This document shows positions 1-40,308 of a stretch of 40,308 nt of DNA, piece by piece (within the stretch, counting starts at the first letter, position 1; every line of letters starts with the position of its first letter). Below the pieces are notes generated by a model that searched no databases, was not told where the DNA came from, and saw nothing but the letters and a program-made list of their open reading frames with translations. The stretch comes from Clostridiaceae bacterium (GTDB lineage Bacteria; Bacillota; Clostridia; Oscillospirales; Acutalibacteraceae): the NCBI GenBank assembly GCA_016287385.1, contig JAEEWM010000005.1:72746-113053 (forward strand). Direction: 5' to 3'. The position numbers and the translations under genes were made by a program.

Positions 1-1
1 T

Positions 2-2158
2 TTAAGTGATGAGGCGCAGGTGAAGTCGGGCGGCGTGTTCGTACTTTCCGGCGGGCTTTCAAGCGGCTTTGAGATAACTTCAAAAAAACTGCTTGTTATA
101 ACGCACCGTTATATTTCGGCGGAGAAGCGTCGCCGCCATTTTAAGGCGGGTAAGGAAATCGGCTCGCTCGACGAAATCGAAAAGGGCGACCTTGTAGTTC
201 ACGCTATGCACGGTATCGGTGTTTTTGACGGAATAAACCGCATAACCCAATCGGGCGTCACAAAGGACTATATCAAGATAAAATACGCCGGCAGCGACGT
301 GCTTTACGTGCCGGTGACCCAACTCGACCTCGTAACAAAATATATCGGCGCTTCGGACGAGGCGAGCGTAAAGCTCAACAAGCTCGGCTCCGCCGCGTGG
401 CAGCAGACGCGCTCGCGCGTGCGCGCCGCGGTAAAGGATATGGCGGATAAGCTTACAAAACTGTACGCCAAGCGTATGGCGGCGAAGGGATACGCGTTTT
501 CACCCGATACCGACCTGCAAAACGATTTCGAGCGCCGCTTTGAATATGATGAGACCGAAGACCAGCTCCGCTGCAGTGATGAGATTAAAAACGATATGCA
601 GCGACCCGTTCCGATGGACAGACTGCTCTGCGGCGACGTCGGCTTCGGCAAGACCGAGGTCGCGCTGCGCGCCGCTTTCAAGTGCGTAAGCGAGGGTAAG
701 CAATGCGCGATGTTAGTGCCTACAACAATTCTTTCAAGTCAGCACTATAACACCGTAACACGCCGTTTCGGCGATATGCCGGTAAACGTAGAACTCTTAA
801 ACCGATTTGTAAGCGCCGGTAAACAAAGAAAAATCGTTGCGGGCATAAAATCGGGAAGAGTGGATATGGTGATAGGCACACACCGCCTTATTTCAAAGGA
901 TATTGAGTTTAAGAATATAGGACTTGTCATAATAGACGAGGAACAGCGATTCGGTGTGGCGCAAAAGGAAAAACTTAAAGAAAAATATCCGTTTGTCGAT
1001 ATACTTACCCTTTCGGCAACGCCTATTCCGCGCACGCTCAATATGGCGATGAGCGGACTGCGCGATATGTCCTCGATAGACGAGGCGCCCGCCGACAGAT
1101 ACCCGGTACAAACCTACGTTTTAGAGTATGACGCGGGCACCGTGGCTTCCGCGATAGAGCGCGAACTGCGGCGCGGCGGTCAGGTTTACTATTTGCATAA
1201 CAGGGTGGAAAGCATAGAAAACTGCGCGCTTAAACTTATGAATCTGGTGCCCGGGGCGCGTATAGGCATAGCCCACGGCAAAATGAGCGAGGATGAGCTT
1301 TCCGCCGTATGGCAGAAGCTTCTCGAACACGAAATAGATATTCTCGTTTGCACCACGATTATCGAAACCGGCGTTGACGTGCCGAACGTCAATACCCTTA
1401 TAATCGAGAACGCCGACAGAATGGGACTCGCCCAGCTTCACCAGATACGCGGCAGGGTGGGGCGGTCTCCGAGGCACGCCTACGCCTATTTCTGTTTCAG
1501 ACGCGGAAGAGAAATGTCCGAGACGGCGGCGAAGCGGCTTGAAGCTATAAAGCAGTTTACCGAATTCGGCTCGGGCTTCAAAATAGCGCTCCGCGATTTG
1601 CAGATAAGAGGAGCGGGCAGTATTCTTGGCGGCGAACAGCACGGAAACATGGAAGCGGTAGGTTACGATATGTACCTTAAACTTTTAAGCGAGGCGATAG
1701 CCCGTGAAAACGGCGAGGAGATACCCGAAAGCGAAGCCGAGTGCACTGTCGATATCGCGCTTGACGCCCATATACCCGAAAACTATATCGAATCGCTTCC
1801 GTCGCGTATCGGAATATATAAGCGTATCGCCGATATCACTGCGCGCGAAGACGCGCTCGACGTGACAGACGAGCTTTGCGACCGCTTCGGCGAGCCGCCC
1901 GCGCCTGTCATGGGGCTTATAAACGTTTCACTGCTTCGCGCAAGAGCGGCGAAAAACGGCATAACCGAAGTTAAAAACGTAAAAGGCGGTATCGCGCTTT
2001 TAACCGACGCCGTTAAAGAAGACACAGCCGCGCGGCTGGCTGAGAATCTCGGCGAGGCGTTTACGGTATCGCTGATAGGCAGACCCTCGTACGTCGTGAA
2101 ATGCGGAAAAGATGAGAAGCTCGGCGCGGTCGTCGAAAAGTTATCGCGAATACTCTAA
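2..2158 (+). CDS. mfd: Transcription-repair coupling factor Mfd (C-terminal part, 5' end outside window)
   Basis: Mfd is a DNA translocase that displaces stalled RNA polymerase and recruits UvrA for transcription-coupled repair. The frame is open to the left edge, so the gene is partial: about 718 residues are present of the usual 1,150 or so. Visible parts in order are the CarD-like RNA-polymerase-interacting domain (GDLVVHAMHGIG, near residue 55), helicase lobe 1 with Walker A (GDVGFGKTE) and the DEEQ box (IIDEEQRFG), helicase motif III (TLSATPIPR), lobe 2 with TTIIETGVDVPN and the arginine-finger motif QIRGRVGRS, and the C-terminal TRCF domain starting near PENYIESLPSR. The GTG at 20 is only an internal codon. 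The gene is followed by a separate promoter for the lipoprotein gene. Identity is very secure. Confidence 0.97.
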   Translation, partial: LSDEAQVKSGGVFVLSGGLSSGFEITSKKLLVITHRYISAEKRRRHFKAGKEIGSLDEIEKGDLVVHAMHGIGVFDGINRITQSGVTKDYIKIKYAGSDVLYVPVTQLDLVTKYIGASDEASVKLNKLGSAAWQQTRSRVRAAVKDMADKLTKLYAKRMAAKGYAFSPDTDLQNDFERRFEYDETEDQLRCSDEIKNDMQRPVPMDRLLCGDVGFGKTEVALRAAFKCVSEGKQCAMLVPTTILSSQHYNTVTRRFGDMPVNVELLNRFVSAGKQRKIVAGIKSGRVDMVIGTHRLISKDIEFKNIGLVIIDEEQRFGVAQKEKLKEKYPFVDILTLSATPIPRTLNMAMSGLRDMSSIDEAPADRYPVQTYVLEYDAGTVASAIERELRRGGQVYYLHNRVESIENCALKLMNLVPGARIGIAHGKMSEDELSAVWQKLLEHEIDILVCTTIIETGVDVPNVNTLIIENADRMGLAQLHQIRGRVGRSPRHAYAYFCFRRGREMSETAAKRLEAIKQFTEFGSGFKIALRDLQIRGAGSILGGEQHGNMEAVGYDMYLKLLSEAIARENGEEIPESEAECTVDIALDAHIPENYIESLPSRIGIYKRIADITAREDALDVTDELCDRFGEPPAPVMGLINVSLLRARAAKNGITEVKNVKGGIALLTDAVKEDTAARLAENLGEAFTVSLIGRPSYVVKCGKDEKLGAVVEKLSRIL

Positions 2159-2166
2159 AATTTATG

Positions 2167-2195
2167 TGGACATTTCGCAGGGTTTGTTATATAAT
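2167..2195 (+). promoter_or_regulatory. Sigma-A-type promoter for the lipoprotein gene
   Basis: A -35 box TGGACA (2167-2172) and a perfect -10 TATAAT (2190-2195) are separated by 17 bases in the mfd-lipoprotein gap. A GGAGGA ribosome site follows at 2223-2228, eight bases before the ATG at 2236. The lipoprotein gene can therefore be transcribed independently of mfd. Confidence 0.7.
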
Positions 2196-2235
2196 TACTT
2201 TTATAAAGTTAAAAAGTTTTTCGGAGGAATCATAA

Positions 2236-3360
2236 ATGAAAAACGTAAAGAAGATATTAAGTTTGGTTGTTGTACTGTGCCTGTGCCTTACTTTCGCGGC
2301 ATGCCACAAGAAAAACGAGACAGCCGTTAAAGTCGGCGATCTTGAGTTTTCTTCGGGGTATTATGCCTGCGTTTTCTACTTTACCGACGCCGAGGCGCGC
2401 CAGAAGGTGAGCGATGCGCTTACCGAAGCCGGCGAGAGCACCGATAATATCGATTATTCAAAGCAGAAAATCGAGGATAAGGATTACGCCGACTGGGTAA
2501 AGGACGAGACTATAAATAAGATTAAACGTATAGCCGTTTGCAAGGCGTACTGCCAAAAGAACAAGCTTGAAATAGAAGAAGCGGACGCCAACTATTCCGA
2601 GCAGTATGTAGAGTACCTTTGGGAAAACAATTACAGCGATAACAGCAAGACCGAAAACGAACACGTTTACGTAAAGAACGGTTTTTCAAAGGATACGCTT
2701 GCAACCTATTTTAACGACCTTTCTTATGAATCCCTTTACTTTGACCACGTTTTCGGCGCCGACGGTGAAAAAGCGGTGGCCGAGGATAAGATTAAAGAGG
2801 AACTTTCAACGAAATACGCCATCGCCGATATGCTCGACGCTGACTTCACCGACCTTACCGAGGAGCAGATCACCGAGAAAACCGAGCAGTTGAACGGTTA
2901 TCTTGAAGAGCTCAAAGCCGGTACGCGTACTTTTGAGGAGATTTACCATGAGTACAACGGCAGTGAGCATGAGGATACACAGCAGAACGCCGACGCGGAA
3001 GAGGGCTCGGCTCCGCTTGACAGTCACGCAAGCTTTATAGGAGCCGCCGATACCGATTACAGCAACGATAATTATGAAGAAGTCAAAGCAATGGCTGTAA
3101 ATGAAGTCAAGATAGTAGATAAGAAGGACAGCGACGACAAAGTTACCGGGAAAACGCTTATTGTTAAAAAAGATATACTCGCCGATCCGTATTATCTTAA
3201 AAACTATGATTCCATGCTTCGCCACTCGTTAGCTGATGAAGATTTTGATAAAATGATCGATGAAGATATCGAAAAGCTTGATTTCAAAGAGTACACAAAG
3301 GCGACAAAGGTTTTCACAATTAAAAAGATTTACGTGCCCGATACTTCCTCGGCAACGTGA
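2236..3360 (+). CDS. Secreted lipoprotein, PrsA/SurA-like foldase family (probable)
   Basis: A 374-residue exported lipoprotein. The N-terminus has a Lys-rich start, a hydrophobic stretch and a lipobox (LTFAAC, Cys at residue 23), so it should be anchored on the outer face of the membrane. The mature part opens with KVGDLEFSSGYYA, which resembles the first strand-helix of SurA-N/PrsA-type chaperones. It also has a helical acidic middle and a weak parvulin-like stretch (YLEELKAGTRTFEEIYHEY near residue 220). The parvulin domain is degenerate, with no clear GGxLG segment, so isomerase activity is doubtful. A PrsA-type gene next to mfd is a common clostridial arrangement, which supports a role in folding secreted proteins. 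It has its own promoter and terminator. Alternative: a lineage-specific lipoprotein without foldase activity. Confidence 0.65.
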   Translation: MKNVKKILSLVVVLCLCLTFAACHKKNETAVKVGDLEFSSGYYACVFYFTDAEARQKVSDALTEAGESTDNIDYSKQKIEDKDYADWVKDETINKIKRIAVCKAYCQKNKLEIEEADANYSEQYVEYLWENNYSDNSKTENEHVYVKNGFSKDTLATYFNDLSYESLYFDHVFGADGEKAVAEDKIKEELSTKYAIADMLDADFTDLTEEQITEKTEQLNGYLEELKAGTRTFEEIYHEYNGSEHEDTQQNADAEEGSAPLDSHASFIGAADTDYSNDNYEEVKAMAVNEVKIVDKKDSDDKVTGKTLIVKKDILADPYYLKNYDSMLRHSLADEDFDKMIDEDIEKLDFKEYTKATKVFTIKKIYVPDTSSAT

Positions 3361-3375
3361 TATGAGTAAAAAAAC

Positions 3376-3412
3376 ACCCGGCGCAGTCGTCTGACTGCGC
3401 CGGGTTTACTTA
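3376..3412 (+). terminator. Intrinsic terminator after the lipoprotein gene
   Basis: A perfect 13-bp stem (3376-3388 with 3393-3405) has a GTCT tetraloop. It is followed by a short T-containing tail and preceded by an A tract, so it may work on both strands. Confidence 0.85.
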
Positions 3413-3420
3413 TACGGCTC

Positions 3421-3449
3421 TTGACTGTCGGGCAAATTTTTAGTATAAT
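3421..3449 (+). promoter_or_regulatory. Consensus sigma-A promoter for the LRR-dockerin gene
   Basis: TTGACT (3421-3426), a 17-base spacer and TATAAT (3444-3449). The box lies directly after the previous terminator. Transcription would start near 3456, which rules out any start codon at 3421 for the downstream gene. Confidence 0.85.
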
Positions 3450-3483
3450 CATCTTGCAGACATATGTCAAAGGTGGGCTCGAT

Positions 3484-4650
3484 TTGAAAAGAACAACAAA
3501 ACTTTTTGCGATTCTGCTCGTTTTTGCCGTAGCTTTTTCGTGCCTTTGCACTATGGGCGCGACGGCGGATGAAGAGGGCGTTTTTACTTATTATATCGCC
3601 GATAACGCGGCGGTTTTGACCGATGTAAAAAACACTGCCGCGGGCGAAGTGACAGTGCCTGATACGCTGGGCGGAGCGCCGGTTAGAATGATAGACGGCG
3701 CGTTTCGCAACAAGACGAGGATAACCTCTGTCGTTTTGCCCGATTCCGTTACTGTAATCGCACAGAATTCGTTTGCGTATTGCAGCGCTCTCAAAACCGT
3801 GGATTTCGGCAACGGACTCATTTCCGTAAAAGAGGCGGCGTTCAGCGGTTGTGTATCGCTTACTGGTATTGAATTGCCCGATACGCTGACCGAGCTCGGA
3901 CCGTATTCGTTTTCATGGTGTGAAAAGCTCGTTTCGGTCAAGCTTTCAAATTCTCTTAAAATAATTGATAAAGGCACTTTTTCCGGGTGCGCCGTGCTCG
4001 GCTATGTTGAAATACCGGAAAGTGTGCGTTATATCAGGCAGGACGCTTTCGGCCAGACGAAATATGCGGAAGATCCTTCAAACTGGGAAGACGGCATGCT
4101 TTATATGGGTCATTATCTTTTGGCGGTAAAGACCGATGTTTCCGGCCTTTGCGAAATAAAACCGGGGACTAAAACTGTTGCCGACAGAGCGTTCAGTATG
4201 TGCGAACAGATAACCGGGGTCGCTTTTTACGACGATATCATAAATATCGGCGAAGCCGCTTTTTACGGCTGCAAGCATATAACCGACGTGTTTTATTCGG
4301 GCGACGTAGCGAAGCATAAAAAGCTTGAAATCGGTAAAAATAACAACTATTTAAACAACGCGCTCTGGCATTACTATTATCAGCCGGGCGTAAAGGAGTA
4401 TATGCCGGGTGACGTAAACGGTGACGACAGGGTCAATAACAAGGACCTTCTGCGTCTTATGAAGTATCTTTCCGACTGGGACGTTGAGGTGATGGAAACA
4501 GTGCTTGACGTCAACGGCGACGGTTCGGTCAACAATAAGGACCTCACAAGACTGCACCAGTATCTTTCCGGGTGGGACGTTAAGATTTATTCGCTGAACG
4601 TCGGATATGAAGTGGGCGGCGACGATCACGGACCGGCGATCGGCTTCTGA
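3484..4650 (+). CDS. Secreted leucine-rich-repeat (BspA-like, LRR_5) protein with C-terminal type I dockerin
   Basis: A 388-residue secreted protein. The TTG start at 3484 is chosen because AGGTGGG lies just upstream and the longer frame would begin inside the promoter. A signal peptide occupies about residues 1-27 (hydrophobic AILLVFAVAFSCL). Residues about 40-270 are BspA/LRR_5-type repeats with recurring units such as GAFRNKTRITSVVLPDSV and AAFSGCVSLTGIELPDTL. The C-terminus (about 309-368) is a type I dockerin with two calcium-loop repeats (GDVNGDDRVNNKDL and LDVNGDGSVNNKDL). Dockerins bind cohesins, so the protein may be docked on a cellulosome-like or surface scaffold. The LRR part suggests adhesion or ligand binding. 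No catalytic domain is visible. It is a single-gene transcription unit. Confidence 0.9.
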   Translation: MKRTTKLFAILLVFAVAFSCLCTMGATADEEGVFTYYIADNAAVLTDVKNTAAGEVTVPDTLGGAPVRMIDGAFRNKTRITSVVLPDSVTVIAQNSFAYCSALKTVDFGNGLISVKEAAFSGCVSLTGIELPDTLTELGPYSFSWCEKLVSVKLSNSLKIIDKGTFSGCAVLGYVEIPESVRYIRQDAFGQTKYAEDPSNWEDGMLYMGHYLLAVKTDVSGLCEIKPGTKTVADRAFSMCEQITGVAFYDDIINIGEAAFYGCKHITDVFYSGDVAKHKKLEIGKNNNYLNNALWHYYYQPGVKEYMPGDVNGDDRVNNKDLLRLMKYLSDWDVEVMETVLDVNGDGSVNNKDLTRLHQYLSGWDVKIYSLNVGYEVGGDDHGPAIGF

Positions 4651-4718
4651 TGTTTTAATACGCGTTATATAAAAAACGGCGCCGCCGGCTCGGCGCTCCT
4701 ATAAAACGGATGAATAAT

Positions 4719-4757
4719 CGGCTGAAGAAGGGAAAAGACCTTTTTCAGCCGTTTTTT
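4719..4757 (+). terminator. Intrinsic terminator between LRR-dockerin and collagen-like genes
   Basis: A 13-bp stem (4719-4731 with 4739-4751, one G-T type pair), a seven-base loop and a run of six T (4752-4757). Confidence 0.85.
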
Positions 4758-4830
4758 ATTTGATATTGTCGGTGAATGTCGCGGATTTACCCTCTAAAAT
4801 GCAAGCGGCTGTGCAAAAAGGAGGGAAACT

Positions 4831-6111
4831 ATGATAATTTCCAAAGTAAACAATCAAACCCTTACGCTGCTTTACGACGGCGTCGTATCGGACAGCGTAA
4901 AGTATCTTAAAATAAGGTTTGAGTTCAGCGGCGAGTGGGACGGCTGCGCAAAAACCGCGATTTTTTCCCGCGAGGACGGGCAGAACACGTTTTCGGTCCT
5001 TTTAGAGGACGGCGAGCCGCTGTACCTCGGCGACGGCGTCTGCCTTGTGCCGCACGAAGTCATAAAAGCGCCGGCGTTTACCGTTTCGGTATTCGGTATA
5101 AGAGGTGACAGCGTTATAACCGCCGACGCAAAGCGGGTCATAGTCAAGGAAAGCGGATACCGTCAGGGCGAAACGCCGCCGGAGCCCACACCGAGCGAAT
5201 ATGAGCGCATAGCCGCCGTTGCTTCCGCGGCGGTGAGCACGGCGCAATCGGTAAGAACCGACGCCGACAACGGCGTATTTAAGGGCGACAAGGGCGATAA
5301 AGGCGATAAGGGCGACACCGGCGACCCGTTTACCTATGCCGATTTCACGCCTGAACAGCTCGCCGCCTTAAAGGGTGAAAAAGGCGACAAGGGCGACAAG
5401 GGTAATACGGGCGCTACTCCGGAGATAAGCGCCAACGCCGAGGTATCTATGTCAAAAGGTACGCCTTATGTAAACGTCGTGAAAGAAGTCGACAGTTTGG
5501 GAAATACAACTTTTACTTTTTCGTTTGGCGGTGTTAAAGGCGAAGATGGAGAAACCGGACCGGCGGCGGTAATTGACACGCATTATAATCCGGAAAGTGA
5601 TAATGCGCAGAGCGGCGGAGCGGTTGCCGAAGCGGTATCGCCTAAACAAAACAGGTGGCGTAAAATTGCTGATGTGACTGTTACAAATCAAACGGAAGCA
5701 AGGTATTTCACATTCAGTACCGATACCGAAAACAAACCGTTTGTGCTCAAACAGGCGCGCATATATGTATACTGCCCGGCGGAAGCCGGACTTACCACCG
5801 CCACAAACGGATACGTTTATCTTTCGAGTGACGCGCACGTCACGTATAACGTGCATTACGGCGTAGTTACATGGAAGGACGGCGCGACCGACTGTAACTT
5901 TATCGGTGAGGTTTTTGCCTTTGATAACGCGCCCGCTTATATGCGGTACGTCGATAAGGCGGCGAATTCAACCGTGAATCCGGCGAGTCTGAAGATGAGT
6001 CTTGGCTCTCCCGCTACGGTATACGGACAGATACAGGGAATAAGAGTGCTGCTTAATTCCGGTAATTTTATAGCCGGTACCCGTATTGTCATAGACGGTC
6101 TTGACAAGTAA
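4831..6111 (+). CDS. Collagen-like, phage-tail-fibre-like protein
   Basis: A 426-residue protein with a strong AAGGAGGG ribosome site before the ATG. Three parts are visible. An N-terminal beta-rich domain (1-118) starts [17 protein letters not shown]. The middle has Gly-X-Y collagen-like runs at about 151-165 and 181-197 and a short one near 237-246. The C-terminal domain (about 272-426) is a beta-rich putative receptor-binding or capping domain. The motif [12 protein letters not shown] just before it is typical of trimerising phage tail-fibre or baseplate proteins. There is no signal peptide or sortase motif, and no other phage gene nearby. It is flanked by terminators on both sides, so it is transcribed alone. 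It may be a domesticated phage fibre or a surface fibre exported by an unknown route. Function is not established. Confidence 0.75.
5281..5415 (+). repeat. Collagen-like GDK/GEK triplet repeats within the coding sequence
   Basis: Two clusters of 9-base units encoding G-D-K, G-E-K, G-D-T and similar triplets lie at about 5281-5325 and 5371-5415, with a non-repetitive spacer between. Such Gly-X-Y tracts form trimeric collagen helices and are prone to length variation by slippage. Confidence 0.85.
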
Positions 6112-6127
6112 AACAGGGGTTTTTACG

Positions 6128-6161
6128 CGGGTGAGCGGATGTATCCGCCCACCCGTTTTTT
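6128..6161 (+). terminator. Intrinsic terminator after the collagen-like gene
   Basis: A 12-bp stem (6128-6139 with 6144-6155, one mismatch), a TGTA loop and six T residues. It separates the orphan fibre gene from the polysaccharide locus. Confidence 0.85.
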
Positions 6162-6175
6162 GCCCGATATTGTTA

Positions 6176-6204
6176 TTGACGAACATTTCCGGCCGTGGTA
6201 TAAT
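6176..6204 (+). promoter_or_regulatory. Consensus sigma-A promoter of the polysaccharide locus
   Basis: TTGACG (6176-6181), a 17-base spacer and TATAAT (6199-6204), 40 bases before the first gene. No obvious operator or antiterminator leader lies between it and the start codon at 6245. Confidence 0.85.
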
Positions 6205-6244
6205 GTATTTGTAGTAATATGCCCGAAAGGAATGAAACTTTATA

Positions 6245-7414
6245 ATGTTTGAGAGTGTTAAATGGAAAGAAAACGGAAAGTTAAAGCTTTGTATCATAGT
6301 GGGTACGCGACCTGAAATTATACGTCTTGCCGCGGTTATAAACAAGTGCAGAAAGTATTTTGATACCATTCTCGTCCATACGGGGCAAAACTATGATTAT
6401 ACCTTAAACGGAGTATTTTTCAAAGATTTGAAGCTTGCCGATCCGGACGTTTATCTTGACGCCGTGGGAAACGATCTCGGCGAGACGATGGGCAATATAA
6501 TCGCAAAATCTTATGAACTGATGGCTGAAATAAAACCGGATGGCGTTCTGGTGCTCGGCGATACCAACAGCTGTCTTTCGGTAATAGGCGCGAAGCGGCT
6601 TCACATACCGATTTTTCACATGGAAGCGGGCAACCGCTGCAAGGACGAGTGCCTGCCCGAGGAAACAAACCGCAGAATAGTCGATATCATTTCCGACGTT
6701 AACCTCGCATACAGCGAGCACGCCCGCCGCTATCTTGCCGAGTGCGGTCTGCCCAAGGAGCGCACCTACGTTACCGGCTCGCCCATGGCGGAAGTGCTGC
6801 ACGAAAACTTAACGGAAATCGAAAACAGCGACGTTCACGCCCGCCTCGGACTGACAAAGGGAAAATATATACTCCTTTCCGCTCACAGAGAGGAGAACAT
6901 AGATACCGAAAAGAATTTTTTGTCGCTTTTCGGCGCGATAAACAAAATGGCGCAGAAGTACGATATGCCCGTGCTTTATTCCTGCCATCCGCGTTCCAAG
7001 AAACGTCTTGAAGCCACCGGATTCAAGCTTGACAGCCGCGTAATAATGCACGAGCCGCTCGGTTTCCACGATTATAACTGCTTGCAGATGAACGCGTTTT
7101 GCGTTGTTTCCGACAGCGGCACCCTGCCCGAGGAAAGCAGTTTCTTCACCTCGATAGGTAAGCCGTTTCCGGCTGTCTGCATAAGAACGTCGACAGAGCG
7201 CCCGGAGGCGCTTGACAAGGCGTGCTTTATAATATCGGGTATCGATGAAAAAGGACTTTTGCAATCGGTCGATACCGCGGTGGAGATGAATAAAAACGGC
7301 GATATCGGTATACCCGTGCCGGTATATACCGACGAAAATGTTTCGGTAAAGGTCGTAAAGATTATTCAGTCATACGTCGGTATAGTCAATAAGATGGTGT
7401 GGAGAAAGTCATAA
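6245..7414 (+). CDS. capG: Non-hydrolysing UDP-N-acetylhexosamine 2-epimerase, CapG/FnlC type (UDP-L-FucNAc synthesis)
   Basis: A 389-residue cytosolic epimerase of the WecB fold. Visible signatures are GTRPEIIRL near the N-terminus, HTGQNYDY, LVLGDTNSCLS, HMEAGNRC, PEETNRRIVD, SAHREEN and SDSGTLPEESS. Features such as GDTNSC, EAGNRC and the C-terminal SYVGIVNKMVWR pattern resemble the CapG/FnlC subgroup rather than plain UDP-GlcNAc 2-epimerase. CapG/FnlC converts UDP-2-acetamido-2,6-dideoxy-L-talose to UDP-L-FucNAc. The CapF-type partner lies two genes downstream in the same transcription unit, which supports this choice. No CapE/FnlA (first enzyme) is present in the window. The start at 6245 has a modest AAAGGAA site about ten bases upstream. 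WecB (UDP-ManNAc synthesis) is the alternative. Confidence 0.88.
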   Translation: MFESVKWKENGKLKLCIIVGTRPEIIRLAAVINKCRKYFDTILVHTGQNYDYTLNGVFFKDLKLADPDVYLDAVGNDLGETMGNIIAKSYELMAEIKPDGVLVLGDTNSCLSVIGAKRLHIPIFHMEAGNRCKDECLPEETNRRIVDIISDVNLAYSEHARRYLAECGLPKERTYVTGSPMAEVLHENLTEIENSDVHARLGLTKGKYILLSAHREENIDTEKNFLSLFGAINKMAQKYDMPVLYSCHPRSKKRLEATGFKLDSRVIMHEPLGFHDYNCLQMNAFCVVSDSGTLPEESSFFTSIGKPFPAVCIRTSTERPEALDKACFIISGIDEKGLLQSVDTAVEMNKNGDIGIPVPVYTDENVSVKVVKIIQSYVGIVNKMVWRKS

Positions 7415-7415
7415 G

Positions 7416-8585
7416 ATGGCGGATTATGAGAATAGCGCCCGACTTTTAGTCGCGCTTGTTAAATGTGCGATAACCGGCGAGAGTCCGCCTTCAGGCATCG
7501 ACTATGAAAATTATTTCAGGGAAATAATGCGTCTCGGTGCTTATCATCAGGTGGCGCATCTTGCCGCATATACGCTTATAAGCAGGGACCTTCTGAAAGA
7601 CGCGGAGCATATAAAATCGGCACAAAAGTATATTCGCGAGGCATCTTACAGAGATACCAAGAATAAATATACTTTGCAAACCGCGAAGGATATTTTTGAG
7701 GAAAACGGCGTACCGTATATGGCTTTGAAGGGTGCGCTCGTTAAGAATTACTATCCCGAAAGCTGGATGCGCTCAAGCTGTGATATTGACATACTTGTTA
7801 AAAAGCAGGATTTTAGCAGGGCGGCGGCGCTTCTTGAGAGCAACGGCTTTAAGCGCGACAGCAACCTGAATTTTCATGATATTTCACTGCTTTATGACGA
7901 TACGAATCTCGAACTGCATTTCAGTATATGTGAAAATATAAAAAGTATTGACTCAATGCTTAAAAACGTGTGGGATTATGCCTGCAAGACAGAAGGCTGC
8001 GAATACGCGGAAGACAGGGATTTCTTCGTTTTCCACCATATAGCCCATATGTCATACCACTTTCTGGCAGGCGGCTGCGGGATACGTCCGTTTCTTGACT
8101 ACTGGATACTTCGGCGGGCAAATTTTTTTGATTTTGAAAAGGTAAAAGAGCTTTGTGAAAAGGCGCAGCTTGCCGATTTTTACGCTGCTGTGGTGCGGCT
8201 TGTCGACGTATGGTTTGAGGGCGCGGAATATAACGAAGTAACATACAGGATGAAGGAATATATTGTGACCGGCGGCGCGTACGGATATTATCCGAATAAC
8301 GCGGCGGCGGAAACTATAAGAAACGGGGGTAAGCGGCGCCAGGTATTCGCCATTGCTTTCCCTCCTTACAGAAATATGCGCGTGCTTTATCCCGTGCTTA
8401 ATCGCGCCCCCGTACTGCTTCCGTTTTGCTACGTTTACCGCGTTTTCCAGAAAACGATCGGCAAAAACAGCCGTAACGCGAAGAAAAAATACCGGATAAT
8501 TAAAGGACAGGACAATGAATTTATAAAAGAGGTCGCGGCTCTTATGAAATTGCTTGATCTCGATACAAAGAAAGGCGGAGACTGA
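7416..8585 (+). CDS. Nucleotidyltransferase-family protein (NTP_transf_5-like)
   Basis: A 389-residue protein, one base after the previous stop and overlapping the next start in TGATG, so translation is coupled on both sides. The core motif is GVPYMALKGALVKNYYPES followed by SSCDIDILV (residues about 100-127). This matches the KG...DxD arrangement of the uncharacterised nucleotidyltransferase family often found in capsule and exopolysaccharide loci. The rest is mostly helical, with HHIAHMSYHF near residue 205-217. There is no signal peptide. The substrate is unknown. Its position between the two L-FucNAc genes suggests a role in sugar or phosphate modification of the same glycan, which is inference. 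Confidence 0.8.
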   Translation: MADYENSARLLVALVKCAITGESPPSGIDYENYFREIMRLGAYHQVAHLAAYTLISRDLLKDAEHIKSAQKYIREASYRDTKNKYTLQTAKDIFEENGVPYMALKGALVKNYYPESWMRSSCDIDILVKKQDFSRAAALLESNGFKRDSNLNFHDISLLYDDTNLELHFSICENIKSIDSMLKNVWDYACKTEGCEYAEDRDFFVFHHIAHMSYHFLAGGCGIRPFLDYWILRRANFFDFEKVKELCEKAQLADFYAAVVRLVDVWFEGAEYNEVTYRMKEYIVTGGAYGYYPNNAAAETIRNGGKRRQVFAIAFPPYRNMRVLYPVLNRAPVLLPFCYVYRVFQKTIGKNSRNAKKKYRIIKGQDNEFIKEVAALMKLLDLDTKKGGD

Positions 8586-9784
8586 TGAATATTCTCGTTA
8601 CGGGCGCGAAAGGATTTGCAGGTAAAAACCTGGTCGTGAACCTTAAAAACATAAGGGATAAAAAGAATAATACCAGACCGGGTATAGCGATAGAAAACAT
8701 CTATGAATACGATATAGACAGCACGCCGGAAAACCTCGATGAATACTGCAAAAACGCCGATTTCGTATTCAACTTCGCGGGTGTGAACAGACCGGAGAAT
8801 CCCGAAGATTTCAGGAAAGGAAATTTCGGCTTCGCCTCAACGCTCTTAAACACCCTTAAAAAGTACAAAAACAAGGCGCCGGTAATGCTTTCCTCCTCCA
8901 TTCAGGCAACGCTTGAAGGGCGTTTCGGCACCTCTGAATACGGATTGTCGAAAAAAGCGGGTGAGGATCTGTTTTTTGAGTACGGCGAGCAAAACGGGGT
9001 CAAGGTTCTGGTCTACCGTTTTCCGAATCTCGCGGGCAAATGGGTAAGACCTAATTACAATAGTGCGGTAGGCACTTTTTGCCATAATATAGCCAATGAT
9101 CTGCCTATAACCGTGAACGATCCGAGCGTGGAGCTTGAGCTTCTTTTCATAGACGATCTGGTGGAAGAAATGCTCGACGCGTTAGAGGGCAAAGAGCACC
9201 GCTGCGAGTTTGAGGGAGTGAATACCGTTTTGTGTGAAAACGGCAGATTTTGCGCCGCTCCGGTCTCCCATAAGGTGACTCTCGGATATGTTGTCGAGTG
9301 CCTTGAAAAGTTCAGAAAGCAACCCGAGACCCTCCTTATGCCCGAGATACCTTCGGGAAGCTTTGAAAAGAAACTTTATTCGATGTATTTATCGTATTTA
9401 CCGAAGGAAAAAACCGCTTTTCCGCTTAAAATGAATGTTGACGCCCGCGGCAGTTTTACCGAGCTTCTTAAAACCGAAAAGTGCGGTCAGTTTTCCGTCA
9501 ACATTTCAAAGCCGGGCATTACTAAGGGTCAGCACTGGCATAATTCAAAGTGGGAGTTTTTCATTGTCGTTTCGGGGCACGGACTTATCGAAGAACGCAA
9601 AATAGGTACCGATGAGGTGAGGCGTTTTGAAGTGAGCGGCGATAATATCACCGCCGTCCATATGCTGCCCGGATTTACGCATAATATAATAAATCTTTCC
9701 GATACGGAAAACCTCGTAACGCTTATGTGGGCTAACGAGCAATTTGATCCGGCACATCCCGATACTTTCAGAGAAGACGTCTGA
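8585..9784 (+). CDS. capF: Bifunctional SDR reductase/cupin, CapF/FnlB type (UDP-L-FucNAc synthesis)
   Basis: A 399-residue two-domain enzyme. The N-terminal SDR/Rossmann domain starts TGAKGFAGKNL and carries SSSIQ plus the catalytic YGLSK (YxxxK). The C-terminal cupin (from about residue 275) has QHWHNSKWEFF, VVSGHGLIEER and GFTHNI. The SDR-plus-cupin fusion is characteristic of CapF/FnlB, in which the cupin epimerises and the SDR domain reduces the 4-keto sugar to UDP-2-acetamido-2,6-dideoxy-L-talose. It is about 30 residues longer than the S. aureus enzyme. The start overlaps the preceding stop by one base and follows GGCGGAG. It works directly before CapG in the pathway. Confidence 0.9.
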   Translation: MNILVTGAKGFAGKNLVVNLKNIRDKKNNTRPGIAIENIYEYDIDSTPENLDEYCKNADFVFNFAGVNRPENPEDFRKGNFGFASTLLNTLKKYKNKAPVMLSSSIQATLEGRFGTSEYGLSKKAGEDLFFEYGEQNGVKVLVYRFPNLAGKWVRPNYNSAVGTFCHNIANDLPITVNDPSVELELLFIDDLVEEMLDALEGKEHRCEFEGVNTVLCENGRFCAAPVSHKVTLGYVVECLEKFRKQPETLLMPEIPSGSFEKKLYSMYLSYLPKEKTAFPLKMNVDARGSFTELLKTEKCGQFSVNISKPGITKGQHWHNSKWEFFIVVSGHGLIEERKIGTDEVRRFEVSGDNITAVHMLPGFTHNIINLSDTENLVTLMWANEQFDPAHPDTFREDV

Positions 9785-9817
9785 AAGACAGCAGAACATA
9801 ATGATTTTTAATGCATG

Positions 9818-9844
9818 ACCGCCGTCAAAATACGGCGGTTTTTT
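9818..9844 (+). terminator. Intrinsic terminator after capF
   Basis: A perfect 8-bp stem (9818-9825 with 9832-9839), a six-base loop and a T run to 9844. It divides the polysaccharide locus into two transcription units. Confidence 0.8.
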
Positions 9845-9898
9845 GCCTTTCTAACAAAAAACGGCTCTTTTTTTCCGTTATTCCGTCAAAAAAAGTTA

Positions 9899-9927
9899 TT
9901 GCTATTGGCGCGTATATGTGTTATATA
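9899..9927 (+). promoter_or_regulatory. Probable promoter of the main polysaccharide unit
   Basis: TTGCTA (9899-9904) lies 17 bases from TATATA (9922-9927), inside a very AT-rich 60-base stretch after the terminator. Several other TATA-like boxes overlap, so the exact -10 is uncertain. Confidence 0.5.
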
Positions 9928-9975
9928 TATTATACTATATTATATTTTGTTATAAGCGACCCGGGGATGTGAAAT

Positions 9976-10797
9976 ATGATGGTATTGCTGATTATATTGA
10001 TCGTTTTAGTGATTTTGTACATAGCCTTTTCACTGTTGGCGCTCCTGAAAAACGATAAATCGGATATTAACGATAAAAACCCCTATCTTCATCCGGAAAC
10101 GGCTAAAGAAGTTCTTCCCGAGGATATGGTACCGTTTGTAAACGATATGCCCGTCGCCGCAAAGGGACAAAAAACCTTTTACGAAAAATTCGTAAAGCGC
10201 CCGTGCGATTCCGTTCTTTCATTTTTGGGGCTCCTCATTCTTTCACCATTGTTCGCGGTGACATGCCTTGCTATCGTGATAGACGATCCCGGACCGATAT
10301 TTTTCACGCAGAACAGAGTCGGCGCGGATAAAAAGTTTTTCCGGCTGCATAAGTTTCGCTCGATGAAGATGTCCACTCCTCACGATATGCCTACGCATAT
10401 GCTCGAAAATCCCGAACAGTACATAACGAGGGTAGGCGGATTTTTAAGAAAGTTTTCGCTTGATGAGCTTCCGCAGATCTGGGATATATTCAGAGGCAAG
10501 ATGAGTATAATCGGTCCGCGCCCCGCGCTTTGGAATCAGGCGGATCTTGTGGCGGAGCGCGAAAAGTTCGGCATAAACGCTCTTACCCCCGGGCTTACGG
10601 GCTTTGCGCAGATAAACGGACGGGACGAGCTTGAAATTCCCGAAAAGGTGGAGTACGACCGGCAGTACAAAGAGAATTTCGGTTTCCGGCTGGATGTAAA
10701 ATGCTTTTTCGGTACGATAATTTCGGTTGTAAAAAGCGACGGCGTCGTCGAGGGCGGCACCGGCGAGATGGCAAGGAGTGAAAAGGTCAACAAATGA
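9976..10797 (+). CDS. Initiating sugar phosphotransferase (undecaprenyl-phosphate phosphoglycosyl transferase)
   Basis: A 273-residue monotopic phosphoglycosyl transferase of the Bac_transf (PglC/WcaJ C-terminal) family. It moves a sugar-1-phosphate from a UDP-sugar to undecaprenyl phosphate, starting the lipid-linked repeat unit. An N-terminal membrane helix (about residues 2-24) is followed by a linker and then the catalytic domain: KRPCDSVLSFLG with a re-entrant helix, KFRSM, the catalytic Asp-Glu dyad in SLDELPQ (D163-E164), MSIIGPRPAL and GLTGFAQINGRDEL. It lacks the four-helix bundle of large WbaP-type enzymes. The sugar specificity cannot be read. UDP-GlcNAc-type or FucNAc-type sugars are plausible given the upstream genes. 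First gene of the second transcription unit; its end overlaps the next start (ATGA). Confidence 0.92.
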   Translation: MMVLLIILIVLVILYIAFSLLALLKNDKSDINDKNPYLHPETAKEVLPEDMVPFVNDMPVAAKGQKTFYEKFVKRPCDSVLSFLGLLILSPLFAVTCLAIVIDDPGPIFFTQNRVGADKKFFRLHKFRSMKMSTPHDMPTHMLENPEQYITRVGGFLRKFSLDELPQIWDIFRGKMSIIGPRPALWNQADLVAEREKFGINALTPGLTGFAQINGRDELEIPEKVEYDRQYKENFGFRLDVKCFFGTIISVVKSDGVVEGGTGEMARSEKVNK

Positions 10798-11621
10798 TGG
10801 AGAAGTATTCCGTACTGATGCCGCTTTGGTATAAAGAGAATATGGAGCATTTGAAAACCGCTTTGTTGAGTATCATAAACCAAACGGTCAAGCCGGACGA
10901 GGTCGTCTTAATAGAGGATCACCCCATAAGCGGGGAAATGCACGACCTTATTTGCGGGCTTTTTGAAAATACCGGGATAGACCTCAACATCTACGAAAAT
11001 TTTGAGCTTGATAAAAAGGGCCTTTCCTCGATACTTAATTTCGGCGTTACCAAGTGCCGCAACTCGCTTATCGCCCGAATGGATACCGACGATATAGCCT
11101 ACCCGGACCGCTGTGAAGCGGAGCTCAGAGAATTCGAGGCGGACGGTGAGCTTGCGCTCGTAGGCGCATGGGTGGATGAGTTTGACGATGACCCGAACGA
11201 TATCAAAGCTCAGCACACCGTACCGGCGTTTCAGCGTGATATAGAACGGCGTATGAAATATACTAACCCCTTCAACCACCCGACGGTCATGTTCAGAAAA
11301 GAAGTAATTCTCGCCTGCGGCAATTATGATAAAGATCTTAAAAGAAACGAAGACTACGACCTTTGGTACAGAGTGGTAAGGAACGGGCATAAGTGCAAAA
11401 ACATCAACCGCTCTTTGCTCAGATTCAGGCGGGGCGCGTCGTTCAGTAAACGTCGCAAAAACCGTGAACAGCACTTGGGCAAGTTGGCAATAAAACGGCG
11501 TATGCTTCAAGACGGTTATATGACGCGCTTTGAATATATTGTTTCGTATACTATGGAAAAGATTTATTTCGTTATGCCGACTGGTATAAGAAAGACGGTA
11601 TTCAAGTTACTCGGAAAATAA
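10794..11621 (+). CDS. Family 2 glycosyltransferase
   Basis: A 275-residue GT-A fold transferase of the amylovoran AmsE-like subgroup. The N-terminus is YSVLMPLWYKEN, with SIINQTVKPDEVVLIED and the metal/nucleotide-binding DxD in ARMDTDDIAYPDR near residue 98. Later come FNHPTVMFRK and the ED motif RNEDYDLWYR. A basic C-terminal tail could give peripheral membrane association. It overlaps the preceding stop by four bases, so it is translationally coupled. It should add one sugar to the undecaprenyl-linked intermediate; donor and linkage are unknown. Confidence 0.9.
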   Translation: MMEKYSVLMPLWYKENMEHLKTALLSIINQTVKPDEVVLIEDHPISGEMHDLICGLFENTGIDLNIYENFELDKKGLSSILNFGVTKCRNSLIARMDTDDIAYPDRCEAELREFEADGELALVGAWVDEFDDDPNDIKAQHTVPAFQRDIERRMKYTNPFNHPTVMFRKEVILACGNYDKDLKRNEDYDLWYRVVRNGHKCKNINRSLLRFRRGASFSKRRKNREQHLGKLAIKRRMLQDGYMTRFEYIVSYTMEKIYFVMPTGIRKTVFKLLGK

Positions 11622-11627
11622 GAAACG

Positions 11628-12458
11628 GTGATTGAATTGTTAAGTAAAATCAAATATGCGCTCAGAAGAAGCAAGTTGGTGAGGATAGTATATCTCCCGA
11701 TAGCGAAAATCAAGGACGCTGTGACATCAAATAAATATCCGAAAAGTGAAGACAGTGCCTTTATGGCGAGTATTAAAGACTCCCGTAAAGGCAAGCGTTG
11801 TTTTATAATAGGCAACGGTCCGAGCCTTATGGCGGAGGATCTTGATAAGATAAAAGACGAGTTTTGTTTCGGTGTGAACCGTATCTACTGTATGTTTGAA
11901 AACACGGAGTGGAGACCCGCGGCTTACGTTTGCATTGATATGGACGTTATCGGCGATGAGCGCGAGAATATAAAAAAAGTTGAAAGTGAGTATAAGTTTA
12001 TCAATCTCAACGCTAAGCGGCAGATGGGCGAGGTTGATAAGCATACTCATTTTATTTACATCAAGGGTAAGTTCAAAATCGACCGTCACGGCACGGCGCA
12101 GAAGACGGTTAACGAAGATATGTCGAAGTATATCTCGATGACCGATAACGTTACCGGCATCTGCCTGCAGCTGGCGTTTTATATGGGCTTTAATGAGATA
12201 TATCTTCTCGGCAACGATTTCAACTATCCGCAAACCGGTAAGGGAAGCGCAAACTCCGAACAGAATTACTTTAAGGGTATGAAGGGCAAAACAAAGGTCG
12301 ATTTCAACTTTGAGGCGAACAGCACGTAATTTAAGACTCTCCGGAGTTACGCGGAAAGTCACGGCATAAAGATATTCAACGCCACGCGCGGCGGTCATCT
12401 TGAAATTTTCGAGCGCGCTGATTTTGACAGTGTGGTGGGTAACTTAAATGGCAAATAA
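11628..12458 (+). pseudogene. DUF115/MptE-like surface-glycan protein interrupted by an in-frame stop at 12327
   Basis: The open part (11628-12329, 233 codons) encodes a DUF115/6-hydroxymethylpterin-pyrophosphokinase-like fold, a family that includes glycosyltransferase-like proteins of surface glycans. Motifs are GKRCFIIGNGPSL, CFGVNRIY, TDNVTGICLQLAFYMGF and YLLGNDFNYP. TAA at 12327-12329 ends the frame, yet the same frame continues for 42 more sense codons to a TAA at 12456. The continuation includes LRSYAESHGIKIFNATRGG and LEIFERADFDS, the conserved C-terminus of this family. The extended gene would overlap the next start at 12448 by 11 bases, as in intact neighbours. The product therefore lacks its last part unless the stop is a sequencing error or is read through. 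Start: GTG 11628, or TTG 11637, which has GGTGA in front. Confidence 0.75.
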
Positions 12459-13260
12459 AGATTATTCGGTCATTATCTCCACCTGTGATAAATTTTCTGA
12501 CCTGTGGGACGCTAACGTTACGCTTCTTGAAAAGAACTGGGGCGACCGCGGAGTTGACACTTATTTTGTTACCGATAAGCCGACAGACCTTGAGTATGAA
12601 AGGGTAAAGTTTATAGCGGCCGGCGAGGGCGCGGAGATAACCGAGCGCATCAAAGCGGCGCTTAAAGTTATAGAGACAAAATATATAGTTTTTCTTTTGG
12701 ATGATTATTTTCTTACAAAACCGATAGATACCGCGAAGATTGACCGATATATCGAGATTATGCGGAAGGAAAAACTCGATTATTTAAGACTTTACACTTT
12801 CCTTAACGCCAAGTACTTTAAGGAGAAAATCGGCGGCTACGGTGACATATACAAGGTCACTACCGACGCGCGATACAACGTAAACCTTTACCCCTGTGTT
12901 TTTTCTCGTGAGTTTTTGGCGGCGACCGTAGAGGACGGAACCAAAAATGCCTGGCAGTACGAGGTTTCACTTACGAAGACAGCCGACCGTTACGGCGCGA
13001 AATGCGCGCTCGTAAACCCCGACGCAATCGATATGCTCGACGTTGTGCGGAAGGGCAGGCTCATAAGAAAGGCGAAGCGGTATCTCGATAAATACGACCT
13101 CTATCACGGGGACCGCCCGGTAATGGACCTGTTTACCACGGTCAAACTCGGCGCCGTATACCGCTTAAAGAGTCTTATGCCGAGGAAATTCAGCAGTTTT
13201 ATCCGTAAAACTCTTAAAAAATGCGGTAAAAAGTTTTACAGCGACGAATATGCAGATTAA
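12448..13260 (+). CDS. Glycosyltransferase-like protein of the surface-glycan locus (paralogue of 28266-29069)
   Basis: A 270-residue cytosolic protein. The N-terminus YSVIISTCDKFSDLW looks like a GT-A start. VFLLDDYFLTKP near residue 88 provides a DD pair like a nucleotide-sugar-binding DxD. Further conserved blocks are YLRLYTF, YNVNLYPCVFSREFL, NAWQYEVSL and DVVRKGRLIRKAKRY, and the C-terminus is very basic. The same blocks occur in the same order in the protein at the far end of the locus, so these are true paralogues. I do not know a characterised member; glycosyltransferase function is likely from fold-level motifs and context. The start follows GTGGTGGG and lies inside the tail of the interrupted upstream gene. 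Confidence 0.75.
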   Translation: MANKDYSVIISTCDKFSDLWDANVTLLEKNWGDRGVDTYFVTDKPTDLEYERVKFIAAGEGAEITERIKAALKVIETKYIVFLLDDYFLTKPIDTAKIDRYIEIMRKEKLDYLRLYTFLNAKYFKEKIGGYGDIYKVTTDARYNVNLYPCVFSREFLAATVEDGTKNAWQYEVSLTKTADRYGAKCALVNPDAIDMLDVVRKGRLIRKAKRYLDKYDLYHGDRPVMDLFTTVKLGAVYRLKSLMPRKFSSFIRKTLKKCGKKFYSDEYAD

Positions 13261-13272
13261 GGTGAGATAAAA

Positions 13273-14250
13273 ATGATAATTACCCGAACCCCTTTCAGGG
13301 TAAGCTTTGCCGGCGGCGGCAGCGATATTGCTTCGTTTTATGAGAAGCACGGCGGATGTGTACTCAGCACCGCCATAAACAAGTATATGTACATTTCGGT
13401 TCATCCGAGTTTTGACCCCGATGAAACGGTGCTTAAATATTCCGAAACCGAAACGGTTAATGATATCGCCGATATAAAGCACAAATATTTTAAGCAGGTG
13501 CTTACCGATCTTGACGTAAAGGGTGTTGAGCTTGTCAGCACGGCGGACGTGCCCGCGGGCACGGGGCTCGGCTCGTCGAGTTCCTTTACGGTGGGGCTTC
13601 TTAACAGTCTTTACGCGTACAAGGGCGTTTACGTGAGCAAGGAGCGTTTGGCAAACGAAGCGTGTGAAACCGAGATAGATAAGCTTAAAAACCCGATAGG
13701 CAAGCAGGATCAGTACGCCGCGGCTTACGGCGGACTCAATTTCTACGAGTTCAAGCGCGACGGAAGCGTAACGGTGGAACCCGTGATAATGGAAAAAGCG
13801 GCAAAAGCCGCGCTTGAAGGCAACCTCATGATGTTTTATACCGGTCAGCTTCATTCGGCTTCGGCGATACTTAAAGAGCAAAGCAATAATATAACCGCGG
13901 GGGATAAGGAAAAAAATCAGCTTAAAATGTGCGATTTGGCGCGCGCTCTTCGTGAGGAACTGACCCGCGGCAATATAGACGCGATGGGCGAGATCCTCCA
14001 CGAGAACTGGCTGTTAAAGAAAACCCTTGCAAGAGGTATTTCAAATCCCGCCATCGACGAGGCGTACGAAAGAGCAATAAAGGCGGGCGCCATCGGCGGT
14101 AAGCTGCTCGGTGCGGGCGGCGGCGGTTTTCTGCTTTTCTACGTACCGAAAGAAAAGCAGGACTCCTTAAAGAAAAAGATGGAATTGCCGCAGATGCCCG
14201 CTTCGTTTGACAGGCAGGGCAGCGTGGTAATATTCACGGGCGATAAATAG
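13273..14250 (+). CDS. hddA: D-glycero-D-manno-heptose 7-phosphate kinase (GHMP kinase)
   Basis: A 325-residue GHMP kinase. It opens IITRTPFRVSFAGGGSD, the typical HddA/sugar-kinase first strand. The ATP-binding loop PAGTGLGSSSS lies at residues 94-104, and the C-terminal glycine-rich motif LLGAGGGGFLLF near 278-290. HddA phosphorylates D-glycero-D-manno-heptose 7-phosphate to the 1,7-bisphosphate. The heptose assignment over fucose- or mannose-type GHMP kinases rests on the three other heptose genes just downstream. It has an AAGGTGAG ribosome site. Confidence 0.92.
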   Translation: MIITRTPFRVSFAGGGSDIASFYEKHGGCVLSTAINKYMYISVHPSFDPDETVLKYSETETVNDIADIKHKYFKQVLTDLDVKGVELVSTADVPAGTGLGSSSSFTVGLLNSLYAYKGVYVSKERLANEACETEIDKLKNPIGKQDQYAAAYGGLNFYEFKRDGSVTVEPVIMEKAAKAALEGNLMMFYTGQLHSASAILKEQSNNITAGDKEKNQLKMCDLARALREELTRGNIDAMGEILHENWLLKKTLARGISNPAIDEAYERAIKAGAIGGKLLGAGGGGFLLFYVPKEKQDSLKKKMELPQMPASFDRQGSVVIFTGDK

Positions 14251-14272
14251 TTTTGAGCTTCGGAGGGAATTT

Positions 14273-15217
14273 ATGAATATTTTGGTTGCCGGCGGCGCCG
14301 GTTTTATCGGTAGCCATCTTATCGACAGTCTGATAAAAGAGGGTCACAGCATAGTTTGTGCGGACAAGCTCGTTATGGGTGACGCCAACATTGAGCATTT
14401 GAAGTCAAATCCCGTTTTCAGGTTTTACGAAACCGATCTGGCGGTCACGGAGAACGCGGACAGGATATTCGCTGAAAACAAAATAGACGCCGTTTTCCAC
14501 CTCGCCGCGAATTCGGATATACAAAAGGGCGGCAAGGAGCCGGGAATTGACTTTAACGATACATTTCTTACCACACGTACACTGCTTGAAAGCATGCGAA
14601 AGGCAAACGTTAAAAAGATGTTTTTTGCTTCGACCTCCGCGGTTTACGGCGAAATGCCGGATGTTCTTTTGAGTGAAACCACGGGCGGACTTATGCCGGT
14701 TTCTTACTACGGCGGCGCCAAGTTTGCGAGCGAGGCGCTCATTTCCTCCTACGTTTCGATGTGCGATATGGCGGCGGTCATTTTCCGTTTTCCGAACGTC
14801 ATCGGTCCCCGCCTTACTCACGGCGTTATCTTCGATTTTATAAAAAAACTTGAAGCTAACCCGCACGAGCTTCTGATTTTAGGAGACGGCACGCAATGCA
14901 AGCCTTATATCTACGTTCTTGATTTAGTTGACGCTATCGTCCGTCTTACCCGCGAGTTTAACGCGGGCGAGCAGGTGTATAACCTCAGCGTAAAGAGCGA
15001 GGGCACCACGGTCACGAAGATAGCCGAAACTGTGGTGGAGGAACTGGGACTTAAAGACGTAGTGTTCAAATATACCGGCGGCGACCGGGGCTGGAAAGGC
15101 GACGTGCCGCGCTTCTCTTACGATATTTCAAAGATACTCGCCACCGGTTGGGAGCCGAAATTCACTTCGGATGAAGCGGTCAGGCAGACGGTAAGAGACG
15201 TTATAAACGCTAACTGA
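14273..15217 (+). CDS. NAD-dependent epimerase/dehydratase (extended SDR)
   Basis: A 314-residue extended SDR with NAD-binding GGAGFIGSH, FHLAANSD, the catalytic segment STSAVYG and YYGGAK (YxxxK), then FRFPNVIGP and LGDGTQCKPYIYV. It sits between hddA and the hddC-gmhB fusion with a strong CGGAGGG ribosome site. It may therefore act on the heptose nucleotide (4,6-dehydration, epimerisation or reduction) or on a UDP-hexose. The sequence alone does not fix the substrate. The motif set resembles GalE-like enzymes more than GDP-mannose 4,6-dehydratase. Confidence 0.85.
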   Translation: MNILVAGGAGFIGSHLIDSLIKEGHSIVCADKLVMGDANIEHLKSNPVFRFYETDLAVTENADRIFAENKIDAVFHLAANSDIQKGGKEPGIDFNDTFLTTRTLLESMRKANVKKMFFASTSAVYGEMPDVLLSETTGGLMPVSYYGGAKFASEALISSYVSMCDMAAVIFRFPNVIGPRLTHGVIFDFIKKLEANPHELLILGDGTQCKPYIYVLDLVDAIVRLTREFNAGEQVYNLSVKSEGTTVTKIAETVVEELGLKDVVFKYTGGDRGWKGDVPRFSYDISKILATGWEPKFTSDEAVRQTVRDVINAN

Positions 15218-15228
15218 CGGAGAGATTT

Positions 15229-16515
15229 ATGCAGGCAGTAATAATGGCGGGCGGCAAGGGTACGCGCCTTTCATCGGTAACAAAGGATGTTCCGAAGCCG
15301 ATGGTTGATTTTTGCGGAAAGCCGCTGCTCGAATACATAATCGGCAATTTGAGAGAAAACGGAGTAAACGATATAATTCTTGTTATCGGCTATTTGGGCG
15401 ATGTTATTAAGAATCATTTCGGCACGGGTGAAAAGTTCGGTGTGCAAATACGCTATTTTACCGAAGAAACACCGCTCGGTACGGCAGGCGCCTTGCCGCT
15501 TATAAGCGATGCGCTTTCGGACACCTTCTTTCTTGTATTCGGCGATTTATTCTTAAATATCGATTTTGAGAAGTTTGCGGACTTTCATAGGGAGAAGGGC
15601 GCTGAAATCACCCTTTTCGCACACCCTAATTCTCACCCGTTTGACAGCGATATAATAATCACGGATAATACCGACCGCGTGACCGGTTGGTCGTATAAGA
15701 AGGACGAGCGCAAAGGATATTACGAAAATCTTGTAAACGCGGGGCTTTACGTTATAGAGAAATCCGTACTGCCGCAGAGCGCGGAGGAAAAGCTCGACCT
15801 CGAAAAGGATATAATAATACCCGCGGTTTCCTCAGGCGCGGTTTACGCGTACAGGAGCAGTGAGTACGTAAAAGATATCGGAACGCCCGAGCGGCTTGAA
15901 AAAGTTGAAGCAGATTATCTTTTGGGCGTCACTGAAAAGAGAAATTTAAAAAACAGGCAAAAGTGTATTTTCGTTGACCGCGACGGCACGATAAACCGTT
16001 TTGTCGGCTTTTTGAGGAAACCCGGTGAAATTGAACTGCTCCCGGGTGTGGCGGAAGCGATAAGGCGTATAAACGAATCAGAATATCTGGCGGTGTGCAT
16101 TACAAATCAGCCGGTGGTGGCGCGCGGCGAAGTAACATTTGAGGAACTTGATAATATCAACAATAAAATGCACACTCTTTTGGGAAATGAAGGCGCGTAT
16201 CTCGACGGACTGTTTTTTTGCCCCCACCACCCCGATATGGGCTTTGACGGAGAGATTAAGGAGCTGAAATTCGACTGTGACTGCCGCAAGCCGAAAACCG
16301 GTCTTGTAAAAAAGGCGGCGGAGCGGTTTAATATAGACGTCAGCAACTCTTTTGTAATAGGCGATACCTACGCCGACGTCCTCACGGGCAAAAACGCGGG
16401 CGCAAAAACCTTTTTGCTGCGGTCGGGCGCCGAAGATAAGTTTGAAAAGTATAAATGCGACCCCGATTTTATGGCTTATGACCTGCTTGAAGCGGTCAAC
16501 ATTATTTTAGGGTGA
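15229..16515 (+). CDS. Fusion of heptose-1-phosphate guanylyltransferase (HddC) and heptose-1,7-bisphosphate 7-phosphatase (GmhB)
   Basis: A 428-residue bifunctional protein. Residues 1-235 are a sugar-1-phosphate nucleotidyltransferase (AVIMAGGKGTRL, PKPMVDFCGKPLLEY, VFGDLFLNID), the HddC/RfbA-like fold. Residues 245-428 are a HAD phosphatase of the GmhB family: FVDRDGTINRF with D250 and D252, CITNQPVVARG, the Zn site C331-x-H333 and C350-x-C352, KPKTG and GDTYADVLTGKNAG. GmhB removes the 7-phosphate of the bisphosphate made by HddA, and HddC then activates the 1-phosphate as a GDP-sugar. Fusing the two would channel the intermediate. In most organisms these are separate genes. The guanylyl specificity is inferred from context, not seen directly. 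Confidence 0.9.
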   Translation: MQAVIMAGGKGTRLSSVTKDVPKPMVDFCGKPLLEYIIGNLRENGVNDIILVIGYLGDVIKNHFGTGEKFGVQIRYFTEETPLGTAGALPLISDALSDTFFLVFGDLFLNIDFEKFADFHREKGAEITLFAHPNSHPFDSDIIITDNTDRVTGWSYKKDERKGYYENLVNAGLYVIEKSVLPQSAEEKLDLEKDIIIPAVSSGAVYAYRSSEYVKDIGTPERLEKVEADYLLGVTEKRNLKNRQKCIFVDRDGTINRFVGFLRKPGEIELLPGVAEAIRRINESEYLAVCITNQPVVARGEVTFEELDNINNKMHTLLGNEGAYLDGLFFCPHHPDMGFDGEIKELKFDCDCRKPKTGLVKKAAERFNIDVSNSFVIGDTYADVLTGKNAGAKTFLLRSGAEDKFEKYKCDPDFMAYDLLEAVNIILG

Positions 16516-16546
16516 TCAAATAAAGAACAGTATTAAGGAGAAAAAA

Positions 16547-17134
16547 ATGAACTATCAGAATGAAATCAGGGAATATATCCGAAACGAGATTGAAACACTC
16601 GAAAAACTGGACGTTGAAGCCATAAACGCCGCGCTTAACTTATTGCGCGAAACGCAGGAGAACGGCAACACGGTATACGTTTTCGGCAACGGCGGCTCTT
16701 CATCGACCGCCTCGCATTTCCAGAATGATTTTAACAAGGGCGTATCCGAACACACCGAGAAAAAGTTTAATCTTCTCTGCCTTAACGATAACGTTTCAAC
16801 CGTTATGGCGGTGGCAAACGATATCGGTTTCGAGGAGGTTTTCCGTTTCCAGCTTATAGGGCATATAAAGCCGGGCGACGTTTGTATCGCAATATCGGGA
16901 AGCGGCAATTCAAAAAACGTTATAAACGCGGTGGAGTACGCCAGAGCGCAGGGTAATAAGATAATAGGTCTTACCGGCTTTTCAGGCGGGAAACTCAAAG
17001 AGATGTCGGATATATCCCTCCACGTGCCGATAAACAGTATGCAGATAACAGAGGATATCCATATGGTGTTCGACCACCTTATGATGAGCGTGTTCTATAA
17101 GACCCTCTGCGGGATAGACCATATAAAGAAATAA
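16547..17134 (+). CDS. gmhA: Sedoheptulose 7-phosphate isomerase (SIS domain)
   Basis: A 195-residue SIS-fold protein with the phosphosugar loop FGNGGSSSTASHFQND (residues about 45-60), AISGSGNSKNV near residue 117 and GFSGGKL near 145. GmhA isomerises sedoheptulose 7-phosphate to D-glycero-D-manno-heptose 7-phosphate, the first step of the pathway completed by the two upstream genes. It has a good TAAGGAG site seven bases before the ATG. Length matches the family (about 190). Other SIS isomerases are possible but unlikely in this context. Confidence 0.92.
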   Translation: MNYQNEIREYIRNEIETLEKLDVEAINAALNLLRETQENGNTVYVFGNGGSSSTASHFQNDFNKGVSEHTEKKFNLLCLNDNVSTVMAVANDIGFEEVFRFQLIGHIKPGDVCIAISGSGNSKNVINAVEYARAQGNKIIGLTGFSGGKLKEMSDISLHVPINSMQITEDIHMVFDHLMMSVFYKTLCGIDHIKK

Positions 17135-17148
17135 ATCGGAGGGAAATA

Positions 17149-18183
17149 ATGCCAAAGGAACGGAATACGTTTGTTGATCTTATGCGCGGCATCGCTATGC
17201 TGCTTGTTGTGCTCGGGCATACTATGACCGGCGTTACTGCGAATCCGCAGGAAAGCTTTATTTATAATATTATCTGGTCACTTCAAATGCCCTTGTTTAT
17301 TCTTATAAGCGGATACGTTACGAGATATTCGCGGGAGATATCCTCGTTTAAGGGGCTTTTAAGTTTCCTCGGAAAACGCACGCTTTCATATTTGCTTCCC
17401 TTTGCGGTCTGGTCGTTTGTTATACGCGGACTGATTTTAGGGCGAAAAGATTTTCTCGATATTAAATATATGCTCTGGCATATGGATAACGGTTATTGGT
17501 TTCTCATCACGATATGGACCATAAGCGTGATATTCGGTATATCGAGCCTTGTGTCTTCGCTTGTAAAATCGTCGGTAATAGGTAAGCAGGTTTTGCTTTT
17601 TGTATCCTATATCTGCGGTATGGCGGCGCTGGCTGCCGTAGGCTATTTTGCCGGTATGTCATTTTTCTGTATTAAGCTTACCCTTTATTATATGCCGTTC
17701 TATTTTGCCGGTTATCTTTACGGGCAATACAGAGACAAGATATTCGCGCTCTCTTTCGGAAAACGGGCGGTAGATATAACCGTGGCGATATGCTTTGCGG
17801 CTTGGATATTCACTCTTGCCCGTGTTAATCTCTTTTCGCTGGCGGACGGCGGCAAGGATATAATCATAAGAGCCGCCGCGTCGCTTTCCGGTTGTATAGC
17901 CGTTTGCGGACTGCTTAAGGCCGCAACAGGTGAAAAAACAAACGAGAGGGGGTACCTGTCGGTGCTCGGATGGACAGGCGTTCACTCTCTCGAGATATAC
18001 GTTACCCATTACATGTTCTTATACCTGATAGTGTCTGTGCCGGTGCCGGTTCTGATGTCGCTGAAGGGCGCGGCGGCGACAGCGGTGAATTTTGCGGCGA
18101 CTCTGCTTTTGACCGCTTTGACCGCGAAACTGATAAATTCGAACAAGACCTTGTCCTTTTGCCTTTACGGCAAAAGAGGATAA
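17149..18183 (+). CDS. Membrane acyltransferase 3 family protein
   Basis: A 344-residue integral membrane protein with about ten predicted hydrophobic helices. The family signature is at the N-terminus: FVDLMRGIAMLLVVLGHT, with the candidate catalytic His at residue 24, then SLQMPLFILISGY. Such proteins O-acylate sugars of surface polysaccharides from cytosolic acyl-CoA. The C-terminus (LEIYVTHYMFLY) matches the last helices of the family. It has a CGGAGGG ribosome site. Immediately after its stop lies the remnant of a second acyltransferase. It probably acetylates the repeat unit encoded by this locus. Confidence 0.9.
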   Translation: MPKERNTFVDLMRGIAMLLVVLGHTMTGVTANPQESFIYNIIWSLQMPLFILISGYVTRYSREISSFKGLLSFLGKRTLSYLLPFAVWSFVIRGLILGRKDFLDIKYMLWHMDNGYWFLITIWTISVIFGISSLVSSLVKSSVIGKQVLLFVSYICGMAALAAVGYFAGMSFFCIKLTLYYMPFYFAGYLYGQYRDKIFALSFGKRAVDITVAICFAAWIFTLARVNLFSLADGGKDIIIRAAASLSGCIAVCGLLKAATGEKTNERGYLSVLGWTGVHSLEIYVTHYMFLYLIVSVPVPVLMSLKGAAATAVNFAATLLLTALTAKLINSNKTLSFCLYGKRG

Positions 18184-18185
18184 AC

Positions 18186-18411
18186 CGTTTTCCGGTGTTT
18201 TTAGGGCAAAATGCCACTGGGGGTTTATCTTATGCACGGACCGGTTTCCGGTCTTTTGAAGTTTGATTATCTAATCGAGTTTTCAAGCGTCGCGGGCATT
18301 TCGCTTACGCTTGCAAACTTTGCACTGACAGTTTTTATCTGCGCTTTGCTGACATATTGCGCCGGTAAAAATCGAACCCTTTGTTTACTGCTTGAAAGGA
18401 AACCGAAATAA
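18186..18411 (+). pseudogene. C-terminal remnant of a second acyltransferase 3 gene, frameshifted
   Basis: The open frame 18211-18411 reads LGVYLMHGPVSGLL, then LANFALTVFICALLTYCAG. This is the last two helices of an acyltransferase 3 protein and matches the end of the preceding gene (LEIYVTHYMFLY, VNFAATLLLTALTAKL). Just upstream, in another frame (18186-18221), NRFPVFLGQNATG gives the residues expected before LGVYLMHG, so a frameshift lies at about 18213-18222. The N-terminal 250 or so residues are absent. It is too short to be a functional acyltransferase and is best read as decay after deletion within a tandem pair. Confidence 0.65.
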
Positions 18412-18430
18412 ACGGAGTGATATTTCTCTG

Positions 18431-19738
18431 ATGAATGATGAAAAACGGATAATGATAGTCGGCACCGTGCCGTATAACCCTAATTCGCAGTCTCGCTTAT
18501 ATGAGGCATTCTTTACGGGATTTGATAAAAGCAAATTAGCACAGGTTTTTTCAAACACCAAGACTCCTGTTAAGGGCCACTGTGAAAGGCTTTATCAGAT
18601 AACCGACCAACGTATGGTAAAACGCCGCTTTAATAAAAATGTACAAACCGGCAGGCGGTTTTATTATGAAGACTTGCCCGATAAATGGAAGGATAATAAA
18701 GCTGAGATTTCAGGCAAAGGTTTTAACATTCTTTATAAGTTATCGGGTATAAAGGGTCCTTTTACTCACCTGCTTCGCAAATTCGTATGGAAGAAGAAAT
18801 ACTGGTGTACGCCGGATTTTAACAGTTGGCTTGAAGAGTTTAACCCCGAATGTGTGTTTTTAAGCTTTTCGGACGATTTCTTCATAGGCGAGATAGCGCT
18901 TTATATAGCCGAAAAATTTAATATTCCGATAGTGGCTTTCAGCGGCGACGATTATTATTTCAACGCTCATTTTTCGCTTTCTCCCCTTTATCTTATTTAT
19001 AAGTCGATGCACAGAAGGCACGTAAGAAAAATATTCTCGGTTTGCAAATACGCTTCGCTTTCATCGGATTATATAAAAGATAAATACGCCGATTATTTCG
19101 GCATAACAACGATGGCAACCTATCTTTCTTCAAGTGTAAAGCGCCGTGAGTTCAGGGCGATAAACAGGGAAGATCCCCTTATAACTTATTGCGGAAATAT
19201 AAGAATAGGCAGAAACTTATCTCTTATAGATATCGCCGAAGAGCTTAAAAAGGTGAACAGGAATTATAAGCTTCATGTATATTCAAATGAGGACGACGAG
19301 AAGTATTATAAGCCCTTTAGCAAGGCAGACAATATAGTTTTCCACGGAGCTGTGCCGTATAGCGAAGTGCAAAAGGTCATAGGCGATACCGATATTTTCG
19401 TTGTGGTCGAAGGTTTCAGAAAAGGCGATATAGAAATGGCGCGTTATTCGCTTTCGACAAAGATTTCGGACGCGTTGGCTTCAGGCGACGCGATATTCGC
19501 TTACGGTTCGGGTGAGTGTACCGCCGTAAAATATATGGCGGCTTCGGGGGCGAGCGTTACCGTAACCGAAAAATCGCGGATAGCCGAAAAAATTTCAGAT
19601 CTTATAAACGATACGGATCTTCAAAAAGAGATGTATAATAACGCGATAAAGATATTTGACGAAAATCATAACACTGAAAGAAACGTCGAGCGGTTTCGTG
19701 ATTTCGTAAACCGCGCATGCGGCGAAAAGCGGGGATAG
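18431..19738 (+). CDS. GT-B glycosyltransferase-like protein
   Basis: About 435 residues from ATG 18431. The frame is open further upstream to 18392, but that part overlaps the acyltransferase remnant, and GGAG lies at 18414-18417. The N-terminus is RIMIVGTVPYNPNSQSRLYE. The middle has PIVAFSGDDYYFN, and the C-terminal half has the GT-B acceptor/donor pattern: YCGNIRIGRNLSLIDIAEEL, FHGAVPYSEVQKVIGDTDIF and STKISDALASGDAIFAYGSGE. The usual family 4 EX7E is poorly kept. It probably adds a sugar in repeat-unit assembly; donor unknown. It is separated from the next gene by one base. Confidence 0.82.
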   Translation: MNDEKRIMIVGTVPYNPNSQSRLYEAFFTGFDKSKLAQVFSNTKTPVKGHCERLYQITDQRMVKRRFNKNVQTGRRFYYEDLPDKWKDNKAEISGKGFNILYKLSGIKGPFTHLLRKFVWKKKYWCTPDFNSWLEEFNPECVFLSFSDDFFIGEIALYIAEKFNIPIVAFSGDDYYFNAHFSLSPLYLIYKSMHRRHVRKIFSVCKYASLSSDYIKDKYADYFGITTMATYLSSSVKRREFRAINREDPLITYCGNIRIGRNLSLIDIAEELKKVNRNYKLHVYSNEDDEKYYKPFSKADNIVFHGAVPYSEVQKVIGDTDIFVVVEGFRKGDIEMARYSLSTKISDALASGDAIFAYGSGECTAVKYMAASGASVTVTEKSRIAEKISDLINDTDLQKEMYNNAIKIFDENHNTERNVERFRDFVNRACGEKRG

Positions 19739-19739
19739 A

Positions 19740-20879
19740 ATGGAAAATAAAAAAATAGCCATAATAGGCGGGCATATAAGCAGCGGCGGACTCACCGCGA
19801 TTACCCGTATGATATTGCAGAGTAACGCGATACCGCAGAATTTCACGGTTCGTTATTATTGCTCAAAAGAGCTTTACGAAAAGGTCGGGGCGGTGAACGA
19901 ACGAATTGATGTCGTCCTTTCTGACGGCTTTTATCGCAAAACACTCAAAGAAAAAATAACGAGAAGTTACGGCAGCGAGTTTGTTGCGCAGTTGAAAGAG
20001 TGGAATCCGGATTTAGTGCTTTTTATGGGCGAGGTAATACCCCGGGATTTCCGCGGAATGAAAACGGTTTTTAATCTTAAAAATCAGTTCTCTTTTGATT
20101 ACGGTCAAATACTCAAAAACGGTTTTAATAAACTCTCCGTTGTTTTGTTTTATGTTTCGCGTTTTGCGCGCCGCACCGTAAAATACGCCTATGCCAGTGT
20201 TTACGATACCGAGTATTCAAGGCAGGGAGTTAAAAATTGCGGATACGCTTTGGAACATTCAAAAGTGATATATATGAACGTCAATAAGATGTTCTATTCG
20301 CAGATAAATCATAAAGTGCATAACGCATCTGAGCCGTGGAAGCTTTTATACGTTTCATCAGTGGCTCCCTACAAACATCAGCTTGAAGTTATAAAGTGTA
20401 TCAAGCCCTTAAAAGATGCCGGATATAATGTTCATCTTTCGGTCGTAGGCAAGCAGATACATTCGGGATATATAAAAAAATGCAAGGATTATGTAAATAA
20501 ATACGGCTTGACCGGCGAAATCGAGTTTACCGACTGGGTTGAATACGATAAAATGCCTGAAATAATCGATAGCGCGGATATAATCATCAATGCAAGCACG
20601 CTTGATACAACCGGCCTTCCCGTTGCCGAAGCAATGGCGCGCGGCGCCGTAATAGTTGCGAGCAATGCCGGCTTTAACCGGGAAACACTCGGTGACGGCG
20701 GTCTTTATTTCGATGTTAAAGATGTCGGTTCAATTGTTGAGGCAGTAAAACAGGTGCTTGACTCGGAAGAACTCAGAAGCAAAATGTCTAAAAGAGCAAA
20801 AGAACTTGCCGACGAATACGCAAAAACCGATACGGCGAGTGAGTATTATAAATTTATTGAGGAATTACTGGGGGAGTAA
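19740..20879 (+). CDS. Family 4 glycosyltransferase
   Basis: A 379-residue GT-B enzyme. The N-terminal Rossmann starts IAIIGGHISSGGLTAITR with the glycine-rich acceptor loop. The C-terminal donor domain includes LLYVSSVAPYKHQLEVI, LSVVGKQ, FTDWVEYDKMPEIIDSADI and LDTTGLPVAEAMARGAVIV, where the two acidic residues seen in family 4 lie (TTGLPVAEAMA). It ends with a typical helical tail. It is one base after the previous gene with only GGGG as ribosome site, so coupling is likely. It transfers a sugar to the lipid-linked intermediate; specificity unknown. Confidence 0.9.
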   Translation: MENKKIAIIGGHISSGGLTAITRMILQSNAIPQNFTVRYYCSKELYEKVGAVNERIDVVLSDGFYRKTLKEKITRSYGSEFVAQLKEWNPDLVLFMGEVIPRDFRGMKTVFNLKNQFSFDYGQILKNGFNKLSVVLFYVSRFARRTVKYAYASVYDTEYSRQGVKNCGYALEHSKVIYMNVNKMFYSQINHKVHNASEPWKLLYVSSVAPYKHQLEVIKCIKPLKDAGYNVHLSVVGKQIHSGYIKKCKDYVNKYGLTGEIEFTDWVEYDKMPEIIDSADIIINASTLDTTGLPVAEAMARGAVIVASNAGFNRETLGDGGLYFDVKDVGSIVEAVKQVLDSEELRSKMSKRAKELADEYAKTDTASEYYKFIEELLGE

Positions 20880-20882
20880 GTT

Positions 20883-21818
20883 GTGCGTGCGTTAGTTACG
20901 GGAGGAGCCGGGTTTATCGGTTCGAATATTGTAGAGCTTTTACTGAAAGAGGGTGAAAAGGTACGAGTATTCGATAACCTTTCGTCCGGCTATCTTATCA
21001 ATATTGAAGAATACATAAAGGATGGGCGAATTGAGTTTATAGAAGGCGATGTGACCGATGCCGCCGCGGCAGAGCGTGCAACCGAGGGCGTGGATGTGGT
21101 GTTCCACCTTGCAGCAAGCGTTGGCAGGCAGCGTTCGCTTGATAATCCGCAGCTCGACAGTGAGGTAAATCTCATAGGCACCGTAAACGTGCTTGAGGGT
21201 ATGCGGAAAAACGGCGTAAAGAGAATAGTCTATTCCTCCTCCGCCGCGATGTTCGGCGAACTTGTTACCCCTACTATAGACGAAAACCATCCGCAAAACG
21301 CGGATTCGCCGTATGGTGTCAGCAAGCTTGCCGCTGAAAAAATGATTTTGGCGTACTGCGGTATTTACGATATTATCGGCGTGTGTCTGCGTTATTTCAA
21401 CATTTACGGCGTAAATCAGCGGTTCGACCTTTACGGAAACGTAATTCCGATATTTGCGAAGCGCATTTTCGCCGGTGAGCCGATAACGATTTACGGCGAC
21501 GGTACGCAAACCCGTGATTTCGTAAACGCCGCCGATGTGGCGCGTGCCAACCTTATCGCGGCAAAAAGCGATAATGGGACCGACGTATACAATCTCGGAA
21601 GCGGCGAGAGCGTTACCATAAACTGGCTTGCCGAGGTAATGCAGGAAATCGCGGGAAAAAACGTAGGTGTAGTTTACGCGCCCGAGCGCCCCGCCGACGT
21701 TAAGCATTGCAAAGCAAATGCCGAAAAGGCGGAAAAGGTGCTTGGCTTTAAGCCGGGTGTTAGCTTAACGGACGGACTGAAACTGTACCTCGACTGGTAT
21801 AAGAAAAATTGTGTTTGA
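20883..21818 (+). CDS. NAD-dependent epimerase/dehydratase, GalE/WbpP-like
   Basis: A 311-residue extended SDR with GTG start preceded by GGGGGAG. NAD site GGAGFIGSN, FHLAASVGRQRSL, catalytic SSSAAMFGE, then YGVSK (YxxxK), LRYFNIYG, YGDGTQTRDFV and YNLGSG. This set is typical of UDP-hexose 4-epimerases, including UDP-GlcNAc 4-epimerases. It probably provides UDP-Gal, UDP-GalNAc or a uronic acid epimer for the glycan. A second SDR (14273) in the locus is clearly divergent, so the two likely serve different sugars. Confidence 0.88.
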   Translation: MRALVTGGAGFIGSNIVELLLKEGEKVRVFDNLSSGYLINIEEYIKDGRIEFIEGDVTDAAAAERATEGVDVVFHLAASVGRQRSLDNPQLDSEVNLIGTVNVLEGMRKNGVKRIVYSSSAAMFGELVTPTIDENHPQNADSPYGVSKLAAEKMILAYCGIYDIIGVCLRYFNIYGVNQRFDLYGNVIPIFAKRIFAGEPITIYGDGTQTRDFVNAADVARANLIAAKSDNGTDVYNLGSGESVTINWLAEVMQEIAGKNVGVVYAPERPADVKHCKANAEKAEKVLGFKPGVSLTDGLKLYLDWYKKNCV

Positions 21819-21842
21819 GTTTTTTAAAACGGGTGAAGTAAA

Positions 21843-22988
21843 GTGATTGCGTATTTAACTCTGATATCGGTGACATTTTTATCTCCGATAGTTATGCGAA
21901 GCATAGTTAAAGACACGAAAAAAGCGGAAACATACGCGCTCGGCATATCCGCCTTGCTGCTGTTTCTCGTTTTTGCTTTGCGCGCTCCGAGCGTCGGTCG
22001 CGATATACCCGGATACAAGGAAATGTATGAAAAGCTCGCCGCCAATCTCAAATACGACGCGAACACATACTGGACCGAAAAGGGTTACGAGTTGCTCGAA
22101 ATCTTTTTCGGCAGATACCTTAAAGCGGACTGGCAGGTGTTCCTCGCTTTTTGCAGCGGTTTTTCGATTTTTTCATATTTCCTGTTCATAAAAAGATATT
22201 CGCTTGACCCGACCTTCTCGCTTCTTATTTATATTTTTATGGGTTATATGATTTTTGACATTTCGGCTGTAAGAACCATGCTTTCTATAGCGATTTGTCT
22301 TCTGGTATTGCCGTTTTTCGATAAAAAAGGCATATGGCCGGCAATGGCTGTCACCTTTGCCGTTATTTTAGTGGCTACGCAGATACATTCCTCGGCATAT
22401 ATATTCTTTTTCCTCTATATTCTCTACAAGATACCTATAAACAGTATCAGCATATTCTTTTTCGTGTCACTTCCGGTATTCTTCTTTGCCCTTCGCGGAC
22501 CGATAATGGATTGGGCGATAAGCAATTTCAAAAGGTCAGAGGTGGACGGCGGTTTATCGCTTGGCGGAAACGTGATCTTATATGCACTGTTTTTGCTTTT
22601 TGCCATTATAGTGTTCTTTGTTTCCTGCCGTCAGCGCGGGATATCGATGAAAAGCATAGGCGGGGTTAATCTCGCCGCCGCACAAAAAACGCAAATTAGG
22701 GACGCTTTAAGCAATATAGATATCCCTACGATGATGTCTTTCCGTATGCTGTATGCCGGAGCGCTCTTTACCATTTTTGCCGGTTCCAACATTTTTTCCC
22801 GTATGGCGCAGTACGGACTCATTTTTACGATTACACTTCTTCCGAATTTGACTTCAAAGCTTGAAGCAAAGTCAAGGTTTATTGTAAAACTGGGGCTTTT
22901 AGGATTGTTGGCCGTATATTTCTATTTCCTTAAAGTAAGAACCAATGAACTTGATTTCTTGCCCTATAAATTTTTCTGGCAGGCGTGA
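21843..22988 (+). CDS. EpsG-family polysaccharide polymerase-like membrane protein
   Basis: A 381-residue polytopic membrane protein (about ten hydrophobic segments). The pattern of the EpsG family is seen: a short N-terminal helix, FALRAPSVGRDIPGYKEMY near residue 47, then FGRYLKADWQVFLAF and DISAVRTMLSIAICLL. EpsG proteins are Wzy-like and are thought to polymerise repeat units on the outer face of the membrane. It is followed by the flippase, as expected for a Wzx/Wzy-type pathway. The start is GTG 21843 with GGGTGAAG upstream. Confidence 0.88.
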   Translation: MIAYLTLISVTFLSPIVMRSIVKDTKKAETYALGISALLLFLVFALRAPSVGRDIPGYKEMYEKLAANLKYDANTYWTEKGYELLEIFFGRYLKADWQVFLAFCSGFSIFSYFLFIKRYSLDPTFSLLIYIFMGYMIFDISAVRTMLSIAICLLVLPFFDKKGIWPAMAVTFAVILVATQIHSSAYIFFFLYILYKIPINSISIFFFVSLPVFFFALRGPIMDWAISNFKRSEVDGGLSLGGNVILYALFLLFAIIVFFVSCRQRGISMKSIGGVNLAAAQKTQIRDALSNIDIPTMMSFRMLYAGALFTIFAGSNIFSRMAQYGLIFTITLLPNLTSKLEAKSRFIVKLGLLGLLAVYFYFLKVRTNELDFLPYKFFWQA

Positions 22989-22999
22989 GGTAAGGGGTT

Positions 23000-24286
23000 A
23001 TGAACATATCCGCAAAAATAAAAAACAGCCGCCTTGCCAAAAACGTGTCCTGGATATTTTTCGGCAATCTGGCTCACGCGATACTTGCTTTTTTACTTAA
23101 TATTCTCGTTGCCCGCATACTTAACCTTAACGATAACGGCATCCTTACCTACGCGGCGTCCTGGATTACCTTTTTCGCGTCCGTGGGGCAACTCGGCTTT
23201 AACGGTATAATAAGCCGCGAGTTTTCAAAAGACGAGGGCAGGGCAAACGATCTTCTCTGGTCCTGTGTAACGGGAAGACTGATATTTTCGGTTCTGGCGA
23301 TGATCGCCCTGCAGGTGATAGTGCGCCTTTCAAGCCCCGGTGAGCCGATTTTGCATATCATAGTTTTGTGCCAGTCAACGACAATACTGTTCGGCTCGTT
23401 AGATACGTTTATTTACTGGTACAGATATAAAAACCAGGCGAATGTTACCGCTGTTTACCGCCTTGTGGCGTTCGCTATAAGCGCCGCGTTCAGGGTTTTT
23501 GCAATAGCGGTGTTGAGGAATCTTGTTCTCTACGTTATAGGTATAGTACTTGAAACCGCGCTTTTTGTGGCTTTTTTGGTTTACTTCTACCGCAAGCATT
23601 ACACGAAAAAGGTATTTGTTTCAAAGAACACCATTTTCGTTATGCTCAAAATGTCCTACCCCTTTATTTTCTCGGCGGTGCTCGCTACCATTTACGGGCA
23701 GGCGGATAAAATAATGTTAAAGTCGATGATAAATAACGAATCGGTGGCGCTTTACAACGCTTCGGCGCTCATAGCCGGTCTTGTAGTCATCATTCCCACC
23801 ACCATAATAGAGGGCTTCAGACCCGATATTATGGACGCGAAAATAAGCGACGAAAACCTCTACCGCCGCCGTATGCGCCAGCTTTACGCCATTATTTTCT
23901 GGTCCTGCATCGCTTACGGTATATTTATAACTGTTTTTGCGAAACCTATAATACTTATCCTCTACGGCGAAAAGTATTTAGGCGCGGTAAGCTCGCTGTC
24001 TTTAATAGTGTGGTACACGTCCTTCTCGTATTTCGGAGCCATAAACAACGTTTATATGGTGGCGGAGGACGTTGTCAAATGGGTGCAGGTGACAACCCTT
24101 TCAGGCGCGCTGCTCAACATCATACTCAATCTGTTATTCATAAGCGTCTGGGGAATAGTGGGCGCGGCGCTCGCCTCTCTGCTTACCCAAATATTTACAA
24201 ATTTTGTGCTTATGGCTGTCATTCCCGACCTTCGCAAGGGCTTTAAAATAATGATACAGGGCGTTGCGCTTCGCGGTATAAAATAG
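23000..24286 (+). CDS. Oligosaccharide flippase (Wzx-like, polysaccharide biosynthesis family)
   Basis: A 428-residue membrane protein of the MOP superfamily. It begins SRLAKNVSWIFFGNLAHAIL and shows 12-14 hydrophobic segments, with NILVARILNLNDNGILTYA, SYPFIFSAVLATIYGQADK and KSMINNESVALYNASALI, all typical of the family. It should move the undecaprenyl-linked repeat unit across the membrane. It follows the polymerase by 11 bases with a TAAGGGG site. Specificity unknown. Confidence 0.93.
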   Translation: MNISAKIKNSRLAKNVSWIFFGNLAHAILAFLLNILVARILNLNDNGILTYAASWITFFASVGQLGFNGIISREFSKDEGRANDLLWSCVTGRLIFSVLAMIALQVIVRLSSPGEPILHIIVLCQSTTILFGSLDTFIYWYRYKNQANVTAVYRLVAFAISAAFRVFAIAVLRNLVLYVIGIVLETALFVAFLVYFYRKHYTKKVFVSKNTIFVMLKMSYPFIFSAVLATIYGQADKIMLKSMINNESVALYNASALIAGLVVIIPTTIIEGFRPDIMDAKISDENLYRRRMRQLYAIIFWSCIAYGIFITVFAKPIILILYGEKYLGAVSSLSLIVWYTSFSYFGAINNVYMVAEDVVKWVQVTTLSGALLNIILNLLFISVWGIVGAALASLLTQIFTNFVLMAVIPDLRKGFKIMIQGVALRGIK

Positions 24287-24348
24287 GGCGGTAGCGGCTG
24301 CCTTATTGCTTTTAATTAAAGTTTAATCATTAAAGGTGGTATTAACAG

Positions 24349-25191
24349 TTGGATATCGATAATAAATACGGTTTTAAGGAAACCCAGCAGACTCTTCTTG
24401 AAATAATGAAGAAAATTGACAGGAAGTTTTCTGAAAAAAATATATTCTATATTTTCGTGTATGGTTCTGCTCTCGGCGCGGTGCGCGAGAAGGGCTTTAT
24501 CCCGTGGGACGATGATATTGATATAGCGGTTTTAAGAGAAGATACGGGTCGCGTGGAAGAGGCGTTGTCTGAATTGGAGTATTACTTTGAACCGTGCGAA
24601 AAACATATGCGTCCTTCCGCTCCCATTATGCACATATCGAGCGTAAACAAAAATGATATAGACCCCGAGTTTGATATTAAGGACCATCCGGAAATGGACA
24701 TATGGATAATCGACCGGGTGCCTGCAGGAAAGTTCAAAAGGAAACTGGCGAGATTTACGGCGCTGGAGCATGACTTTTTCACTTACAGGCAACCGCCGGC
24801 AACCCGCGGCGCGTTCATCAATAAGGCGTTTTCGTTCATCCTTAAACTCTTTTCAGATCACGCAATGGATAAACTGCAGGTCAGAACTCTTAAAAGACTG
24901 ATAAAACTCGGGGAAAACGGGAAGTTTGTTACCGAAGCATATCATAATAAGCGTTTCAGGGTATATGAGCGAAATCTTTTAACTGATACGGTCCGTATGG
25001 AATTTGAAGATATGTCGGTACCGGTGCCGAAAGATTACGATAAGTATTTAACGATTGTTTTCGGTGATTATATGACACCGCCGCCGGAAACTCCTGCCGA
25101 GAGCACCGCATCCGGCAAAAAAAATCGCAAAAAGAAAAATCGCGGAACTGTAGCCGTGTACGATACGCGAATTCCCGATCATCATTCATAA
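24349..25191 (+). CDS. LicD-family phosphotransferase
   Basis: A 280-residue cytosolic protein with TTG start (24349) preceded by AAAGGTGG. The LicD signature is complete: FVYGSALGAVREKG, then FIPWDDDIDIAV (G39 to about V60, acidic cluster D54-D58), and HPEMDIWIIDRVPAG. LicD enzymes transfer phosphocholine or related phospho-alcohols from a CDP donor to a glycan. No LicA/LicB choline genes are nearby. The next gene carries a cytidylyltransferase domain, so that product is the likely donor maker. The C-terminal tail (from residue 250) is Pro- and Lys-rich, unusual for the family and of unknown use. Confidence 0.9.
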   Translation: MDIDNKYGFKETQQTLLEIMKKIDRKFSEKNIFYIFVYGSALGAVREKGFIPWDDDIDIAVLREDTGRVEEALSELEYYFEPCEKHMRPSAPIMHISSVNKNDIDPEFDIKDHPEMDIWIIDRVPAGKFKRKLARFTALEHDFFTYRQPPATRGAFINKAFSFILKLFSDHAMDKLQVRTLKRLIKLGENGKFVTEAYHNKRFRVYERNLLTDTVRMEFEDMSVPVPKDYDKYLTIVFGDYMTPPPETPAESTASGKKNRKKKNRGTVAVYDTRIPDHHS

Positions 25192-25209
25192 AAAAGTGAG
25201 GATTTATAA

Positions 25210-27027
25210 ATGCAGGCTTTGATTTTAGCAGCAGGTATGGGCAGACGCCTTAAAGAACTTACCCGAAACAACACAAAATGTATGGTCAAGGTAAACGGAG
25301 TCACTCTGATAGACAGGATGCTTCATCAGCTTGAACGTGAGCATTTTTCACGCATCGTTATCGTGGTCGGTTATGAAGGGCAAAAACTGATCGACTATAT
25401 CGGTACTTTGGATATCACTACCCCCATTGTGTATATAAATAACCCGATTTATGACAAGACAAATAATATTTATTCGCTGGCTTTGGCAAAGGAATGGCTT
25501 CTAAAAGACGATACTGTTTTGCTTGAATCCGATCTGATTTTTGAGGATTCGGTGCTCGATGTTCTTATGCAGGATCCGCGCGATACGCTCGCTTTAGTAG
25601 ATAAATACGAATCGTGGATGGACGGTACTTGTGTAAAACTGGCGGATGACGATACTATTGAGGCGTTTGTTCCGGGCAAGAAATTTAAGTTCAATGAAAT
25701 AAAAGACTATTATAAAACAGTAAATCTTTATAAATTCAGCAAGCATTTTTCAAAAACGCATTACGTACCTTTTTTGGATGCTTATCAGTCTGCTCTCGGA
25801 GAGAATGAATATTATGAACAGGTGCTTCGTGTGATCACCATGCTGGATGAGCCTGTCATTAAAGCGAAGCGGCTGGACGGTCAACACTGGTATGAGATTG
25901 ATGACATTCAGGATCTGGATATCGCAGAGTCTATTTTCACGTCCGATGAGGACGAGAGAGTAAAACTGCTTCAGGGCAGATACGGTGGATATTGGCGCTA
26001 TCCTAAATTGTTGGATTTCTGTTACCTCGTAAATCCCTATTTTCCGCCGGAAAAATTGAAGGACGAAATCCGTGCTAATTTTGACACGTTGTTGACGGAA
26101 TATCCCTCCGGCATGCGCGTAAACAGCCTGCTTGCCGCAAAGAATTTCGGTGTTAAACAGGAAAATATTTTGCTTGGCAACGGGGCGGCTGAACTTATAA
26201 AGAGCCTAATGAGCCACCTTGAAGGCAAGGTTGGATTCATCAGACCGACTTTCGATGAATATCCAAATCGTTATGATAGAGAAAACGCTGTTGATTTTAC
26301 GCCGGACAATGCGGATTATTCCTACACGGCAGATGATATAATAGAATTTTTTTCCGATAAAGACATTCAAAATATGATTGTAATAAATCCGGATAATCCG
26401 AGCGGAAACTATATCTGTAAAGCTGATCTGATCAGGCTCATAAAATGGGCGGCGGATAAACGCATAAAAATTGTTGTGGATGAATCATTCGTTGATTTTG
26501 CGGACGAAGAGAATAACACTCTGATAGAGAAGGAAATATTGTCTTCTAATCCTCATCTTTACGTTATGAAGAGTATTTCAAAGTCCTACGGAGTGCCCGG
26601 TATTCGCTTGGGCGTGCTTGCATCCGGAGATACAGAGACTATATCCAAAATGAAAAAGGATGTTGCGATCTGGAATATAAACTCTTTCGGTGAGTTTTAT
26701 ATGCAAATTGAATCAAAGTACAAAAAAGACTATGAAGCGGCATTGGTTAAGCTGAGAGCGGAACGGTCAAGATTTCAAAATGAGCTTAGCCGGGTCAGCG
26801 GAGTAAGGGTAATTCCTTCTCAGGCAAATTTTGTGATGGTTGAACTCGATGAGGAAATATCACCGGTTGAACTGCTTAAAAAACTGCTTGTAAAGTATAA
26901 TTTGCTTATCAAAGAACTTACAACAAAAACAAACGGTCGGAATTATTTAAGACTCGCGGTAAGAAACTCGGAAGAAAACGACGTGCTGGTAGCGGCTTTG
27001 ATCAATGAATTGGGTGAAATAGAATGA
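25210..27027 (+). CDS. Fusion of LicC/PntC-like cytidylyltransferase and CobD/HisC-like PLP enzyme
   Basis: A 605-residue bifunctional protein. Residues 1-245: nucleotidyltransferase with LILAAGMGRRLKELT, KCMVKVNGVTLIDRML, LLESDLIFE and HWYEIDDIQDLDIAE, the pattern of LicC/PntC-type CTP:phospho-amino-alcohol cytidylyltransferases. Residues 265-605: fold-type I PLP enzyme with NPDNPSGN (N396), DESFVDFAD (D424) and the Schiff-base lysine in SISKSYGVPGIRLG (K458). DESFVDF plus the SKSYGVPGIRLG stretch resemble CobD (threonine-phosphate decarboxylase) slightly more than HisC, to my reading. If so, it could make ethanolamine- or aminopropanol-phosphate and activate it with CTP. It overlaps the opine dehydrogenase start (ATGA). 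An AEP transaminase role is an alternative, but no phosphonate genes are present. Confidence 0.85.
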   Translation: MQALILAAGMGRRLKELTRNNTKCMVKVNGVTLIDRMLHQLEREHFSRIVIVVGYEGQKLIDYIGTLDITTPIVYINNPIYDKTNNIYSLALAKEWLLKDDTVLLESDLIFEDSVLDVLMQDPRDTLALVDKYESWMDGTCVKLADDDTIEAFVPGKKFKFNEIKDYYKTVNLYKFSKHFSKTHYVPFLDAYQSALGENEYYEQVLRVITMLDEPVIKAKRLDGQHWYEIDDIQDLDIAESIFTSDEDERVKLLQGRYGGYWRYPKLLDFCYLVNPYFPPEKLKDEIRANFDTLLTEYPSGMRVNSLLAAKNFGVKQENILLGNGAAELIKSLMSHLEGKVGFIRPTFDEYPNRYDRENAVDFTPDNADYSYTADDIIEFFSDKDIQNMIVINPDNPSGNYICKADLIRLIKWAADKRIKIVVDESFVDFADEENNTLIEKEILSSNPHLYVMKSISKSYGVPGIRLGVLASGDTETISKMKKDVAIWNINSFGEFYMQIESKYKKDYEAALVKLRAERSRFQNELSRVSGVRVIPSQANFVMVELDEEISPVELLKKLLVKYNLLIKELTTKTNGRNYLRLAVRNSEENDVLVAALINELGEIE

Positions 27028-28103
27028 GAATAACCATCGTAGGCGGTGGGAATATCGGTACTCAATTTGCGGTGCATTGTGCTGAAAAAGGCCATGAGGT
27101 TACGGTATATACATCGAAGCCCGATATTTACGAAAGACATCTGAATATTGTTGATGAAAGCGGTATTACTACGCATGAAGGCGATATCAAACTGGCAACC
27201 TTTGACCCTGAAGCCGCATTCCGCAATGCGGAATTAATTATGGTCACAATGCCGGCTATGATGATGAAAACCGTTTCAAAGATAATTTATGAACATACTG
27301 ATAGCAAACCGGTAATCGGGGTTGTTCCGGGAAACGGCGGAAGTGAGTGCGCTTTTCGAAAATGCATTGAACGCGGAAACGTTTTCTTTGGGATTGAAAG
27401 AGTGCCGGCTATTGCGCGTCTTGTGGAAAAAGGCAAAACCGTGAGGTCGATCGGTTACCGTGAAGAACTTCACGTTGCGGCTCTGCCGAAAAAATACGCT
27501 GAGGAGTGCGCCGAGTTGATCGGCGGTATTTTCGATAAAAAAACAACGGCAATCCCTAACTTTTTAAATCTGACGATGACGCCCTCTAATCCGATTTTGC
27601 ATACGGCGAGACTAAAAACATTGTTTGGCGACTGGCATGAGGGTGTTGTATATCAATCGGTGCCGCTGTTCTATGAAGATTGGGATAATGCTTCTTCAGA
27701 ACTCTTAATCGCATGTGATGAGGAAGTGCAAAAGATTTGTCGGGCTTTGCCTAAGTTTGAACTACGGTTTGTAAAATCGCTGCGTATACACTATGAAAGC
27801 CCCACACCTGAGGCAATGACGGAGAAGATTTCGTCAATACCGGCATTCAAGGGCATAACAACGCCTGTTGTTGCAGTTGACGGTGGTTTCATTCCCGATT
27901 TGCATTCCCGGTACTTTACTGCGGATTTTTCTTACGGACTTACAATCATCAGGCAGGTGGCGGAGTTTGCCGGGGTAACGACCCCGAATATTGATGAGAC
28001 CATTGCATGGTATCATGGTATTATGGCGGAAAAAGATGAGTTCCGTTTTGAAGATTACGGAATTACAGGCAGAAACGCCTTTGCTGATTTTTATTTAATG
28101 TAA
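27024..28103 (+). CDS. Opine (octopine/nopaline) dehydrogenase family protein
   Basis: A 359-residue NAD(P)-dependent enzyme. N-terminal Rossmann: ITIVGGGNIGTQFAVHCAEK with GGGNIG at 7-12. The middle has NGGSECAFR. The C-terminal octopine-dehydrogenase domain carries the catalytic-type motif TPSNPILHTARL with His at about 193, and IPAFKGITTP further on. Members reductively join an amino group to a 2-keto acid, giving N-(carboxyalkyl) amines. Its start overlaps the fused enzyme's stop, so the two are translated together. A linked role, N-alkylating the small amine made there, is likely. Substrate not determined. Confidence 0.85.
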   Translation: MRITIVGGGNIGTQFAVHCAEKGHEVTVYTSKPDIYERHLNIVDESGITTHEGDIKLATFDPEAAFRNAELIMVTMPAMMMKTVSKIIYEHTDSKPVIGVVPGNGGSECAFRKCIERGNVFFGIERVPAIARLVEKGKTVRSIGYREELHVAALPKKYAEECAELIGGIFDKKTTAIPNFLNLTMTPSNPILHTARLKTLFGDWHEGVVYQSVPLFYEDWDNASSELLIACDEEVQKICRALPKFELRFVKSLRIHYESPTPEAMTEKISSIPAFKGITTPVVAVDGGFIPDLHSRYFTADFSYGLTIIRQVAEFAGVTTPNIDETIAWYHGIMAEKDEFRFEDYGITGRNAFADFYLM

Positions 28104-28265
28104 TTACGCTCTTTAATGTGCAAAGAGAGCATTACGCAAATTTCATTTATAGCGTATGAATTGACAGCATCTTATCATTACCGGCAGAGAAAGCGATAAG
28201 ACGTGCCACCAAGAAGCCGGCAGTAGCTATGTATCGGGCGAACTTTTAACGGAAAGGCATTGATT
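28104..28265 (+). other. Intergenic stretch with possible RNA structure
   Basis: This 162-base gap is the longest inside the second unit of the locus. A TTGACA (28161-28166) has no matching -10 at 16-19 bases. Inverted elements include GCTCTTT/AAAGAG (28108-28114 with 28122-28127), CTTATC/GATAAG (28171-28176 with 28195-28200) and CCGGC/GCCGG (28181-28185 with 28216-28220). No T run follows, so no clear terminator. I recognise no riboswitch. Confidence 0.3.
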
Positions 28266-29069
28266 ATGAATCACAACAAGGTTGCATTATTGATATTGTC
28301 ATGTGATAAGTTTTCGGATTTGTGGGAAGGTCATATAAAATTGCTTGATAAGAATTGGCCTGACAGAAATATGGAGACATATATTGTTACTGATAAAGAA
28401 ACAGAAATTACTTTTCCCGGCATAAATATTATTTCCGCAGGATCTGATAGCGAATGGTCTCAGCGCCTGTATTATGCACTCGATTTGATAACAACCGAAT
28501 ATGTTTTTGTGGTGTTGGATGACTACTATTTGGTAGATAAAGTGTCAAACGGCGTTATTGAATCTTTGCTGACTGCTATGGATTCAAACGATCTGGATTA
28601 TATTAGGTTGTATAAGCGCCCCAAAAGAGGTTCATTAGGACCCGTCCCGGGTTGTGAAATGCTTAATAAAATCGATACAAATATTACATATACTGTCAAC
28701 TTGTATGCCGGTTTGTGGAAACGCGATTTTTTGAAGTCTGCGGCGCGTGCACCGGTGAATGCCTGGAAATTTGAGGTTTCCTTATCCCGCCATGCTAAAG
28801 AGTATAATGCGAATTGTTGTGTTTGCAAAGCAAATGTGTATAAGATACTTGACGTTGTGAGAAAAGGTAAAATCCTCCATAAGGCGGCAAGGTATTTTAA
28901 AAATAATCCCGGTATATATGCCGGGGATCGGGAAATACAATCCTGGAGTTATGAGATAAGACTCAACATCAAAACGTGGATCGGTAGGATTTTTCCGAGG
29001 TGGGCAAATGAGCTTTTCAGAGTAATATTGAGAAAGTTCGGATATCATTTTTACCGTGACGATGTATAA
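28266..29069 (+). CDS. Glycosyltransferase-like protein (paralogue of 12448-13260)
   Basis: A 267-residue protein. ATG 28266 is preferred over TTG 28260 because GGAAAGG lies eight bases upstream. It shares with the protein at 12448 the ordered blocks ILSCDKFSDLW, FVVLDDYYLVDK, DYIRLYKR, YTVNLYAGLWKRDFL, NAWKFEVSLSRH, ILDVVRKGKILHKAARY and a basic C-terminus. Function probably the same: a GT-A-like transferase with a DD pair near residue 87. Its base composition is visibly lower in GC than the earlier copy, so it was not formed by recent local duplication. Confidence 0.75.
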   Translation: MNHNKVALLILSCDKFSDLWEGHIKLLDKNWPDRNMETYIVTDKETEITFPGINIISAGSDSEWSQRLYYALDLITTEYVFVVLDDYYLVDKVSNGVIESLLTAMDSNDLDYIRLYKRPKRGSLGPVPGCEMLNKIDTNITYTVNLYAGLWKRDFLKSAARAPVNAWKFEVSLSRHAKEYNANCCVCKANVYKILDVVRKGKILHKAARYFKNNPGIYAGDREIQSWSYEIRLNIKTWIGRIFPRWANELFRVILRKFGYHFYRDDV

Positions 29070-29092
29070 ATCTCCGCTTGCTCTCATATAAT
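29064..29092 (+). promoter_or_regulatory. Candidate sigma-E promoter of spoIIID
   Basis: CATATAAT (29085-29092) differs by one base from the sporulation sigma-E -10 consensus CATACAAT. A weak -35 GTATAAA lies 14 bases upstream. Transcription from here would begin shortly before the AGGAG at 29109. In B. subtilis spoIIID is sigma-E controlled, so the site is plausible but not certain. Confidence 0.4.
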
Positions 29093-29119
29093 TTACCAAG
29101 TCCTTTTAGGAGTGGTGAT

Positions 29120-29368
29120 ATGAGAGAGCTTACTCACAGGCGGCCGCGGGTGCTCGGTGAATATATATGCGAGACCGGGGCGACTGTTCGTGCGGCGGCA
29201 AAGGTTTTTTGCGTGAGCAAATCAACGGTACATAAAGACGTTACCGAGCGCCTTTCAAAAGAAGACCCCGAGCTTTATAAGAAAGTAAAAACGGTGCTTG
29301 AAAAAAACAAGTCCGAGCGGCATATCCGCGGCGGTATGGCAACGCGCCGTAAGTATAAAGGTGAATAA
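29120..29368 (+). CDS. spoIIID: Sporulation transcriptional regulator SpoIIID
   Basis: An 82-residue DNA-binding protein. ATG 29120 has AGGAGTGGTG upstream; the longer frame from 29078 lacks support. It contains RRPRVLGEYICETGATVRAA followed by the helix-turn-helix segment VFCVSKSTVHKDVTERL, the hallmark of SpoIIID, which regulates mother-cell genes after engulfment begins. Its presence marks the organism as a spore former. It is a monocistronic unit bounded by a bidirectional terminator. Confidence 0.95.
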   Translation: MRELTHRRPRVLGEYICETGATVRAAAKVFCVSKSTVHKDVTERLSKEDPELYKKVKTVLEKNKSERHIRGGMATRRKYKGE

Positions 29369-29372
29369 CTAA

Positions 29373-29407
29373 AACCCGGCGAGAGAATACTCGCCGGGTT
29401 ATCTTTT
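29373..29407. terminator. Bidirectional terminator between spoIIID and nth
   Basis: A perfect 11-bp stem (29373-29383 with 29390-29400) has a six-base loop. On the plus strand it is followed by a T-rich tail after ATC. On the minus strand TTTT follows the stem, so it can serve the convergent nth transcript as well. Confidence 0.8.
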
Positions 29408-29415
29408 TGAATATG

Positions 29416-30048
29416 CTATTTTATATTTGACGATGGGCAAATGCCGTTTATCGGGCATCGCTCACAAAAGGTCTTTCGCGCCGTGCAGATATCCCTGCCG
29501 AAAAGCACCGCACGGTGGCAGAAATCACTTGATTTTTCGGGCGGCAAAAGCTTTATCATTTCTCTTTCGACCTTTATCGGGTCTTTTGTTTTTACAAGAC
29601 CCAAACGGTTACAGAGTCTTATAAAATGCGTGTCGCAAACCACCGCGGGTTTGCCGTAAATATCGCCGCAAACAAGATTTGCGGTTTTTCTGCCCACGCC
29701 GGAAAGGGTGGTAAGCTCTTCTATGGTATCAGGCACCCTGCCGCCGAAATCGGCGGTTATTTTTTTGCCTATTTCTATGAGGTCGCGCGCTTTCGTCTTA
29801 AAAAGTCCGCAGCTTTTTATAAGCTCTTCAACCTCGCCGACGTCAGCCGCCGCCATACTTTCGGCGTCGGGAAAACGGTCAAACAACGCCGGCGTTACCT
29901 GATTTACTCTCGCGTCGGTACACTGGGCGGAAAGCCGCGTTGCGACGAGCAGTTGAAAAGCGTCGGTATATGTAAGCGAGCATACGGCATCGGGATATAA
30001 AGCTTCGAGCGCCTCTACCGCCGCTACTGCCAGATCGCGTTTACGCAT
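29416..30048 (-). CDS. nth: Endonuclease III
   Basis: A 210-residue DNA glycosylase/AP lyase for oxidised pyrimidines. It shows LLVATRLSAQCTDARVNQV, the helix-hairpin-helix with catalytic Lys (LSGVGRKTANLV), the catalytic Asp in VVCDTHFIRLCNRLG and the 4Fe-4S cluster motif C-x6-C-x2-C-x5-C at the C-terminus (CTARKTFCERCPINGIC). Length is as expected. It overlaps the end of the upstream membrane-protein gene by eight bases, so both are co-transcribed from the minus-strand promoter near 31180. Confidence 0.97.
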   Translation of the reverse strand: MRKRDLAVAAVEALEALYPDAVCSLTYTDAFQLLVATRLSAQCTDARVNQVTPALFDRFPDAESMAAADVGEVEELIKSCGLFKTKARDLIEIGKKITADFGGRVPDTIEELTTLSGVGRKTANLVCGDIYGKPAVVCDTHFIRLCNRLGLVKTKDPIKVEREMIKLLPPEKSSDFCHRAVLFGRDICTARKTFCERCPINGICPSSNIK

Positions 30049-31111
30049 GGGAGATATCCTTTAACTTCATATCGCCGCTCTTTATAAGTCCGAGCTTTCG
30101 CATACCCTCGGCAATACCGAAGCAGAGCGCCGCGGGAAGAATAAAGTGCATAACGATTATTTCGATTACAGCCACCGCGCCGGATGTGCCCGCCGCGGTC
30201 ATGGCGGCGTAACACTGCATCTGACCCACAAATCCCGCCGAGCCCATACCGGAGCCGACCGGGTTGCTAACCATTTTGAGCGCCGCCGAGGAGAGCGGAC
30301 CGAGCACCGCGCTCGCAATTATGCTCGGAAGCCAGATAAGCGGCCGCTTTACAATGTTCGGCATTTGAAGCATGGAGGTGCCGACACCCTGCGCCACAAG
30401 ACCGCCGAATTTGTTTTCTCTGTAACTGATGACCGCAAAGCCGACCATATTACAGCAGCAGCCTATAGTCGCGGCGCCCGCCGCGAGACCGCCTATCCCC
30501 ATTGAAATTCCTATGGCGGCGGAGGAGATGGGCAGAGTAAGCAGTATTCCCATAATTACCGATACCGCCATACCGCCCAAAATCGGGTACTTTTCAACGT
30601 TGATGTTTACAAGTTCTCCGATAAAATTCATAGCCGAGGAAATGTAGGGGCCGATGAGCAGACCGACTATACATCCCGCAAGTATGCAGCAGAGAGGCGT
30701 GAGTATTATTTCAAGCTTTGTTTTGCCGGAAACAAGCGAGCCGATTTCTATTGCGACGTATGCGGCGATAAACGCGCCGAGCGGTTCGCCGAATTTGTTT
30801 GCCGCAAGCAGATCTTCGATTACGGGGAAAGCGCCCGCGATACCGGCGACCGCGGCGGAAGCCGTGGTAAGCGGCGAAGCTTTAAGCTTTACCGCAACGC
30901 CCACGCCTATGCCGGCGCCCGTGATTTTTTTTGCGGCGAAAGCAATAACGGCAAAGTAATCAGCAACATTTGCCGCGAACGAACCGGGTATGCTTCCGAT
31001 AAGCGCGCCTATCTGACCTATTATCGTGCCGATAATAAGCGTTGAAAACAGGCCGTACGCCATGCCGGAAAGCCCGTCGATAAACAGTCGGTTAAGATAT
31101 TTTTTAATCAT
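30041..31111 (-). CDS. PTS EIIC-like membrane transporter (PTS_EIIC_2 family)
   Basis: About 356 residues, polytopic (around ten hydrophobic segments) and rich in Gly/Ala/Ile. Features of this family are FIDGLSGMAYGLFSTLIIGT near the N-terminus, AVKLKASPLTTASAAVAG, VGTSMLQMPNIVKRPLIW and the Gly-rich MVSNPVGSGMGSAGFVGQ. No EIIA/EIIB or HPr partners are encoded here, so whether it works as a phosphotransferase transporter is unclear. ATG 31111 is preferred over GTG 31117, since AAGGTGATGAG lies just before it. Confidence 0.8.
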   Translation of the reverse strand: MIKKYLNRLFIDGLSGMAYGLFSTLIIGTIIGQIGALIGSIPGSFAANVADYFAVIAFAAKKITGAGIGVGVAVKLKASPLTTASAAVAGIAGAFPVIEDLLAANKFGEPLGAFIAAYVAIEIGSLVSGKTKLEIILTPLCCILAGCIVGLLIGPYISSAMNFIGELVNINVEKYPILGGMAVSVIMGILLTLPISSAAIGISMGIGGLAAGAATIGCCCNMVGFAVISYRENKFGGLVAQGVGTSMLQMPNIVKRPLIWLPSIIASAVLGPLSSAALKMVSNPVGSGMGSAGFVGQMQCYAAMTAAGTSGAVAVIEIIVMHFILPAALCFGIAEGMRKLGLIKSGDMKLKDISHA

Positions 31112-31151
31112 TCCCACTCATCACCTTGCAGAATATTTGAATTTTAACAAA

Positions 31152-31180
31152 ATTATACCCGTAAAGCAGGGTTAAGTCAA
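31152..31180 (-). promoter_or_regulatory. Consensus minus-strand promoter of the PTS-nth operon
   Basis: Read on the minus strand: TTGACT (31180-31175), a 17-base spacer and TATAAT (31157-31152), about 40 bases before the start codon. Confidence 0.85.
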
Positions 31181-31213
31181 GTGAAAAAAGGTATAAATAT
31201 CGTATCTTATTAC

Positions 31214-31242
31214 TTGCAAAAACATACATATTGTGCTAAAAT
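31214..31242 (+). promoter_or_regulatory. Plus-strand promoter of the phosphatase-ruvX-tepA-ftsK run
   Basis: TTGCAA (31214-31219), a 17-base spacer and TAAAAT (31237-31242). It is divergent from the PTS promoter and placed just before the phosphatase gene. Confidence 0.6.
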
Positions 31243-31254
31243 GTTATCGGGTGT

Positions 31255-31920
31255 ATGTGTATGACAAAAATTTACGTGGTAAGGCACTGTGAAGCGGCGG
31301 GCAATCATGAACGCCTTTTTCAGGGCACTACCGATTGTGATATAACCGAACTCGGGCAAAAACAGCTTGAACTTTTAAGCGGGCGTTTTGCGGATATACC
31401 GTTGGACGCCGTTTATACGAGCCCTCTTATCCGCGCCCGCAAAACCGCCGAAGCGTTAAAGGCAAACAGAGATATTAAAATCACCGTTCTCAAAGACCTT
31501 GCCGAAATCAACGGCGGTATTCTCGAAGCAAAGCCGTTTATGCCCACTATAAGGAGCATACCGGGACTTGCGGAAATATGGAACAATTCGCCCGAGGATT
31601 TTTATCCCGAGGGCGGCGAACCGATGAGGGAAGCGTACGGGCGCATTTGGAACGCCATAGAGCTTATAGCGAGGGAAAACGCGGGTAAAGCGGTGGCGGT
31701 CGCCTCGCACGGCGGGGTCATAAGATGCCTTAACTGCCGCCTGCTTTACGGCGATATCCACCGTCTTAAAGATACGCCCTGGTGCGAGAATACTTCGGTA
31801 TCGCTTGTAACTTTTGACGGTGAGTCCGGCTTTAAGCTTGAATATATGAACGACCACGCGCACTTACCCGATGAACTGCTGCCGAAACGCAGCAGACTGG
31901 CGGAGGTTTGTACCGAGTGA
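31255..31920 (+). CDS. Histidine phosphatase family protein (phosphoglycerate mutase-like)
   Basis: A 221-residue cytosolic phosphatase. The catalytic RHG-type motif is VVRHCEAAGN near the N-terminus (RHC rather than RHG), with FQGTTDCDITELGQKQ, YTSPLIRARKTAEAL and the second catalytic His in VASHGGVIRCL. The Cys instead of Gly after the catalytic His is a mild oddity. Substrate unknown; homologues include alpha-ribazole phosphatase-like and 2-phosphoglycerate mutase-like enzymes. Start ATG 31255 or 31261; ribosome site weak (GGG). Confidence 0.88.
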   Translation: MCMTKIYVVRHCEAAGNHERLFQGTTDCDITELGQKQLELLSGRFADIPLDAVYTSPLIRARKTAEALKANRDIKITVLKDLAEINGGILEAKPFMPTIRSIPGLAEIWNNSPEDFYPEGGEPMREAYGRIWNAIELIARENAGKAVAVASHGGVIRCLNCRLLYGDIHRLKDTPWCENTSVSLVTFDGESGFKLEYMNDHAHLPDELLPKRSRLAEVCTE

Positions 31921-32330
31921 TAATAATGGCTGTTGATTTGGGACTTGTACGGACGGGGCTTGCTGTTTCTGACAGCGGCGAGGCGTTCGCTTTCCCGCGG
32001 GACGTAATAACCGAGCGCAATGAGGAAAAGCTGATAGAAAAAATATGCGCCGCGGCAAAAGAGTACGGCGCCGGGCGTATCGTCGCGGGACTTCCGAAGA
32101 ATATGGACGGCTCGCTCGGCGAACGTGCGCTCGCCTGCGAAAGAATAGCAAAAAAAATAGAGGAAAAATCCGGAATCGAAACCGTGATGTTTGACGAGCG
32201 GTGCACCACGCTTTCGGCTCACACCTATCTCAATATGAACGACGTGCGCGGCAAGAAACGCAAGGAAACGGTTGACGCCGTCGCCGCCACCGTGATTCTG
32301 GAGGATTATTTGCGCTCGATAAAAAAATAA
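31917..32330 (+). CDS. ruvX: Holliday junction resolvase-like protein RuvX (YqgF)
   Basis: A 137-residue RNase H-fold protein. GTG 31917 is chosen since GGAGG lies at 31902-31906 and it overlaps the upstream TGA. Motifs: MAVDLGLVRTGLAVSD, VAGLPKNMDGSLG, FDERCTT and DAVAATVILEDYL, all standard for RuvX/YqgF, which acts in rRNA 5'-end processing and possibly DNA junction resolution. It is translationally coupled to the phosphatase gene. Confidence 0.95.
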   Translation: MIIMAVDLGLVRTGLAVSDSGEAFAFPRDVITERNEEKLIEKICAAAKEYGAGRIVAGLPKNMDGSLGERALACERIAKKIEEKSGIETVMFDERCTTLSAHTYLNMNDVRGKKRKETVDAVAATVILEDYLRSIKK

Positions 32331-32350
32331 TGTGTAAGCGGCGGTGTTTT

Positions 32351-32371
32351 CTCCGATAATACTATCGGAGG
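32351..32371 (+). promoter_or_regulatory. Hairpin covering the ribosome binding site of the tepA-like gene
   Basis: A perfect 8-bp stem (32351-32358 with 32363-32370), with loop ATAC, contains most of the GGAGG (32367-32371) that precedes the ATG at 32379. No T run follows, so it is not a terminator. It could restrict translation initiation. Confidence 0.5.
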
Positions 32372-32378
32372 CGATACC

Positions 32379-33053
32379 ATGGAAAACGAAGAAAAAAACG
32401 AGAAGAAAAACCAAAACGGGGATATAAAGGAGTTAGGCTCGATAGAAACCTTCGACGGAAGACACCGAATATTCTGCCTTACGGTAATAGGCGAGATAGA
32501 AGGACACAGCATTCTGCCGGAGCAGAGCAAAACCACGAAGTACGAGCATATTCTGCCCCAACTCGTAGCGGTGGAGGAAAGCAGCGAAATAGAGGGCTTG
32601 CTTATTCTTCTCAATACGATAGGCGGCGATGTTGAGGCGGGACTCGCCATTGCCGAGTTGATTTCGGGAATGAGGAAACCGAGCGTGAGTTTTGTGCTCG
32701 GCGGCGGTCATTCGATAGGCGTACCGCTCGCGGTTTCGGCAAAGCACTCGTTTATCGCGCCGTCGGCGACTATGACCATTCACCCGGTGCGGACAAACGG
32801 TCTTGTTATCGGCGTGCCGCAGATGATGAACCATTTTACGCGTATGCAGGAGCGCATTACCGATTTTGTGGTAAAAAATTCAAAGATAGAAAAGAATAAG
32901 TTTTCAGAGCTGCTTATGAATACCGGCGAGCTTGTGACTGACGTTGGTTCGGTGCTTTCGGGACAGGCGGCGGTGGAAACCGGACTTATCGACAGTCTCG
33001 GTTCGCTTTCGGAAGTGATCGACTGTCTTTACGGTATGATAGAGAGTAATTAA
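32379..33053 (+). CDS. tepA: ClpP-fold serine protease, TepA-like
   Basis: A 224-residue ClpP/crotonase-fold protein. Nucleophile region GGGHSIGVPLAVSA (Ser in GHSIG) and catalytic-His region TMTIHPVRTNG are both present, with TIGGDVEAGLAIAELI for the oxyanion side. The first 25 residues are charged and low-complexity. TepA of B. subtilis sits directly before spoIIIE, exactly as here. ClpX/ClpC-binding is not expected for this subgroup, and its physiological substrate is unclear. ATG 32379 follows GGAGG, which lies in a hairpin. Confidence 0.85.
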   Translation: MENEEKNEKKNQNGDIKELGSIETFDGRHRIFCLTVIGEIEGHSILPEQSKTTKYEHILPQLVAVEESSEIEGLLILLNTIGGDVEAGLAIAELISGMRKPSVSFVLGGGHSIGVPLAVSAKHSFIAPSATMTIHPVRTNGLVIGVPQMMNHFTRMQERITDFVVKNSKIEKNKFSELLMNTGELVTDVGSVLSGQAAVETGLIDSLGSLSEVIDCLYGMIESN

Positions 33054-33085
33054 AAATTCGCTTAGAGCGGGTATGGAGTTGAATT

Positions 33086-35464
33086 ATGGCGAAAACGAGA
33101 AGTAAAAAGTCTACCGGGGGCGCACAGGCAAAGGGCGGCTCAACGCAGGTATCGATGATAATCTGGCTTGCCGTCGCGGTCTTTTTGGCATGCGTGGTAG
33201 TAATACCCGGCGAAAAGGTATGGAACTGGCTTAAACACTTTATGTTCAGCCTTTTTGGTATTACCGCTATCGCGGTCCCCGTTATGATCGGCTTTGTCGC
33301 GATTATGGTGGCGTTCGGTAAAATGAATAAATCGGTGAAGATTAAAACCGTCGGCGTCGGTGTGCTTATAGCGCTTATCGGCGCGCTTATCGACGCTTCA
33401 GCCAATTACGGCACGGGGCTTAAATTTGCCGAGCACCTCGATATTGTCTGGAAAGCGGGCGGCGCTTTTAAGACCTGCATTCGCGGCGGCGGTATTGTCT
33501 GCACTTTTATAAGTCATCCGCTTTGTGCCGCATTCGGCAAAACGGGCGCGTTTATAACCCTTTTGCTTATCGTTCTCGTCCTGTTTATGATAATGACCGG
33601 CACTACAATTCTTATGTTGTTCAAAGCGATAGAAAAACCGGCGCGCGCGGTAAGTGAGCACGCGCAAAATACCTTTAACCAGCGCGCTGAAAAACGCAAG
33701 GAGCTTAAAGTGCTTAAAGGCTTTAACGTCGATATTCCGGTAGACGGCGGCGAAGCGGAGCCTCCCGATAACGCGCTTGCCGAGAAGAAGAAAAAGCTTG
33801 TTGCTTCATATAACGGAGAAGAGGTAGGCAAAGAAGAACAAACCGATATGAACGAAGCGCTCGACGCCGCCGCACAGGAAGAACCCGCACAGGAGGAGAA
33901 AAAAGAGCGGATAAAGGTCGATTTTGAAAAAGAGACCGAAAAAATGGCGGGGCGCATAAGTGAAAATTACATAAAGAACGTCGGCTATATTCCGCCTCCG
34001 CTGACTCTTCTTAACGAATATAACAGCGGCGACGTGCGCGCTTCCGCCGCGGAGCAGGAGAGTGTATCCGAACGCCTTGTGGAAACGCTGCGTTCTTTCG
34101 GCGTTGAAACGAGAGTGGTTGACGTTAATCACGGTCCGACTGTTACAAGATACGAGCTTCAACCGAAGGCGGGCGTAAAGATAAGCAAAATCACGAGCCT
34201 TGCGGACGATATCGCTCTTAATCTTGCCACCGCCGGCGTCAGAATCGAAGCGCCGATACCTAATAAGGCGGCGGTGGGTATAGAAGTGCCGAACCGTCAG
34301 GCGGCGGTCGTAGGCGTGCGCGAGATAATCGAGTCTACGGCGTTTACCGCCTCAAAAAGTACGCTTACAGTATCGCTCGGCAGAGATATTGGCGGTAACG
34401 TGGTAGTGACCGATATCGCCAAAATGCCGCACGGTCTTATAGCCGGCGCCACGGGCTCCGGTAAGTCGGTCTGCATAAACTCGTTTATTATAAGTATTCT
34501 TTACAAGGCTTCTCCCGATGACGTTAGACTGCTCATGATAGACCCGAAGGTGGTTGAGCTTAACGTTTATAACGGAATACCGCATTTGCTGGTCCCTGTC
34601 GTTACCGACCCGCGCAAGGCGGCGGGCGCGCTCGGCTGGGCGGTAAGTGAAATGGAGAAGCGGTATCATATGTTCGCCGACAGAGGCGTGCGTGACATTA
34701 CCGGTTACAACAAGCTCGTTGAAACGCTCAAAAAAGACGAGCCGGAGCTTACAAAGCTTCCGCAGATAGTCATAATAGTAGACGAGCTTGCCGACCTTAT
34801 GATAACGGCCCCGAAAGAGGTCGAGGATTCGATAAACCGCATTGCCGCAAAGGCGCGCGCGGCGGGTATGCACCTGCTTATCGCCACACAGCGCCCGTCG
34901 GTTGACGTTGTTACCGGCGTTATAAAAGCGAATATACCTACGCGTATCGCGTTTTCGGTTTCCTCGCAGATAGACAGCCGCACGATTCTCGACAGCGCCG
35001 GCGCCGAAAAACTGCTCGGCCGCGGTGATATGCTTTTTGACCCGATAGGCGCTAACAAGCCGCGCAGACTGCAGGGTTGCTTTGTTTCCGATGAAGAGGT
35101 CGAGCGCGTGGTAGATTTTGTCAAGCGCAGTGCAAAGGCGGATTATGACGACAGCGTTATGGATGAAATCGAACGCCAGGCGGTAAATCCCAAACAGAAG
35201 GGCGCCCAGTCGCAGGCGGCGCAGGGCGAGGAGGAAGGCGACGCCGACGCAATGCTTGAAGACGCCATTCGCGTGGTGGTGGAAGCGGGACAGGCGTCAA
35301 CCTCACTGCTTCAACGCCGCTTGAAGCTCGGTTATTCCCGCGCGGCGAGAATAATCGACCAGATGGAGGAGCGCGGAGTGGTCGGCCCCTACGAGGGCTC
35401 GAAACCGCGTAAGGTTTTGATAACCAAAGAGCAGCTTATGGAGCAGGAAGCAAGGGGCGAATGA
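33086..35464 (+). CDS. ftsK: DNA translocase FtsK/SpoIIIE
   Basis: A 792-residue membrane-anchored DNA pump that clears chromosomal DNA from the division or sporulation septum. Four hydrophobic segments occupy about residues 22-185. An acidic linker (220-300) leads to the alpha domain ([20 protein letters not shown]). The motor follows, with Walker [10 protein letters not shown] near 454, Walker [13 protein letters not shown] near 560 and [17 protein letters not shown]. The C-terminal gamma winged helix (about 725-790, [20 protein letters not shown]) reads orientation signals. In a spore former without a second copy here it may act as SpoIIIE. It overlaps the next start (ATGA). Confidence 0.96.
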
Positions 35465-36348
35465 GAAGAAACCTTAATAAAAACAAAAATATGGTAGTCG
35501 CAATTATTGTGACTGCCATATTGGTTATAAGTTTAATAACACGTCTTGTAAACGAACACCGTGAGAATAAGGCAAAACCGATAAACGAGGAGTCCTTCGT
35601 CCGCATGCTCGACGTCGGACAGGGCGACGCGATTTTGCTTTACAGCGGCGGCAGGGCGGCGCTTATCGATACCGGCACAAAGACTTATGCGAAAAGTATC
35701 AGCAAACAGCTTAAAGGCGAGGGCATTAAGTCGCTCGACCTTATGATTATTTCGCATAACCACAGCGACCATATGGGCGGCATAGTGCCGCTTACCGAGG
35801 AATTTGAGGTTAAAGAGCTTATCGTGCCGGACCTTAATAAAACCGATGAGAAAACCGATAAAATGAAGACCGCGATGTCCAACGTGAAAAAATCCGGCGG
35901 CAAGTGCGTTACCGCCGAAAAGGGCATGAAAAGGTCTCTCGGCGATTTTGACATAACCGTTGTCGGCTGTTATTACGATGAGCAGGACGAAAACGACCGC
36001 AGTATTATTCTTAAAGCCAAAATCGGCAAATGGCGTTTCCTTTTTACGGGCGACGCGCAGGAGCCCGCGGAGCGGCGGCTGATCGGGGATAACGCGGATA
36101 TACGGTGCGACGTGCTGAAAGTCGGACATCACGGCAGTATGTACGGCACATGCGAGGAGTTTCTCGCGAAGGCGGCGCCGAGTCTTGCCATGATATCCTG
36201 CGGCAAAGGCAACAGGTATTCGCATCCGCACGACGTTGTACTTATGCGCCTTGAAGAGGCGGGCGTAAAATACTTCCGTACGGATATTTCCGGCGCCGTT
36301 ACGTTTAAGGTTACGGAAAAGGAAATAACGGTGGATAAAGAAAAATAA
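35461..36348 (+). CDS. Membrane-anchored MBL-fold hydrolase, ComEC C-terminal-like
   Basis: A 295-residue protein with a single N-terminal membrane helix (about 11-27) followed by a metallo-beta-lactamase domain. [17 protein letters not shown] and the metal motif H99-x-H101-x-D103-H104 (HNHSDHMGG) are present, then [10 protein letters not shown] and [11 protein letters not shown]. This is the architecture of the stand-alone ComEC/Rec2-like MBL family. The ComEC pore domain is absent. The catalytic domain probably faces outward; substrate (nucleic acid or phosphodiester) is unproven. It is the last gene of the run before a strong terminator. Confidence 0.88.
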
Positions 36349-36379
36349 AATCCGGCGCACCCGATGGTGCGCCGGATTT
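36348..36379. terminator. Bidirectional intrinsic terminator between MBL and SGNH genes
   Basis: A perfect 14-bp stem (36348-36361 with 36366-36379) with a CGAT loop. T-rich sequence follows on the minus strand, and a shorter AT-rich tail on the plus strand. It separates the convergent genes. Confidence 0.85.
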
Positions 36380-36461
36380 ATGTTAATAAATCAATTTGAT
36401 AAAGTTTTTTACTGCAAGTTGAAAGCGGTTTTCTGATAAAACGCGGTGACGTCTAATCGTT

Positions 36462-38891
36462 TTAACCGGCTGCTACTACCGCGGCTATGGCGATATAAGG
36501 TCCGCTGCCGTTTGCCGTGACAGTAACTGTATGTTTGACGTCCGGCAGGTTGTTGATTACCGGATATTCCGTCGTATTCGTCGTATTTGAGCCTGACAAA
36601 ACGTAATCTGTTCCGTCGATATTGACGGTAAGAGTCTGATTCGCCTTAATATTGCCGAGAATGCCTATGCTTGTTCCTTTTACTGTAAAGGTAAGATCCG
36701 CACCGTCAGACAGCGGATAAATATATTTTGAAAAAATTTCGGATAAGCAGCTTGAATAAGATGTACGGAACGGCGTGCCGGAAATTTCATAATCAGTATT
36801 GTCAAACCAATATTTTGCGCCCCAATCACTGTCAAGCTTTCCCCACTTGAACGGGTCATAAGTATCGCGGGTAAGCAGATTTACGTAATCGGGTGTATAA
36901 AGAGATAATTTAACATTTTTTAATTTATGCTTACTGTAATCGCCGTTCGCCATAAGTTTTTCGAGTCCGGATGTTATTGCGTTCGCGTAAATCGCGTAAC
37001 CGTCATCGTTCGGATGTACCATATCGGTAAAATATGTGTCCCAGCCGGCGGTGGAGCCGCCGAGTGCTTCACACATAGCCGCGCCTGCGTCTATTATCGG
37101 TATTCCGTAATAATCCGCTACTTCTTTTATTTCAAGCAGTTTAGTAAACTGTGTGCCGAGTTTGTATCTGTCCGTAACCATAACAAAGACCATATCACAA
37201 TACGGATGATTATCATTAAGACAGCGGATCATGTATTCTATATCCTGCTTTGTCTGCTCGGTGCTGATACTGTTATAACCGTCGTTGACCGCAAACTCAA
37301 CAAACACAAGGTCGGGGTTTTTATTTACTATATTATTATTGAATCTCGCCGCCCCGAGGTACGAGCCGGTACCTCCTATACCCATATTGATTTCATTAAC
37401 GGTAGCGCTCGGATACTTGCTTTTAAGCCACGCGGTAGTACGGGCGCGCCAGGAATATTTTGAGGAGTCTGTAGACCCTGTGCCGCCGGTAACGGAACCG
37501 CCGATATATGCGACATTAACGGTATCGCCCGCTTCCAGCTTATACCGGGTGTTTTTCAGAGTATAAGCATTTCTGCCGAGGATGGTGTTTACCAGCTCCT
37601 TAAAGTCCGCGTCATTAACCGCGCCGTCTTCATCACAGTCAAGCGATTGCAATGTAACCTTTCTGCCGCAGCGCACATTTTTATAGCCAACCAAATCAAT
37701 AATATCCGTTGTATTATCGCCGTTATAATCGCCGTCTCTGTAAACCGGTGTGAATTTATCGTCGTCTACATCTTCGGCAACGATATAACCGTCAGCCCAG
37801 TTAATTGAAGTCCATTTACCCGTGGATATATTATCCTTGGTGGTTCCGGTTTTAAGCTCAATATTATTTGTGTTGAAATTTTCAATGAGATTTTCGCCGG
37901 TGGGATTGCCGCTTTCAATTCTATAAAGCTGAGGATTCTTATAATAAGTATCCATACTTACACCTTTGCCGTAGTTTCCTATCATAACAATAAAGCTTGT
38001 TTTATTACCCCAAAGCCTGAAGTATATTGTTCGCTCGGTACCGGATAATATATCTTCCGTACCGCTCTCTATTTCCATTGAGCCTTTATATCCTGAAGTG
38101 GCAGTGCCCGAATTAACGTTGATCAGCACATCGGATTTAACGCCGCCTACGGCGCATTCGTCAACCGTAAAGCGGTATACGCCGGCCGATATAGCCCCGC
38201 CCTTGTAGCAAAGCACCTGATAGTTATCAGCGCATTTTGCGGGGAAATGAATCATCTGCGGAGTGGCTTCTACGTACGGGTTAAAGTAGCCGCTGGGTAT
38301 TGAACCGCAGGTCCAACCGTTGTTACGGCGACGCCACTTGTTTACGGAAGCTGTCGTAACGTCAGAAACATTGTCTATATAATTCCCGGAGGCAAAAGGT
38401 TTTACAAGATTATTTCCGGTAGGCTCCCCTTCGCCATCGAGGAGATAGAGCGTAGGATTAGCGCAGGCAAAGACGGCGTCACCGCTGCCGTCGAGCGCAC
38501 CGTCGTAATTGCCGATATACATCGAGTAATTTCCGCTGTAAGTCGTGGATACGGTAAAGGTTACCGTGTACTTATAATTTGCCGAATCGTAATTATATAC
38601 ACGGTTTGTATAATAACTGTCATCACTTGAATTATACGCCCTTGCGGTCGGGTAAGCCATTGGCGTACCCGACGTGATCTTACAATCCATTTCAAACTTA
38701 TAATTACCCGCCTGAACGGTAGTCCAGGACGAAGTGTAAATGAAACACCCGTAAGGATTGGTTCCGTTAAAGGTTACCAGATCGGATGTTTCCGCGCTTA
38801 CCTGTAAGCCCATAAGGCAACTGAAAATTGTTGTTAAAATACAAAAAGACAGAAAAATACTGCTGATTTTTCTAAAGCATTTGGTTTTCAT
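36462..38891 (-). CDS. Secreted SGNH/GDSL esterase-like protein with internal type I dockerin
   Basis: An 809-residue secreted protein. Signal peptide about 1-33 (ISSIFLSFCILTTIFSC). Two related N-terminal beta-sandwich modules (about 35-370) each end with a similar tail (LYLLDGEGEPTGNNL and LYRIESGNPTGENL) and are probably carbohydrate-binding. A dockerin follows at about 386-441 (GDYNGDNTTDIIDLVGYK and LDCDEDGAVNDADFKELV). The SGNH hydrolase domain at about 454-655 has IGGSVTGG (Ser), GIGGTGSYLGA (Gly), FVEFAVND (Asn) and DMVHPNDDGY (Asp/His). A C-terminal beta module of about 150 residues ends the protein. It may deacylate plant or host glycans on a cellulosome-like scaffold. The dockerin sits in the middle rather than at an end, which is unusual. 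The ribosome site is AGGGGG. Confidence 0.9.
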   Translation of the reverse strand: MKTKCFRKISSIFLSFCILTTIFSCLMGLQVSAETSDLVTFNGTNPYGCFIYTSSWTTVQAGNYKFEMDCKITSGTPMAYPTARAYNSSDDSYYTNRVYNYDSANYKYTVTFTVSTTYSGNYSMYIGNYDGALDGSGDAVFACANPTLYLLDGEGEPTGNNLVKPFASGNYIDNVSDVTTASVNKWRRRNNGWTCGSIPSGYFNPYVEATPQMIHFPAKCADNYQVLCYKGGAISAGVYRFTVDECAVGGVKSDVLINVNSGTATSGYKGSMEIESGTEDILSGTERTIYFRLWGNKTSFIVMIGNYGKGVSMDTYYKNPQLYRIESGNPTGENLIENFNTNNIELKTGTTKDNISTGKWTSINWADGYIVAEDVDDDKFTPVYRDGDYNGDNTTDIIDLVGYKNVRCGRKVTLQSLDCDEDGAVNDADFKELVNTILGRNAYTLKNTRYKLEAGDTVNVAYIGGSVTGGTGSTDSSKYSWRARTTAWLKSKYPSATVNEINMGIGGTGSYLGAARFNNNIVNKNPDLVFVEFAVNDGYNSISTEQTKQDIEYMIRCLNDNHPYCDMVFVMVTDRYKLGTQFTKLLEIKEVADYYGIPIIDAGAAMCEALGGSTAGWDTYFTDMVHPNDDGYAIYANAITSGLEKLMANGDYSKHKLKNVKLSLYTPDYVNLLTRDTYDPFKWGKLDSDWGAKYWFDNTDYEISGTPFRTSYSSCLSEIFSKYIYPLSDGADLTFTVKGTSIGILGNIKANQTLTVNIDGTDYVLSGSNTTNTTEYPVINNLPDVKHTVTVTANGSGPYIAIAAVVAAG

Positions 38892-38922
38892 AAAATACCC
38901 CCTGTAACTTCTCTGCGCTTTT

Positions 38923-38950
38923 ATTATAACAAGTCATTTTTTTCTGTAAA
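38923..38950 (-). promoter_or_regulatory. Promoter of the SGNH-dockerin gene
   Basis: On the minus strand, TTTACA (38950-38945) lies 16 bases from TATAAT (38928-38923), about 30 bases before the start codon. It is about 45 bases from the divergent AraC-gene promoter, so one regulator could act on both. Confidence 0.65.
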
Positions 38951-38994
38951 AGGCGAAATTTAGGCAAAATATTTTATATTTCGGGCAATTCAAG

Positions 38995-39023
38995 TTGACT
39001 AAAGGAAGAATTTATCATATACT
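38995..39023 (+). promoter_or_regulatory. Promoter of the AraC-family gene
   Basis: TTGACT (38995-39000), 17 bases, then TATACT (39018-39023). A TATAAT at 39023-39028 would give a spacer of 22 and is less likely. The start point near 39030 supports ATG 39059 as the true start codon. Confidence 0.7.
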
Positions 39024-39058
39024 ATAATTGCTTTATGAAAAGTTCGGGGAGGAATTCT

Positions 39059-39826
39059 ATGCGAGTGACTAAAATTGATTTTTTCTGTTTTTCAAGTTTG
39101 GACACTTCCCATCATTCCGAAAGCCACAGCCATGCTACGTATGAGATAAATCTTGTTCTTGACGGAAATCTTGATGTAACAATAGAAGAAAACACCTTCA
39201 ATCTGTTCCCGGGCGATATATTGCTTTGGAAGGCAAATATGGTTCATCATAATAAGGTCGGAGGCGAAGGTCACGCCGAATTTGCCTCCGTTCACTTTTT
39301 GTTAAGCGAAGATATACCCGAAGGCGTATTACCTGTTCATTATCACTTTGATTCGGAAGGAATGCTATTGTTCAATATGTTTATCAGCGAAGCGAAGAAT
39401 TACGGTACCGGTGAAGATTCGCCGGCGATTTCCTTTTTGGAATCGATCGTTAAAATTTGTTTGCGCGGTTCTGCCGCGCCGCATTTTTTCAATGATAACT
39501 CCGCAAAAATTTACGGAAAAATTTTTCGCCTGATGGCAATATATCCCTCTCAGACCCTTCCGAAAATTCCGGAGATCGCGCAAATTTGCGGTGTCAGCGA
39601 AAGGACAGTGAAGAATGCTTTTAAGAAACAGACCGGAAAAAGCATTAAAAAATACTATAACGATTTACGAATACAATCTGCCAAAAAATTGCTTTTGCAG
39701 GGTAAGAGCACCGGGGAGTGCGCAAAATGGCTCTCTTTTTCTTCGGTCTCCTACTTTTCACAGTTTTTCAAAAAAAATACCGGTATGAGTGTCCGAGAAT
39801 TCTTGCAGCAATATAAAATAAAGTGA
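39059..39826 (+). CDS. AraC-family transcriptional regulator
   Basis: A 255-residue regulator. ATG 39059 is preferred: GGGGAGG lies six bases before it, while ATG 39035 is almost at the predicted transcript start. The N-terminal cupin-like sensor (HSHATYEINLVLDGN, FPGDILLWKANMVHHN) resembles sugar-sensing AraC proteins. The C-terminal pair of helix-turn-helices has LPKIPEIAQICGVSERTVKN and the second motif SFSSVSYFSQFFKKNTGMSV. It lies back to back with the SGNH-dockerin gene, so it probably controls that gene in response to a carbohydrate. Confidence 0.93.
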   Translation: MRVTKIDFFCFSSLDTSHHSESHSHATYEINLVLDGNLDVTIEENTFNLFPGDILLWKANMVHHNKVGGEGHAEFASVHFLLSEDIPEGVLPVHYHFDSEGMLLFNMFISEAKNYGTGEDSPAISFLESIVKICLRGSAAPHFFNDNSAKIYGKIFRLMAIYPSQTLPKIPEIAQICGVSERTVKNAFKKQTGKSIKKYYNDLRIQSAKKLLLQGKSTGECAKWLSFSSVSYFSQFFKKNTGMSVREFLQQYKIK

Positions 39827-39887
39827 GCAAACCGAAAAATCTGCTCACCTACATATAAAAATCGGATAAGTTAAAATGTTTTGGCGT

Positions 39888-40022
39888 CTATTGTTTTTCC
39901 GACGGATTAACCTGCGTTATAAACGCTTCGATCAACTCCCGAACTGCCGCGGAAGCGGCGGCTCGGGAGCTCTGTTCAATAAGCACTTGCCTTATATCGC
40001 GTTTATTTCTCGCTCGGTTTGT
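39888..40022 (-). pseudogene. Possible C-terminal fragment of an unknown protein
   Basis: On the minus strand a frame of 44 codons follows a stop at 40025-40023 and ends at TAG 39890-39888. The tail reads DIRQVLIEQSSRAAASAAV, then RELIEAFITQVNPSEKQ, which looks like a natural amphipathic helical C-terminus. There is no convincing start or ribosome site. It could be the end of a gene cut off by the adjacent mobile element, or chance. Low confidence. Confidence 0.25.
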
Positions 40023-40051
40023 TTATGTGCGATAAAGAAGTAATAGAAGTG

Positions 40052-40101
40052 TAAAAAATTTTGCCGTTCCTATCCGGCACTTGGCCATTGTGTCGGATAG
40101 G
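40052..40101 (-). terminator. Terminator of the serine recombinase gene
   Basis: On the minus strand a 12-bp stem (40101-40090 with 40080-40069, one G-T pair) has a nine-base loop. A run of T follows about eight bases later, near 40060-40053. It lies just after the recombinase stop codon. Confidence 0.6.
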
Positions 40102-40109
40102 TCGGGCGG

Positions 40110-40308
40110 TTATTCTGGCAAGTCAATCTTGCCGACAAAGCTGTAATAAATCTCAATGTCCTGTCTGCGGGTGCCGTTCTCGTCATAGCTGCACTCATGC
40201 ACGACGATTTTCTCAATCATTTCCCGCAAGAGGGTGGGGGTAAGTTCCTCAAAGGCAAGGTGCTTTCGGACGATACCCATAAACTTTTCCGCGTTGACGG
40301 TGGCGGCC
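40110..40308 (-). CDS. Large serine recombinase, C-terminal end (DUF4368 domain), partial
   Basis: The last 65 codons of a gene that runs off the right edge, read from 40307 to the TAA at 40112-40110. The residues include AEKFMGIVRKHLAFEEL, TPTLLREMIEKIVVHE and RRQDIEIYYSFVGKIDLPE. This is the pattern of the DUF4368 C-terminal domain of large serine recombinases of Tn4451/TnpX-like transposons and conjugative elements of Clostridia. Recombinase genes of this type lie at the end of their element, so the element should extend to the right of this window. Confidence 0.85.
   Translation of the reverse strand, partial: AATVNAEKFMGIVRKHLAFEELTPTLLREMIEKIVVHECSYDENGTRRQDIEIYYSFVGKIDLPE

Follow-up and report, generated by a model that had tools for sequence, protein, structure and literature searches.

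The window analyzed here, a 40,308-nucleotide stretch of DNA from a Clostridiaceae bacterium, contains adjacent genes for a LicD-family phosphotransferase, a two-domain fusion protein, and an opine dehydrogenase (ODH), which raises the question of what such a trio could make. Our answer, which we consider probable, is that the three genes constitute a pathway for the decoration of a surface polysaccharide with N-(carboxyalkyl)ethanolamine phosphate.

A three-gene set in a polysaccharide locus

An earlier note had described three adjacent genes, the last two sharing an ATGA. The arrangement is confirmed by the reading frames at 24349-25191, 25210-27027, and 27024-28103, all on the forward strand and open at these coordinates, with the shared ATGA at 27024-27027. 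The first gene encodes a LicD protein of 280 residues (PF04991, 98.2 bits; cut-off, 22.6), which would take the decorated aminoalkyl phosphate off CDP and put it on the glycan; the TTG start of this gene has AAAGGTGG directly 5′. The fusion consists of 605 residues and matches NTP_transf_3 (40.1 bits) and Aminotran_1_2 (90.2 bits). Its residues 1-255 (25210-25974) form a LicC/PntC-type cytidylyltransferase domain, and its C-terminal part (25975-27027) is a CobD-like PLP domain, a putative decarboxylase of phosphoserine or CMP-phosphoserine. The 359-residue ODH (PF02317, 101.9 bits against a cut-off of 30) is the candidate for N-carboxyalkylation of the ethanolamine amine. Given the key residues kept in the fusions and a neighborhood that recurs across phyla, the trio is more than a chance grouping.

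The trio is embedded in a Wzx/EpsG-type polysaccharide locus. Further genes on the forward strand encode an initiating undecaprenyl-phosphate sugar phosphotransferase (9976-10797; PF02397, 182.7 bits), probable GDP-heptose enzymes (13273-17134), an EpsG-family membrane protein that is likely a Wzy-type polymerase (21843-22988; PF14897, 123.6 bits), and a Wzx-type flippase (23000-24286; PF01943, 93.4 bits). The GDP-heptose set comprises an hddA-like kinase, an epimerase, an hddC-gmhB-like fusion, and a gmhA-like isomerase, with scores (NF049969, 159.0 bits; NF006506, 148.5 bits; TIGR00441, 116.2 bits) that are all below the equivalog cut-offs. A separate GT2 and GT4 scan with seeds from the window matched the seeds alone, and a different GT2 seed gave matches.

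The two domains of the fusion protein

Residue conservation was counted over those fusions from ODH loci that were of sufficient length (63 of 64). The N-terminal domain has PDB sequence matches to PntC-AEPT (6pd1) and LicC (1jyk), and K23, D108, E229, and D231 are conserved in 63/63 sequences. The LicC/PntC-type signature, consisting of G-x-G-x-R, a catalytic Lys, and acidic ligands, is likewise present in all 63 (G9, G11, R13, K23, D108, and D231), with CTP specificity being putative. We take D108 and D231 to be metal ligands.

In the PLP domain, the CobD-like motifs that the earlier note had listed (DESFVDF, SKSYGVPGIRLG, and K458) are all present, and K458, D424, N396, R466, and R581 are conserved in 63/63 fusions. 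The best NCBIfam match of the fusion is the CobD model TIGR01140, at 172.5 bits and thus below the equivalog cut-off of 290.55; the hisC model TIGR01141 scores 148.5 bits against a cut-off of 276.55, which does not place the protein in HisC. The best PDB sequence match of the domain is 6oux (E 1.3e-49), the title of which names the SMUL_1544 decarboxylase. In a midpoint-rooted tree, 37 fusion PLP domains form one clade (99/92), which joins a Sulfurospirillum enzyme annotated as serine-O-phosphate decarboxylase with 100/100 support, that reference being a single row on a long branch, and then 20 CobD sequences. SMUL_1544 is presumably this Sulfurospirillum enzyme, and the tree groups the fusion domains with its type. 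The CobD rows are a separate group that is not strongly supported (94/64) and the fusions lie outside of it, so that they are not members of the CobD clade. HisC is found across the deepest fork. The phylogeny that the earlier note had proposed as a check therefore places the domain with serine-O-phosphate decarboxylase and CobD and not with HisC, and the domain matches Aminotran_1_2 (PF00155) rather than class V, an affiliation that the note had named as one that would speak against its reading. The genome encodes its own HisC elsewhere, apart from the fusion, and has no CobD over the cut-off.

That the PLP domain is instead an aminotransferase, for example one making serinol phosphate like Cj1437 and leading to a serinol-based tag, is very unlikely. 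The fold is common to both kinds of enzyme, both are reported from one Campylobacter capsule locus, and the tree puts four standalone PLP proteins, each encoded next to another ODH, on the same side as HisC; the fusion domains themselves, however, group with the decarboxylases. Those standalone proteins (L026, L029, L057, and L065) had been candidate decarboxylases, being CobD by HMM, and are not counted as such because the tree places them with HisC.

The opine dehydrogenase

The ODH model (pLDDT 91.4) has octopine dehydrogenase 3c7a as its best fold match (E 2.7e-27), which is also the closest solved relative by sequence. That enzyme is from an animal and uses arginine and pyruvate as substrates. 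H193, R296, and D301 of the ODH align with H212, R324, and D329 of 3c7a and, together with the PF02317 score, support membership in that family: H193 is conserved in 88/88 sequences, R296 in 87/88, and D301 in 86/88 with two gaps. We assume that these His, Arg, and Asp residues are catalytic.

Linkage across genomes

Greedy ORF calling can pick wrong frames; the counts over the 80 ODH loci from named genomes come from a six-frame search. The fusion is encoded in 59 of the 80 loci and lies within 400 bp of the ODH in 58; it is upstream of the ODH and on the same strand in 54 of 64 loci counted. In 37 of the 59 fusion loci, LicD lies no more than 600 bp away from this pair, and in 20 the fetched flanks contain no LicD. 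Two Prevotellaceae (L061 and L086) encode ODH and LicD as a single protein. In thirteen loci, the flanks hold no partner of any of four kinds (fusion, phosphonate, LicC, CTP-transferase), and for six of these the genome carries a fusion elsewhere. No partner was found for seven of the 80 ODHs in a search that covered whole genomes for the fusion and PEP mutase and the flanks for the other partners. Linkage of the three genes in other genomes, which the earlier note had put forward as a check, was thus found, and the sequence data support its interpretation of the trio. Its assignment of the decoration to a Gram-positive polysaccharide needs widening: the same logic extends beyond Gram-positive bacteria, as 54 of the 80 loci are from Bacteroidota by record titles and tree labels.

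A Wzx-like gene is present in 33/59 fusion loci versus 1/13 of the loci without a flank partner (p 0.0017). This enrichment, the polysaccharide locus around the trio, the adjacency of LicD, and the ODH-LicD fusion all argue that the product is neither a lipid head group nor a free small molecule of the opine metallophore kind. We regard these alternatives as extremely unlikely, even though the dehydrogenases of opine metallophores have the same fold and a more distant relative of the fusion adjoins a CDP-alcohol phosphatidyltransferase.

Fusions also occur without a neighboring ODH, in 2/7 genomes of the bacterium's own order and, with 1.5 kb flanks, in 7/11 genomes of the order to which Prevotella ruminicola KHT3 belongs; therefore, the ODH can be no more than an accessory of the fusion. 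This bears on the possibility that LicD moves plain ethanolamine phosphate while the ODH acts on another amine of the same polysaccharide, for example that of an amino acid or amino sugar. A fusion near LicD without ODH, as in Fusobacterium vincentii (L036) and in 5/11 fusion genomes of the P. ruminicola KHT3 order, would be expected from this arrangement. Yet the ODH adjoins the fusion in 58/80 loci, ODH-LicD single proteins exist, and the phosphonate-type gene sets described below point the same way, which makes separate targets quite improbable.

Probable identity of the amine

Two Ruminococcus MAGs (L048 and L050) encode an ODH together with PEP mutase, a class V transaminase, and a TPP decarboxylase, with the fusion absent from the set. 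These genes likely represent an aminoethylphosphonate pathway, and the two ODHs nest with seven fusion-linked ODHs in a 100/100 clade. Because phosphonate-type sets accompany ODHs that are nested among fusion-linked ones, the comparison suggests that the amine substrate of the ODH is 2-aminoethyl phosph(on)ate. A phosphonate route in the bacterium's own genome was considered and rejected, since its best PEP mutase match (21.1 bits) is below the cut-off of 31.5 and the genome is 99.97% complete. Likewise, none of the 16 tested genomes that combine fusion and ODH at a single locus has a PEP mutase over the cut-off. The L040 genome carries a PEP mutase over the cut-off plus a partial fusion apart from the ODH. 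For phosphoserine supply, the own genome encodes SerC (531.5 bits, over the cut-off) and a SerA-like match that is below the cut-off; the genome of the closest named relative, L039, gave no SerC match.

Phosphoserine is favored over phosphothreonine as the substrate of the PLP domain. Decarboxylation of phosphothreonine or phosphohomoserine, which would give an N-carboxyalkyl 1-amino-2-propanol or 3-aminopropanol phosphate tag, is unlikely. It draws on the neighboring family in the tree, CobD, being a threonine-phosphate decarboxylase according to PDB titles, and on the CobD model giving the top NCBIfam score; against it, the first row to join the fusions is the serine-O-phosphate decarboxylase, the best PDB sequence match is 6oux, and the likely aminoethylphosphonate sets of L048 and L050 argue for a two-carbon amine.

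Predicted pathway and its implications

The favored pathway would run from phosphoserine to CDP-ethanolamine, then to CDP-N-(carboxyalkyl)ethanolamine, and end with transfer by LicD. The fusion would use L-phosphoserine and CTP, with its LicC-type half forming the CMP ester and its CobD/serine-phosphate-decarboxylase-like half removing CO2 to give CDP-ethanolamine; cytidylylation may precede decarboxylation. The ODH would then use NAD(P)H to join a keto acid, with pyruvate as the likeliest choice, to the free amine by reductive coupling, and LicD would move N-(1-carboxyethyl)ethanolamine phosphate from CDP onto a sugar of the polysaccharide. The pathway that we infer, from its substrates, step order, and keto acid to its acceptor sugar and its timing relative to export, builds on what the sequences show: which domains are present, which residues are conserved, how the proteins group in trees, how the genes are linked, and that ODH and LicD can be one protein, along with a SerC gene and no PEP mutase over the cut-off.

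On a broader level, we lean slightly toward a widespread, undescribed decoration system of gut and rumen anaerobes from several phyla, in which a phosphoserine-to-CDP-ethanolamine core for LicD is combined with a carboxylate-adding ODH module that has been exchanged between two aminoethyl versions, a phosphate one with the fusion and a phosphonate one with PEP mutase. If true, the trio would be the first set of genes known for N-carboxyalkyl ethanolamine phosphate, as far as the open-access literature matches show, and the phosphonate counterpart, N-carboxyalkyl aminoethylphosphonate, would be predicted as a glycan substituent. The trio would also offer a possible genetic marker of a rare glycan modification, seen among the open-access matches solely as a chemical structure, and it predicts this modification in many gut and rumen bacteria, including Prevotella, Fibrobacter, and Clostridia. 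Such tags would alter surface charge and are the type of epitope read by phages and immune receptors.

Relation to known systems

A close parallel is the Lic phosphocholine pathway, in which a CDP-activated amino-alcohol phosphate is placed on a surface glycan. The trio shares a LicD-family transferase with this pathway and its cytidylyltransferase domain aligns with LicC (1jyk), but it has a fused PLP enzyme in place of the choline kinase, plus an ODH. PntC-AEPT of Treponema denticola (6pd1 and 6pd2) also consists of a LicC-like cytidylyltransferase followed by a PLP enzyme and, by E-value (4.7e-27), ranks first among the Foldseek matches to the fusion model, though with a TM-score of just 0.35 over both domains. 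However, its PLP half is class V and its substrate a phosphonate, whereas the fusion has a class I/II CobD-like half and no PEP mutase scores over the cut-off in the genome that encodes it, so that the fusion does not belong to the PntC-AEPT type.

In FrbH, too, a PLP decarboxylase half is present and works after cytidylylation. To our knowledge, its pathway is without LicD or ODH. It belongs to the biosynthesis of a phosphonate antibiotic, FR-900098, and FrbH is reported to have cytidylyltransferase activity on L-2-amino-4-phosphonobutyrate and a conserved Lys required for activity. We regard this substrate as an isostere of phosphoserine. Cj1436 is reported to convert serine phosphate to ethanolamine phosphate. 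The SMUL_1544 type and Cj1436 differ from the fusion in serving norcobamide and capsule amide pathways, respectively, and the Sulfurospirillum gene encodes a 393-residue chain with no cytidylyltransferase fusion.

The predicted product type has a precedent in N-[(R)-1-carboxyethyl]ethanolamine phosphate, which a figure legend and glossary name for the Proteus mirabilis O-polysaccharide and which is known there as a structure. Among the matches listed for the open-access literature, none gives a pathway or enzymes for this substituent and none names a LicD-fusion-opine dehydrogenase pathway; in the main text of a paper on Proteus O-antigen clusters (PMC5560731), "ethanolamine" and "aminotransferase" have zero occurrences. 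A Proteus ODH was considered as a link to the substituent and set aside: within 12 kb of the ODH in the P. mirabilis record examined, one of two that matched (25% identity), nothing matched LicC, LicD, or CobD. By eye only, the ORF that precedes this ODH resembles a cysteine synthase.

Trio near the end of a polysaccharide locus

All three reading frames of the trio are open, as the earlier note had them: LicD (24349–25191), a fusion of a LicC-type cytidylyltransferase with a CobD-like PLP domain (25210–27027), and an octopine-type opine dehydrogenase (ODH, 27024–28103), all on the forward strand. Each protein exceeds its Pfam cut-offs, and the stop of the fusion overlaps the start of the ODH by ATGA at 27024–27027. 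The trio lies near the 3' end of the polysaccharide locus in the window, which also contains an initiating sugar phosphotransferase, glycosyltransferases, an EpsG-type membrane protein, a Wzx flippase and, probably, GDP-heptose genes. The genome, of which the window is part of contig C5, is 1.86 Mb and 99.97% complete. Among the matches listed, the nearest named relative is locus L039, from a Saccharofermentans MAG, which repeats the LicD-fusion-ODH order and has an ODH 72% identical to that of the window.

Two related proteins flank the glycan locus (12448–13260 and 28260–29069, with 43% identity across 86 compared residues); neither has a Pfam match. Farther out, a BspA-type LRR protein (3421–4650) has a dockerin match and a GDSL esterase (36462–38891) has one of 20.3 bits, where the cut-off is 22.9; the two together hint that the host bears a cellulosome.

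Linkage of the trio in other genomes

The earlier note proposed that the trio makes an N-(carboxyalkyl) amino-alcohol phosphate which LicD places on the glycan. At the level of sequence, this proposal survives both the grouping of the PLP domain and the linkage of the genes elsewhere, and it gains independent support from ODH-LicD fusions and phosphonate-type gene sets; the specific substrates, keto acid, step order, and acceptor are inferred.

A named-genome scan with the ODH alignment gave at least 80 loci and at least 102 confirmed relatives, and the carriers among the matches listed include Clostridia, Prevotella and other Bacteroidota, Fibrobacter, an Elusimicrobiaceae, and a Gastranaerophilales genome. 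The linkage recurs: six-frame searches found the fusion in 59 of the 80 listed loci, 58 of which have it no more than 400 bp from the ODH, and found LicD in 45 of the 80. In 37 of the 59 fusion loci (23 entirely one-stranded), at most 600 bp separate LicD from the fusion-ODH pair; in two it is farther away, and the flanks of the other 20 have none. Wzx-like genes occur in 33/59 fusion loci versus 1/13 loci without a recognized partner (Fisher p 0.0017), and Wzx or GT2 genes in 39/59 versus 2/13 (p 0.0013), values that serve as a guide only, as related genomes are not independent and median locus lengths are somewhat different (16981 and 14367 bases).

Six of the 21 fusion-less loci belong to genomes that carry the fusion at another site (L040, L084, L085, L093, L098, which has LicD as well, and L109). 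A PEP-mutase set is present in two (L048, L050), a separate LicC-like gene in four, and a CTP-transferase-oxidoreductase set in two. No partner was found in seven (L041, L042, L047, L056, L059, L062, L110), searched genome-wide for fusion and PEP mutase and in the flanks for other partners.

In Prevotellaceae loci L061 (8001–9791) and L086 (7992–10760), ODH and LicD form a single ORF with both domains over Pfam cut-offs; the L086 protein continues well past LicD with no further Pfam match at E 0.001. Because the two are one protein here, gene architecture ties the ODH to LicD transfer.

The LicC-CobD-like fusion

The cytidylyltransferase half of the fusion aligns with PntC (6pd1) and LicC (1jyk), with K23 at the PntC lysine. 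In FrbH, cytidylylation precedes decarboxylation, and after this precedent CMP transfer may come before decarboxylation in the fusion. Alanine at the counterparts of the PntC lysine abolishes FrbH and YgbP activity, according to an excerpt of PMC6697681. K23, D108, D231, K458, D424, R466, and R581 are kept in 63/63 fusions (those of 64 that were long enough).

The closest solved sequence relative of the PLP domain is 6oux, titled SMUL_1544, a decarboxylase of Sulfurospirillum multivorans; CobD and HisC rank lower. A fold search with the whole fusion, whose predicted structure is only moderately confident (pLDDT 79.7), ranked two-domain PntC-AEPT chains first by E-value and 6oux next. We built a midpoint-rooted tree of 83 PLP domains: 37 fusions (the window, five of six order relatives, four viral or plasmid hits, and 27 of the 59 fusion loci), 20 CobD and 20 HisC references over their NCBIfam cut-offs, one annotated serine-O-phosphate decarboxylase, the HisC of the window's genome, and four PLP proteins that stand alone. 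The fusions form a single clade (99/92), joined by the serine-O-phosphate decarboxylase at 100/100 and then by CobD (100/99). HisC lies across the deepest fork. Because the serine-O-phosphate decarboxylase is a long branch, the substrate assignment drawn from this tree is moderate.

The HisC of this genome is encoded away from the trio, and a profile search found no CobD over cut-off there. SerC is over cut-off and an adjoining SerA-like gene under it, so phosphoserine should be made; among six genomes tried, that of L039 gave no SerC match. In Campylobacter, Cj1436 converts serine phosphate to ethanolamine phosphate for capsule, according to an excerpt of PMC12409886.

The opine dehydrogenase and its probable amine

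The ODH model (pLDDT 91.4) has octopine dehydrogenase as its best fold match. H193, R296, and D301 correspond in the alignment to H212, R324, and D329 of 3c7a, which we take to be catalytic or pyruvate-binding, and are present in 88/88, 87/88 (one Y), and 86/88 (two gaps) ODHs. A polysaccharide bearing N-[(R)-1-carboxyethyl]ethanolamine phosphate is presumably that of Proteus mirabilis serogroup O14. The residue is among those of displayed Klebsiella and P. mirabilis polysaccharides in a figure legend and glossary (PMC9630907).

In L048 (7977–13407) and L050 (7962–12710), the genes after the ODH encode a class V transaminase, a protein joining CTP-transferase and PEP mutase, and a TPP-dependent decarboxylase, the gene set given for 2-aminoethylphosphonate in an excerpt of PMC6697681. 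These sets are predicted to encode an N-carboxyalkyl aminoethylphosphonate pathway, and their ODHs fall in a 100/100 clade with seven fusion-linked and four partnerless ODHs. PEP mutase was under cut-off in the window's genome and four order relatives with fusion and ODH (one of which, G262, is 80% complete), and in 11/11 other non-Bacteroidota fusion-ODH genomes tried, drawn from the 59 fusion loci with L053, L095, and L096 left out; it was over cut-off in one (L040) of six genomes with fusion and ODH apart. Most simply, the common ODH substrate would be the amine of 2-aminoethyl phosphate or phosphonate, whether free or linked to CMP.

The ODH adjoins a standalone LicC-like gene in L099, L100, L103, and L111, and L099 additionally has an amidohydrolase and a LicC-choline-kinase-like fusion. 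L026, L027, L057, and L065 contain an ODH, two LicD, a transaminase, and a cytidylyltransferase-Gfo/Idh oxidoreductase fusion (identified by Pfam in the former two and by our own HMM in the latter two), and likely use a different CDP-linked amine.

Fusions with and without the dehydrogenase

The fusion occurs in 7/394 genomes of the window's order at E 1e-60, with the ODH adjoining in four; a fifth, G262, has both in one locus. Within the order to which G454 belongs (Prevotella ruminicola KHT3, the genome of L105), 11/295 genomes carry the fusion at E 1e-100; within 1.5 kb flanks, four of the 11 have the ODH and five of the other seven have LicD. Because the ODH is near only some fusions and LicD near most others, fusion and LicD look like the core, probably serving plain ethanolamine phosphate, and the ODH like a frequent addition.

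A LicC-CobD fusion (51% identical) was also found on a 321 kb viral contig from IMG/VR (L030, 5001–6806). On an Erwinia rhapontici plasmid (L037), a distant fusion relative is followed by a CDP-alcohol phosphatidyltransferase, suggesting that the CDP product there goes into a lipid or a small molecule. Another, on Priestia megaterium plasmid pBM700 (L038), lies by an AAC(3)-like acetyltransferase and a DXP reductoisomerase copy, a neighborhood reminiscent of an FR-900098-type phosphonate antibiotic cluster.
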